Part shown: positions 1 to 64,000 of the stretch, in pieces
Numbering within the stretch: position 1 is the stretch's first letter
Layout of the letters: each line of letters starts with the position of its first letter
Assembly (NCBI RefSeq): GCF_004011695.2
Contig: NC_082411.1
Span: 372,001-436,000 of the forward strand
Source of the DNA: Ascochyta rabiei
Taxonomy: Eukaryota > Ascomycota > Dothideomycetes > Pleosporales > Didymellaceae
Reading direction: 5' to 3'
DNA length: 64,000 bases
Notes under the pieces: model-generated
What the model was told of the DNA's origin: nothing
Seen by the model: only the letters and a program-made list of their open reading frames with translations
The model's database searches: none
Translations under genes and position numbers: made by a program

Positions 1-37
1 GCCCGCCTCGACCTCGACCTCGACCTCGACCTCGGCC

Positions 38-2057
38 ATGGACCCGCCGACCTTGACTGTGTCCAGCCCAGACCGGGACCGACTCCTCACGCCCACACAC
101 CAGACGCACACGCACTCGCACTCGCACTCGCACTCGCACCCGCACACGCACCCGCACCCGCACACGCACCCGCACCCGCACTCGCACTCGCCATTGGCAA
201 ACGGCGACTCGGACACCCACGCGCCCAGCAGCACCGCCAGCGCCAACGCCAACGTCAACGTCAGCGTCAACGCCAATGCCAGCTCTGCGCCTGTCGTGGG
301 CGCGGCTGCAGCTGCACAGCAGCCCAAGGTGGTGCAGACGGCCTTTATACACAAGCTCTACAAGTGCGTCCACCCCACGCGTGGGCAATTGCATGCACCT
401 ACTGACACAGGCGCAGCATGCTCGAGGATCAGAGCATCCAGCACCTCATTTCCTGGTCCAGCACAAACGAAAGCTTCGTCATGTCGCCTTCGAGCGAATT
501 TTCAAAAGTCCTGTCGTACGTACCCTACCACCCCAGCCATCCCCCCCTCGTGCACTACTGACACGCGCGCCAGCTCGTACTTCAAGCACACAAACATCTC
601 CTCGTTTGTCCGCCAGCTGAACATGTACGGATTTCACAAAGGTGGGTGACTTGCGCACACAGTGGGACCGAGGCTTGCTAAGCTCGACCAGTGAGCGACG
701 TTTTCCACACAGGGTCGCCAGATTCGCCTCTGTGGGAGTTCAAGCACGGAAACGGCAACTTCAAGCGCGGCGACCTCGTGGGCTTGCGTGAGATCAAACG
801 GCGAGCCTCGAGACATGCCCTCATACACCGCGACTCGTTTTCCACCCCCAAGCTCCCCACCGGCCCCCCGCCGACTACACAGCCCATCGAGCAGATGCCC
901 GATCCCGTCGAGTCGCGCCTCAACGCTCTCGAGTACAACTTGCATAACATGCACTCGCACATACAACGCTCCGAGGACACCTGCGCCTATCTCAGCCAGA
1001 AAGCAGCCGTCTTGATGGAAGGCATGATGCGCTGTCATCAGGTGCGCCAGATTCTCGAAAAATATAGCTACCCAGCTGACGCAATCGCAGTGGAACCAGG
1101 AGCTCACCCATCACATAATGGACCTCGTGCCAGATCCAGATCACCCGGTGCACAAGAACAGTATGTGAATGGTACATGTTGCTAATCACAACCTACTGAT
1201 CCCTCCCACCAGTCGCACTGATGCACCGAGACATCAGCCGATATACCGAAATGCTGCGCACATTAGATCAGCCAGAAGAGCCGGTTTCAGCGAGATCTGC
1301 GTATTTCATGCAGCTGGACAGTAACGGACCACCGCTCTCGCCACGAGCAATGCCCCATGACCAGTATCCAGACTCTCGACGCGGATCTTTGGCTGGCCCT
1401 CCGCGACAGACGCCTGTAAAACCTCCCGTCCCAGCGCACCTTGCCATCTCCCCACGTCGCTATGGCTCGATCGGCACAGGAAACTACTCACCGTCGTCAG
1501 CCAGACCGCCGGCGGCACATCAGCCACCCCCACCGCCTCCACCGCCTCCACCCTCCATCCAAGCTCCAGGAGGAAACGGGCGAAACAATGTGGGGAGCGG
1601 AGCCTCGCCCCCATACAACCAATTCCAGCGGCGACACACTTCTGCAGATATCCGCACGCTCGGCTGGCAGCCACAGCCCCCACCCACGCATTCACCCTAC
1701 GCATCTGGCCACAACTCCACACAATGGCCCTCTTCACCCCACAGGCCGCCCATTGGAGGTGGCGACGAGCAACTCCGCAACGCCCTGGAGTCCTACCAGC
1801 TTCCTCGGGGTCCGCGTGGGCGGACATCAAGACAAGGCACGCCACCGGATGGTCCTCCCTCCTCTTTGAACCCCGACAGCGGCTGGACACTACCCGGAGC
1901 CCGCTACCCGTTCAAGGGCTTCGACACGCCCGGGCCGCCGACACGTCGCTCGAGCATGGCATCGAATGTTCACTCACTCCTGAATCCCGCCGAGACCGCC
2001 GAGAGGGCCGACGAAGACGAGCCCGAGGATCCACGGAAGAGGAAGAGGATGCAGTAA
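38..2057 (+). CDS. SFL1: Sfl1-like HSF-type transcription factor
   Basis: Heat-shock-factor-type DNA-binding protein, most like Sfl1 regulators of stress, flocculation and morphology. Six exons join in frame: 38-363, 417-515, 574-641, 692-1041, 1091-1160 and 1213-2057, giving 585 residues. Introns are 49-58 bp with GT/AG ends. The HSF fold starts near residue 100 and shows the family landmarks HKLYNMLED, SFVRQLNMYGFHK and LWEFKHGNGNFKRGDL. A short helical region follows, then a long Pro/Ser-rich tail ending in a basic KRKRMQ. The N-terminus is a low-complexity His-rich tract. The ATG at 38 has a good context, but the frame stays open to the window edge, so a more upstream start is possible. 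Function is inferred from the family; exon joins are read from the sequence. Confidence 0.88.
104..190 (+). repeat. CGCACT/CGCACC hexamer repeat coding a His-rich tract
   Basis: Tandem hexamers CGCACT, CGCACC and CGCACA encode alternating His-Ser, His-Pro and His-Thr near the N-terminus of the Sfl1-like protein. The tract lies before the DNA-binding domain. It is in frame and likely to vary in length between strains (inference). Confidence 0.8.
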
Positions 2058-3418
2058 AAGCATGCATGTCACGCATTGCAACATTGTCACCACGAACATT
2101 CTCTACATCCCCACAAGCTCTGTTTTTGCTTCAGGAGGCTATGGCTTTGACTACTGCCCAGCACTTTGTTTTGTCTCTTCTGTCCAATGTCACCTACGGA
2201 GGCTATCTACTCACCATTTACGCCTCGTACGCGTGCTTCCATGCATCCATCAGTCCATCTTTTTTTTTTGTCTCACGGTCTTTCCTATCAGATATCCACG
2301 CATCTTACATGCCTCAGTCTCATCTCCGCCATCTTCACGTCCTCATCCTCATCAACATTCAACCCGTGCATCAACCAACCAACCAACCAACCAAACAAAT
2401 AAATAAATAACGAATCAGTGCATCTCGCTGTCTACATACCAAACCGTACTCGCAATCCTAATTCTGGTCGTAGTCCGTGCCACTCCATCCATCCGTCCAC
2501 CTCACTAAACACACCCGCAGTACTCACAATCCCTTCAGTACAATACAATGCTCACAGAACAATACAGCTCACACAGCTCCCCACTGTTCGTAGCATGCAG
2601 ACCCTTGAGTTCTGGAATAGTATACACATGGTATACACATGGTATATACATTATCCACTCATGTCCAATCCAATCTAATCTAATCCATTCCAATCCAATC
2701 CAATATCATCTTTTCCATCCATCTAAGCCCTGGCCAGCAATTTAACGATTTAACGATTTAGCAATTTAACGATTTGGCGATTTAGAAGTGTAGTCCCAGC
2801 GTCCTATTGTCGTAGTATGGCACGGATGCCAGGCTGTCTCGGTATTGATGGGGGACTTGAGGAGTGTGGTTGGTTAGTTTCATTGTGTGCAGATGGATGG
2901 AGAGAGAGAGAGAGGACCAGGGTACGCAAATCAGTTGGTCGGTAGGCAGAAAGATAGGACAGGACAAGATAGGACAAAATAGGACAAGATAGGACAAGAC
3001 TGGACAAGACAAGACAAGACGAGACGAGACGAGACGTTGATAACATAGAAGTAGCAAAGGACCAAACGTTCAAGGTCATCAAGTCATGTGTCATTAGGTA
3101 TCCCAATGTCCATCCTTCCTTGCCTGTTCGTTCCAGTCCTGTCCCATCCTTCCCTTTCCTTTCCGACCCAACCGGACGTCTTCGATTCGGTCGCCCGCTT
3201 CTCTAGGTAATCCCGCCCATCCCGCACAAAGGGGGTATATGGTAATTATTATACACGAACGACAAGTTGCCTTTTTGTACGCCTGGAGCCCGACCTTGGG
3301 ACTCGCTGCCTGTGTATGCATGCTGAACGCCGCTCGCCATGAAACTTACAAGGAACAATGAGAAAAGGGAAAGGTAACGTGGCACTGCTGTGCTGTGTGG
3401 TGCGGTGTATGAGAGCAT
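2058..3418. other. Convergent intergenic region rich in simple repeats
   Basis: This 1.36 kb separates the 3' ends of the Sfl1-like gene and the TBC gene. No convincing gene is seen. It holds CAAC repeats near 2372-2398, GGTATACACAT repeats near 2629-2655, CCAAT/CTAAT repeats at 2668-2708, AACGATTT-type octamers at 2743-2785 and AGGAC/AAGAC pentamers at 2957-3035. The nearest 100-200 bp on each side are probably 3' untranslated sequence. Confidence 0.6.
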
Positions 3419-6400
3419 CTAGCTTCTCATTCTCCTAAATCGCCGGCTGGCCTTTCTTCGGAGGCCGCCCATGGTTCTTTTAACGCTTTCTCCGTCCGTC
3501 TCGTCCGCCTCCTGTTTCTGACTTGGACCTGGCACACCCAGCGTTTGGTTGTTTTGCCGCGCACTCTTCACGCTATTCTGATGCGCAATCGTCTTGTTCT
3601 GCTCGCGCCAAAACAACCTCTTCTGATCAATGACGCTTTGGCTCAAGCTTCCGAATCCTTTCTTGACGAACGCGAAGTCGTGCAAGATGTTGGGATCAAT
3701 ACACGTGCGCGGCAGATTCTGCACGAGCATGAATAGCTCTCCGTCGCCCGGGCGGTACTTGCGGATTTCGGACTCGCCAAGCTTAAATACGGCAAGAGCG
3801 TAGCGGTACAGCGCCCGGGGCCCTTCGTAGAGGAATGCGTCCCAAACTCGGAGGACGGTCTCGATGGGGAGGACGCCAACGAAGAGGGACATGAACCAGC
3901 TTGTGCAAGACAGGGCAACAGTGGGCTGGCGCTGGAACTTTGAGTTCGGGTGGGCATGTGAGCCGGCGCCAGAGTTGATGAGGTCTGTATCGTTGATGCT
4001 GGCCCAGACTTTGGGGAGGTAGTCTTTGATGAGCATCATGAGCACATTTACTTCTGTGTTTGCGAGCGAGCGGGCGTGGGCTCCGGGAAGGTGGTTTTGC
4101 GTGATGATGGTGAGAAGGATGAAGACTTTTTCCTTGTCTTGCTTGAGGAAGAGAAGCAGAAGACCGGCAATGAAGTTGAGGGACTGACAGTACCCAATAC
4201 TGGGGTTGTTGAGGGCGAAGCAGGAGAGGACTTCGCGCAGATCCTGTATCAACACGGGCTCGTCGTCTGATTCCCCATCGAGGAGATCGGTCGCTGGCTC
4301 GGGGCGGAAGTGGATGTTGTCGGGGAACGTCCGGTCGAGATCACGCTCAATCGCGTCTTTGTCGTCCTTGTTCAGCTCGTCACGCTTGACTCGTGCGGCT
4401 AGTGAGGCGTACAGGCCAATGTTCTTCCTCTGCTGGAGCGTGTGCTGGCCGCCAGAATAGTACCACCACATAGCTCCACGCCACTCCGGAGGATAGCCTT
4501 TGCGAGCATAACGCTTGACTTTCTCGTTCATCTCGGGGAACGTGGTTGGGTCGGTTGTTGAGAGGCCCTGCTTCGACATCAGTGCGATCCACTTGTTCCG
4601 GCGCCGGTTGATGTGCTCTTCATATCTCGCGGCCCACACATTGTGCTCTTGCACGCTGATGTTCAGAGATGCTTTTTTGAACCCGTAGCGATCGCGTTCT
4701 GCAGGACTTGCCATCTTCCGAAGTGCAGGTGCAGATCCTGGGTTACGCTCAATTTGTGTGGGCGCGTTTGTACGCGATGCCTCAGCAGTTTTGGTGGGCT
4801 TCATAAACGAGTCAAGCCCAAAACCACTCTTGCGGTCGTACACACTGGTCGAAGCTCGGCGCGGAATTGCCTCATCTTCATCAACCTCCGGTAGTGGCTG
4901 AGATTTCTGCAGGGCTGGGGACTGCATCGCTGGGTCCACCTTCTGAATCGACTCGGTCGACACCATTCGCGATGTACTCGGCCTCTTCGAGTGTCTGCGC
5001 GAGTAAGCCTCAATGTCTGCCCAATCTCGCCGCAACATGCGCGCCTTGTTCATGGGCAGACGCGGAAGGGCCGCAATCTCGCGATGCATCTCGGACATTT
5101 GTGCCCGCTTGGCACTCGGCATCCTAGCGGGCAGTCCATCCTCATGGGGTGGTTGTACAATCGTGCTGGGTGCACCGAGGGAAAGTGCCTGCAGGGTCAT
5201 TGAGATGCGCCGAGGCAGCTCCCCGCTTGATCGTTGCCGTTCATCAGATCTCTTCTTGTTGGTCAGCGCCGTGACAGCTTCGATCGTTCTCGGTGTATAT
5301 TGGGCCTGGAATGGGCTGATTTGCAGAGGGGGTATCTGATGCGGCCTCAACTCGCCCTCTGCTGCACCCTGCGTGTCGTCATCAAGCAAACTTGTGTCTG
5401 AGGTGTCGGTTGCCGAAGGTGGGCGGATGGAGAGACGATGCTTCCTGAGGCCAGCTTTTTCGGTCCTGCCGTTTAGAGGCCGCACGGGAGCGTTGTCCCA
5501 TTGCTTGAGATTCTCGGATGACTGGAACGAGGATAAGGAATCTATGTCGCGAGACGGCGTTTGTGATAGCTCCGGCGGTTCCAGATCGAGGGCCATTGGC
5601 GATGGATCGCATACCTTGTCGCCAATCATGGAGTAGCCTCGCTCGTCCTCATCGTAGCAGTACGCGTCAATGACATCGTCCACGGCGCTGAACAGGTCCT
5701 GTTCTTCGTCCTCCTCTGCAAGCTCAGAGGTCTGTATTGTCTCTGGCGAACCGTCACGGTCGCGCAGACGGTCTCTAGACTGATCTCTCGAGTATATGCT
5801 GTTCTGGCGGTCACTCGCAACAGAGCTGCGTGCGGTCGCTATACTGCTGCGTTCTGTGCTGACCTCCATGGCGCTCGAGGATGTGTATGTGTAGCCCGAC
5901 CTGGAGCTGAAGCGAGGCTCTTCGGCGCGCAGCTGGCGGATCGGAGGTGGAGGGTAGTAGTCGGAGTGAGACCAGTTCGGCACACCACGGTTGGGCTTGT
6001 ACGTGCCTGAGAGGTTCGAGCGCTCGCCACTGCGGTACTGGCCGTAGTCGGGTGTCGAGGTGACGGACCGCAGCGGCGGGGTGGGGTTGAACGAAGCTTG
6101 TGACGAGCTAGTGTAGCCGCGAGCTCTGATGGGCGATATGGGGCCAGAGACGTCTTCTGAAGACGAGTCCCACTGCGGGCCATTGGATGTGGGAGGATTG
6201 CTGGCGAGGGGGTTGAAGATGGCGCGCAGGTCGGGAGACCCGGGCCCACTGCCCTCGCGTCTCATGGCGGGGGCCATGACGGGCGAGGATGTGGGGTGCT
6301 CGGTCTGGGGGAGGTGTGCGTACTGGGACGGGGACACGGCGGCATGGCGGAGGAGGGAGGGGGCCCGTTGTCGCGGAGGAGGGTACTTGGGGGACGGTAG

Positions 6401-6757
6401 GGCGATGGACTGCAGGGTGGGGCTCTCCGAGAGAGCAGGGCTGTAGGCGCGGCGCTCGTAGGCGGGCGACACGGAGGTGTCCATGTTTAGTTTCACGGGC
6501 AGAAGGCCTCTCTTGGCGCTCAGTCCTCCTCTTTTCGCTGCATAGTAGGGGTCTCGCGGCGGTGGAGAGGCGGGCGGCGTGTCGCAGGACCGGGGCGTGA
6601 AGGCCAGGTACTGCAGCCGGGAATGGGCGGAGGAGTTGAAGGGCGTGCTGTAGCTGTCGTCGGTAGGGGTCCAGTGGGAGGTCGAGGGAGAGGACGACGA
6701 GGTGGTGGTGGTGGTGGTGGTGGTAGTGATGCCAGGCCGGTAAAGGGCATCAGCCAT
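3419..6757 (-). CDS. TBC-domain Rab GTPase-activating protein
   Basis: Single-exon protein of 1112 residues. The first ~700 residues are Ser/Pro-rich and look disordered, including a poly-Thr run coded by a GTG-repeat at about 6703-6726. A TBC domain occupies roughly residues 735-990. Both catalytic fingers are present: the arginine finger in IERDLDRTFP near residue 807 and the glutamine finger in GYCQSLNF near residue 855. WFMSLFVGVLPIETVLRVWD is the usual C-terminal TBC signature. The domain should accelerate GTP hydrolysis on a Rab GTPase in membrane traffic; which Rab cannot be told. The protein ends in a basic tail (KASRRFRRMRS). The domain resembles the GRTP1/TBC1D6-like group, though I am not sure of the subfamily. 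Confidence 0.88.
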   Translation of the reverse strand: MADALYRPGITTTTTTTTTSSSSPSTSHWTPTDDSYSTPFNSSAHSRLQYLAFTPRSCDTPPASPPPRDPYYAAKRGGLSAKRGLLPVKLNMDTSVSPAYERRAYSPALSESPTLQSIALPSPKYPPPRQRAPSLLRHAAVSPSQYAHLPQTEHPTSSPVMAPAMRREGSGPGSPDLRAIFNPLASNPPTSNGPQWDSSSEDVSGPISPIRARGYTSSSQASFNPTPPLRSVTSTPDYGQYRSGERSNLSGTYKPNRGVPNWSHSDYYPPPPIRQLRAEEPRFSSRSGYTYTSSSAMEVSTERSSIATARSSVASDRQNSIYSRDQSRDRLRDRDGSPETIQTSELAEEDEEQDLFSAVDDVIDAYCYDEDERGYSMIGDKVCDPSPMALDLEPPELSQTPSRDIDSLSSFQSSENLKQWDNAPVRPLNGRTEKAGLRKHRLSIRPPSATDTSDTSLLDDDTQGAAEGELRPHQIPPLQISPFQAQYTPRTIEAVTALTNKKRSDERQRSSGELPRRISMTLQALSLGAPSTIVQPPHEDGLPARMPSAKRAQMSEMHREIAALPRLPMNKARMLRRDWADIEAYSRRHSKRPSTSRMVSTESIQKVDPAMQSPALQKSQPLPEVDEDEAIPRRASTSVYDRKSGFGLDSFMKPTKTAEASRTNAPTQIERNPGSAPALRKMASPAERDRYGFKKASLNISVQEHNVWAARYEEHINRRRNKWIALMSKQGLSTTDPTTFPEMNEKVKRYARKGYPPEWRGAMWWYYSGGQHTLQQRKNIGLYASLAARVKRDELNKDDKDAIERDLDRTFPDNIHFRPEPATDLLDGESDDEPVLIQDLREVLSCFALNNPSIGYCQSLNFIAGLLLLFLKQDKEKVFILLTIITQNHLPGAHARSLANTEVNVLMMLIKDYLPKVWASINDTDLINSGAGSHAHPNSKFQRQPTVALSCTSWFMSLFVGVLPIETVLRVWDAFLYEGPRALYRYALAVFKLGESEIRKYRPGDGELFMLVQNLPRTCIDPNILHDFAFVKKGFGSLSQSVIDQKRLFWREQNKTIAHQNSVKSARQNNQTLGVPGPSQKQEADETDGESVKRTMGGLRRKASRRFRRMRS

Positions 6758-7254
6758 TGCAGCGGAACTGGTAGCGCGCAGGGGTGCTCATTCGAGCGGG
6801 AAGGCAGGGAGCTCGGTCGTCGTGGCTTGCGGCGAAGTCATTATCTCGAGAGGGAGCGGACGGAGGCTGTTCGAGGATAGCGTTTGGGGAGTGGGAGGCT
6901 GAGGTGTGGAGCTGCTGGAGCTGCTAGAGGTGCCGGCGGCAGTGTTTGAGCCTGGGCGTGGGCACGTCTGAAACACAAAAAGCACTACTGAAAGGACTGC
7001 CTGTTCCGGGCTCCGGAGTGGTCACTGCCACGGCTCGGGACGACAGGAGGGCGCCTAGCAAGAACGAGCGAGGGAAGGAATGCGGCCGAGAGAAGGGCAG
7101 CTTTGGGCAGTGTGCGGGCGTCAAGGAGCGTGATGTGTGCCTGGCCACGGGCTGGGCGACGCGTTGTTTGTGTGGGCGTCGTGTGGACGTGTAGGAGAAT
7201 GGACTCCACTGGGAGACGGCGGTAAAGGGAGCAGCGTCGCAGAGACGGGGGCAG

Positions 7255-7367
7255 GAGCAGCAGAACCAGCAAAAGCAGCAAAAGCAGCAGAAGCAGCAGA
7301 AGCAGCAGAAGCAGCAGAAGCAGCAGAAGCAGCAGAAGCAGCAGAAGCAACAGCAACAGCAGCAGCG
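7255..7367. repeat. CAG/AAGCAG trinucleotide repeat
   Basis: About 110 bp of AGCAGA/AGCAAA units. It lies outside any supported coding exon and gives Ala/Glu-rich or poly-Leu frames on the two strands. Confidence 0.85.
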
Positions 7368-7843
7368 TTAGCACACGGTCCCGCCGGCCTGGTCGTACAA
7401 GCGGTGCATCTGCCATCGACTCAGGCCAACGTCGGCTTCCGCATCCCCGTCCGGCGTGGGTCGAGAGAGGCTCAAGCGCTGCGCAGCGTCCAGCGTCCAG
7501 CAAGCGTGCAGCAAGTGGCGCTGAACCGCGACCTTGACGCCTTCACGCGCGCCAGAGCAGACTTGTGCAGCCTGCGCAGCCTGCACAGCCAATCGCACCC
7601 TCCCAGGCGGCCACTCTTCATTACCGAGATTGGCACCTTTGGCATACCGTTGCTCAAAGTGGAGGCCCTGCATAGTCTGTCCGCCTGTCCGCCGTCTCCA
7701 AACTGGCAGGAAAGGCTGCTTGTCGCTGGGTACCTTTCGCTTCATCATGCCGATTGCCACATGACTCCATGACCGTCTGCGGCGCGGCTGCTGGACAACT
7801 ACGTGACGCTACATTCTAACCAGGAGAGTCGCTCCAGCACCAG

Positions 7844-7960
7844 CACCAGCTCTAGCACCAGCACCAGCACCAGCACCAACGTCAGCACCAACATCAGCAC
7901 CAGCACCAGCACCAGCACCAACGTCAGCACCAACATCAGCACCAGCACCAGCACCAGCAC
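7844..7960. repeat. ACCAGC hexamer repeat with higher-order unit
   Basis: ACCAGC/ACCAAC hexamers. A longer unit of about 42 bp, starting with AACGTCAGCACCAACATC, occurs twice in tandem (about 7878 and 7920). The block lies outside supported genes. Confidence 0.8.
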
Positions 7961-8595
7961 TGGCCACTGCCACTGCCACTGCCTCCGCGTCCTGAGACGT
8001 CCTTCGGTGCAGTGCTGACTCGTTAGATTGGCACCGCCAGCAGTGCCAGCGCTGCAGTCCGAGCGCCTCTCCGAACATGACTTCGAGAAGCAGCATGGGT
8101 GTCGCCGCGACCGCTGCTCCCGCCCTCGCCAAACTCCACTTGGCCGTCCGTACGTCACCACGCCTTCTCGAACAAGTGGCAACCACACACATCCTGGCCC
8201 TTTCATTTCATTCTCGCCGTCGGACGGCCTCCACACGTACACACCACGGCTGAGGAATTTGCTCATGACGACATGCCCAGACGTGAATGTATCTATTCAT
8301 CAAAACGACTCCGAGCATCCCTTGCCCAGCACAACTCCCCGAACGTGCTACTACCACTTCTCAGCTGCCTGCGGCTCGGAGATTCATCTCGGTTCTACGT
8401 ACCGTCCTTGCAGACACATACACATCTGCTTGCTCCCCCCCCCCCCCCAACCACACCTCCCTCTCCTCTCCCCAATCGAGCCCCCGCCAGCCGGATGCAA
8501 GCTTCTCCGAACGCCCAGAATGCAGTATATTGGATGAGGGTCCTTTCTACCCAGGCCGCCCTTACCCGTCCTTGTCGCGTGACGTGATGACTGGC

Positions 8596-9189
8596 TCACT
8601 TCGCATAGCGCTTGATCCAGTCCGTTGCATTCTTCTCAAACTCCTTGCGGTTCTCCCTGTACTCGTTGGCAATAGACGGCTCGATGGCATCGTCCGGGTT
8701 CGGTTCGATGAGCAGCGTCTGAATGAGGCGAAGCACCGACACAACCTTGTTCGGCGGCTTCCACTCGTCGGGACGCAGCAGGCCCAGGCACATGGAGCCC
8801 TTGTCGTCGTTGCTGACGTTGGGGTGGTAGATCTTGGTGCGGAACGAAACCACCGGCGGCTTGAACGGATACTCATTGGGAAATGTGATCTCGAGCTTAA
8901 AGTGCCCGCCCTGCGCTGCGTTAGCTTGGCTCGCCTCAAACTGCAACGGCCCTCGTCATGTCCCTCTGCTGTTGCAGACGGTACTTACCGCGTACACGGA
9001 CTGCTCCGGTCCGTCCATCAGCACCTCCCACTTGGTCATGTTCTGCTCATCGAAGTTGATCTTCATGCCCGACGGCATGTCCGCCATGCACTCGCCGTAC
9101 TCCTGCGCCTGCGTTAGCATGCTTCTCCCAGCACACCCTCCCTACGCGCAACGTACCTTCATGATCCTCTTCTTTGCGCCTGTGCTCAT
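8596..9189 (-). CDS. Ubiquitin-conjugating enzyme E2 (UBE2L3-like)
   Basis: Three exons on the minus strand: 9157-9189, 8989-9102 and 8596-8910, giving 153 residues, the usual E2 size. The second intron is placed so that SVYA joins GGHFKLEITFP, the family sequence; the earlier AG would add an odd insert. The UBC core shows FPNEYPFKPP and KIYHPNV, with catalytic cysteine C90 in GSMCLGLL. The C-terminal half (EPNPDDAIEPSIANEY) matches E2 enzymes that carry ubiquitin as a thioester and pass it to a target through an E3 ligase. The spacing and WKPPNK resemble UBE2L3/UbcH7 more than UBE2D; the subtype call is inference. The first intron has an alternative acceptor 6 bp upstream that would add Ala-Gln. 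Confidence 0.88.
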
Positions 9190-10097
9190 CTTGGCGGTGT
9201 GTGTAGGTGTCTGCGCGTGTGCGTGTGGATGGTTGTGGGTGGGTGTGCGTGTGTGTGCGTGTGTCTTCGCAGAGGAGTCACGGTGTTGCTAGAGAAGGTA
9301 TCGCGGCGCTACAGCTGCAGGGCGGTGACTATGCGTTGTCGAGGGCTCGAGGCAGGCAAAGTGAAAGAAAGCTAGAGAGACACAGACGGAGAGCGCGCGC
9401 TTCACTGGTCCACGACGTTGCAGCTTCCACGACGTGCTCCTTTTGATGGGTGATGTTGCGAAAAAGTGGTGGGGAGGTCTAGACACAATGACGCACGTTC
9501 TGGTTCACCGTGGTTTGCCGTCACTGACTAACTCCAGACAGACAAAGCTAATCGGCTACATGTGCTGTCAGAAATCGTCGCCTCGAGATACATTGCGTTT
9601 ACGTTTGCTTTTATGCTTTTTGCTTTTTATCCCTCAAACTCTATTGCCTTTGTGTGGTCGCGCGTGTTTCAGCGCTTGTCCACGTCACACCTACACTCTA
9701 GTCTTGACCAAGCCGTCACTTTCTGAATGGGAACACGCTCATAGCGCCGATATCGGGCTTTGCTGGTAGACCTGTCTTTGCAAACGTACGTTTCTCACTA
9801 CGGAAGCACACTCCAGTCTCTGCACATGGTGACGGTGCTTGCTTCAGATTGTGTACGGTACCAGCTGCCGCTGGGACACTGCACGAGTGAGCGCATTGTT
9901 TGAGCACCGCAATGGACAACGGTGCAGGTATATAAACGTGAAAGCATCAAATTTTAGTGCTATACTACGGGATATCTTAGGTTGTCCTTCATCGCTACCA
10001 ACTCCACATTTTCGCTGGCGCCAGCCATAAACTGTTTTCAAACAGGTTGCTCAGAAAGAAAAGGAAATCGTCATACGCTTTGGTACCATGTACCCCT
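9190..10097. other. Promoter of the E2 gene and 3' flank of the RRM gene
   Basis: A GT-rich stretch (about 9193-9275) lies directly upstream of the E2 start and is probably leader or promoter sequence. I see no supported gene in the rest of this 0.9 kb. Confidence 0.55.
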
Positions 10098-11114
10098 CTA
10101 CTGCTTGGGGTCGGCAACAGCAGCGTAGCTGGCATCACCAGCCTGTCCGCTCTTCTCGCTCTTGGTTGTGTCCTTCGCGCAGCCTGAGCAAGCACACTGA
10201 CCCTCGGGGCAAGGGCACTTGCCGGACACGGAACCGCAGTTGCACTGAGTCTTACCGTCGCCGACCTCGTGAACGTTCGCCTCCTCTACGCTAGGCTTGC
10301 CGCCATTCTCAGCCTTGGCACACCCCGAGCAAGCACACTGTCCCTCAGGGCAAGGGCACTTGCCAGACACGGAGCCACAGTTGCACTGGGTCTTGCCATC
10401 GCCGACACCATGGACGTCCGCCTCTTCTTTGGTAGGCTTGCTGCCGCTGCCGCTCTGGCCCTTCTTCAGGTCAGCCAGGTGACGGGCCTCGTTGTGCACA
10501 TCCATGACGGTCTTGTTGCCCTGGTCGTAGAAAGCCCTGAGCTTCTGGCCGGTGGGTGTGCCTTGAGCCTTGTCGAAGTAGCTGGTGAGACCAGCCCAAG
10601 CACCCAGGGCCTTGTTGGACAGACCGAGCTTCTGGTCGACAACCTGCGCCTTCTGCGAAGCTTGTGTCTTAGAGTCTAGGTTCTGGAGAGTCTGGAGAAA
10701 CTTTGAGCTGTAGCCGTGCTGCTTGTCGGCAGCAAGAGCGCTCTCGATGGCCTTGTCGGAGATGACGTAGCCGTGAGCGAGGTACTCAGCAATGATACGA
10801 GCACGGGGCTTCTGCTCTTGTGCGATATGGTCGCTGTCGTGGGCTTCATCGTTGGCGCTCTTCTCGGTCGCTGACTCACCGCCAGACTGTGCAGACTTGA
10901 CGTGGACTGAGTTAGGGCCTAGCTGTGTGCTGTCGAGGAGCAGCGCAGTCTTAGCGGCCGCAGCCTTCTCGAAGGTGACAGATGCGGACTGTGTGTCGTT
11001 ACCGGTAGACTTGACCGAAATGTCCTGGATCTTTCCGCAGAAGCTGAAGAAGGACTTGATCTCGTCCTCGCTCGTCTTCGTGCTGATGTTCTCAACGTGG
11101 ACAGTAGAAGCCAT
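10098..11114 (-). CDS. Vip1-type RRM protein with two metallothionein-like modules
   Basis: Single exon, 338 residues. The start at 11114 is chosen because the RRM begins there (MASTVHVENIS); a longer frame upstream is leader-like. An RRM fills about residues 1-75. An acidic/helical middle follows (ARIIAEYLAHGYVISDKAIESAL), as in S. pombe Vip1-type RNA-binding proteins. The C-terminus carries two copies of a seven-cysteine module (CNC-x7-CPC-x4-CAC-x2-C) at residues 244-265 and 291-312, like small fungal copper metallothioneins. Each is preceded by an EEA(D/N)VH linker. Related fungal proteins, as I recall, carry one such module; here it is doubled. Likely a cytosolic or nuclear RNA-binding protein able to bind metal ions; metal binding is inferred from cysteine spacing. 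Unrelated to the VIP1 kinase in this window. Confidence 0.82.
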   Translation of the reverse strand: MASTVHVENISTKTSEDEIKSFFSFCGKIQDISVKSTGNDTQSASVTFEKAAAAKTALLLDSTQLGPNSVHVKSAQSGGESATEKSANDEAHDSDHIAQEQKPRARIIAEYLAHGYVISDKAIESALAADKQHGYSSKFLQTLQNLDSKTQASQKAQVVDQKLGLSNKALGAWAGLTSYFDKAQGTPTGQKLRAFYDQGNKTVMDVHNEARHLADLKKGQSGSGSKPTKEEADVHGVGDGKTQCNCGSVSGKCPCPEGQCACSGCAKAENGGKPSVEEANVHEVGDGKTQCNCGSVSGKCPCPEGQCACSGCAKDTTKSEKSGQAGDASYAAVADPKQ

Positions 11115-12136
11115 TGTGAAGTGTGAGTATGTTGTGTATTGTAAAAGGGTATGGAAAAGGGTATGGAAAAGAGTTGGTGTGTGTTGGTTTGGTGTAAGAG
11201 GAGGTAAACAAAGGTATTTGTAGTGAAGAGTCTGTTTGCGTCGTGGTGGGGTGTTCATATGGAAAGAGGGATCGGACTGATGACGTCGCTACTCCGCCCC
11301 GCGTGTTACAGCCACGTGTGGCGACTTTCCGCACAAGTCGCGCAGCGAATCTTCACGAAGCCAATTGCGCACCATTTGACATGTGAACGGATGTGCGTAT
11401 TTTGTGCGGCACGCTTTCACTAAGCTCACTGCGTCCCTTGTTGCGAGCCGCGCAATCTGCACTGCCCAAGCTGAAGCTGTGGTTTGCCTGACCTCTGGGG
11501 CTCTACGCGTATTTTCTCAAGCGCTCTTCTACTACAGTATGCAAAGCCCACGAATACTTGTGCATACAGGGGTGGATCACAACGCACGAGCCGACAAGAA
11601 ACACTACAGCTGCCACGTCACTGTTACAACGGAGCGGAAACGTGTTGGCTTCTCCTATACAACATTCTCTACGAACAGCTGCTTACGCTGAAGCAACCCA
11701 GGGACTACAATGCGGTGTTAACTCTTGGGTCAGTATGCAGTTGGCGACGGCGAGGCGCAATTTAATACATACGCCACGTAATCTTACACTCGTTCCTAAG
11801 TCACAAGTACTCCCAGTCTACGTGACGGGAAAGCGTGCGTAGACTTGGGTCGACGCCAGAAAACTTTTCCGAACAAGCCAGACACGGCACGCGAAATCTT
11901 TGAATCACTTTTACAGGAAACACTTCGAAGTCAGGATAATAACGATGCACAAGCATTGGCGACGATAGAGTTCAACACGACTTGAAGGTTTGAACACTTG
12001 GGCGACACTGGTAGTTGGGATCTGATCTTTCACGTATTTCCCGTTTACAGCTGGGAGGTCTTGGATTCAATATCACAGAAGAAGAAAAGAGCAGTGACAG
12101 AACAATCACTCATATTCACAGAGGTAAATTGCGTAT
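11115..12136. other. Promoter of the RRM/metallothionein-like gene
   Basis: About 1 kb between two minus-strand genes. The part near 11115-11400 is the promoter and leader of the RRM gene, with a doubled GGGTATGGAAAA motif (11146-11170) and the heat shock element. The part near 12136 is 3' of the FGGY kinase gene. No gene is seen. Confidence 0.5.
11346..11360. promoter_or_regulatory. Perfect three-unit heat shock element
   Basis: GAA at 11347-11349, TTC at 11352-11354 and GAA at 11357-11359 match nGAAnnTTCnnGAAn exactly. It lies about 235 bp upstream of the RRM/metallothionein-like start and is followed at once by a CCAAT box. Nearby are CACGTG (11313-11318) and TGACGTCG (11281-11288). Regulation by HSF is inferred. 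Confidence 0.6.
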
Positions 12137-14081
12137 CTACTTGGCTTTGGCCCAGCCCTCAACCGCTGCATCTACCTCACTCCGGTATCTCTGCTGCCTC
12201 TCAATCTGCTCGAGGAAGACCTTGTATTTGGCTTCCAGCAGCTTTTTGACATTCTTATCCGCAATTGGCTTCACCGTCTTGCCAGGCTTGCTAAACCTGT
12301 CCATGATATCCCACAGGGGTTCGCTGTTACCATCCTTGTCGGTGCTCGCCGCCTTCGCACCAAGCATAGCAGCACCATGTACGACAGCGGCATGGACGTA
12401 TTTCGGAATGAGGACGGGCATGTTGCAAGCGGTAGCCACAAGTTGCATGAGAAGGCTGTTCTGGCACTGCGATCCAGACATGAAAATGGACGAGATGACG
12501 TGCCCAGAGTTGTTCATGGTCGACACGATCTGGTGAGTCTGTAGCGCAATGAACTCGAGCGTAGCGTAGTAGTACAATGCCAGACCGTCGAGACTCTTGT
12601 CAGAGCTGAGCCCGATGACTGAACCTTTCATGTTGGGGTCCGCGATGGGAGAGCGGTTGCCGAATAAGTCTCCATAGAAGAAGAAGTGTCGGCCTAGCCA
12701 TGAGATGTGTGGTGCCGACTCATTCTCGGCCATCTCGCGGAGATGCTCGTTCAGGTAGTCGTAGATGTTTGTGTTGAAGGTCTCCGCAACAGATGAAGCC
12801 TCGTTGAAAGCAGGATGCGTCTCGATAACGTGCTTGAGCAGCTCGCCTGTTGCGCTTTGACCGCCTTCTGCCATCCAGTAGTCAGGGAGCAGAACGTCTC
12901 TGTACGGTCCCCATACACCAGGTACGAAAACGGGGTCGCGAGACATGGCGAGATGGCAAGTCGATGTTCCGGCTACGGCAGCAAGGCGTGTGAAAGCTTG
13001 CTCAACATCGTTCTTTGCGTGGCCCATGTCAAGGGTATCTTCATCGAGCTTGACTTTAGCACCGACAGTGCCGATCCAGCCAGCGTAGGCATCGATGACG
13101 CCACTGCCAACTGCAACGCCAGGGTTGAGCCCCATCTCTGCGGCAGCCTTCTCGCTCAAAGTGCCGACAAGCTCACCGGCAGTGAGGTAGCGTCCATTCT
13201 GTTGTGCGTTAGCTGAGTTTCGCTCATCTAGTAGTGCAGGACAAACCACTTTGTCAACGCCTCCCATCCGTTTGAAGTTGTCTTCACACAAGTCTTCCAG
13301 GCCAATGTCTTTGAGGAAGTCCTCCTGCCAGCCCTTGACACTTCCATCAACACCCACAGGAACGAACCCTTGCTTGCAGACTACACTGCAGTAGCTTCGA
13401 GTATCGCTTCCGGTAGCCAGATGTGTAAGTGCGTCGCCCAGGTCGTAGAATTTGCAGCGATCAAACAGCTCCTTCGGCATGTTGTTCTTGAGCCACAAGA
13501 CCTTGGGAATTTCCATCTCAATGGACATCTTGCCTCCAACGTAGCGGAGCAGATTGTGATCGGTAGCGTTGATCTTCTCGGTCTCTTCGACGGGTCGGTG
13601 ATCGAGCCATAGAATGACGTTACGATCGTTGCCGTCTCTGTTGTCGAAGTGGGGACCAGTGACCGAGATGGGCTCGTCGGTATCCTCTGAGAAAACGGAT
13701 AGTGAGCAAGTAGCATCGAACCCGATACCGCGAATGGAGTCACGGTCGATGTTGTGCTGGTCCATTGCTCGGCGAACTGAAGAGCAAATACATCGCCATA
13801 TGTCTGTTGTTGATTGTTCCTGGTGGTGTGAGCTCTTGCTTTTGGAGGGGTGCAGTAGACGGTAGTACATAGTAACCGGTCTGTGGCTGCCACAATCCAA
13901 TGTTCTCCGAGGCCAGTCCGACGATATCACCCTGATCATTCATAATGCAAGCTCTAGCACTGCCCGTACCAACGTCAATACCGATGTAGTGGTCGACATG
14001 TGGGCGAATCTCGTTGCGTGGGTCGGTCATTTGGCGCGACGGCTGCCGTGAGTTCTGCCTGAAAGGAATTGTACCAGCCAT
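12137..14081 (-). CDS. FGGY-family pentulose (D-ribulose-type) kinase
   Basis: Three exons on the minus strand: 13869-14081, 13247-13819 and 12137-13198, giving 615 residues, the expected length. The second intron (13199-13246) is 48 bp, stop-free and a multiple of three, but has GTTTGT and a GCTAAC branch site, and removing it joins DKV to NGRYLTAGE as in homologues. The phosphate-binding N-lobe shows YIGIDVGTGSARACI; ILWLDHRP and VHGAAMLGA are FGGY landmarks. The closest well-known relatives are yeast YDR109C and human FGGY, which phosphorylate ribulose-type sugars in the cytosol. The exact substrate cannot be told. The 607 bp to the divergent EMC10-like gene is probably a shared promoter. 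Confidence 0.85.
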
Positions 14082-14688
14082 CGTGATGGATCAGAAGCCA
14101 GTAAAAGAGCGGGCGTAAATGTAGAAGAAAAAGGTGTGTTCGGAAAGATGAATTCACTGGGAGCTCTCTCTCAGAGAGTGTTGAGAATATTGTACAGCTC
14201 CCGCTGCGTGATGAGCTCATAGCTATCATGGTCCTTAGCAGTAGCACCATGGTGGGGGCGGGGCAATTGCAAGGCATGGTGCTCCTCAGCATTCCAGCAA
14301 TAAGACCGAGATTCGCTTTCGTGCCCAACGACAGCGCTCTTGATTATCTGGACTTTTGCCAGAACGGCTGGGGAATTGTGGAGATCGTGAGACCCCGGGC
14401 CCACCTATTTTGGCATCCCGGGTGTTGTTGGCTGGAAGCAACGCCACCGAGCAAGACCCATCATCGAATGGGCGCTTGTCACGGAGGCATTCGGAGCATC
14501 GCCGAGACTCTACACAATTCCATGTTCCCGTCTCGACGCGCGCTGACGTGACAGCGTGGAGGGAAAGGCGCGGGACAGACTGAGAGCTCAAGCTGCTCAT
14601 AAACGTTAGTCAGCTGGGCTCGGACCAACATCTCTCGCATCCGACACAGCACATCCATACCAGCATCAACTACGCACCATCAGCCGCC
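14082..14688. promoter_or_regulatory. Divergent promoter region between FGGY kinase and EMC10-like gene
   Basis: 607 bp between two gene starts on opposite strands. No ORF here is supported. It should hold both promoters; I recognise no strong factor site. Confidence 0.5.
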
Positions 14689-15298
14689 ATGTTGCTTGCG
14701 AGACTTCTCCTACTACCGTTCGCGGTCGCGTCCACCGTCACCCTCTTTGTCTCGTCCGTGCCAGTCTCCGAAGACACCGCCGTCATCCCATCCGCGATCC
14801 CCCTCGCACAGATCGAGTTCGATGCAGACCAATCCGTAGGCACGTTAGCGTCGTATACACCGCCAACCGGTTCCTACTCAGCAGATCACCTTCTTTGCGT
14901 TGGCCTTACAGACCCCAAGACCGGATCATGGCGGGGCATTGTCACGTCAGCGGCCAGCTTCGCAGACAAGTACCACAAGAAGTTCGTTGTTCACGTTGAC
15001 GACAAGGGCGAGCCGTATCACGTAGGCTTTGGGACGAGCGCAAGGGGTACTGGGGAGGAAGTGGAGGTCGAGATTGTCAAGAGGAGCCCTGGTCCCAAGC
15101 CAGTGCTGAACAAGCCCATTGTGCTGAACGCTGAGGGCAAGCTGGAGAGTAAGGAGCCCGAGAAGACGTTCTTACAGAAGTATGTATCAAAGCCAACGAC
15201 AGAGGAAGGATACGCACTTACATATCTGCAGGTACTGGTGGGCGATTGCAATCTTCGTCGTGGTGCAGCTCGTGTCAAGTGGAGGAGATGGCAAATAG
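14689..15298 (+). CDS. Probable ER membrane protein complex subunit 10
   Basis: Two exons, 14689-15179 and 15232-15298, giving 185 residues. The protein has a signal peptide (about residues 1-20, LLARLLLLPFAVAS), a lumenal beta-rich domain and one C-terminal membrane segment coded by the second exon (YWWAIAIFVVVQLV) followed by a Gly-rich tail. Splicing is needed: without it the frame runs on into nonsense and loses the membrane segment. Length, topology and the Lys-Tyr-Trp-Trp entry to the membrane segment fit fungal EMC10, part of the ER membrane protein insertase complex. Sequence identity in EMC10 is low between fungi, so the name is moderately sure; topology is seen directly. Confidence 0.68.
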
Positions 15299-15680
15299 AT
15301 ACCCACAACACAAGCAATGACAATGTGTTATTGAAAACGAGACGGAAATCCGCATGCCTTCGATCCGATGGCGCCCTGGGCCACAGAGCTCCAGGAGGTA
15401 CACGAGGGTTACAAAACGAAGCGAACGCTCCAAACTCACTGCACCATACGACCACAAATCGGGATCAGAGGGAGACTGAGCGAGTGCAACATCCATGACG
15501 TTCCATCGGAGTCTAAGCATGCTTATATTCTTTGCAACCATGATCCCTGCTTGGGCAGCTGATGCAAATCGTGTGATGCTGCGTGCTGCTCGTATCTCCG
15601 GGCATGCCAAAAGGGTCCATGTGCTCCGTTGTCCATAGTAGGGTATCGTACATAAGTATCAAGTGTAGGTAATTCAACGT
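15299..15680. other. Convergent 3' region
   Basis: 382 bp between the 3' ends of the EMC10-like and RRM genes. Nothing beyond likely 3' untranslated sequence is seen. Confidence 0.5.
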
Positions 15681-16567
15681 CTAGTAACGTCTGCGGGGGC
15701 CTCGTGGCGGGTCCCTGCGACCGCCCTCACTAAAACCGTATCTCCCGTCCTGGAAGCTTCCATTGCGGGCACCGTCGACCTCCATATCGTCAAGAACTTG
15801 GGTAGCGCGAGCAGGCGGTGGTCGAGAGTGAGCAAGGGCATTGCTTGATGGTGCTTCCTTCATGTATACGTAGAGAGTCCTGCCATCAGCCTGGGCAAGA
15901 GTCAATTTTGTGACTTCTTCATACTTGGACTAACACATACCTTCTGGTTGTTGAATGTCGCTATAACGTTCTCAGCACCCTCCCTAGTTGCAAACTGAAG
16001 CTCCACCATGACTGTGGGTGCAGCAGTCAGTAGTCTGCAGCCGAGTGTCTCTCCTCCGTGGGGCGATAGGACAGCCTCGATATCAGAGGCTGTTGTACCA
16101 GGTGCGAAGTTGCTTGCAATGACTGTGAAGGGACCGGTGCTCGCGACGCCCTTAATGCTGAATCCAGGTGCACTATCGCTGCGCCCATTCGCATTCTTGT
16201 TCAGGACAGAGGCGAACTTGTCGTAGGTTCGGCTGTTGCGGTCGATCTGAGAGGCGGAAGCTGTGCGGCCCAGTTTCGCAGCTCTGGCAGGCGGTCCGTT
16301 GGGGTTATTGACCTTGTGCAGATCATGTTGCCATTTCCCATCGATGTTGCCAGATGGTTTCGCTGATGCTGAGCGGCCCTTCTGGACGCCAGCGCCTCCA
16401 CTTATGCGACTCAGCAGGGTTGGCTTCTCTGAGTTCTGCCGTGACTTTGCGCCAGAGCCAGACGTTGGCGTCCCTGTGCGGCCGCGAGAGCCTAAGAATT
16501 GCTGCGCGAGATTCTCGTTCTTCTTCTTCTCTCGCGAATCCTTGACGAAGCTGGCGAAGTCGGCCAT
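15681..16567 (-). CDS. RRM-domain RNA-binding protein
   Basis: Two exons on the minus strand, 15941-16567 and 15681-15890, giving 278 residues. The intron (15891-15940) has a GTATGT donor and a CTAAC-like motif and splits the RRM itself, joining NNQK to ADGRTLYVYMKE. The N-terminus is basic and coiled (ADFASFVKDSREKKKNENLAQQF) and is followed by a Ser/Gly/Lys-rich linker. One RRM covers about residues 150-225. The tail is Arg/Gly-rich and ends RRDPPRGPRRRY, as in mRNA-binding proteins of the ALY/Yra1/Mlo3 type. That likeness is loose; the safest name is RRM protein of unknown target. Confidence 0.72.
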
Positions 16568-18251
16568 TGTGCGTAGCGCTAGTAAATCGAGTAGCCGCGA
16601 TAACTGTTGTGGGTGGGTGTCGGCGCGCAAGTCAACCTCGGAGCGCTGTCAGCGCGTCAAGGTGAAGGAGCTGGAGCGGCGCGCACGGTTCGCCGGAGGT
16701 CAGGCGCCGACTGCCGCAGCCGCTAACGGCTCCTTCTTAAATCTTCGAGCTGCAGCTTCTTCTGCACAACACAACAGCACATGAGGTAAGTCACATTCCC
16801 GCTCCTTCTTTCCACACCTTTTATGAGGAACATACGTGTCGCCCCTATCATACATGTAATATGGTGATCCGACCACTCAAGCCAAACGAGATGACTGAAT
16901 TATTCAAAATATCCAAACTATTTTTTTCTTCGAAACCTTAAGTGCAGAGCTTTCGCTAACTTTACCAAGCTGCTTGACAGATACGACGCTGGTCGTCCCG
17001 AACGAATCATGAGACTGTAGTCCATGCGCGCACGTCGCGCAGCTCGGTTGCCCCGTTATCGTAGCCCAGCAGAGCGCGTCCATTGAAGCTCGAACCGTTG
17101 GATCACGGTGGCAGTTGGGCGTCGCTGGGCTACGTCGGGTCAAATCACGTTAGTCTACACCCCGACACACCCTCCATACCCTTTTCAATGATGAACAACC
17201 TATACTATCAAATGCCGACTTTTCGTGGGGAACAAACAAGTTCGATTACCTGATATATCTTCCACATTCACGCTCAGTACCAATCTTGTGCGACGTGCGC
17301 GACACTGACACCGATGCAGAATCGAAGACTGCTTGCTGCCTTCCTCACTCTCTTGGCCAACAGCCTGTGTTGTCTTAGGTATGTTGATCGCTGACTTTCT
17401 TTCGTCACTCTTGCATGATGCTACAAATTACTCCATGCTAACGCCTATGGCCTTCGGGCTGATGCTGGATAATACGTAATGCTTTTCATCTTTCATCTGA
17501 TTTGCTCTCATGACTATGGTCTTGTCAATACAGCGATTGTCGATCTTGACTGACACTTCGCAACAGTTTTTGTCCCTTGCGCTTGCTGCATGTATTGCAG
17601 TCATAGATGACTGTCCTTCAGTAAGTGACGGGTCCGTGTTTTGGGGGAGTGTGAGGTGTACAGCAGATCTTAGGAAATATATCAGTGCATCATGCACTTT
17701 GCTTTTATTTTGTATACTGTGACGACCTCTTCGGCGACTCCGTGGCTGTTTCCGCCCGTAAGCCCTGCGCTTCCGCATGACGTTGCAGTAGTTTGGAGAA
17801 CTGGTGTCGTACAGAGCGGACCAGGCGTCAGACCCACTCAAGTATGAGGTATGTATCTCACCCTCACATGGCGGTCTTGATGACTGATCGTCGAATCAAG
17901 TCCAGCATCAGCGCTTTCGTGCATGCATGCAGACTAGTTCTCAAACCAGCGTTGAAATCTCGCCGACACCAACGCTATGGCAGTTCGCCCTTGGATACTC
18001 AGCTGGTCAAGGTCTTGACGCTCGGTCACTCCTTCCTTCATTGTCAAGACAGCTCGTCAATATAGCTAGCGCTTACCAGCCCTCTGGGTTAAAGAACATT
18101 CCCACTTCACTACGAACTTCCTTTTTAGCACCATCGAACCACTACGATCTGCTCACTTGCAGTCCTTGACTCTTTTACTCCATCGTCCAATGTGCATTTA
18201 CTGCCGCTGCAGATCTACAATATTACGGTTGCAGGGTATCACCAGCACTAA
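16568..18251. other. Gene-free divergent region
   Basis: 1.68 kb between divergent genes. No supported gene. It contains the 75-bp inverted-repeat segment at 17060-17134 and a short ATG frame at 17314 that starts like a signal peptide but stops after 26 codons. Confidence 0.5.
17060..17134. repeat. 11-bp perfect inverted repeat with 53-bp loop
   Basis: CGTAGCCCAGC at 17060-17070 is mirrored by GCTGGGCTACG at 17124-17134. The total length, 75 nt, is tRNA-like, but there is no proper B box (GGTTCGANNCC), so it is not called a tRNA. A small structured RNA or a fortuitous hairpin are both possible. Confidence 0.6.
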
Positions 18252-20290
18252 ATGCACGCGCAAGACAGCCATGGAGACAGCGCTCTTACCGACCGGCCGG
18301 CCGCCAAGAGACGGTCGAGGCATCCCGCTAAGTTCATGTTCATTGACTCGAGCAATGGGGGTGTGAACGCAAAACCGGATCGAGTCGTTAGATCCTTTGT
18401 CATGAAATCGGTACGGAACAAGAAAACCTGGAGTACACGACCAAAGAGTCCCAGAGAGGAGGAGTACACAGAGACGCTGCCTTTGAGATTCTCAGCCCAA
18501 CAGACTAATGTTCAGCCCCAACACACTTCCGCCATGGCAGCGTGGGACCCACAGAACTGTCGTGAGGACTCTTTATGGGATAGCTCGCCTCTTGCGTCAC
18601 CAGCTAGCAGTGGCTGCATGTGCGATAGTCCATCATCGGGTTACGCAAGCCCTTTCCGTGAACGCTACTTTTCGGAATGTCCGTACAACTTCCAGGTAGA
18701 TGGACAGACAAAGTTGGCAATCCGCGATGGATTCGATGTTGGCTTTACGAGGTCCTTCGATTGCTTATCTGTTTCTCTGGACTCACACACGCAACGGCTT
18801 CTTCATCAGTGTGAGTGAACTGACGTCTCCTGTACCTTATAGCTGTTGACGTTGGTTCCAGTTGTTGAAGGGTCAGCTCCAAGGCTCGTACCAGTGGATC
18901 TCTACAGGTCCTCTTCTTTAGCCGCCACAGACTGGATCGCTAGATGTGTTCAAAGTCCGAATGGTGCGCCCTATATATATGCAGCCCTTACGGCATCTGC
19001 ACGGGCGGTTGGACTTAGCTCCGAAGCCTACAAGTGGCGAGCCATTACCGAAGTGAACAAGTTATTGTCAAACCCAAAAACCAGTACTGATGACACAACT
19101 ATCGCTGCTGTCCTGATGTTGCTGGCTTTGGAAGAGTCTGGTCTTGCAGACCCAAGACGATGGGGCAGTGACAGAGAGTGGAGTGCGTCTATAAACGATG
19201 CTCATCTAAACGGACTAAGGACGATGATAGGTCAAAGAGGTGGTCTTGCGGCACTAGGTGCTAACCGTTGCTTGCAGGTCTTCATTCTAATGTAAGTCAG
19301 CTACAAACCTCAGGAACCTAGTTCTAGCACAGATGAGCACGCTCTTTGACTGGTCGCTCCTTCCATCTACACGCGCCACATCTGCTAATGGTTGCGTTCA
19401 GGCATAGTGTTGCTCAGTCTATCACCACTTTTAAGCGCCCTTACGCCTTACTACTCAATCCTATGGGTCGGATTGAGAACTATGTCTTGGTTTCTCAACA
19501 CTCACAGTCCTGGGCCTCTTTATCGACATCCATCGAAAACCTAAACTTAGATGATGCACTTTTTGATGTAATTCATAGCGTCCATCTCTTCACTTCAGAC
19601 CTCACCAGCTGGTACAACACCGGACACGCCATCCATCCACTGGATCCCTTTGAACTACAAAAGCACGCCTGTCTACTGATGTACCGACTCTTCGACTGGT
19701 ATCAGCTCGGCGAAGAGTCCAAAATAGCTGGTCGGCCGGGCAGGAAACCATTCGACCAGAGTATCTGCCTTGCACATCTAATCTACCTGAGCGTTGCGGT
19801 CGAGCCGCATACTCATTCCTTCGGATCTCGTCTCTCGATGACCGTCGTAAAGCTCCGACAAGCTCTGCAGCGCGTCTCAATATTGCACTGGGTAAACTTA
19901 CCGGAACTGTTCTTCTGGACACTCACTATGGGCGCGTTGGGTGCGAAGGGCCTACCCCAATCACAGCAGAGTTGCGCGTCAGAGTTTGCTTTCTTTGTGC
20001 AGTACTCTCAGCTCTCTTCCGTGTCGAGAGGACACAATGCGTTTGTATCTGCCGACGATCTACTCCAACGAATGCAACATTGTCCATGGATCTCTTCGGT
20101 GTTTGATGCCCACGCAAGGCGGCTGTGGGTGCAGATGGGGCTTTGCAGGACAGATATTACAAACTTGTTCGATTCAAGCAGCGAAGAAGAAGAGGCGATG
20201 GTGGGCGATGAGCACGCCGTGGGTCAATCGACTACAGCAAGGTTCTTTCCTGCGTTAAAGTCTACGTCAAAGAAGTCGAGCCCAAAGTAG
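18252..20290 (+). CDS. Fungal-specific transcription factor lacking a visible zinc cluster
   Basis: Three exons, 18252-18810, 18862-19291 and 19402-20290, give 625 residues. The N-terminus has a basic stretch (AAKRRSRHPAKFMFIDSS) followed by VRSFVMKSVRNKK, a pattern common in Pezizomycotina proteins that keep the C-terminal fungal transcription factor region but have no Zn2Cys6 cluster. The helical middle (YIYAALTASARAVG, DDTTIAAVLMLLALEE, LRTMIGQRGGLAALG) is typical of the Fungal_trans_2 homology region. The protein ends in an acidic SSSEEEEAM segment. Likely nuclear regulator; target genes unknown. The 110-bp second intron is long for this window, but its donor GTAAGT and acceptor TTCAG restore frame. 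Confidence 0.72.
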
Positions 20291-21534
20291 ATATATTTTC
20301 TGCAACTTTAGATGTATAAATGAGACTCCGACTTACCTTCCAAACCATCCGTCGAAAGTTTTCAATTCAGGTGAGACCTTGGGTACTATATTCCAACAGA
20401 GAAGAGGTTGATGCTCTCAGATGGCTAGTCAAGCTGAGCAAATAAAGTGTGGACAGCCAGTGGATGACTAGATGTTCACATCTCCGACTCGTAACTTTGC
20501 AACTTCTTCTCAAACCCCCCTCTGGATTCCCAAGCAGTCCGACATGACACACAAGTGGAAACTCGAAGCTCACAAGACCGCAATGCACGACATGAGCATC
20601 CAAGCACCAACGGCACATACCTCTAATCAACGCCACCATTAAACAAGAAATCACCACGACCCAAGCTCGACCCAGTCTTCCGCTGCACGACCAAAATCCA
20701 CGCCGACAGAGATCGGCAGATGGGTGATGCGAGTAAAACAACTGAGCAGTGTATTGAAGCCTAAACCCTCGAACAGAGCTCCTGGTATCCTCAATGCGCA
20801 TCTCTACCAATAGCGGCAGTTATTCAGGTTTTCTCATCACATGACTAAGCGATGTATACGCGCAGTTGCGCGTTTAGTCTCGCGGACGTGGAGGTTTGCA
20901 GTGCCTGGCATGGCACCTCCACGCCGTGTCAGTAGTGATCTGGAGGTTTTCCATCCGGCGGCGAGATACGGTGGTGGCTCGGTGAGACGTGTGTATGTGG
21001 TATAGTATGCTTGATCGAGGACGGGTAAGTAGGGCGGTGTCTCAGTAGCAACATGCGTGTCCGGGCAGGGGCTGGCAGAGGAATCCTGCTGCTTTGAGCA
21101 CGCCGGCCGCGCTGGAGGCGACAGGTGGTCGCGGAGGGCGGCAAGATCGGCCACCGTTGAGCACAGAGATGCAATGATGCTGTTCAATCCATGTTCACCT
21201 CACCGTCGCCGTCGCGGTCAAAACTGGGTTTTTCCTCGCCTGCCAGTCCTTCTTCCTTGTCCCACAACCTACACTGCGCTTGCGCGGTTGCAGGCAATCG
21301 CGCAAGTCAGTGAGTGAGGTTCTTCGTGGGGTCCCGTCGGGGACGGTTTCCCCCTTTTGACTACCAAGTCATATTTCCAGCAATGTCCCTATTTGAGGTG
21401 CACTGTAGCCCGGATCAACGAAAACTACTTCCGGTTATTTGATTGTTCTGCATTCCGGACGACCTTTACGTCAAACCATGTCGCTTCTCAGCGTCGCTCT
21501 GGACGCCGAGTCCACATCCAAACCCGTGGGGAAT

Positions 21535-21556
21535 CTCCCGCGTTGCAGGAAAGAGG
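21535..21556 (+). repeat. Partial copy of dispersed CGCGTTGCAG repeat
   Basis: CTCCCGCGTTGCAGGAAAG is close to the copies at 29709-29739 and, in reverse, at 29096-29124 and 29902-29932. Confidence 0.45.
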
Positions 21557-22312
21557 ATGATGTCGATAGGGAAGGCAGGGCCGAGCTTGAAAAGGAGGTC
21601 GAGACTGAAGGAAACCCAGTTGGTGAGAAAAGATAACATGGAGGTCAGTGATCATGCAGCGATATGAGCCTGGTGTCCGTGATATCGAAGGGTTGGGACC
21701 CTATGGCAATGGACTTTGGAGCTGAGGAGAACACAACGTAGGAAGGTATACTTCAGCAATCACTTCACTCCCTAGATTCTGCCCGCACGTGTGGTGACTG
21801 CGTCCCTCGAAGTTCAAACTGCATTTTGACGGCTGTGCAGATGAGCTGTTACATAGGTACACACAACAAATACGCGGCTTTCTGCTTTTGCTACTTTGTG
21901 CTTTTACTTCTTCGTGAAACAGCGAAGCTTCGTGGGGCCAAACGCGGGGGCCAAAGCTCCGTACTACATGAAGCTCGTCAGTTGCCAAGGTCAAATTATC
22001 AAGGGCAGTGCAGATGCTTCGGCAATATGCTCGGAGGATAGCCTGAAATTCTGCAACCACGATGGCGTGTCAGGCGCATCAGGCAACAGGCGTCTTCGTT
22101 GCCTACAACAGGCATTTAGGGAGCCATCGCGTGTTTTCTGCCGAACGGCACCCGACGAGACAAGCAAGTGCTTGCATGTCACTTCTTGCTGGCTCAGGTA
22201 CAGGTGGAGCCAGGACTGGGGCCGCTCGAGCAGCATAACGAAGCGAAATGAAGCCGCAGCGGTTCTTAGGTTTCAGCGCATTGACGGAAAGGAAAGGAGA
22301 GGAAACATGGCA

Positions 22313-22340
22313 GGCTCTCGGACGGCAGAAAAAGCGGGCT
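22313..22340 (+). repeat. Degenerate copy of dispersed repeat
   Basis: GGCTCTCG, then GGCAGAAAAAGCGGGCT, follows the same order as the clearer copies near 29.1-29.9 kb. Translated, the minus strand of 29902-29932 and this copy share GSR-x-AEKAGY. Confidence 0.4.
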
Positions 22341-22650
22341 ACAAGCTGACGATCCTTGATCATAACACATAATACAGGGGTTGTTCCATGCTATTCTCCA
22401 ATCTTATATATAAACAGGTTAAAGTGATCTCCCCAACAAAGCCCCTGTAAGCCCTGAAATAAGTGCCAGATAGCTGATAAAACTCGCCGCTACCTGCCTA
22501 TCTGCTTGAGACAAATTAATCAGCCCTGTAGCGGGCGCACCAGACGTGTAAAGTTGTCGTTTTCTGGCCGTGCACCCTCTAGCGTCAACTCTCAGCTATA
22601 CTGACGTCCTACACCGCCTGTAGCGGCCCTATATTGTTCCGGTAATCTGC

Positions 22651-22705
22651 TCCTGTAAACTCCTGTAAAAAGCTTTACAGGTCCTGTACAGGCTCGCTAC
22701 AGGTT
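22651..22705. repeat. Cluster of CCTGTA/TACAGG inverted motifs
   Basis: CCTGTAAAAAGCTTTACAGG at 22662-22681 is an 8-bp perfect stem with a 4-base loop. The perfect palindrome CCTGTACAGG follows at 22683-22692, and more half-sites lie on both sides. The cluster sits about 230-550 bp upstream of the Helitron frame and could be a regulatory or protein-binding site (inference). Confidence 0.6.
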
Positions 22706-22926
22706 CGTATGGCCCGTCCACGGCGTGTTCTAGCCCCCCCCCCCTCCAGTCTTTTCCCTAGCCGTCAGCCAGCCATCATCCCAAGTATTTTGCAGCAGCT
22801 GTAGGACCTATCTCCCATCTGCTAACTTCCGCCGCAACCGGATAGGGGGCGTCTACCAGCCATGTAGCAACTGCAGTGCCGTAACTACTACCTCCCCCTC
22901 TCTCTGATTACGCTTACAGTCAGTAG

Positions 22927-25900
22927 ACGTCCCGTGCAGGCCGCCGGCGACGCCGTCTCTCTACACCTCCACGTCCATCAAGCCCCCAGAGGGACCGCCT
23001 AACTGCCTCCCAGCCAGCGCCCAGTGCTAGCGCCCCTGAACAGGCCTCACGCCGTGAGGGCAGTGCCAGTAATACTCCTAATAACCCGGCTGCTGCTGCT
23101 CCAGCTGCTGCCCCTAGCTCCCAGTATAGTGATAACCCGTTTGACGACCTGCCCGAGACAGTCCTTGTAGGGCTCCAACAGGACACCACCCTGCTCCTGC
23201 GACGTCGTCCTGATGGTGTATACTACGATATTGGCAGCATGCAGGTGCCCTGTTCAGCCTGCGGCGCCTTACACTGGATAGATGAGCGGAAGAGCACTAC
23301 CTCTGTAACAGACCCGCGATTTACTCTCTGCTGCCTGGACGGCGAGGTCGACCTGCCAGCCCTCACACCGCTGCCGTCGTACCTGTATCAGCTACTCAAC
23401 ACGAATACTCTAGCAGCGCGGCACTTCCGTAAGGAGCTACGGGCCTACAACGCTGCCTTTGCGTTTACCTCGGTAGACTGTACACCTACCAGCCGTGGGG
23501 CGCAGGGCCCTGGCGTGCAGGTGTTTCAGATCCACGGGGCCCTATACCACCGCAGCGGCCCTGTAGAGGTTCTCGAGGGAAGCCTGCCGCAGTACGCTCA
23601 GCTATACTTTTACGACCCACAGTACGCTGCCAACGCCCGCCACCAGCGGAACAGCCACTTACAGCTCCAGATTCTCCAAGATCTAACGGCAATGCTATAT
23701 GAGATCAATAACCCATATATATCTATATACCGCACGGCCCAGGATCGGCTCAACAGTAGCGCTGCAGACGCCCGCGTCATACTAACCAGCAGGCTTACAC
23801 TAGCCCTAGAGACTGGGCAGGACCGCCGCAGGGAGAACGTACCTACTAGCGATGAGCTAGGCCTAGTAATACCTGACGCAGCAGGTGCAGAGACGTCCCG
23901 TCCCATTGTCCTAGCGGCCTGTAACTCCAGCGCCCTGTTTACTATCAGCGCCGCCCACCCATCTTACATGCCGCTACACTACGTACTGATGTTTCCCCAC
24001 GGGGATTCTGGGTGGCGGCCGGGGCTAACGCTCCGTAACCAGGACGGATCCCGTCTGCAGACGTCGCTGACCCAGCAAACCTACTATCGATACTATCTAC
24101 ACCCCCACCCTGGGCAGACTACAAATCCGTTCCGCTTCTACAGGCTGTTTCAGCAGTACGTTGTGGATATCTGGGCTATCTGCGACCAGGCCCGGCTGGC
24201 CTGGATCCGAGCAAACCAGGCACAGCTGCGGGCAGACCTGTATAGCGGTGTTGCTGATGCCGTTATGGGCAACAACGACGCCCAGGCAGGCCCTGTTGGA
24301 CGCCGCGTTGTCCTGCCGTCGTCCTATCTAGGCAGCTCACGATTTGTCAGCCAGTGCTATCAGGACTCTATGGCTATCGTCCGTCGATATGGCCGCTCTA
24401 CCCTGTTTATCACTTTTACAGCTAGCCCATACTGGCCAGAGGTTGCCCGTGAGCTCCGCCCTGGGGAGACAGGCCTGAATCGGCCTGATCTAATCTGCCG
24501 GGCCTTCCATCTGAAGGTGCAGAAGCTAGTAGCCGATGTGAAGAGCAACCTGTTCGGCACCCATCTGGGCCACGTGTACACGATTGAGTACCAGAAACGG
24601 GGCCTGCCCCATATACACCTGCTGCTGTTCCTAACCCTACACAACCGCGAGGCGTTCACGGATCCTGTAACAATTGATAGCACTATCCGGGCTGAGATCC
24701 CTTCCCCTGTGGATGACCCAGACGGCCTGCTTACAGAGGTTGTACGGACCTTTATGCTTCACGGGCCATGTGGGGAGCACAATCTGCAGGCCCCGTGTAT
24801 GGTGCCTCAGCGCGACAGCGCCCCGCCGCGGTGCTCTAAGAACTTTCCTAAGCGTTACTGCCCATCTACAGTGGTCCATAAGGACGGGTACCCTGAGTAT
24901 CAGCGCCGGGATGATGGCTGCACGCTTGCTGTACGGTGTAAGGGCCGTATTGTACACCTTAATAACAGCTGGGTTGTCCCGTATAACCCTGGTCTGCTCC
25001 GTAAGTACTAGGCCTATATCAATGTAGAGGTTTGCGGCACTATCCACGCTATTAAATACGTCCACAAGTACATCTACAAGGGCACTGACAGGGCAGTACT
25101 AAACGTCTCAGAAGCAGATGAGGTTAAGCAGCATCTAAACGGGCGATATATCAGTCCATCTGAGGCTGTTTGGCGGCTGTTTGAGTACCCAGTACACATG
25201 GAGCGGCCCACTGTAGTGCCCCTAGCGGTCCACCTACCGAATGAGCAGATAGTTACGTTCCCTGCTAACGCTACCACTGCAGAGTTATCAGCCCGCCTGG
25301 AGCGATCTGTAACTACGCTTACGGCGTTCTTCCAGCGCAACGCTGACCATGAGTATGGCCGTGAGGTCCTATATCAGGACTATCCATCCCAGTTTGTTTG
25401 GCACCTCCCGTCACGGACCTGGCACGTGCGTCAGCGCGGCACTGCGATTAGCCGCATGTACTTTTGCAGCCCGCTACAGGGTGAACGGTTCTATCTACGG
25501 CTTCTCTTGACTACCGTACGGGGTCCACAGTCCTACGCGGACCTGCGTACCTTTAGCGGCACAGAGTATCCTACTTTCCAGGCCGCCGCAGCTGCCCGCG
25601 GGTTACTGCTACACGATGGAGACTGGGTAGCCTGCTTCCAGGACGCCGTTACGTTTGCCACAGGCCAGGCGTTACGGTACTTCTTCGTTGCTGCTCTCTT
25701 AAATGGGCCTGTTACAGATCCAGCTGCTATCTGGGCAGCCTTCCAGGCGGATTTGTGTGACGACTTACCTGAGGCTGCTGCTGCCCTGCTAGTATCCGCA
25801 GATCCAGACGCGTACCTTGACTACGGCCTGTATCTGATAGAAGGGCTGCTGGCAGAGTCTGGCAAACGTCTTACGGATTTCTCACTCCCTGCGTGCCAGT

Positions 25901-27387
25901 TCAACTGGGGAGTACGGCTGCAGAATCAGCTTCTTGCCACTGAGCTGGCCTACGATACAGACGGGCAGGACACTGCCTTCTAGGACACTGTTACAGGGCT
26001 GAATATGGACCAGCGCGCCGTATTTGATGCCGTTACTGCCGCTATTGAGGCTGACCACAGCACTGCCCACTTCTTCGTACAGGGCCCAGCAGGCACAGGC
26101 AAGACGTTCCTCTGGCGCTGTATATGTGCCTACTATCGCTCTACAGGCCGGGTGGTCCTGTGCGTTGCGTCGTCGGGTATAGCTGCTGTCCTGCTGCCCG
26201 GCGGCCGCACTGCCCACTCCCGTTTCCGGATCCCGTTGGATATCCACGACGATTCCATCTGCCCTGTTGCTCCAGGCTCGGAGCTTGGGCGGCTGCTGCA
26301 GGCCGCTACTCTAGTTATCTGGGACGAGGTGCCTATGCAGCACCGTTACTGCTTCGAGGCAGTCCACCGTATGCTGCAGGACGTCCGTAGCTCCCCTGCC
26401 CTGTTTGGCGGCCTCCCTGTAATTGCCAGCGGCGATTTTGCCCAGATCCTACCCGTCGTCCGCCGGGGCCAGCGGCCTGCCATCGTCAACACCTGCCTGC
26501 AGCAGTCTACGCTCATATGGCCGCACATGACCGTACTGCACCTGCGTCAGAATATGCGGGTGCTATCTGGGGCTGACAACACCTGTTTTGCAGCCTGGTG
26601 CCGGGGACTGGCTACCCGTGAGATGGATGGCCTGATCTCCATCCCAGACTGGATGACCGTCTACTACAGCCTACAGGGCTTCCTGGATCACGTCTATCCG
26701 CCGCACCTCCTCCAGCAGGCTGCTGCGGACTATCAGGTCCTCAACGGCCGTGCTATACTGGCCGTACGGAACGACGCAGTGGCTGTAATCAACGCCGCAA
26801 TGCTTGCTGCCTTCCCTGGTGAGCTAGTAGAGCTGGTTGCAGTGGACTCTGCTGAGGTTGAGGACAATACAACACAGGATCTGCCTCCCGTAGAGCTGCT
26901 GCAGTCCTTTGAGCCCCCGTCACTGCCCCCGTCACGCCTTCTGCTCAAGGTAGGCGTACCAATAATGCTTCTACGGAACCTGTACCCAAGCCAGGGGCTC
27001 TGCAACGGTACCCGTTTAGCGGTTACACAGATATCCTCCCGCTGTATCCAGGCCCGCATCCTATCTGGCGAGTTTGCAGGCCAGCTCCGCCTGCTGCCAC
27101 GTATCAGGCTCACTTTAACCAGTAGAGAGCTCCCGTTTATCGTCAGCCGGGTCCAGTTTCCAGTTCGCCTCTCCTTTGCAATCACTGTAAACAAGTCACA
27201 GGGCCAGTCACTCTCTGTTGTAGGCGTTAATCTGCGTTACGCTGTGTTTACACATGGCCAGCTATACGTAGCTATGTCCCATGTAACTACACTTGCAGGC
27301 CTGTCAATCCTGCTGCCAGCACCTGATACTAGCGATGAGCCATCCCGTACGGTCCCTAATATCGTATACCCAGAGGTGCTCCTGTAG
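22927..27387 (+). pseudogene. Helitron Rep-helicase (RepHel) with two in-frame TAG codons
   Basis: One reading frame, open from 22927; first ATG 23239. It is broken only by TAG at 25009-25011 and TAG at 25981-25983. Order: CSACGALHWIDE zinc-type motif, Helitron-like N domain, HUH motif GLPHIHLLLF at about 24601-24630, the tyrosine motif KYVHKYIYKG at 25054-25083, then a Pif1-type helicase with Walker A GPAGTGKT near 26083-26108, Walker B LVIWDEVP near 26311-26334, GDFAQILPVV and the C-terminal TVNKSQGQSL. Rep nicks and joins DNA in rolling-circle transposition; the helicase unwinds it. The first TAG separates the HUH histidines from the catalytic tyrosines, so without readthrough no full Rep is made. 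Both TAGs could come from CAG by C-to-T at CpA, as in RIP. The rest is remarkably intact. The true N-terminus is uncertain because no upstream in-frame ATG exists. Confidence 0.9.
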
Positions 27388-27390
27388 CCA

Positions 27391-27480
27391 GCCACAACCT
27401 ACTAGTATATCAGCCCGCCAACGTCGCCGCTACCAGTATATCAGCCCGTCAACGTCACTGCCACAACCTACTAGTATATC
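27391..27480. repeat. Short direct repeats after the Helitron frame
   Basis: A 21-bp segment (GCCACAACCTACTAGTATATC) occurs at 27391-27411 and 27460-27480. A related segment starting AGTATATCAGCCCG occurs at 27404 and 27435. They begin just after the RepHel stop. Confidence 0.7.
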
Positions 27481-27739
27481 GGGCTAACGGCTATCAATAG
27501 TACGTCACCGCCTAGTTATTCTGCCGTTACAGGTGCTATTGTGCCCGCAGGTTGACCTTCACCGTGAGCTTACAAACCCCCCGCGTACCAGTATCCAGCA
27601 CCAATCAGGCCACATACAGTGACTGTACAATCTAGATACAGTATAGCCACAGGCCCTATAACGTTATTTGATGGCTGCCTATTCACTGTTTTGGCCCGAC
27701 AAACAGAATATACTATTCACGGTGAGCTACAACACCAAA

Positions 27740-27778
27740 ATATCGCAGGTCTTGGCAGCCGCTAGCTGGCTGCGATAT
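27740..27778. repeat. Nested inverted repeats, candidate Helitron 3' hairpin
   Basis: ATATCGCAG (27740-27748) pairs with CTGCGATAT (27770-27778). An alternative inner stem GCAGCC (27755-27760) pairs with GGCTGC (27768-27773) around a GCTAGC core. Helitrons end in a short hairpin, but the expected CTRR just downstream is not seen, so the role is open. Confidence 0.5.
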
Positions 27779-28015
27779 ACTATATAGGCAGCCGCCCTCC
27801 CCCCGTTTTACTACTCTCTAGGTCATCAATATGGACTCCTCCGCCCCCGCCGACGACGTCGCCGCCCCCGCCAACACCGCCGCCGCTGACGCCGCCGCTG
27901 CTGCTGCTGCTGCCACTGCTGCTGCTGCCACTGCCGCCGCCGCCCTCGCTGCCGCCCCCGCCCTCCCGCCGCTCCCCCCTGCCCCGGCCCGCCCACCGCC
28001 GCCGCCCTGCTCGCC

Positions 28016-28574
28016 ATGCCGCCCGCCTCGCGGGCCTGCACAAGGCTGGCTTCTCGGCCAGTCCAGCGCCAGCTGGAGTTCCGCGCGGGCTACGAGCCCA
28101 GCAAGTTCAACCTCGCTGGTAAGTAACCCCCTGTAAGTGTCCTGTAGAGCCCTGTACTGACAGTAAGCAGTTCGGCAGCAGAACCTCGAATCTGCGCTCG
28201 CGCAGGTTGTCGGCCGCGTCGCCCCCACCGAATGCGACTCCTGCCAGCGAGCAGCTGGCCCGTATACTACCTGCGTGGTAGTTACAGGCCAGCTGCTCGA
28301 CTCGTGCGCCAACTGCCACTATGGCAGTGAGGGCGCCCGCTGCTCCTTCCGCCGTAAGTTTACAGCCTCCACATTCCCCATACAGACCTTATTGACCCTG
28401 CTACAGCCACGCCCGCCCCCGTCGTCCCCGTCCCCGCCATCGCCACCCCCTCCAGGTCCCGCCGCCAGGTTGCTGCCGCTGCCGCTGCCGCTGCTGCTGC
28501 CCCTGCCCCTGCCGCTGCCCCTGCCACCCCCTCCAAGAAGCGCCGCCGCACCACCGCCACCCCTGCTGCCTCCC

Positions 28575-28609
<35 letters not shown>

Positions 28610-28814
28610 GCCTCCAAGAAGGAGAAGAAGAAGGAGAAGAGGAAGAGGAAGAAGAAGAGTAGGTTACAGGCCTGTAAAAGAAATCTACTGGCTGCTAACA
28701 TTTTTTACAGAGGTCCGTAAGTGCGTACGGGACGTAAAGAAGTCCGTAGCGGCTCTAGAGCTTGCTATGGATTCCTCCTCCTCAGAGGACAGTGATGAAG
28801 ATGATGAGGATTAA
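28016..28814 (+). CDS. Six-cysteine DUF3716-like protein beside the Helitron
   Basis: Four exons, 28016-28118, 28171-28353, 28386-28658 and 28711-28814, give 220 residues; all joins keep frame. Residues 20-34 (RQLEFRAGYEPSKFNLA) lead into VRQQNLESALAQVVGR, then a cysteine domain: C56-x2-C59-x9-C69-x10-C80-x2-C83-x8-C92, with CVVVTG and CANCHYG, matching the fungal DUF3716 type. It is followed by an Ala/Pro/Lys-rich linker with nuclear-localisation-like KKRRR and KRKRKKK, and an acidic tail (SSSSEDSDEDDED). It looks like a nuclear, possibly metal- and DNA-binding protein; that is inference. A separate ATG at 27831 opens an Ala/Pro-rich frame into the same exon in another frame; I prefer 28016. 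The exon 3 acceptor could also be 21 bp further on. Introns are 32-52 bp, very short. Confidence 0.7.
28664..28677. repeat. Perfect TTACAGGCCTGTAA palindrome
   Basis: A 14-bp perfect palindrome inside the last intron of the DUF3716-like gene. It uses the same CCTGTAA half-site that clusters upstream of the Helitron frame at 22651-22705. Confidence 0.6.
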
Positions 28815-29095
28815 ATAGTTTACAGGTCTGCACATGAATGAAACAGTGTTTACAGTGCTATTTACACTCCTGTTACTGTTGTGATTTTCCCTTGCTTACT
28901 AACTCTCTACCCCGCTACCCCTGTAAACGCAAAGCTCTGCACCCGCTGGCCCAAACACTGGCATACATTCTACAATCTAAAAAGACGTGATGAGACTATG
29001 AAGACTTCTCCTAACTCCAAAGAGCAGTCATGAGGGCGCTGAATGACTACGGCATTACTGCTTGCAGCTTACAAGGCTGCTGACAAGACAGTGTA

Positions 29096-29124
29096 GCCAG
29101 CTTTCTCTGCAACGCGAGAGGCAG
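29096..29124 (-). repeat. Dispersed repeat, copy A
   Basis: Reads on the minus strand as CTCTCGCGTTGCAGAGAAAG followed by CTGGC. Nearly identical to copies at 29709-29739 and 29902-29932. Confidence 0.6.
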
Positions 29125-29708
29125 ATCAAAAGGGAGTGCGTGCCAGAGCGTAGGGCAGTAGGGCTGCAGGACATGGTGCCGAGTCAGTGCACGTCCATGC
29201 GGTACCAGAGCGTTGGGCCTTCTGGAAGATTGCCGATAATGGCATGGATCGGTGGACCTGTTGACTGTGCACGAAGACGGGGCATGACCACGTTGTTGAT
29301 CTGACATTTGCGCAGGGACTTCAGTCTGAACTGTGTGCACTTGGGCGTGAAATATGGTTGGCATGCTGCGAGACCGATGAGAGAGTGTGTGCAGTGCTCC
29401 CCACAACACATGACTGGAATGTGGCTTCTCACGCTGACACTGCATTCCAGCCAGCAATTCGTAAGCGAGCTTCGACTCACTCTGGCGCAAGCCGCAATGT
29501 CAAATCGCGTGGTAGCGTTGCGTCGTATTGCATTCGCTACACTGCGGCAGCGTGCATGCATATTGACCACCGTTGTCGGCGTTCGCGTTGCCAACCCAGG
29601 ATTCAGCCTCGTACAGAGCCAGCGGTGAGCGATGGGGAAACGGTGCACTCATACTCGAATTCGTGTCCTTACAGCGCGATGGAACTGCAAGGCTGTGCAA
29701 CACGCGTA

Positions 29709-29739
29709 GCCGGGCTCTCGCGTTGCAGGAAAAGCCGGG
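29709..29739 (+). repeat. Dispersed repeat, copy B
   Basis: Reads CCGGGCTCTCGCGTTGCAGG then AAAAGCCGGG. The ends CCGG and CCGGG make it partly self-complementary. Confidence 0.6.
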
Positions 29740-29901
29740 TCCAGTGTCTCAGCGATAGGCCCTCCATTAGTATCGCTGGAGGCTGGAGGCCTTTAGTGTA
29801 ATTGCTACTGCTTTTTGTAATCAAGGGAAGTTGATGAAGTCTTATGACAAGTTTTATGCTGCAAATTACGTAGAGTATAGCATGAAATACCTCCTGCTAT
29901 A

Positions 29902-29932
29902 ACCGGCTTTCTCTGCAACACGAGAGCCGGGT
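29902..29932 (-). repeat. Dispersed repeat, copy C
   Basis: Inverted relative to copy B, about 160 bp away. Reads on the minus strand as CCGGCTCTCGTGTTGCAG then AGAAAGCCGG. Confidence 0.6.
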
Positions 29933-31775
29933 AGGGCTGGCAGAGGAACCTTGGCGCTTCGAGCATGCTCAGCCAAAGGGCGTGAACTTGTGGAGTTGGC
30001 GGGGAGACGGTGCGACGGCTGTGGTGCAGCCCTTTCGCGCGATGATGCTTGGGATGCGGAAATAGATTGCATAGATGGGAGGCATCTTGTAGTAGCCATA
30101 TCACTCGGTGCGGTTGCTGATTTGGCAGGAGTTGATAGCTGGAGGCTATCGCGTCAATTTGCTGGCAGAATGGTGCAATTGATTGCTAACGCACGCAAGC
30201 CTCATGCTCCTCGTCCCGATCAGCATGTCACAGTCATCAGGCCCCAAGGGTTGACACTGTGCTAAAGGCGCCTGCACGCTTAGCAGAAGTGTTTGTCAGA
30301 CAGGATTGTTCAGCAGCTTGTGACAAAGCGAGCTATGTCCACCAATGAGACGTGCAGCTGGCCGAAGGAAAGTCAGCGACCTTGAAACGTGCGACTTGTC
30401 GTTGGTGAAGGCGGGGTACGAAGATATGTGCAGGTTTCGACTCACGATGTGAAGCAGGGCTGGGTGACAAGACTGCGTGGTCTGGCAGGTCCTGTTTCGC
30501 TCATGGCGTAGAGGTCCGGGGGAGGAGGAAGTTCAGAAGCCGAGATGCCGCTCTTGGTTTTCGCAGGATACGATCATTCGTCCGCGCGGGTGACGGCACC
30601 TGCACCTGTCGATCATGCGCACCGCCAAAGCATCGTCGTGTTTTAGTCCGACTCCTCCGAGCGATGCTATCGTGAGGGTTGCGCTTGGGCGGAGTGTTCA
30701 GCGATCTGCGGAGAGTCTGTCACCTGCGAGGATGTTTGGGACGGGCGATTGTCACGGCGGAGAGTTGGCCAGAGTCGCCATTGCTGCCATGGAGGCTAGT
30801 AGCGTGGGCTGGGTTGAGAATGTGCAGCGAATCTCAGGAGATTGTAGGCATGTCTAAGAATGCTCATCTCAGCAGTCGCAGCAGTCGGCGGCCGGCGGCC
30901 TGGCGATGCGAGGAAGCAGGGCCCTGCGGACAAACCAAGGGATTGCCTATGCGGGTCGCAGTCGCATTGCAACCCAGGAAAGGGTAAGCGGGAGACCGAT
31001 GCCCCGAACGCGTTGGACAGCCACAGATTGAAGGGTTGACCGCTCTGCGTGTGGAGTACCGTGGCTGTAGCTGGGAGCCTTACGCCAGGCACTCACCAAC
31101 CTCGCACATCAGACAGACCCCTGCTCGGACAACAAAGCGCACTTCTGTTGCTGTGCTGTCTAGCGGTATAGCGGCACGAACGCACTTGTTACGGTGCTTG
31201 AGCCAGAGCCGTGCAGACGGTGGTGATGGCATCCAGATGCGTCACAATGAGTAAAAGGGGAACAAGGGCTGGCTGCAAGCGTGGTAGGTAATCCGGCTGA
31301 ACGATGATGGCACAACTCGCGTTCTACACACTATGTCCGTCTCTACTCCGTGCGCTTCTGTACTGCGCTAGTGAAGTCGCCGGTTCCGCCGAAACGAGTG
31401 AAGGCTTTGCTGACTGGCGTGGTGAGCACGCACAATCCCTGCTGCCTTATGATTCACCGCTCAGCCAAGGGCGGTCAGGTCGGCGGGAGTGGAAACAACG
31501 CCAATAAATCCGAGATTCCCGTCGTTAGGCTTCGTGCTCATCCTCCGAGCGTCCATAACATAAAGAAACACGGCTGCCCGCCTTTCCCACAAGTCCTACC
31601 AAGACAGCCTCACACCAGACAAACAGCAATACCATCAGCAACAACTACTTGACGTTCAAACTACATCATCACGACAGCATACCTCTCGGGAACATCATCG
31701 CTCGGATCACCTTCCATCCATTGGCTGCTGCACTAAGGTTCGTGGTCCGCTCGTCTTGCCTTCCAGTCACCGAAC

Positions 31776-31782
31776 TGACTCA
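31776..31782. promoter_or_regulatory. TGACTCA box upstream of ECM13-like gene
   Basis: Exact Gcn4/CpcA (AP-1-type) site about 40 bp before the ATG at 31821. So close to the start, it may lie in the leader or form part of a branch site of an untranslated-leader intron ending CTCTAG at 31790, so a regulatory role is not certain. Confidence 0.35.
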
Positions 31783-31820
31783 TTCTCTAGGCAAATCATT
31801 CTTGCCTATACATAACAAAC

Positions 31821-32585
31821 ATGCCTTCTTCTTCGCATCTCCGCATACAATCCCACTTTGAGCCCTTCTCTGCCGAGACGGCCGCCTCCCACTTCATCTC
31901 CTCGCCGCCCCAGAAGAAGCAAAAGATGTCTCTCACCCAAACCTACTACATCGCCGCCTCTGCCCGCTCCAAGCTGGGCAAGGAAGCCTGCAGGGCTGAC
32001 CACGACCTCCGCCTTCTTGTTGGACACGCCAACCTCCTCGACAGCCTCATGATTGAACTCCAAGACGCCGAACGCCAGCAAGAAGCATGGTTCAACCAGA
32101 CCATGGCCAAGGCCTCCAAGACGGAGGAGCCTCGACACGTCCAGTGGGCCGACAGCATTGCCGAGGAGGACGAGGGCTCTGACTCGGACTCCTTCTCCGA
32201 GTCCGACTCGGAATCTGACCTGGACGACGACTTCGACATGATCCCCATGCCCCGTCGCATTGCACAGGCACCCATTCAGATCACCACCACCGAGGTCGAC
32301 GAGGACGAGGACGACGAGGAGTACTACGACGACATGGAGGATGACGCCGAGCTGACTCTTACTCGTGTCCCCTCGCAAGTCCAGTCACCACCCGAGCTCG
32401 TGTACGAAGAGGACTCCGAGGACGACTCACCACCCACATCGCCACCCACTACATCGCTCGAGTTCTCCGAGAAGGAGGCCCTGCTCACAACCACCTTCTA
32501 CACCAGCAAGACACAACCGAGCTACCTCGAAGACGACCACCCGCTGTTTATGGACACGAACGCTCCGCTCATCTCAGGTTACTAG
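31821..32585 (+). CDS. Conserved acidic protein, ECM13-like
   Basis: Single exon, 254 residues. The conserved part is near the N-terminus: SLTQTYYIAASARSKLGKEA, then DHDLRLLVGHANLLDSLMIEL and a short coiled region. This resembles the N-terminal block of yeast Ecm13 and its paralogue YJR115W, whose molecular role is unknown. The rest is very acidic (DSDSFSESDSESDLDDD, DEDEDDEEYYDD) and Ser/Pro-rich. A second in-frame ATG at 31926 (MSLTQTYY) starts exactly at the conserved block and may be the true start. Similarity is from memory of the family, so the name is moderate; that the frame is a real gene is well supported by its length and composition. Confidence 0.6.
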   Translation: MPSSSHLRIQSHFEPFSAETAASHFISSPPQKKQKMSLTQTYYIAASARSKLGKEACRADHDLRLLVGHANLLDSLMIELQDAERQQEAWFNQTMAKASKTEEPRHVQWADSIAEEDEGSDSDSFSESDSESDLDDDFDMIPMPRRIAQAPIQITTTEVDEDEDDEEYYDDMEDDAELTLTRVPSQVQSPPELVYEEDSEDDSPPTSPPTTSLEFSEKEALLTTTFYTSKTQPSYLEDDHPLFMDTNAPLISGY

Positions 32586-32992
32586 GCCACCTCGGCGGCC
32601 TTTTGATTTGTCTTTGATCCCAGCATTTCAGCGAGCGAGTCCATTTCAGCACAGCATTTTCGAGCATTATACCTATTTCTTTTTACACATACCGCGGCAG
32701 AGCTGCGACGAAGCATGGACGGGACGGACGGATGGCACCAACTCTACTCAGATCTTTGGAATGTTATACAAGGGCGACAGATTGGGTGGGACGTTGCTCG
32801 CAAGGCGCGGGATGGGTTCTCCCCCGTATTGGCTGGTTGAGACCGCCCCCCCTTGCCATAGCTAGAACTATCCATCAACATGATCATTTCACCAAAAAGC
32901 AATCTTGTGCTCCCTTGATCTCATGTGACGTCTGTTATCGCGGCGATGTGCGCGCTATCTAATCGAGAGCGAATCACCGAGCACCCAGTGCG

Positions 32993-33046
32993 ACATGGTT
33001 GCCGTACATGCCGAATGCCACATAGTTGCCGTACATGCCGGATGCC
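32993..33046. repeat. 27-bp tandem duplication
   Basis: Two adjacent 27-bp units (32993-33019 and 33020-33046) differ at two positions. Each contains GTTGCCGTACATGCCG. Confidence 0.7.
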
Positions 33047-36000
33047 GATAGTCGTCGTTTCGTCCAAAGCATCTGGCCACTTCAGACTGCAGTCTCATCC
33101 AAGCTTTCGCATTGTTTGAAGAGAAAAAAACCCTAAAGAAAAACCTAAAAAATGTCGCCAGCAGTTCTGCCTGACCGACCCGTCACCGACTTTTGGTGGT
33201 CGGTGCGGCAGACCCTGTCTCTTGCAGCACCAGGCAGTCGCGAGCCAACATGGTGCGTGCACGCGCGAGGGCGCGAGGAAGGCGATCTGCCAACCGTCGC
33301 AACTCCTTCCAAACGAATGCGCCCTTCCGGTGAGTAGCGCGCACACTATACAGCCTCACGAGCCTCCACTCGAGGCGAGGCATTGCGACGTGTCTTACGA
33401 AGGCGCTCCGCCGACGTGCAGCAGCCCATCGCATCACCCACTGACGCCTGAGCTGGTCACGTCCAAGAAGCGTTGCCTGGGCGTATTGCGCGTGCCACCG
33501 TCCTCGCTTCATAGTTCAAGGCAGGTCGCCGGTGCTGCTCGGCTTTCCTGGCTGGCGTCGTCCCGTCGGGGTTCAGTTGGGTCCGATCGGGGTCGGCAGG
33601 GTGCAGGCTCGAACGGTTGCGGTCACGTTGCGTTCCCGCTCCGTCGAGACTCGGCCGAGACACTGCTGGAGCCTGGAGCGCTGCGGGATTGGCAGGGGGC
33701 GGACGGCGGGATTCAAGGGCTCCGCGTCTCTTCTCCTGTCCAGCCTAGACGACAGTCTGATCTCTGGATAGCCTACAGGACCGCGAGATCGTGTAGCAGC
33801 ATACCCACAGTAAAGCGTTTGGATGACCCTCACACCATGCTGCTAGATCTGAGCGAGGACTGCCGGCCCCACGCTGTCGACGTGCAGGGCAGTCACAGTG
33901 CTGATCTCTCTTCTTCTCCACGCTTGCAGCTCCCTCCTGTCTCGGTTGGCCAGTCTGGAAGCTGGAGCGCAGGTCGAGTGCAGTGTTAGCCATTCCGACC
34001 GTCCGCTCATTGTTTCGGGTCTCAGTCGAGGACTCCCTACGCTGTACGCACCGCACCTTCCTCATGCGGTGTGCAGTGGTGAGTGTTGGAGCGCGGCAAG
34101 CGTGCGCGTGGGTTTGTGTTTCGCTCACCGACAATCATCGTGAAACAGGTACGCATCTAGTTTGCTTCCCTTGGCGCAACTCAGCAGCCACCAGACGAGA
34201 TGGCGTTGCCCAGTCGCAGCTGTTGAAGGCGGTGTTTCGACAGCGCAATCGATGAGCTGGCAGCCTGCGTGCCTATCGCTCCTCTCCTGCTGCGACCACT
34301 GACCGTGCAGAGGGACGGTCTGGCCAAGGTGCTCCAGACAATCTCCAAACAAGACCAACCTCGAACTCGCCGGAAAGGGGAAATGCACCCTCAGGCAGCC
34401 CCAACCTCCGCTGAGATCCAACCGCACCAAGCGGTGTGCACATGTACACGTCCAGCTGGTTCTGAACATGGATTTCTGAAGTGACTGATCAAGAACCCAT
34501 CAGAGTGTTTCATTCCGCCAGCAGATCTTTGCTGGTGCTGGACTTGGCTGATGTTGGACCATCCATGCTGATGCTCAGCGTTGGAGCCCCAGACACGTAG
34601 CGATCAAGGTGCAGCTCCGCGCAGCCACGTTCCAGCCACATCTCAACCTTATCTCATGTCCACGCACGACCACCACATGGCCAGCTATTCTGCCGCTTTC
34701 TGAATCTCATTCTTCACGTGAATACCCTCACATCATCGCACCGCAACACTCCCATCCTCGAACGCGTCTCAGACCATCCAGCACGACGCGCGACGTCAGA
34801 GCAAAAGTTTCATGACGTCCTTGACCCAAAATGCCTGCGCCAGATCGGGAGCATCCTTCATCCTGTGGCTGTCCAGATCGAGGACCCTGATCGCGCGTAC
34901 AAAGCCTTTCTAAAATTCGTCCGCCCAAAGGAGACGCGCGGATCAGGCGAACATGGGTTCGTACGACGTCAAGCACGAGATGGTTGACGTTGAAAATGTT
35001 GGTTGAACAACACCGAGAAGGCTCGGCGACTGCAAGGCTGCAAATCTGCATCCCAGCTGTCAATCAACCTTTGTCAGCGCAACGCGCTCCACTCTGCACC
35101 TTTGAGAAAACAGACGCTCCATCACTTGCATCTCGGGCAGGTGGAGTGGGTCCTCAGGCACGCTTTTTCGCTCTCTCGCGCCGAGCCGCACCTTGGCAAA
35201 TTCTTCACTCCAGCAGAGCAAACAGCAAAGACAAGGCTTGCCTACACGATGGACTATGACTCGGTACGCACGGATGTCGGGCGCGTAAAACAAGCTCGGC
35301 TGTCAAAAATTCCTCACGCTGTTGCTGCGGGAAGCCATTACAGCCCCACCGGCAGAAAAAAAGAAAATGACTTGCAGCAGGGCTGGGGAGTCTCGAAGCA
35401 GCTGACAGGTCAGACGCGCTCAATTCTTCCCATCTCATGGCACCAGACAATCCTGTCAATATGACTGTCTTGATCAGCAGACCAGTGAACGGGGCACATG
35501 TCCGAGCGTAAAGCGAACAACCTCACTTTCTCGAAAAGCGCGCGGAAACCCTTTTTCCGTCAGTGCCGCTCTGGAGCCGGGAAAACCACTTCGCTCGTCG
35601 TCGGGTAATCATAGCTGGATCCGTGTGCTGCGCTTCTCAAACTCACCGTATCAATCGTTCGTCCGAGGTTCGGTCGTATCGCCTCGTACTGTGCCTGGCG
35701 CTACTCCCAATCCCACACCGTACATCGTGACCCATCCTGACTCGCGTGTGGTGGTGTTGTGATGCCTTAGCGGACGGGCTGGCGGAGGGTCGGCATAGCC
35801 ACATGCATGTACCTGTACCGCAGCTTGCTATTGCCTTGGCGACGTGGGTGGAGCAGAGGTTGGGTGCGAGTTTTCTGCCACGCAGGGCCTCCCTGCTCGT
35901 GTTCTGCGCGCGGTGGAGTCTCTGTGTAAGATCTACAGGTACGTGGTGGGAGAGCGGGCGTTTGCGGCTTTGTAATCCGTGGCACGAGAACTGCAATTCG

Positions 36001-36084
36001 ACTCGAGTCTGCAGCGTTTGAACATCACACTGGTTGAAGACTTGTATCAAGACTCTACTAAAACACTACGAGTGCGAATGAGAG

Positions 36085-36309
36085 ATGCCTTGCCTGACTA
36101 CAATGAACGACCTCACAACGATAACAACGTGCGTGATGTCCTGTGTGCTTTTCTTGACCACCATACTAAACGTTTTGATAGAGGCCTACCAAGTCCCTAC
36201 TCTGCATTCGTTCTCCAAACATCCAACCTCCTCGTATACAGCCGTCGTACCGGCATCCACCTCGAACACAAATCAACCCGAGCGAGGCCTAGAAGACACT
36301 GTAGTCTGA
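36085..36309 (+). CDS. Possible small single-pass membrane protein
   Basis: A 74-codon frame with one hydrophobic stretch (TTCVMSCVLFLTTILNVLIEA, about residues 12-32) and a Ser/Thr-rich hydrophilic tail. Composition is protein-like, but there is no known family and no neighbour to support it. It could be chance. Confidence 0.2.
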   Translation: MPCLTTMNDLTTITTCVMSCVLFLTTILNVLIEAYQVPTLHSFSKHPTSSYTAVVPASTSNTNQPERGLEDTVV

Positions 36310-36629
36310 ACTCCTAACCAACGCCACCCACACCTGACGACGCACCGCGAACGTTCCATCCCGTTCAGCGCTAGACGCGACACAGTCTGTAGCCAAGACC
36401 CAACGAGAGTATCCCCCTGGGCTACAAGTGCCCCGCAGCATCGTGAGCAGCTGTGTTTGGTGGATTCTCGCAACCTCCGGACCTGGCCGGCGCTCGGTGC
36501 GTGCGTGGAGAGCGAAAATCAGAGGCCTGTCGACTCCTGCGCGCCGTCGGAGAGCTGTGGGCGTGGGCGCGGACTAGCTACTCTTCCCACGGCGCGCCGT
36601 GACGGTGGCTAGGCGGCGCTTTGGAGGGC

Positions 36630-36990
36630 TGCAGTGATGTCGTCCTCGCAAGAGGGTTTGGACACCACTTGCTCCTGGTGGATCTAGCCGCGGATCGAGA
36701 GTGGGGTGTGTTCGGTGTGGTGCTTTGAGGAGTCTCTCGTGGGTATTCGATCATGGTCTGTGCAGTTGGTTTGCACCTTGAGCCGTGCATTGTGATTGTA
36801 GAGACCCTCGTTAGCATTGGACGCCGCTGTTGCAGCATCGGTGAGGTGTGCTCGTGGGTGGATGGATGGTGTTTTGCTAGATTCTCTACGCCAGTCTTCT
36901 TCGTCCTGCACGATACACAGTGCATCGATTGTGACATGTGCTATCCTAGGGCGGTATACCGTATCTACGACATCTTGAAAGGTCGCTGGT
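36630..36990 (-). pseudogene. HET-domain (heterokaryon incompatibility) gene remnant
   Basis: On the minus strand, TFQDVVDTVYR, then IDALCIVQDEEDWRRESSK, then AHLTDAATAASNANEGLY follow the order and spacing of the HET domain of fungal incompatibility proteins. PLSIRG comes next, then TAG at 36684-36686, then IHQEQVVSK; in HET proteins this place reads RGW-x-QE. The stop thus replaces the conserved Trp. TGG to TAG is a C-to-T at CpA on the other strand. No start, no full domain and no C-terminal part are found, so it is a decayed fragment. HET proteins trigger cell death after fusion of unlike hyphae. Confidence 0.7.
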
Positions 36991-37852
36991 GGTGTCTCAC
37001 AGGGAGTGCTCTTTCCCAGACATATCATGTTTCTCTCTTCGTCTGCAAGGTACTTTGCCGCTCCGCCAGAGCTAGTGCATACATGGCGGCAATTCATAGC
37101 TGTGCACAGCCGTGCGTGTTTGGTAGCCCTGATGCTAGAACACGCACAGGGAGCAATGGCTCACTCAAGATCGCCTGTCGATCGAGCCAACGGTGATATA
37201 CCAAGACTACACAGCGTCGGAACTCACTCAAGTCTTTGGCTTCCATGCTAGTTCTCTGCGCCATTCACGCCACGACGAAAACTTGTAGTGCCGCGGGACA
37301 GCGCAGAAATGGATTCCGTTTTGCATATCCCGCGTAGAAGACGATCATGCCGCCTCTGAGGATGAGGTGGCTGGTGCCCGGTGGTATGGTGATGATGCTG
37401 TCAGCATTGCGGCTCGAGCCGGTCCAGCGACTGACGTGGAAGTGTGCATCCACGTACATATCCTTGTATATCGGTGCACAGCAACATGTCATCTCGCCCC
37501 TCCTTTCGTATTGACTTGACCAGATATGCGTTACAGGCAGCGTGAGATTCCGATTCGCTAGTTGGACCGATTGACAGTCAAGGGGACGGAATGCAGGGCA
37601 AAGTGTGGCCACATTAGGGCATTCATGAAATCTTACTACTTGCCACCCGTTCACGCATCTACTCTACGTTAAGAACGGTGATCTGCAGTGCAGATGGCGA
37701 TCCACGGTAGAGATAGTCGTGGTTCCAAGTCTAGGCGGGTGCATACACTGGAGCCGTGGTTGCCTATCGCGAACAACAGCCATCGAACAAGCTTGAAGTA
37801 AACACCATGGATCATGCTGCATGTTTGGTGTAGTCAACGGTCTAGGAAACGA
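36991..37852. other. No supported gene
   Basis: Between the HET remnant and the F-box-like gene. It may contain decayed upstream parts of the HET gene, but I recognise none. Confidence 0.4.
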
Positions 37853-38769
37853 TCAGAACGCTGCACGCCACGTCTTCTGACACACCAGCTCCACCCTCTC
37901 CGAACCAACAAGCTTCGCCATACCCCTCACAGCCAGCGTTCTACGAAACTGCCTCTCGACAATGTACTCAGCCCCACTTCTCACCGCGAACAAGCTTTCG
38001 AGCTCCTTTGCCTCATCTTCGCTATACTCGTCCGGCGTTTTCTCAACATCCGTTGCTTTGTGGCGAAGCACCACCTTATTCAATCCCTTCAGAGCCCTGA
38101 GCTCCTCCACACAAGTCCATCCAGACCCCTCGATACGCGCATCGTGCAGGCTCTGCTGGAAGACACGTGCCTGCAGCAAAGGCCAGTATAGGCAGTGGAT
38201 AGACGAGACCTCCCGCTCGGGTAGAGGGTGGGTGAATGCGTGAATGGCTCTGCCGTAGTTGAAGTACTCGACCGAGAAGGCGAAGCTGTTGAGTTTGTAG
38301 ACCGACAGATGAGTTTCTGCGCGGGTCTGTCTGCATACACTTGTTAAGCTGAACAGGCCCTCGACGCTGAAGCAGCGCTTTCGTTTTGTCGGAGCTGGGA
38401 TGTCGTTTTCGTGCTCAAGTCGATACACGAGGTGGTGGCTGATTGGGTTGGTGCTGTAGGTACGATAGCATTTTATGCCTTGTTGGGTCTGCAGGACAGG
38501 TAGATTGAGGACCTCAATAGTGTGGCCTGCGATGTCGGTGTAGCCGTAGATCTGCAGGCGAAGTTCAGTAGGAAGGCGCAGAAAAGGGCATATTCCTGTG
38601 GTTTTCGGAGCCCTTGATGCAACGGTAAGTATACGTCTGGTGTTGGTGCGTGCTCTTCTTACTCCTCAGATACTGATTGTTGTCGTTCCAATGCTTGTTC
38701 TGACGTCACCTCTTCATCTTGAGGGCTGTGACCATCGCCAGACAGATGGTTCCACATGCTCTTCCGCAT
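37853..38769 (-). CDS. F-box-like / 2EXR-type fungal protein
   Basis: Two exons on the minus strand, 38663-38769 and 37853-38612, give 288 residues. The short first exon (MRKSMWNHLSGDGHSPQDEE...) was found by looking for a start upstream of the conserved block: donor GTAAGA and acceptor CAAG restore frame exactly. The conserved block is FLRLPTELRLQIYGY, then FSLTSVCRQTRAETHLSVYKLNSFAF, the hallmark of the large fungal group of F-box-like or 2EXR-domain proteins. The rest (WTCVEELRALKGLNKVVL) is typical of their C-terminal halves. Such proteins are numerous in Pezizomycotina and mostly of unknown function; a role as ubiquitin-ligase adaptor is possible but unproven. Confidence 0.72.
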
Positions 38770-39094
38770 AGTCAGAATGCCGCCTCTTCAACACCTTAGA
38801 ATATTAATCGAAGAAGTCTGTTTGTGGGTGAGTTTCAGTCAGTTCAGGTCGTGCTGAGGCAAAGGAAAGTTCCCTGATTAGGCAACAGCCTGACTGCGCG
38901 TTCTGGAAGCATGATCTACGAGCCGACATCTTAGCTGGGCGGTTTGATGGTAGGTGCTACTGTTATCGATCTTTCAATGTTTCACTGTTTTCGATCTCTA
39001 GACATCTTTACCGATGTCAAAGGAAATCACAGCACTCTCTCAACACCCAATAGCAACACCAAGATCCCGTATTCCTCCAGCAGACTCCTAGCAA
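38770..39094. other. Intergenic, no gene seen
   Basis: 325 bp holding the likely promoter of the F-box-like gene on the left and 3' sequence of the small hypothetical gene on the right. Confidence 0.4.
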
Positions 39095-39757
39095 TCAACG
39101 CCACTCTAATCCCAAGAAGCTAAGCAGCCCCCGACGAACCTTGGCCTCAAACCCACTCCCGCGCCGAACCAGGTCAAACTGCTTCTGCACAGTATACCTC
39201 CGCTTACTCCCCAGCTCTACAAGCACAACATTTTCACCTGAAGCAAAGCGATGGAAGATATCCAGCTCATCACTCACAGTGAGATCCCGCGCACCGAGAG
39301 TCCCGTCCATCGTCCCCAGCCCAAAGTCATGCGCAGCCACCCGTTGCTGACGTTCAAGTTCGAGCTGTTTCACTTCCCGCTGTTCTAGTTCGCCTTGCTC
39401 GGCGCAGACTTTGCGGAACGTCTTGCGGCGCGGAGTAGGCGTGTCAGGATTTACCACGCGAAGCGGGCCAGCGTGGTAGCGGCTGTCGTACGCCGTGCGC
39501 TGCGCATGTGTGTGTGAGGCGGATGGCGCGGCTGTACGTTGGTGCTGTTGGGGCTTCATGCCTCGGATTGGCTGGACTTGGGGTCCTGGACGGATGCTGC
39601 TCGAGGCCGGTGTAGCGCCATGGCGAGTCGGGCGCTGGGTGTGTGCATGATGCGTATGGGAGGGTGCTGTAGCGGCAGCGTGGATCGAGTCTACACGCTG
39701 TGGCTGATTACGGCAGCGGCGATTTTCAGCAGTACCAAGTGGTTGTGTGCAAGTCAT
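39095..39757 (-). CDS. Hypothetical protein with coiled-coil segment
   Basis: Single exon of 220 residues, not recognised. The first 100 residues are low-complexity (His/Thr/Pro/Arg-rich). A charged helical stretch follows (EQGELEQREVKQLELERQQR, about residues 123-142), then a compact C-terminal part (TVSDELDIFHRFASGENVVL, KRRYTVQKQFDLVRRGSGFEAKVRRGLLSFLGLEWR). The C-terminal part looks like real protein; the N-terminal start is unsure. Nothing in the neighbours hints at function. Confidence 0.45.
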   Translation of the reverse strand: MTCTQPLGTAENRRCRNQPQRVDSIHAAATAPSHTHHAHTQRPTRHGATPASSSIRPGPQVQPIRGMKPQQHQRTAAPSASHTHAQRTAYDSRYHAGPLRVVNPDTPTPRRKTFRKVCAEQGELEQREVKQLELERQQRVAAHDFGLGTMDGTLGARDLTVSDELDIFHRFASGENVVLVELGSKRRYTVQKQFDLVRRGSGFEAKVRRGLLSFLGLEWR

Positions 39758-40351
39758 GATGTACCTACTGCTCGTGTCTTTGAGCTATTTTCGTTCGTTC
39801 CTTTCCAAGATGCTGCAACAGCGTATGCAAGTTGCGACGAGGATTCCAGATATTGAAATGAGAGATCCAACATCGGCGAGGAAAGACGCTGCTTTGATGA
39901 AACGAGGCCTACCGACGTCGACACTGTGCAGAGAGGGCAGAAGCAGCGTGAAAGGATGTGCAGCTACCGCGACGGCGCACAGAAAGCTGCCACAGCGCCT
40001 GGAGACAGGGAAAGGACGGGTGGAACCGAGACATTGGACGAGCACGAAGGCACAACAAATCAACAGAACGAGCAGCACTACGCACCGTCCTCTCGAGGCC
40101 TAATCCAAGCAGAACTCTATCAAATCCAAGCAGAACTCTATCGATTCCCAACCCCAACCCCATCCTTCATCCTTCCCCATCACTCCAACAAGCCCATCCA
40201 GCACCCTACCATCTCCCCGCGCAGCCAACCCCAAACACCTCACCACATCCCCATACCCCACACAATCCACATCCCTCTTCAAACATATTAATACACGCCA
40301 GCCTGTGCTGAGCGAGAAAAGGACACAAGCCAAGACAAGCAATATAAAATC

Positions 40352-40521
40352 GCAGCAAAGCAAAGCAAAGCAAAGCAAAGCAAAGCAAAGCAAAGCAAAG
40401 CAAAGCAAAGCAAAGCAAAGCAAAGCAAAGCAAAGCAAAGCAAAATCGCAGCAAAGCAAAGCAAAGCAAAGCAAAGCAAAGCAAAGCAAAGCAAAGCAAA
40501 GCAAAGCAAAGCAAAGCAAAG
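40352..40521. repeat. AAAGC pentanucleotide microsatellite
   Basis: Two perfect blocks of GCAAA units (about 40354-40443 and 40452-40521) are separated by AATCGCAG. The minus strand gives spurious FALLC-repeat frames. Confidence 0.95.
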
Positions 40522-40674
40522 AAAAAACGTTAGCGTCGAGTAGAGGTGTAGAGGTTTGCGAGTGGAGTGTTTGTAGGAATGTAAAAACTGCTGATCCTGA
40601 CGTGCTAGTGGTGAAGAGGAGAGGAGGGTGGGTTGAGTGCGTGTCTAGTGTTGGTGTTGGGGTTTGGGGCTGGA

Positions 40675-40700
40675 TGTGTGTGTGTGTGTGTGTGTGTGTG
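40675..40700. repeat. TG dinucleotide repeat
   Basis: About 13 TG units. Confidence 0.9.
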
Positions 40701-40941
40701 ATACTGGCGGTTGCGGGGGACTGTGGGACGTGGGTCTAGGATCTTGGACGGAGGGGTGGATGGTTCGGGGTGGAGAGGTGGTGGGGTGCAAGGAAGAGGG
40801 GGTGCACGGTACGGTGAGCACAGAAGTCAGCGGGACGAGGTGGGATGTAGGAAGGAGATGAATCGAGGTTGGAGGAAAAGCAGCATCGCTCGCTTTTCTT
40901 TTTTCTTCTTTTTTTTTTTTACAACGAAAACGTCAGGCTAC

Positions 40942-43900
40942 CTACCGCGCACTCCTCACCCACCCGACAACGCCGGCACTGTACCCGACCAGCCCGCCCA
41001 CACGGTCACGCTCACGCTTCGACTCCTCCTGCCAGGTGCGCAACTGCGCAATCAGCCCTTGATCGCGCACAACCACGTCGCCGTGCAGACGGAGGAAGAC
41101 GCTCATCCACGCCTGCACGAGCTCGTAGTCGCGCCTCTGCTGCAGCCGCGCCGTGAGCGCGGCGACAAAGGTCCGCAGCTCCGTGTAGGGGGCCGTGGTG
41201 TCGAGGGTGCGGAGGGCGATGTCTGCGGCCGAGGGCGGGAGGGAGGCGAGGTAGGCGAGCAGGGGCGTGTGTTCGGCCGTTTGCTCAGCGCGCTCGAGCA
41301 GCCTGGTGAAGTCGGATGTCGAGGTGGCGGCTGTTGAGCGGCTCGCCAGTGCGCTGCTGGAGATGCGCGAGCCGGCTTCGGCGTCGGCGTCGGCGTCGAG
41401 TGGTGTCCGAGCGGATTTCTCGCCCACGGCGGGGAGGAAGAAGGGGGCGTGTTCGGGCGCTTTGGGCGCTTCTTTGGGCTTGTTGCGCGCGCGGATCACG
41501 TCGAGGTGAAGCAGCGTTTGCCATCGGCTCTTGGGCACCAGACTCAGCGTCGTGATCTTGTCGCTCAGTTGGTCCATGACCGGCACGGCCGTCGCGCCTT
41601 TTTCTTGGTCGTCGTCCTCGCTCTCCTCTCCAGCCGCGTCGATGATGTTCTCGCCGCCCTCGCCGCTTGCTGTGGGCGCAGACACGGTCGCGACGTCAGC
41701 GTCGGAGATTTGGCGTGTCGGGACGTGTGTGAAGAGAGAGCGGTTCGTCCAGATATGCACGCCGACCTCGCCCTCCAAGCCGGTGGCCAAAAAGTCACCC
41801 GCTGGCGAGAAAGCAACGGTGTTGACGGGCTTGGGGAGACGCATGGCATCGATCAGGTGGCCAGTAGGTAGATCCCAGACGCGTACCGTGGAGTCGGAAG
41901 ACGCGGATAGGATCCAGCGACCGTCGGAGGAGAAGGTGTAGTCGATGGTGGTGATGACCGGGCTGGAGCGAGTGGCCCAGAGCTCACGGACGAGCTTGCG
42001 TGTGGTGGCGTCGAGGATGCGTAGACTGCCGTCGTCGCAGGACAGCGCGATGAGGTCGGAGTTGGGGTGGTAGCGGAGCGACAGGATCTTGACCATGGGA
42101 TGCCAGTCGATCTCATGGAGGAGCGTGCCGGTTGCGAAGCTCCAGAACTTTACCTTGCCGTCGTCGGAACAGCTGATGACCGTCCTGTTTAGGCTGTCGA
42201 TGGCAAGACCGGTGACGGCGCCTCTGTGCTTGCCTTGGCCTCTGGCAAATGTCTTTGGGGCGTCGTCGGTCTCCAAGGCTGTCGACTCCTCAAGCCGAAG
42301 CTGGTGCAGCTTGTGCTTTTTCGCCTCGGCCGGAGTCAGTCGAGCTGGGAACCTGCGTCGGTGCTGGCCGGATTGAAGGTTGTACATGTCGATGGCGCCA
42401 CCAGCGGACCCGATCAGCGCAAACGTACCGCATGGTGAGATGGCGACGCTCTTCACGTCGGTGCCGTCGCCTGTGTCCAGAGCCCATCTGCCGGCGCGCT
42501 TGCGGCCCCAGAACCAGGTCCTGGCTGTCTTGTCTCCGTGTCCGGTGACGATGCTTTCCCAGCCAGTCATGTTGACCTCGGTCGCTTTCTTGGCGTCGCC
42601 CTTGAGCTTGGACGCGTTGGTCCAGATGGCGTTGACGCCAGGCATCGTGCCCATGCCGCCATCGCGGTTGAGCGAACAGGCCATGCAGGTGACGGGCGGA
42701 GCCTTGAGATGCTCCCACTTGACGTGGTGCTTGGAGGGGTCGGAGCTACCGTGCAGCAGCCCCCTCTTCCTGGCCTTGCTCTGGAGGGCGCCCTGACTGA
42801 GCTCTGTGCTCTGGCCGTCTCGTCGCAGGCTCCAGCCCCACAGGCTGCGGTCCTTGCTTGCGCTGAGCAGCCACTTGCCGGTGTCGTCGGAGCCGTCGGC
42901 ATTGGAAGGGAGGAAGCGCAGGGTCGAGACGGGTGCCGCGTGGCCACCGCGCTGGTGCAGGATGCGGGGGACGGGCGAGAAGGGGGATTCGTCAAAGATC
43001 CAGCTCTTGAGGGTGTTGTCGAGGCCACTTGAGACCATGACGGCCTGGCCGGCTAGGAACTCGATCTTGCTGATGCCGCCGCCGAGACCGCCGCTGGCAG
43101 ACGGAGGAGGGGCGTGGGCGCCGCGCAGGGTGCCCATCTTGCGGCCGCCTTTGTTCAGATCCCAGAAGGTGACGTCTCCGCTCTCGTGGCTGGCGGTGGC
43201 CATGACACCGTCGTCTCGGCCGTGCTCGCCCGCACCCAGGCCGTCGGTCCTGAAGGAGATGGAGGTGACGGGGGGCTTCTGCGAGCCGGCGGTGTTGAGC
43301 CGCAGAGCCTCCCTGTCTGCGCGGATGTCGTGGATGACGACAGGGCCCGACTGGTAGGCAATGGCCAGGAGCGACAGCGCCGGGGTGGGCTGCAGGGCGG
43401 TGACGGCGCCAAAGTCGGCGGCTGGTGGCAGCAGGGTGTAGAGCAGCTTTCCGGTGCTGACGTTCCAGATCTCGACGGTGCCGTCCTGGGTGCCGACGAA
43501 GATCTTGTTCAGGTAGGTGGGCATGTTGGTGATGCAGCCCGACAGCCGGCTCGAGGCGGGGCCCTGCAGGGTGGTGTAGTGCTCGAGGGTGGCCGTCTTC
43601 CAGACGTCGACTCGGGTGGGGCCGCCGCCTACGATCCACTCGCCCATGACGGCCAGGCGGGTGATGGTGTCGATGCCACCCGGCGGCAGCTCCAGCTCGG
43701 CCAGCTTCTTTCCGCGCTGGAAGAGCCAGACGCCGGACTCGGCGGGCGCGGAGCCCCAGGCGGCGAGGACGAGCTTCTTCCACGCCAGGGTGGCGGTGAT
43801 GTGGTCTGGGGTCTGCGGGCGGGTGACGAAGACGAGGTTCAGGCCGCGCTTGAGGTCGTACGTCTGCAGCGAGCGGCCGACCGAGGTGGTGATCTGGAAC

Positions 43901-44156
43901 GTCGTCTTGCCGAGCGGGAGGGCGGTGAAGGGGACGGCGGTGGGGGACACGAGGCCGACGGTCTGGAGCGGGTCAGCTGCCACTGGTGCGCACGCGACAT
44001 GCCTCTCTCTGGAGCTGGGGACCGTACTCGGAAGGGCGCGAAGATGGTGGAGTGGCGGACGAGCGGGGCCGAGGCTGGGTGCTGGTCGCCGTGCACTCTC
44101 TGGCGCTTCGGCGCTGGGCCAGCCGCGGGTGGGTGGTGGGCGTGGAGGCCTGCCAT
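40942..44156 (-). CDS. UTP21: U3 snoRNP WD40 protein Utp21
   Basis: Two exons on the minus strand, 44028-44156 and 40942-43962, give 1049 residues. The start is ATG at 44156 (MAGLHAHHPPAAG), with a 65-bp intron joining HSTIFAPFR to TVGLVSPTAVPF, the usual Utp21 N-terminus; a longer unspliced frame upstream lacks this. Many WD40 repeats form two propellers (VEIWNVSTGKLLYTL, VKFWSFATGTLLHEI, VRVWDLPTGHLIDAM). The last ~250 residues are the Utp21-specific domain (VMDQLSDKITTLSLVPKSRW). It is a subunit of the UTP-B part of the small-subunit processome and is needed in the nucleolus for 18S rRNA maturation; human counterpart WDR36. Divergent from VIP1 across 713 bp. Confidence 0.93.
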
Positions 44157-44713
44157 GATGCGCGGGTCGGGGGGTTGCGAGGGGGTGGTGGAATGGCGCA
44201 GGCAGCGCGGGCGCCCAAAAAAAAGTTGGCGGACACGACCACACCGGGCAGTCCCGCTCTCACGTGCCTGGCTTGGCTGGCTGCTATACGCGTATACGGT
44301 GCAGCCTGTTGGCATGTACATACTACATAGTACGCCAGATCGCTCGTGCACACGCACGCCCACTCGCGCGCAGGCGTCGGCGACATGCAACGGTGCAACG
44401 TCGACGACACCAAGGCATGGCCGTCGCTGCTCCCTCTGTGGCCGTGGCGAGCAGCGGCCGTGGCGCTGGTGTGGCGCGCTGTCCAAGCCCCCACGCACGG
44501 CCGTGAGGGGGCGCGTCGAGGGAGAGCAGAGCACACGTCATGCGACGAGGACGCGGTCGTGGAGAGCAGAGCACACGTCATGCGACGAGGACGCGGTCGT
44601 GGAGAGCAGAGCACACGTCACGCGACGAGGACGCGGTCGTGGAAAAAGCAAGCAGCGCCTTGTTCTTGTAGCGATGACCCCGACCACGACGACAACCACG
44701 ACGACGACCCTGC

Positions 44714-44757
<44 letters not shown>

Positions 44758-44869
44758 CCAACCACGACCCCGCGAGGCCCCAGCTCCAGCTCCAGCCCAG
44801 CCCAGCCTAGCCCAGCCCAACCCAACCCAACCCAACCCAACCCAGCGTCCGCATCCGCGCCACTTCGCC
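44157..44869. promoter_or_regulatory. Divergent UTP21/VIP1 promoter region
   Basis: 713 bp between two gene starts. It contains three 40-bp tandem units (44522-44641), CCACGA hexamers (about 44690-44765) and CCCAA/CCCAG repeats (about 44795-44842) just upstream of the VIP1 start. Confidence 0.55.
44522..44641. repeat. Three tandem 40-bp units, each with a CACGTCA half-site
   Basis: Units at 44522-44561, 44562-44601 and 44602-44641 differ by a single base (T to C in the third). Each carries CACACGTCA, whose complement TGACGTG is an ATF/CREB-type half-site. The 40-bp spacing places the sites on one face of the DNA. Confidence 0.85.
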
Positions 44870-47800
44870 ATGGAGTCGCATCTTCCGCTGTCGCGCACGA
44901 CGTCAACGTCGACGTCGAGCACCAGCACCAGCACCGCGCCCTGGCAGCCATCGAGCGGCCCAAAGGCCAGGCCCAGCGAGCCCGAGGAGCAGCTGCTCTC
45001 GCCGCTGGGCACCGCAGCACTCGCGCCCGTGCACCCCGCCGTGCACCCCGCCGCCCTGCCCGCCGTGCACCCCGCCGTGCACCCCGCCGCCCTGCCCGCC
45101 GTGCACCCCGCCGCCCTGCCCGCCGTGCACCCCGCCGCCCTGCCCGCCGTGCACCCCGCCGTCCTGCCCGCGCGCCGCCCGTCCAAGGCGTCGGAGAGCC
45201 TGCTGGACTACTTTGGCCGGAACAACGGGTTTGCGGTCGAGGAGGAGCTGAACGATGCGACCAACGATGCGACCGCCTTGGCGGCAGCGCGGTCCCCATG
45301 CTCCTTGTCCGCCTCGGAAGCTAGGTCGCGGTCTGACGTCGAGGAAAACCGATCGCGGCACCTTTCCTTTTCTTCGCTGTACAGCCTAGGCTCCGCCATC
45401 TACGCAAACACTCGCGGCCCTTCTTGGAGCGGACGCAGCTCGCTCATCGGCAGCGAACCAGACGGTGCGACCCGCCTGCCAGCGGCCACCTGCCGCCAGA
45501 CGCCCCTTTTGCCTCGCGTGCCCGCTGGCTGACGGTCCTCACAGCAAAAATGTCCGAGCCCGCCGCGCCACACGGCACCGGCACCACCGCGACCTCGTCG
45601 CTGTCGGTGACCACGCAAAGCCAACATGGATCGCTGGGGCCCAAGCCCTCTCCCACCCAGCTGCTCTTTCCCCACGAGCAGGCTGATGTCCAGCACGCGC
45701 CCCCTTGTAGCTCCAACCCCACTGCCAACTCCAACGCAAATCCCAATCCTGGCACCGACTCCAACACCGTAACCTCGCCCACCAACCCCACCGCCGCCTC
45801 GCCGCCGCCCTTGTACCCACAGGCACCGCCCCCCTTGTACCCACAGGCACCGCCCCCCTTGTACCCACAGGCACCGCCCCCCTTGTACCCACAGGCACCG
45901 CCCCCTTTCACCCACAGGCACCGCCCCCCTTTCACCCACAGGCACCGCCCCCCTTATACCCACAGGCACCGCCCCCCTTCCACCCCCTGGCCCCGCCCCC
46001 CCGCCGCTCAAGAAGCCGGACCACAAGACGCACCAGCGGAACAGGAAGCACCGCGGCCAGCAGCAGCCCCGCCAGCATCGGCATGCGCGAGCCCAAGAAG
46101 CCCTGCAGAGGCATCATCGGCGTCTGCGCCCTCGAGTCCAAGGCCCGCAGCAAGCCCGCCCGCAACATCTTCGGCAAGCTGGTCGACGACTTCGAGGTCA
46201 AGATCTTTGGCGACAAGATCATCCTCGACGAGGACGTCGAGAACTGGCCCGTCTGCGACTTCCTCATCTCCTTCTTCTCCGATGGCTTCCCCCTCGACAA
46301 AGCCATCGCCTACGTGCGCCTGCGCAAGCCCTTTTGCGTCAACGACCTGCCCATGCAGCAGGTCCTGTGGGACCGACGCCTGTGTCTCTCCATCCTCGAC
46401 AAGCTCAACGTCCCCACCCCGAAGCGAATCGAGGTCAACCGCGACGGCGGCCCCAAGCTGCCCTCGGCCGACTTCGCCAAGCAGCTGTACGACCGCACCG
46501 GCGTCGCTCTGCTCGGCCCCGCGGACGGCACCGGCGGAGGCCTCCCGCCACCCAAGAGAATCGAGATGATGGACGACGGCGACACCCTCTTTGTAGACGG
46601 CCAGACGCTGACCAAGCCCTTTGTCGAGAAGCCCGTGAGCGGCGAGGACCACAACATCCACATCTACTTCCACACAAAGGACGGAGCCGGCGGTCGAAGG
46701 CTGTTCCGCAAGATCAACAACAAGAGCTCGGAGAAGGATGAATCCCTCGCCGTGCCCCGATCCATCACCGAGCCAGACACCAGCTACATCTACGAGCAGT
46801 TCCTGCAGGTCGACAACGCCGAAGACGTCAAGGCCTACACCGTAGGCCCGACCTTCTGCCACGCCGAGACCCGAAAGTCGCCCGTCGTCGATGGCCTGGT
46901 GAAGCGCAACCCCAGCGGCAAGGAGGTTCGCTACGTGACCAAGCTCAGCGACACGGAAGCCGCCATGGCTTCCAAAATCTCAGAGGGCTTTGGTCAGCGC
47001 GTCTGCGGCTTCGACCTGCTGCGTGCCGGCGACAAGAGCTACGTCATCGACGTCAACGGTTGGAGCTTCGTCAAGGACAATGGCGACTACTACGACAAGG
47101 CGGCCAACATCCTCCGAGACATGTTCCTGACCGAGATCCAGCGCAAGCAACGCAAAGACGCCGCCCAGAGCGCCGCCGTGGATGCGCAGGACGAGAGGAA
47201 CGGAGCGTCGAGAAAGAGCGTGTCGAGCCACCGCCACGCCCTGAAGGGGTTGTTCAAGAGTCCTAGTATGTCACGAGTGGGAGACCACCCCCGCCACCCC
47301 CACGCCCACCCCCACGCCCACCTCCCCCACATGCGCAAGGCTAGCACCATGCCTTCTTCCCCCGAGACTTCGCTAAGCACCCCCCCCGTCGCAGCTAGCC
47401 CCAGCTTCGAGAAGCCCGATTTCACCGCTGTGCTTGGCCCGCCCACGGCCGGCACGTTACCGCCTGCGCCCGCCTCGGAGCCAGACCTCTTGCCTCCGCC
47501 CGCCGTCCGAGAGGAGGAATACATGCTCGAGCCAGAGCGGTCGCGCTCCGAGGACCACCAAGCCCCCGTTCCTCCCCCGGCATCGAAAGCGCAGTGGAAG
47601 CTCAAGGGCGTCGTGTCCGTCATACGACATGCCGATCGCACACCGAAGCAGAAGTTCAAGTACACGTTCCACTCCCAGCCCTTTGTCGACCTGCTCAAAG
47701 GACATCAGGCTGAGGTCTTGTTGATTGGTGAACCGGCTCTGCAGAGCGTCAGCGATGCAGTCAAGCTCGCTCTGGACGAGAAGCGCGAGGATCCAAGGAA

Positions 47801-49916
47801 GCTCCGCGAGCTGCAGCTGTACCTGGGGAAGAAAGGTCCGTGGCCTGGCACCAAGGTGCAGATCAAGCCCATGTTCCGCAAGAGGAGAAAGGACGAATTC
47901 CTCCCCGGCGAATCCCCACCCGATGAGTCGCCCGAGAGGCAGAGGCAGGGCTCAACCTCCAGCCTGCTCCGAGACGCAGGCAACGAGAGCAGCAACGAGA
48001 CGGACCCGGAGCGACTCAAGAACAGGAGCGACTCCATGTCTGGCGTCACCCTGTCCCGCATCACCGCACAAGACAACAACATGGTCCTCGACAAGCTGCA
48101 GCTGATCATCAAATGGGGCGGAGAGCCAACGCACTCGGCTCGCCACCAGACCCAGGATATGGGAGCGAACCTGCGCAACGATCTGCTGCTGATGAACCGC
48201 GACGTCCTCGACGACGTCCACATCTTCAGCAGCTCGGAGCGAAGGGTCACCACCAGCGCCCAGATCTTCGGAGCCTCGTTCCTCGACAAGGATCAGTATC
48301 CGGCTGAGCAGATCCACGTCCGCAAGGATCTCTTGGATGACTCCAACGCCGCAAAGGACGTCATGGACAAGGTCAAGAAGAGGCTCAAGACCCTGCTCCG
48401 CGCTGGCGACAAGGCACCACCCCAGTTTGCGTGGCCCAAGGACGTGGCGGAGCCCTACATTGTCGTTCGCCAGGTGGTCGCTCTCATCAAGTTTCATCAG
48501 CGGGTGATGAACCACAACTTCAAGAAGATCGAGTCCGAAGCCATGTCCTCTCTCAGCGCCATCGCCTCTCCACCCGCCGCCGACGGCGCTCCCGGACAGT
48601 CCAAGCACACGAGCGTGAACCACATCCAGTCACGTTGGTGCTGCAACGAAGGCCCGGAGCTGTTCAAGGAGCGGTGGGAGAAGCTCTTCAAGGAATTCAA
48701 GGATGCCGATAAGGTCGATCCTAGCAAGATCTCCGAGCTCTACGACACGATGAAATTCGATGCTCTGCACAACCGTCCCTTCCTCGAGTGGGTCTTCACC
48801 CCAGACGACACCTTCACGGACGACGACGCGATCCCCGAGCCTCCCAGGCAGAAGACGTCCGACGAGCCAGCTGCAGCCGAGGGGAAGCCCGAGATCAAAG
48901 AGGGCAGCGCCGAGAAGCCCCACGAGCGCGGCAGCATCGCCCGTCGCATGGGCTTCAGACGGCCCTCGGAGATCGCCGTGAAGCCCGCCGTACCTCCCTC
49001 GTACGCAAACGAGTCTTACTTCAAGCTCTACACCGGCATGGGCAACGCGGCCTCCAAGGCTCGGATGGATGCCCGCCTGGTCAAGCTCCGTGAAATGTAC
49101 CACCTCTGCAAGGTACTCTTCGACTACATCGGTCCGCAAGAGTACGGCATCGAGAGCGAGGAGAAGCTGGAGATTGGCCTGCTCACCTCACTGCCGCTGC
49201 TCAAGGAGATCGTTGGCGACCTGGAAGAGCTGCAAGCATCGGATACGCCCAAGTGCTTCTTCTACTTCACAAAGGAATCGCACATCTACACCCTCCTCAA
49301 CTGCATCCTCGAAGGCGGCATCAAGACGAAGATTGAGCGCAATGCTATTCCCGAGCTCGACTACCTCTCGCAGATCAACTTCGAGCTGTACGAGTCGGAG
49401 AATGCAAGCACAGACGATGCGCCGCACACATTCAACTACAGCATCCGCATCACCCTGTCACCCGGTTGTCACGCCTTTGCGCCCCTGGACGTGTACGTGT
49501 CCGATACCGACATGCACTCGTGAGACATGCGCTAATCATCACACAGCCAACTCGATTCCCGCCACATGATTGGCTTCTCGCCCCGCCGCAGTCTCACCGC
49601 ACATCAAGACTGGAAAGAGGTCCTCGAGACGCTAAGAGCAAAGTTCCACACGTGCGTTCCCTGTACCTCGTCTGCCCTGGGAGCCCCTCGCTAACACCTC
49701 CCCAGTGTCAAGCTCCCCAAATCCTTCGTCGCCATCGACCTCAGCGAAAAGGAGGCCTTTGAGCGTAGGCTGAACGGGAACGGCAGTGGGAGTGGTCAGA
49801 CCAAGGAGAACCTCGACCCCGAAGCTGTGGAGAGGGGACGCAGCGAGGAGCGACGAGCGAGTGCGGACGCCGATGAACCGAGCACGGAACTCCCGCCTCC
49901 TGCGCTAGATGCTTAG
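44870..49916 (+). CDS. VIP1: Vip1/Asp1 inositol pyrophosphate kinase, frame broken by one base
   Basis: Makes inositol pyrophosphates (IP7/IP8) from IP6/IP7 in the cytosol; a C-terminal phosphatase-like domain opposes this. Exons: 44870-45464, 45545-49519, 49547-49651 and 49706-49916. Exon 1 has VHPAALPA repeats and the typical SLYSLGSAIYANTRG segment. Exon 2 starts AKMSEPAAPHG. The kinase (ATP-grasp) part begins IIGVCALESKARSKPARNI near 46110, with PWPTKR-like VPTPKRIEVNRDGG and DVNGWSFVKDN. The histidine-acid-phosphatase part begins VVSVIRHADRTPK near 47605-47645. The reading frame is interrupted at the C-run 45901-45905, which has five C where sister repeat units have six; frame 1 upstream and frame 0 downstream are each coherent. 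With a six-C run the protein would be 1628 residues. As sequenced, translation of the kinase could only begin at 46083 (MREPKKPCRG). A sequencing error is the simplest cause. Confidence 0.85.
45029..45170 (+). repeat. 12/24-bp repeat coding VHPAALPA
   Basis: In-frame units based on GTGCACCCCGCC and GCCCTGCCCGCC in VIP1 exon 1. Confidence 0.8.
45819..45985 (+). repeat. 24-bp repeat coding PPPLYPQA with one 23-bp unit
   Basis: Seven units start CAGGCACCG and continue with a C-run. Six have a six-C run; the fourth (C-run 45901-45905) has five. This single base moves the reading frame. Confidence 0.9.
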
Positions 49917-50244
49917 AGGGCGTTCTGAGCAGTGGCTGTCGTGCCTAGGAAAGGTGTTTGGGGCGGGTAGACGGACCGGCGTTGGAGGGGAGGGCTGGGA
50001 TGGGTTGTGTACAGGTTCATGCATTCATATCCGTTGTGCCATCGCCATGGTAGTGTGTATGTATAACATGAGGCACGTTGGACTCGACGCGCCGCTGAGT
50101 AGTTCAAACTACCATCGTACCATACTGTCCACTTGGCTCCTGCTCCTGCTCCTACCAAGCGAGTGAGTGTCTGTGAATCAGCTCCTAATCGCCCCGAATC
50201 GCCCCGAATCAACCCCTCTCCCTCGGTCAAGACGCCTGCTCACA
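49917..50244. other. Convergent 3' region
   Basis: 328 bp between VIP1 and the FAD monooxygenase gene, read toward each other. No feature beyond likely 3' untranslated sequence. Confidence 0.5.
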
Positions 50245-52234
50245 TCACAACAGCCCCGGTAAGCGCTCCTCAACGTACCGCCGCACCTCGTCCACCGACC
50301 CCACAATCTCAACGTAGCAGTCTGGCCGCACGAGCACGGCGTAGGCATCCCCCGGTCGGACGTACGAGCAGCCGAAAGTCTCCGCATCTGCCTCCCCCTC
50401 GTTTTGCAAACCGGCGGGCTCGCGGCTGGAAGCGGAGGCGGGGACCGAGACAACGCCCACGTTCCGCGCCTTCAGCTCGGTTAGTTTCAGCAGCGAGAGG
50501 AACTGGGGTGTCTTGGGCTTGAGGACGTCTTTTTCGTGCTCTGCGTCTGCGGCTGCGGCTGCGGCTGCGGCGCCGACGAGCACGAGCACGTAGCGGCCGT
50601 AGACGAGGCGCTGGTAGAAGCGCAGGTCGTCGTTTGCGCGGTGGTCTCTCAGCCACAGATCCGGGGCGCGGTGGCCGGCGCGCCAGACGCCGCGCTCGCT
50701 GTTGGTTACTAGCGGAGACGCGACGTCGGCGTACTGCACGCCCATGCCGGTGATGAAGGCGGCGTTTTGCTCAATCAGGGTCACGTAGCCCTTTGCGTCG
50801 GCCATGGTGCTGCGCACGAGCTGTGCTGCGACGTTGATGACGCGGGCTGCTGTTGCGCGGCGCTCGGTGTCGTAGGACGAGAGGAGCGCCGTTGCTGACG
50901 ACGCCGGGAGGGACGGGTGGCCGAGGACGAAGTAGAGGCGCCAGATTAGGTTGAAGGCGTCCGAGAGGCCCGTGTTCATGCCCTGCCCGCCGTTGACGGA
51001 GTGGACGTGTGCGGCGTCGCCGGCGAGGAGGAAGGGGCCGGTGGGGGTTGGGTGGACGAGGGTTGTCGCGACGCGCTCTTTGACTGTGGCGTGGGTTAGT
51101 GGGAGTTGTAAACGGTAGGGCTTGGAGGCCGTTTGGGTGTCGTGTCTACGCCGACGAGATGGAATCAACGGACCGACTTACTCTCAAACTTGCTGAACCA
51201 CTCAACATGTGTAAACTCAACCGGATGCGGCGCCATGTGTCTTCGAATCGAAGCCTCCGTCTTCTCCTGTGTAATCTCCCCATCGAGCAAGACGTAGAAT
51301 CTCTGCATGCCACGTTCACTGAGCAGTCGTCAGCAGTCGTCCCAACCAGCCCAATCACGACCGGAACACACTCACCGCGGAATCCACGCCATCCTCGACT
51401 CGCCATCGACCTGCAGCGTGACAATCTCTCTCGTCACAGGGAACGTCGTGTCGATCCAGCAATCCAACACGGCCCACACCATGTTGGGTTTCGTGCCCTC
51501 CCAGCCAATGCCCAGCTCGCTTCGCATGAAGCTGCGCGCTCCGTCGGCCGCGAGGCAGAATTTCGCTTGCACGGTGCGCTTTGCTGTGTGGACGGTCACG
51601 CTCATGGGCGACGTTGTGTGAGAGAAGGAGAGCGCGGGCTCATCGTAGTGCACGGGCACGTCCATGTGAGAGGTAAAGTGGCGTTCTATAAAGGGCTGGC
51701 CGATCATGAGGAGGTGGTTGTAGAAGGTGTGGGGGATACCGTTCCACCACTTGCTTTGCCGGCTGGTGAATTCTCCATCAGCGTAGGTTGTGCTTGCTAT
51801 CGGGGTGTTGTCAGCACGGCAGTTTGGAGCTGGCCTTGTATCGTGCTGGCTTACTGTTGCACTTCACACCTCGGTTCAGAAGCTCTCCGAGGATACCTGC
51901 ATCTTTCCCGTTCTTTGGCTCCGCGTTGCTGGCGACTTCCAGATACTGCTGGGTTCGAGCTGTGATGGCATCTGCGCCGCCAACTTCTAGAGGTCCTTGC
52001 TTTGCATCGAGGATCGAGACGCTGAGCCCGAGTTGGCGGGCAAGCAGAGCGGACAGCAGGCCTGTTGGTCCAGCTGCAGGTGGATCAGACTCTGACTTGC
52101 ATGCATGTGGATTCTGTGTTTTGTTTACCTCCAATGATGACTAGATCAACCTCTTCGACTGGCTTGGTGGACTCTTGAGCACGTCTGTGGTCCTCAAACT
52201 CAACAGCACCGCCAAAGTCCTGAGGAATGGCCAT
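50245..52234 (-). CDS. FAD-dependent aromatic-type monooxygenase
   Basis: Five exons on the minus strand: 52129-52234, 51855-52073, 51376-51796, 51182-51318 and 50245-51083, giving 573 residues with all phases matched. The Rossmann start LVIIGAGPTGLLSALLARQLG spans the first intron (residues 32-52). The middle has CLAADGARSFMRSELGI, and GPFLLAGDAAHVHSVNGGQGMN carries the GD motif at residues 316-317. This is the p-hydroxybenzoate/phenol-hydroxylase class, which hydroxylates a substrate using NAD(P)H, FAD and oxygen. The C-terminus has the thioredoxin-like extension of phenol 2-monooxygenases (SYVRPGDAYAVLVRPDCYVEIVG). An Ala run at about residue 478 comes from a GCN repeat. Adjacent to an MFS transporter and an isocyanide synthase, it is a likely tailoring enzyme of that cluster (inference). 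Confidence 0.86.
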
Positions 52235-53188
52235 TTTTGATATAGGAAGAATCAACTCGTTCAATATGGCTTGAAGTCCTTCAAACCGAGCCTTTAGTAC
52301 TGCGAGTCTGGAGCAATATACCGTCGAGTGCCTAGGCCTATCTTTTGCACCTTCGATCTCGCGCAATCCGACGAGTTTTCTTGATCAGCATAGCTAGGTT
52401 CATGCGCGCGATACGTGTCTCGTGCTGGTACGGAGTATCTCGGCAGACGCAGCCCTGTTGTTGGACGTCGATGCTCGGAACACCGAGTCAGGATGGATTC
52501 TTCAGTCCCGGTGTTATGCAGTCTAGAGGTCCAAACACCCAAATCCATCCATGGGCTAAGAAAAGTACGTCGCATCGCAATGCCTGTGTACTGTCAGGCC
52601 ACAAGAGGTAGGTGGCATGCGTCGGACGTAGCACTGGCTAGTGTCACCGGCGACTAGTCGGTATCAGGAAGTGTGGGAGGGGTTTGATTGCCCTGGATCA
52701 ATAGCCTGTTCGCAGGATCAAAAGCATCGTGTCCTAGAGCGTGTTCTACAACGGACGCATGCTCGATGTGGATAGTGGTGCACATGCATGGGTGTGTTCC
52801 ACCGGGTCGGACCGAATCAAAGGCTTTTGTGGCGAACGTTGCGTTCATGCGCGAAATGCTCCTCGTCCTGCCCTTGGAAATTTCATCGGGGCGTGGAGGA
52901 AGGATGCAGATGCCGGGGCGCGCAAGGAGACTTTAGCCACGTGCTTTCCGTGAAAGCGAGAACGATACTTTGGGCACTAGTAGGGGTTGCAGGGGTCCCG
53001 GTAGATTGCAGGGCAGACAAGCGAGCTTTAGCCCCATACTGGGCCACCGGCACATGTTTCTTGCAAAAGGCGAGGCACTGCCGTGCTGTCTGTCGAAGCC
53101 ATCACCCCCACGCTACACGACGCCACCGTCAAACAAGGACTGGATTAGATATCGGATATTGGAAATTTCCGTCGTATTGTTTTAGAAT
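52235..53188. other. Promoter of FAD monooxygenase and 3' flank of MFS gene
   Basis: About 0.95 kb with no supported gene. Confidence 0.5.
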
Positions 53189-54550
53189 CTACTCTAAGCC
53201 ATCGGCCCGTGCCGCGCTTTTCCTGCGACGGACGTCCAACGTCCAACACACGACCAGCAACAGTCCACCTACAATAGTGAACACAGCACAGTAACTAGCA
53301 AGGCCGCTCCATCCAGGCCCAGTGTCTCGTTGGATGGCACCAGCGACTGGATTGCCGATCAAGCTCGCGATTGCATTTCCAGCGAAGAGCACTCCAATCC
53401 TGCCTCCTAGTCTGCTCATGTCTGGAGTCAGCGTTGCCGCACTGGCTGGGATGAGGCTGATGACGCTCCCACTGACGAACCCGTACGCAACAACCCAGAC
53501 AATCAGGCCGGCGAGAGATGTTTTGATGCGTGTCCAACCTGCTGCCAGCGCACCGCACGCGATCGCTGCGAGCGCTTGAGTAAGTACTGGTCCGGCGACA
53601 AACTTATCGGCGACAAAGTTTGGCACAATTCGACCAACCAATCCACCAGCGTTCATGATGCTGATCAGGTAGTATGTGCTCAGACCTTGCACCGGGAATG
53701 CAGTGTCGCGCACCCAAGCGCTGATGTAGAAGTACGGGATGTAAATGCCGGCAAACGAGAAGAAGATGCCTGCAATGAAAAGGGCATATGCGGGATCCTT
53801 CAAACAGCTGAATTCGTAGAGCGTCCGCTTGGCGGGGTTCTTCGTCAAAGCAGAGCGCTGACGTACAAGCAGACCTCCGACGCCAGTCGTGATCAGTACA
53901 ACTAGAGCCGTCGCTCGGATAGCCCAGCTGAACCCTACACTAGCAAGTAGACGGCGCGTAAGAATTGGATAGATGATCCCACCAAGCGAAGCTCCGCTGT
54001 TCGCAAGGCCGACAGCAAGAGCGCGGTTTTGCGTAAAGTACGTGGGTACGATGGCCGTAGAGGGTACTAGGAGCAGACTCATGCCTAGGCCTGATAGAAT
54101 ACCTTGCGAAAGTAGTACTTGGTAGTACACGGGACGATGCGCAGTGGAAAACTCCCCGCTGAAAGACGTGAATAGCAAGCCAAGAGTGACAAGCGCGCAG
54201 CCGATGAAGGACATGACCTGGGCGTATCCTCTATCTACGAAGGAGCCGGTCGCAGATCCACATGCCAATAGTAGAAACGTCTGGAGAGATCCAATCCACG
54301 ATATGGAAGATGGTGTTGAGAGTGCCGGATTGAACGAGCTGTAATATTCCTGGAAGACTCCGAAAGCATTAATCAGGCCCCTTTGCCTATGGTCAGCTAA
54401 ACACTCTTACTTCGGTGGTAGAGCCTACCAAGAATTGAACATCAGAAACAGGCCAGCTACGACTTGAACCCAGGGTCTAAGGCTCGACGCCATTTTGTTC
54501 GAGTCGCTTTGTGTGGCAACTTGCGATGCGGTTGTCTTCTCGGCTGCCAT
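53189..54550 (-). CDS. MFS monocarboxylate-type transporter
   Basis: Two exons on the minus strand, 54429-54550 and 53189-54380, give 437 residues with about 12 membrane segments. The first exon (MAAEKTTASQVATQ, then LRPWVQVVAGLFLMFNSW) joins GLINAFGVFQEYYSSFNPALS, a standard opening of fungal MCT-like transporters; without it the protein would lack the first helix. Further signs are SWIGSLQTFLLL, GSATGSFVDRGYAQ and RALAVGLANSGASLGGIIYPI. It should move a small organic anion, vitamin or metabolite across the plasma membrane. It is divergent from the isocyanide synthase across 786 bp and so may export its product or take up a precursor (inference). Confidence 0.86.
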
Positions 54551-55336
54551 GATGGATTGTGAGCTGTGTTTGGCAGTCAACGCAACCTTTGTCGAAAACT
54601 TGCAAATCAGTGAGTAGTTGGTTGACTAAGACTTTTGCGACGGCACGATTCAAGTCGCCTGCTCGTACGACATTGCCACGTGAAATTGGGAAGATCCACA
54701 TGTAAGCCCTATACGAACTCAAACTCTTTACAAGGCTTTCAGATCGATGGGAGATGCAATAGCATAGGTAAGCAAGCGGAATAAGCCCGTAAGTTGACCG
54801 ACCTTGCCTAGCTGGGTCAATCCGCCGTGATGTACAATCGGGTCATCCCGAGGAACGCAAGAGTCCCCGTGCGCGGAAGATATGCATGTCAATCATTGGC
54901 AGTATAGTGGGTATACATCGGGAAGGTTGTCTTGCGGTTGAACGTATCGTTCTCGTCCTCGGTCTGAGCGCTGTGCTTGGCGACCTAAGTCGGGACTAGC
55001 TGATACATTGCTACTCAGGTCTTGATAAAGTGGAGGTGCAATCCTTCACTGTGGTGGCAAATGGGACAATCAGGGGTCCTTCCAGATGCAATTACAAGCA
55101 AGGTTGTGCGAAGGACCTCGGGACAGAGTTTGTCAAACGGTGATCACGCCCGAAAGAGAGGAGAGGGAAAAAAACCAGAATTTGTAGAAGCGTGGAGGCT
55201 GTCAGAAAAAGCATAAATGAGCACTTGATGCCAGATTGAACAAATCAAGACCATTCGGACCGGAGTGAAACAGTCACCAGGGAGTCCCCAGCTCATTCAC
55301 TCCTTCTCGCTTCTGCTCACATTCATTTCTTACAAT
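54551..55336. promoter_or_regulatory. Shared MFS / isocyanide synthase promoter
   Basis: 786 bp between the two divergent starts. It contains the TCGG-N6-CCGA palindrome at 54838-54851. No ORF inside is supported. Confidence 0.55.
54838..54851. promoter_or_regulatory. TCGG-N6-CCGA zinc-cluster factor site
   Basis: TCGGGTCATCCCGA: inverted CGG triplets six bases apart, the binding pattern of the Ppr1/UaY type of Zn2Cys6 regulators. It sits 288 bp from the MFS start and 486 bp from the isocyanide synthase start. No zinc-cluster gene is seen next to the cluster. Confidence 0.5.
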
Positions 55337-57290
55337 ATGCCTCTCCTCTTTGGGTCGGGTACACCTCCACCCTTCGAACATAGCACCCCGTCCTACCTCC
55401 AATCAAACACGATGGAAACATCGCAGCGTATTCTCGATGTTATATTGCGTTACAGGTCTCCTCTGCCGAAGGATTCCCCGGATCGTAGTGACGAGGGCGT
55501 GCTCAAATCCCTTGGCCTCATCTACCGAGCGGTGAAACACAGCGAACCAGTTCGCATGGTACTTCCTGCTTTTCCTTTCAAAAGTCCAAACAGCAGCGTT
55601 AAAGTCCTGGGTACCCTTCCAGATAAGGCCGAGGACGTAGCTCTGGCCCATCTGAATGGACTATGCGCTGCAATCGAGGACATCTACCCCCCGGGCGCCG
55701 TTCTTACCATCGTCTCGGATGGCTTAGTTTACAACGGTTCGTGTTCTTTTGATACCTTCCTAGTCGATGCTGACGATATTAGACCTGCTAGGCGTGCCAG
55801 ACCATACAGTCTGGACTTATGGCCAATCTTTGCGACAACTTACCAAGACCAAGGGATACACGCACATCGACTTTGCACGACTCAAGGACCTGCTTGGCAT
55901 CTCTTCTCTGCGTGAAGATATTGATGAGATGGCCTATGCTGCTGTTGCGCCTTCAATCCGCCTCGCACTGATGCACCGGTACGGCAGCTTCAATTGGGAC
56001 TCTGTGACCAACGAATCGTACGTCAATAACGACGAGAACAAGAGGTTGACCTACTGCGGATACCTAAAGTTCCTCGCTTTGGATTTGGCGAACACCTACC
56101 TAATCGGTCAAGGGCGAACGAAGAGCGCGTTCAAGAGAGGTGTCGAGGTTATTGCAAAGAGTATGCTGAAACGCGGCGAAGCATTCGCAAGAGCGGTTCG
56201 GGAAAACTATCCCGATCATGTTCGACTCTCCATTCATCCAAGCACTGGCGAGGACAAGATATCGATCAACGTCCTGCCGATGAATAGAGTCATTACGCCG
56301 TGGCACAGCACTGTAGCTATAATGGTCGACGGAACAGTGCTGGCAGGACAGCGTAAGGAATTCGAGGAAGACACAAGAATGGAGCTGGTGTATGAGGATG
56401 GAAGGCCGAGCTACTTCCGAGAACGATCGCCCTTATATCACTGGGATCATTCAGTTCCTGTGGCGTTCGAACCGATGTATCCTTGTGGAATCATGATCAG
56501 GCCGGCCGAGGGCGCCAAATCCTTGTCCATCCAGGACATCGATGCCCGCAGAGTAAGGGAACTGGCCGAACTGAACTCGCCTGTAATTCTGAGAGGCTTC
56601 AAGCAAACCAAGGATCGAGATGCTTACGTCGCAAAATCGTATGAAATGGGTGTACCGACACCATGGAAATTCGGCCTTGTACTCGAAGTGAAGGATTGTG
56701 GTAACGAAGGCCAAGGTCTGAACAACGTGCTAAGCCAAGAGTGGATGCCTTTCCATTTTGACGGCATGTTCAAGACCCAGAAGCAGAGGCGAGACGACGG
56801 AACCGAACATCTTGTGCCTAACCCTCCACGCTTCCAATTCTTTGCTGCAGTCACACCAAGCCCAAAAAACACCGGATACACGCTATTCTCGAGCTCGAAA
56901 CTTGTTTTCGACCATCTCCCGGCAGATAAGTCGTCGAAACAGCTCGAAGCATTAACATGGTCGGTCAAGACCCCCTCATTTGACCAATCACTCATTGGCA
57001 ATATGCCACTTGTTGCGACACATCCTTCCACAGGCCGACCTTGCCTCAGATACCACGAGCGGTGGCCTCAAGAGAAAACTCGTTTCGACCCGACCGAGGT
57101 AGAAATTGAGAGCGACGACGGGACCATGTGCGACGTCCTGGAAAAGTTGTTGCATGACCGCAGGGTATGCTACTGGCACTCATGGAAGGAAGGAGACCTT
57201 ATTGTCAACGACAACATCTCTATGCTGCACACAAGAAGCTCGTTTCAGGCGGGTGTTGATCGAGAGTTGTGGCGAATCCATTTTGACTGA
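55337..57290 (+). CDS. Isocyanide synthase-dioxygenase (DIT1/PvcA + TauD)
   Basis: Two exons, 55337-55736 and 55783-57290, give 635 residues. The N-terminal half (about 25-335) is the DIT1/PvcA isocyanide synthase domain: VLPAFPFKSPN, VLGTLPDKAEDVAL, IYPPGAVLTIVSDGLVYNDLLGV. The 46-bp intron lies inside this motif. This domain turns an amino acid amine, with ribulose 5-phosphate as carbon donor in the bacterial enzyme, into an isonitrile. The C-terminal half (about 380-635) is a TauD/PvcB-type Fe(II)/2-oxoglutarate dioxygenase with the HxD pair H458/D460 (PFHFDGMF), distal H616 (ISMLHTRSSF) and an Arg near the end (RELWRIHFD). The fusion is a known layout in fungal isocyanide clusters. With the MFS and FAD genes it makes a compact cluster. 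The start at 55337 is the first ATG; 55409 is an alternative. Substrate and product are unknown. Confidence 0.9.
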
Positions 57291-58395
57291 AATCGTCATA
57301 TGTCACGATCAGCTGCTGGTATGGTAGGACGCGCGTCAAACCAATCTTACATAATGATGTAGTTATAGCGAAGGGACAGTTTAGATGAAAAGCGATACAT
57401 TTCACCCTGTGATACCTCCCAAAATACACTTGCTTAGCCCCATGTCAGCGTCGTCCTGGCGCAACAGTGGTAAATACTAGCAAATGATCGTTGGTAAACA
57501 TTTTGAATTTTGCTTTGCATCACTAACCGTTCAGTACTCTGTCAAAACCATCTCACCTCGCTCTTGACCCGATCATCTTAGGCTGCCTGCTGGCCTTCCA
57601 TAACCATCCATGTCTGTATATCTTCTAGCGCCTTAACCAGGTCTGTGTAGATGAAATTTCCATATTTCCAGTTTTGCATGGCACCCATGCTGTGGTTAAA
57701 AAATGTCCAAGCATCTCTTTACCACATCTTGATAGTCTGGCCCCAAGTGCGCTGCAGCGTCTTCATACAACATATGAACAACGAACCCTTGAGATCGTTC
57801 TTCGATAGGTTCGTAGCGATTTTCTTCTCCGGGAGATTACGATATCTGCGAATGGCTCTTGAATGCGATCTCAAGCTGGATCAAACATATGTTCCGGTCG
57901 CGACATTAATAAAAAATATTTCGTATCCATGAGACTTCGCTCAACTAGATGCGGCCTCGATGGACATCAACGGCTATACAACTTCGCTGAAGGACATTTT
58001 GCCACCCATGAATCACATCGCGGCAAAGGTAGTTCGTCCCGTTTGACTTGCAATGGTATCAAGACAAAAATACAAGAAAGATATGGGTAGCTCAATGCGT
58101 TCCGAGATGCTGATGGGGAAAGTTCCTGAGACACTTGACAACACGCTATAGTCGTTCCTGTCATATATACCAATCGCTTATCGATACTCTCGCACCGTAC
58201 TGTGCTTATTAACAAATCCGATTTGTTGTGCCTATTTCTTGTTGGTCAAGCAAGCTCTATAGCCATGTTGTCCCTGTCGACATTCAGTCGACGTGCCAAG
58301 CTTAGACGAAAACGTGCAGTTTTGCCGTTGGTATTGTATACAACACCGCTCTGCCGACGTCATGATGATGCGAAGAGCTCAGTCTTTGCAGGATT
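57291..58395. other. Gene-free convergent region
   Basis: 1.1 kb between the 3' ends of the isocyanide synthase and Kelch genes. AT-rich compared with neighbours; no supported gene or clear repeat. Confidence 0.5.
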
Positions 58396-59745
58396 TTACC
58401 TATCAACTGTAACCATCCAACCATCACTCAGTACGTTACCTCCGGAATCGACACCGCCCCAGACAACGCACGTTGCCCCGTCTACCTCTGTGCCTTTCGC
58501 GATACCGAATTGACCCCTTTCTCCAAGGCCTCGCTTGGGCTCTCCAGGGATCTCTTTCTCTTCCTCCCCCTTAGTGTCAACGTAGTTGTAAAGTACTTCC
58601 GCCCATGTAGCCTCATGTGTGTCTCGTTTCAAGGTAGAACGGATAGCATCCTTGGTTGCTGCTGCGGTCGCATACTCTGGGGGCAACTGGAAGGTCCAGA
58701 TGTCATCCAAATGTCTTGCGTCTTCGCCTTCGCCACCGATGGCGACGAGGTAGTGCCGTCCTTGACCGGTGGTGACCTCAACAAGTCCAGCATTCGACCG
58801 CGCCTGTGGCACTGATAGATCTTTTGAATCGGCGTGCGAGACTTCCTGCCACGCCCAGCCGCTGGTCAGAGGGGTTGTCCCACCTTCTGCGTGATTAAAG
58901 ACCGGCGCAACGTCTAGATACTCCAGAGCACCCGATGCAAAAGTTTCGACACCTTTGCCTCCAAAGCGATATAGCCTACTGCCTGCGAGTGACAGGCTAG
59001 CGCCTTCACGTGGCTGCCCAGGCGGCGAGGGGATGTTCGACCAGGAGCGCGTTCTCAAGTCGAAAGCCAGAGCATCGTTTGCAAGCTGACCGCTCGAAAC
59101 ATTACGTCCACCAACAATGAAAATAGTGCCCCAAGTATCATCCACAGGGGGTTCTGGAACATTCTTCGAGGGGTCTACCGGCTGTTGAGGTGCTCTCTCT
59201 TGGTATGTGATGGACTTCGCTGCTGGGAAGTCTGAGCTCGCAGAGGTGTGTCCCACGCGTTGGCTTGGGGCCGACGTGCCAGGAGCAGGGTCAAGATATG
59301 ACCATGTGCTCGAGACCGTGTGGTAAGCCCAAACTCTTCCATTCTCTTCGGAATCAACTTCACCTCTTCCTCCAAATACGTATATTGAATCTCCAATTAC
59401 TACTGCAGTGTGACCTTTTCGTGGACCCGGTACGTCGTCTAAGCCATTGGCAGCCTGCGCAGGTTTCGAAGTATAGTCTGCGTCGAGTACACCACTGGAT
59501 GGTAGGATGATGATATGCATGTCGTTATCAGCTAGTTTTCCAGGCGCCGTCTCACCACCGAAGATGTAGGCTCGACCCTTGACGACTGAGACGGTGTGCT
59601 GTGAGCGTGGCAATGGAACAGAGGTGATGCGTGTGAGATTGGTCTTGATCGGTAGAGTTGGATAGGTTATACCCTTCACCAGAGCGGCTGCACCCTGTAA
59701 GATGTTCTCTGCCGCGTATAGGATTCCGGCTGCGGCTGGCTCCAT
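58396..59745 (-). CDS. Kelch-repeat protein
   Basis: Single exon, 449 residues. Kelch blades are visible as repeated hydrophobic-GG motifs: GRAYIFGGETA, DSIYVFGGRGE, GTIFIVGGRN, SRLYRFGGKG, HYLVAIGGEGE and TCVVWGGVD, with matching Arg/His-rich strands (PRSQHTVSVV, PRKGHTAVVI). That is a six-bladed propeller. A conserved fungal group of such proteins is known, with unknown function; plant nitrile-specifier proteins share the fold. No membrane segment or signal peptide. Whether it belongs to the neighbouring isocyanide cluster cannot be told. Confidence 0.82.
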   Translation of the reverse strand: MEPAAAGILYAAENILQGAAALVKGITYPTLPIKTNLTRITSVPLPRSQHTVSVVKGRAYIFGGETAPGKLADNDMHIIILPSSGVLDADYTSKPAQAANGLDDVPGPRKGHTAVVIGDSIYVFGGRGEVDSEENGRVWAYHTVSSTWSYLDPAPGTSAPSQRVGHTSASSDFPAAKSITYQERAPQQPVDPSKNVPEPPVDDTWGTIFIVGGRNVSSGQLANDALAFDLRTRSWSNIPSPPGQPREGASLSLAGSRLYRFGGKGVETFASGALEYLDVAPVFNHAEGGTTPLTSGWAWQEVSHADSKDLSVPQARSNAGLVEVTTGQGRHYLVAIGGEGEDARHLDDIWTFQLPPEYATAAATKDAIRSTLKRDTHEATWAEVLYNYVDTKGEEEKEIPGEPKRGLGERGQFGIAKGTEVDGATCVVWGGVDSGGNVLSDGWMVTVDR

Positions 59746-60226
59746 GATGTTGAAAGCGGCGATAACTTTTGGCGATTTGTTTGGTTTAGAGGTTTGGTAT
59801 CCGAGCGTAGGTCGAACAAAAAGCTTGAGGCCTTTCTTTAAATCGCTACTCAGATCGTGGTGATGGAAGAAGATGTAGTGGTGTTAACAGACGGCGGCTG
59901 GAGCTCAGTGTTTGAGCTTACGACAGTGACGTCATACCACACAAGGCTGGCTGAACCCTTGTTCAGCCCCACCAAAGGTGCTACTGCCACATCTAGCAGT
60001 CAAAGTAAGGCCTTGAGTTGATTTTGAAATCACTCAAGATATCAGATCTTCGTTGTGCATGGTTAACGGTATACGTAAAAAGTTGGTCATTACATATTAG
60101 TGAGCGGGCATGGCTTCGACGTTTTCGTGTGCGTGTATGTGGTATCACTGGACGACTTATGCTGGACAGATTCCAACTCCAATCCGACATGTATGCTATA
60201 CCATGGGCGCCAGGCTCTTCTATGAT
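59746..60226. other. Kelch promoter and 3' flank of ABC1 kinase
   Basis: 481 bp; no gene or strong motif seen. Confidence 0.45.
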
Positions 60227-62463
60227 TCATTTGTAGTATCCACCAGAGTGTTTAGATGTTGGGCGACAATTGATCATATTTGACGCAACGCTCGACCTAG
60301 CCTTGGTGAGTTTTAGGTCACAATAGAGCATCCGAATGGAACTTACTGTATCGATTGAAGCTTGTAAGAAGCTACGTGCTTCAAGGCCGACCCAGACCTT
60401 GAGCATTGAGAAGTCTCCACCGCGGATCATAGAGCCGCCGCCCTGAGCACCAAGCTGTCGCAGTATCGGAAGAGCGCTGTGATGCGTCAGTTCGTAATTA
60501 AGCTGCACGGGTCGTGATACTTACCCAGCGAAGAGGTCCAGTTCCGGGTTCAGATTCCTGCCAATGCCTTCCAAGAGCAAGATGCTGAGGACAACGTTGA
60601 TAAAGTCACCTTCTAGACGAACATGATGCGTTCGCACCATCGACAGAACCTCGTTCAAAATGTCTCCAATCTTGATGTTACCAAGAGCAAAAGTGCGACT
60701 TTTGACACCCAAGACCAGATGTTGCATGCGTAGAGCAAACACCTCGCCGTCCAAAACGGCCTCAGGTTGCCTACATCGTTCGACCATCAAGTGTCCTGCT
60801 TTGTAACCGTCGAACTCAGCCACTGCTTTGAAAAGGTCTAGGAAGTTTGTACGGTTTTTGCCGTTAAGCTCCGTCACCAGTCCTGCATCAATGAAGATAA
60901 GTTGCGGTCGGTAACCTTCGTTGTCAATTTCCCGTAGTCGAGCCTTCCACTGTTCGGGGTTCTTGCGATGCGGTCGCAGGCGTTCTAGTACCTCCTCTGT
61001 GACATCAGTAGATTCGATAGGTCCAGTGGTGCGATTCTCTTTGCGAGTAAAGATTGGTACATCAAGCTTCTCGGGCTTGTAAAACCGCACCATGATATTG
61101 CCGGGGTGCAAATCAGCGTGGATGAAGTTATCGATGAGAACCATGTTCAGGAAAGCGTCGAGCCCCTCATCAGCAATGTCCTTCTGGAAGACTCCTCCGC
61201 CGTTCTGCAGAAAGTCTTCCATAGGTATGCCCTGTGCAAACTCTTCTATCAGGACATTGCGGGTCGAGTACTCAGTGTAAGGGTACGGGAACCAGGCCGT
61301 TGATCGATCCTTGAAATTTTGGCGGAAGATGGTCAGGTTGGCAGCCTCAATACGCATATCGAGCTGTAGCCTCATCATCTCACCAAATTGCTCTACCTCG
61401 TCTGGAAATGAAAACCACTCCATCGTCGGGATTGCGTTGATCACAGCTGCAAAGAAGGCCATTATGCGCAAGTCTCTTCGGACGATCTTCTCAATCTTAG
61501 GATGTAAGACCTTGACAGCAACATGACTTGAAGGCACTCTCTGCGGCGTACTCTTCAGTGTTGCGTCAACGTTCTTCTTGATCCTCCGCGCAAAGTTCGG
61601 CTCTTCTTGGTCAATGGTGTTATCCTGTAATGTAGCTAGATCCGGCTTGAGCTTGGCTTTATAGACCTGTGCAATTGCACCCACGCCAAGGGGCTGCTCG
61701 TCGAATTCCTCGAAAATGTCGTCAAACCGACGCCCATTGAAGGCAGCTTCTACTGTCCGTTTCGATGTCTCAAGCGAATGTGCGGGGGCGTTCGAGTGTA
61801 AGGTAGACATGATCGAGCACATCTCCGTGGGGAAAATATCCGTTCGGGAGGCGGCCCATTGTCCTAGCTAGCAAACGTTAGAGCATTAAAAAACGATACA
61901 GATCAGACTCGTACCTTGATGAAGGCCGCCCCAGCCCGCTCCATTGAGCTGACGAGGAATCCATACCACCACAATGTTCCACTCCTCTCGTTGTCTCTAT
62001 CGGCTTTCCTGGACCCAATCCAGATCGCAGGTATCGTCACAATGACGGGTACGAATATAATGACCAGGTGCAGAAACCGCAAGCCCGTAGCTATGGGCTC
62101 GATTATGTAGTCTTCCACGAAAAAATAGATCCCACGCCTGTACTTCTTTGAGTTCTCCAAAGCTTTGGGGACTTGTTCTGCAAGTTCTTTTCTCGAAGCC
62201 TCAAGCATGGCCTCTTCTTGCGTCTTCTCTCCATTCCCAGACTTATCGTGACTGATCTCAACAAATGCAAGAGGGCTGAGGGCTACCCCACCTACTGCAG
62301 CAGCGCCGGACCATAGTATTGTTTTACCGCCAAATCGAGGTGTTGCGAACTGTCGGCGCGCGGCGGAGACGAATGAGCGCGTTGGCGCGCGGGCGACAAA
62401 GGGCGTGGACTGCTGCAGGCCTTGTCGAAGACATTGTCGACCCAGCAGGAAGACAGTCCTCAT
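60227..62463 (-). CDS. Mitochondrial ABC1/UbiB-family kinase (CQD1/ADCK2-like)
   Basis: Four exons on the minus strand: 61915-62463, 60525-61867, 60347-60476 and 60227-60301, giving 698 residues. ATG 62463 opens a mitochondrial targeting sequence rich in Arg, Ser and Gln (MRTVFLLGRQCLRQGLQQS...). A membrane segment follows (LRFLHLVIIFVPVIVTIPAI, about 137-156). The ABC1-specific KxGQ motif is K183-L-G-Q186, split by the first intron. Then come QPLGVGAIAQVYKAKL, VAVK (K302), HADLHPGN at 433-440 and IDAG at 511-514. These are the atypical-kinase motifs of the UbiB/COQ8 family. KLGQWAASRTDIFP and the long linker point to the Cqd1/ADCK2 branch, linked to coenzyme Q and lipid distribution. The last intron (45 bp, stop-free, in frame) could be retained. 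Confidence 0.87.
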
Positions 62464-62850
62464 GGTACAAGATACTAGACGCAGGCGACGCGTGAAGGTT
62501 CCATGCAGTTGAGCGAGCCCCTTGTGGGCCGGTTCGACTGTCATGACGTTGCTCGGTCGCAGGTGCCGTCGTGCACGGACTTCTACACACACCACAGAAC
62601 ATGTGAGAGAAAGTGATTGAAGCTCACTCAAGACTGCTGCTTACGTACCCAAGCAAAGCAAACACCTTACCTATACTTGTGCCTCGTTTGCGAATAAGCA
62701 GCAAATGTTTCCATGCATGGATCATTAACGCCGAATCAAGTCACTGGACGAAGAGATTATCTTTCACTTAACATTGATAACTAACCACTGATTATATAGA
62801 ACAACGAAAAAAACGCTTAGTCAGATGCAGGAACAGTATCGCCACATATC
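62464..62850. other. Promoter of ABC1 kinase and 3' flank of monooxygenase
   Basis: 387 bp; no gene seen. Confidence 0.45.
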
Positions 62851-64000
62851 CTAGGCGGTGACAAACCCTTCGAACCCGTTCTTCAACGACTTCTGCGTTA
62901 GCTCGGTGTACAGCGGGAACCCACCAGCAAAATTGAGCTGTTCGCGGACTTTCCCGGGGATGTTTGAACCCATATACCAGCTGTCCGTCTGGGGGAATAG
63001 AGTCTTGTCTGAGAGTTCTGTAACCTTCTCGCGCCAGTCCTCTTCAGCCTGGCGAGTGGCATCACAGTAATCGATCTTCTGGTCCCGTAGCATCTGCATG
63101 CACTTGACGATCCAGTCTCCCTGGACCTCAACACAGGTTGGGCCGTTGGAAAAGGCAGTCGGGCCTTGAGCACCGTACAGGAAGAAAATGTTGGGGAAAC
63201 CAGATAAGGCCATACCCATGTATGTGTATGTTCCGCTCTTCCAGGTGTCTGATAGCTCGACGCCGTCAACGTTTCGCAGACCCATATTCCTCATACCGCC
63301 AGTCACCGAGTCGAAACCAGTGGCGAGAGCGATAACATCGAATTTGTGCAGCTTGCCATCAGACGTAACGATGCCCTCTTTGGTGAACTTCTCGATTGGT
63401 GTTGCCTTGCAATTGACAACAACGTTCTCCGGTCTGTCGAGCATCTCGTAATAGTTCTGCTCGAGTGATGGCCTCTTGGTACCGAAAGCATGAACAGGTT
63501 CCAGGGGTGCAAGGATGTCGCGCTTTACTGGGTCTGAAATCCTTGCGCGGGTCTTCTTTGCCCAGAAATTGTACGCTTCCCTGTTGGCCTTGTTATCAAA
63601 CAGCAGGTCCTTGTAGTTGGCAAGCCAAAACTCGAAGCCACCGTTCTGCCACAGTTTCTCGTAAAAAGCCTCGCGCTCCTCGGGGCTATCGTCGAAGGTG
63701 TTCTTCTCGATGTAGTCGTATTGGAAACCAGCGAATGTGTTCAGACGGGTTTTAAAGATGGTCTCATACTCTGTCTCCTTTCTCCTATCTTGCTCTTCTC
63801 GTGTAAGAGGCTTTTGTTCCATTGGCAAGCACAAATTTGGAGTTCGGACGAAGTTGGTCACTGAAGCTGCCTCCTTGGAAGTCTCCTGAGCAATCTGGAT
63901 ACCGGTCGAACCAGTACCGATGACGCCAACACGCTTGCCCTTGACATCGACGCCGCCATTGGGCCAGAACGAAGAGTGGTGGATCTCGCCCTCGAAGTCC
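62851..64000 (-). CDS. Baeyer-Villiger-type flavin monooxygenase, partial
   Basis: C-terminal part of a minus-strand gene that runs off the right window edge; about 383 codons are visible without an intron. The visible N-terminal end carries the Baeyer-Villiger fingerprint FEGEIHHSSFWP and then the second Rossmann motif VGVIGTGSTGIQIAQ. Downstream are FDVIALATGFDSVTGG, GPTAFSNGPTCVEVQGDWI and SWYMGSNIPGK, typical of cyclohexanone-monooxygenase-like enzymes, which insert oxygen next to a ketone using FAD and NADPH. The internal Met at 63861 is not the start. It may belong to secondary metabolism, but two conserved genes lie between it and the isocyanide cluster. Confidence 0.88.
   Translation of the reverse strand, partial: DFEGEIHHSSFWPNGGVDVKGKRVGVIGTGSTGIQIAQETSKEAASVTNFVRTPNLCLPMEQKPLTREEQDRRKETEYETIFKTRLNTFAGFQYDYIEKNTFDDSPEEREAFYEKLWQNGGFEFWLANYKDLLFDNKANREAYNFWAKKTRARISDPVKRDILAPLEPVHAFGTKRPSLEQNYYEMLDRPENVVVNCKATPIEKFTKEGIVTSDGKLHKFDVIALATGFDSVTGGMRNMGLRNVDGVELSDTWKSGTYTYMGMALSGFPNIFFLYGAQGPTAFSNGPTCVEVQGDWIVKCMQMLRDQKIDYCDATRQAEEDWREKVTELSDKTLFPQTDSWYMGSNIPGKVREQLNFAGGFPLYTELTQKSLKNGFEGFVTA

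Follow-up and report, generated by a model that had tools for sequence, protein, structure and literature searches.

Gene content of the locus

The window (the whole stretch of Ascochyta rabiei DNA that was analysed, 64,000 nucleotides, C7:372001-436000) contains an isocyanide synthase (ICS)-TauD fusion gene, an MFS transporter gene and a flavin monooxygenase gene. The preliminary description had proposed these three genes with their coordinates and strands; all three are present, with small corrections to the gene models. It had also read positions 55337-57290 as one enzyme joining a DIT1/PvcA synthase to a TauD dioxygenase. The fusion stands (Pfam E-values 1.7e-91 and 1.7e-22), but this forward-strand gene (55337..57290), modelled from splicing, Pfam matches and homologues, has two exons (55337-55736 and 55783-57290) and is not a single frame. 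The 46-bp GT...AG intron of the splice model (55737..55782, forward strand) falls in the synthase domain, and the same codon carries a 50-bp intron in a paralogue on C5.

In a Pfam scan of the 635-aa fusion protein, DIT1_PvcA (PF05141, residues 62-335, 307 bits) was followed by TauD (PF02668, residues 381-632, 81 bits); both were above cut-off, and no other domain was found. On the forward strand the synthase domain spans 55520..56387, intron included and with limits taken from the splice model, and the Fe/2-oxoglutarate domain spans 56523..57278. The iron site HxD...H, previously described as intact, is indeed so: H458 and D460 are kept in 122 of 122 aligned proteins (the window protein, the C5 paralogue and 120 homologues) and H616 in 121, the remaining one having a gap. 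Chance resemblance or a pseudogene was ruled out: removal of one intron gives a full-length frame, the best homologues are 87-88% identical to the window protein, and the E-values together with the conservation of the gene set exclude chance. By family membership, the fusion is predicted to make an isocyanide.

The flavin monooxygenase gene (50245..52234, reverse strand) encodes 573 aa and has four introns (exons 52234-52129, 52073-51855, 51796-51376, 51318-51182 and 51083-50245). FAD_binding_3 matched the ORF of the last exon (E 1.9e-18), and Rng_hyd_C fell below its cut-off (25.8 vs 27.5 bits). The protein contains GAGPTG, ADGARS and AGDAAH in conserved columns, which we take to be the GxGxxG, DG and GD motifs. 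Its fold relatives in the PDB are 3-hydroxybenzoate hydroxylase, a fungal hydroquinone hydroxylase, VibO and phenol hydroxylase. By domain, motifs and fold this is a phenol-hydroxylase-type enzyme.

The MFS transporter gene (53189..54550, reverse strand; exons 54550-54429 and 54386-53189) encodes 439 aa with one 42-bp intron; the assignment comes from homologues and from an MFS_1 match on ORF 53189-54268 (E 4.9e-25). Nine of the 120 listed FAD homologues, of 813-933 aa, carry both the FAD and the MFS Pfam domains. The FAD motif is N-terminal in seven of them, was not found in P0332, and follows the opposite order in P0222. These double-domain proteins may be merged gene models, and we therefore gave them no weight as a functional clue.

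The MFS and fusion genes diverge from a shared intergenic region of 786 bp (54551..55336). The Mac1/MacA site TTTGCTCA, as quoted in PMC11563359, had no match in this region or in the 954 bp upstream of the FAD gene. The single site tested thus does not back the suggestion that the genes might respond to low copper, and we set such control aside. None of the eight known promoter patterns scanned linked the three genes. An AceA-like pattern, too degenerate for use, occurred at two places, one upstream of the FAD gene and the other downstream of the synthase.

In the genome search, the window had no match to p450 (92 of 128 candidates scored), AMP-binding (14 of 63) or ketoacyl-synthase (23 of 23), in agreement with the earlier statement that no NRPS, PKS or P450 lies there. 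The p450 matches nearest to the window, among the same 92 of 128 scored candidates, were at C7:243450 and C7:487205. There was likewise no match in the window to DJ-1/PfpI (isocyanide hydratase-like; 10 of 10 candidates scored) or Zn2Cys6 (150 of 208 scored), the nearest Zn2Cys6 match being at C7:443556, roughly 14 kb beyond the synthase gene.

Conservation of the gene set and other ICS loci

Among the matches listed, 38 of the 120 synthase homologues have one of the 119 listed FAD homologues on the same contig, 15 have one of the 95 listed MFS homologues there, and six have both. The MFS homologues fall into 52 that are at least 58% identical to the window protein and 43 below 50%; none of the latter shares a contig with a synthase among the matches listed. 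Many contigs are short, and 82 of the 120 synthase homologues are without a listed FAD partner and 105 without a listed MFS partner. Only 8 of the 38 synthase-FAD contigs and 9 of the 15 synthase-MFS contigs are 150 kb or smaller, and co-occurrence on the large contigs is weak evidence.

Locus tags were compared by eye. Synthase and FAD tags are two or fewer apart in 8 of the 10 genomes with comparable same-prefix tags, and the synthase/MFS and MFS/FAD tags are each at most one apart in three of four genomes. The tags lie far apart (52 to 155) in two genomes, E8E13 and E8E12. For 35 of the 38 synthase-FAD pairs, the distances between the synthases correlate with those between the FAD proteins (r 0.90, with 0 of 2000 permutations as high), a correlation that also reflects shared species history. 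The fungi in which the two share a contig include Dothideomycetes, Sordariomycetes and Onygenales.

The three-gene set is more than proximity, and this ICS-TauD clade has the FAD gene as a conserved partner. The compact isocyanide cassette of synthase, transporter and flavoenzyme proposed at the outset is real, and its conservation singles out a minimal three-gene cassette common to many fungi. The transporter and the flavoenzyme had both been called usual partners. This holds for the transporter: the ICS neighbours ranked first in PMC10153163 are MFS (~60%), P450 (34.6%), zinc-finger regulators (21.3%) and isocyanide hydratases (21.1%). The flavoenzyme, in contrast, is not named in the available main text of that study, which lacks the word "monooxygenase" and names "oxidoreductases" among the core genes of some families, yet it is conserved in the clade studied here.

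In a FastTree phylogeny of the 122 proteins, the window protein grouped with two Ascochyta lentis proteins (support 99), nested in a set of 28 (support 100), and the C5 paralogue was distant, on a long branch. This paralogue (L007, L008, L012), identical to the window fusion at 240 of 609 aligned residues, is a diverged ICS-TauD and one of two further ICS loci in the genome. By eye, neither an MFS nor an FAD partner could be made out there among ORFs of at least 130 aa, and the FAD query had no match on C5; a second copy of the cassette was thus ruled out. The C5 gene adjoins an ORF that by eye resembles a histidine kinase. The other locus, on C1, is dit-like: a P450 and a DJ-1/PfpI match adjoin the DIT1_PvcA gene, with an MFS-looking ORF seen by eye.

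Proposed pathway and alternatives

We give a probability of about 0.6 to the prediction that this conserved cassette makes an isocyanide, converts it to a vinyl isocyanide, oxidises the ring and exports the product. The N-terminal domain, judged at the level of its family, would convert the amine of an amino acid, L-tyrosine being the likeliest, into the isocyanide. The fused TauD domain would then oxidise and decarboxylate this isocyanide to a vinyl isocyanide, as two published diagnostic residues suggest; from tyrosine the product would be 4-hydroxystyryl isocyanide. The flavin monooxygenase may oxidise the phenol ring of the vinyl isocyanide, with a catechol as the simplest outcome, and the MFS protein would export the product.

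The flavin step can be read differently, as the enzyme could act on another molecule. The pathway would then consist of the fusion and the transporter only, and the FAD gene, though a conserved neighbour, would serve aromatic catabolism separately. Its product has the fold of the aromatic hydroxylases, of which several are catabolic, and the gene has its own promoter region, which none of the eight patterns ties to the other two genes. However, the FAD gene is the more widely shared partner, found on the same contig as more of the listed synthases than this MFS subfamily is, and it is not an interchangeable copy, because the best-scoring other match in the genome is only 34% identical to its product. 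We consider a purely catabolic neighbour unlikely. In the open-access literature searched, no paper was found on isonitrile, xanthocillin or isocyanide together with a flavin or phenol monooxygenase, apart from a single match, PMC5974471, which does not contain the word "FAD".

The TauD half bears on the second step. In the alignment to 7tcl and 3eat, K464 and H558 of the window protein occupy the positions of K107 and N188 in PIsnB; the PvcB residues there are L and C. K/R with N/H at these sites is tied to vinyl isonitrile and L with C to isocyanoacrylate, yet single swaps at either site left the product unchanged (PMC9467999). The residue rule is correlative. The window domain thus has the PIsnB-type and not the PvcB-type pair. 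Site 464 is K in 121 of the 122 aligned proteins and R in one, and site 558 is H in 120, with two gaps. The vinyl-isonitrile signature is therefore present in the window fusion, in the C5 paralogue and in all homologues with letters at the sites (120 of 120 and 118 of 118, respectively), an observation that this analysis adds. Because all aligned proteins carry the K/R and H pattern, the rule cannot tell members of the family apart.

Given these PIsnB-type residues, a decarboxylated vinyl isocyanide is likelier than the small modified amino acid isonitrile named in the preliminary description. They also speak against a pathway like that of bacterial pvc (paerucumarin), in which the fusion would stop at a non-decarboxylated isocyanoacrylate and a catechol made by the FAD enzyme would cyclise to an isocyanocoumarin. 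Such a route would match the pvc operon in its activities, with PvcC as the flavin hydroxylase, and the best fold matches include PvcA and PvcB, but PvcB-type enzymes have L and C where the window fusion has K and H. We regard it as somewhat more doubtful than the catabolic neighbour.

As to the substrate of the preferred pathway, the aromatic amino acid suggested earlier is reasonable. The best NCBIfam model is the L-tyrosine isonitrile synthase PvcA, at 137 bits, well under the cut-off of 600. The predicted fold of an 87%-identical homologue (P0001, pTM 0.87) had PIsnA, PvcA, P.IsnB and PvcB as its top PDB matches, and the closest solved folds include PIsnA in complex with L-tyrosine. The least probable alternative, an aliphatic amino acid such as valine with the flavoenzyme acting on a non-phenol, has a precedent: among fungal synthases, XanB is proposed to use tyrosine (PMC5974471) and CrmA uses valine (PMC9381783). 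The partner, however, is a phenol-hydroxylase-type enzyme. In addition, PIsnB and PvcB carried out only hydroxylation on a para-fluoro analogue, and a benzylic cation was proposed (PMC9467999), with which a phenolic substrate fits.

The predicted product is thus a decarboxylated, ring-oxidised vinyl isocyanide that would be exported. This residue pattern gives a concrete product to seek, and one enzyme assay could therefore assign chemistry to the whole clade. To our knowledge, few products of fungal isocyanide clusters are known. Isocyanides bind metals and many are antimicrobial; the product would probably act against competitors or hosts through chemistry directed at metals or copper enzymes.

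More speculatively, and with little confidence, ICS-TauD plus a flavin monooxygenase might form a separate pathway that is widespread among filamentous ascomycetes, in which the flavoenzyme would open or contract the phenol ring of the vinyl isocyanide. The pathway could supply the missing genes for orphan isocyanides derived from tyrosine, for example the Trichoderma cyclopentenyl isonitriles, and Dothideomycetes would then be producers that had gone unsuspected. These Trichoderma compounds (dermadin, isonitrins, trichoviridin) originate from tyrosine. The homologues listed for the synthase and those listed for the FAD enzyme each include Trichoderma proteins, with no shared contig seen among them, and no title among the open-access literature matches listed concerned a Trichoderma isonitrile gene cluster. 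VibO, a relative of the FAD enzyme, forms an oxepinone (title of PDB 7yj0).

Comparison with known systems

The ICS-TauD fusion is of a kind already published, and the window gene set is a further example; such fusions make up 36.2% of fungal ICSs, and 3,800 fungal isocyanide clusters are catalogued (PMC10153163). By domain make-up, XanB and IcsB of Aspergillus fumigatus combine the same two families in one protein (PMC5974471). The window set differs from xan in having a flavin monooxygenase instead of the Dit2-like P450 (XanG) and the isocyanide hydratase-like gene (XanA), neither of which was found in the window. It has the DIT1_PvcA domain in common with the dit1/dit2 superfamily; dit clusters are defined by an ICS together with a Dit2-type P450 at one locus (PMC10153163), and the window had no P450 match. 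In crm the ICS is fused to NRPS-like domains, and the window protein has DIT1_PvcA and TauD only. Membership of xan, dit and crm was thus ruled out by gene content.

Homologues of the window cassette are spread over several classes that also occur in GCF 6, and the cassette might belong to GCF 6, although this is a guess. That family shares the ICS-TauD backbone and covers Eurotiomycetes, Sordariomycetes, Leotiomycetes, Dothideomycetes and one basidiomycete (PMC10153163, Nickles et al.).

Among bacterial systems, pvcABCD (paerucumarin) likewise has a synthase and an Fe/2OG enzyme in one operon. PvcC is a flavin hydroxylase of a fold other than that of the window FAD enzyme, and the TauD half of the window fusion is PIsnB-type, not PvcB-type. 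The four pvc genes form one transcript (PMC3639982). In the rhabduscin-type isnA-isnB systems, PIsnA and PIsnB are two separate proteins, 28-29% and 24% identical to the respective fungal domains in fold alignments. We know of no phenol-hydroxylase-type FAD partner of isnA-isnB. The two chemical steps are the same as those proposed here, and the folds and both selectivity residues agree.

The three-gene cassette and its surroundings

Splice models and Pfam matches confirmed the three-gene isocyanide set observed in the preliminary description. The genome (40.9 Mb, 23 contigs) carries it within C7:372001-436000. The synthase gene (55337-57290, forward strand; two exons, 635 aa in the splice model) joins an isocyanide synthase (ICS) domain, DIT1_PvcA (residues 62-335), to a TauD domain (residues 381-632). 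The divergent MFS gene (54550-53189, reverse strand) encodes 439 aa, and the FAD monooxygenase gene (52234-50245, reverse strand; 573 aa) contains four introns. Among the matches listed, the nearest homologues of the synthase were from Ascochyta lentis (87-88% identity), with others from Boeremia, Neodidymelliopsis and Stagonosporopsis. These homologues and the spliced genes mark the DNA as fungal, from a Didymellaceae-like member of the Pleosporales.

Domain scans identified an inositol-pyrophosphate kinase/phosphatase (45711-49520), a Kelch protein (58399-59883) and an ABC1 kinase (60524-61867) in the flanks. Because these scanned neighbors look like housekeeping genes, the data suggest that the cassette comprises three genes. 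An ORF at the window edge (62854-63999, reverse strand) had weak, below-cut-off FMO-like and Pyr_redox_2 matches. Farther away, a series of ORFs (22927-27384, forward strand) ends in a PIF1-like helicase (E = 3.3e-66); the ORFs upstream of the helicase have what we take to be a Helitron-like look, and a Pfam scan of one of them returned no match.

Linkage of the three genes in other fungi

Each protein cluster was labeled with the size of its longest contig, and equal labels were read as a shared contig. The comparison used the best 120 of 1029 synthase homologues found, the best 120 of 5707 FAD homologues found (119 usable, one being without a contig), and 95 MFS homologues. Chance matches are unlikely, because all labels were distinct within each list. 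Of the 120 listed synthase homologues, 38 shared a contig with one of the 119 listed FAD homologues, 15 with one of the 95 MFS homologues, and six with both partners. None of the 43 MFS homologues below 50% identity shared a label with a listed synthase homologue. The shared contig was at most 150 kb in 8 of the 38 synthase-FAD and 9 of the 15 synthase-MFS cases.

Inspection by eye of the locus tags among the matches listed showed that the three genes of Coniothyrium glycines are tagged consecutively (ACN47E_007989 to 007991). The tags were at most two apart for synthase and FAD in eight of ten comparable genomes, and at most one apart for synthase and MFS, and for MFS and FAD, in three of four each. 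The exceptions are the genomes with prefixes E8E13 and E8E12 (52 to 155 apart). Pairwise distances between synthases correlated with those between FAD enzymes (r = 0.90, equalled in none of 2000 permutations), a value to which shared species history contributes; 35 of the 38 pairs were used, three being left out for a member longer than 700 aa. The wider unit is the synthase-FAD pair, which the MFS subfamily joins mainly in the closer relatives of the window.

Joined FAD-MFS proteins of 813-933 aa were also found in other fungi (P0222, P0261, P0263, P0264, P0274, P0295, P0325, P0332 and P0333); these may be merged gene models or real fusions.

Predicted chemistry

In fold alignments, including one to L-tyrosine-bound PIsnA, the synthase domain was 28-31% identical to PIsnA and PvcA. 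The window protein, its C5 paralogue and the 120 listed homologues were aligned (122 proteins); the TauD iron triad is kept throughout, except for one gap at the distal histidine. According to PMC9467999, enzymes that form a vinyl isonitrile carry K/R and N/H at two positions, and those that form an isocyanoacrylate carry L and C there. The alignments place K464 and H558 of the window protein at these sites, K and N in P.IsnB, and L and C in PvcB. At the first site, 121 of the 122 proteins have K and one has R; at the second, 120 have H and two show a gap. The same text describes single swaps at either site as too little to alter the product, and the vinyl-isonitrile assignment is therefore a forecast. 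The Alternaria alternata homologue P0035 is listed as partial, at 523 aa, and the synthase is the sole Pfam domain given for it, although the start of TauD, including the HFDG motif, is visible.

The FAD enzyme contains FAD-binding motifs, and its top sequence match among PDB structures is VibO (E = 1.1e-39). The predicted structure of P0216, a homologue 83% identical to it, matched 3-hydroxybenzoate hydroxylase, fungal hydroquinone hydroxylase, VibO and phenol hydroxylase. The next-best-scoring match elsewhere in its own genome has 34% identity.

In the simplest pathway, the synthase domain would convert tyrosine, the presumed substrate, to tyrosine isocyanide, from which the TauD domain is predicted to form 4-hydroxystyryl isocyanide. 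The FAD enzyme would then oxidize the ring, and the MFS protein would probably export the product. The cluster had earlier been interpreted as making perhaps a small modified amino acid isonitrile; that interpretation is partly supported. The compact cassette of synthase, transporter and flavoenzyme holds, but K464 and H558 make a vinyl isocyanide the more likely product.

Other isocyanide loci and known systems

A diverged ICS-TauD gene lies on C5 at about 1,690 kb (L007:5553-7552). It is identical to the window protein at 240 of 609 aligned residues, has its intron at the same codon, and carries K and H at the two selectivity sites. By eye, it adjoins a large ORF resembling a histidine kinase, and no obvious pathway partner was seen at the locus. 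The second isocyanide locus, on C1 at about 902 kb (L009; C1:899054-904851), is dit-like: a P450 lies on the strand opposite the ICS, an ORF has the appearance of an MFS gene (by eye), and a DJ-1/PfpI (isocyanide-hydratase-like) match lies ~1.6 kb downstream of the synthase-domain match. The genome domain search gave no TauD match for this ICS. Since C5 and C1 also carry ICS genes, deleting the window gene alone may leave other isocyanides.

Genome-wide, 21 TauD-family stretches occur at 16 places, in ICS fusions only at C7 428 kb and C5 1,690 kb, although the fungal PF02668 proteins in the tree of PMC5974471 are, according to that paper, all ICS hybrids.

The kind of cluster is already known, because ICS-dioxygenase fusions (XanB and IcsB) have been described, with a two-step reaction analogous to bacterial IsnA-IsnB proposed for XanB (PMC5974471, available text), as has GCF 6, a widespread family with an ICS-TauD backbone (PMC10153163, available text), to which the cassette may belong. 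In the latter source, ICS-TauD proteins make up 36.2% of fungal ICSs, and MFS is the commonest neighbor. In the open-access papers searched, we found no report of a flavoenzyme paired with this ICS-TauD clade, and the term "FAD" is absent from the available text of PMC5974471, which treats ICS-dioxygenase fusions. Relative to these systems, the analysis adds the pairing of a flavoenzyme with this ICS-TauD clade, together with the clade-wide forecast of a vinyl isonitrile.
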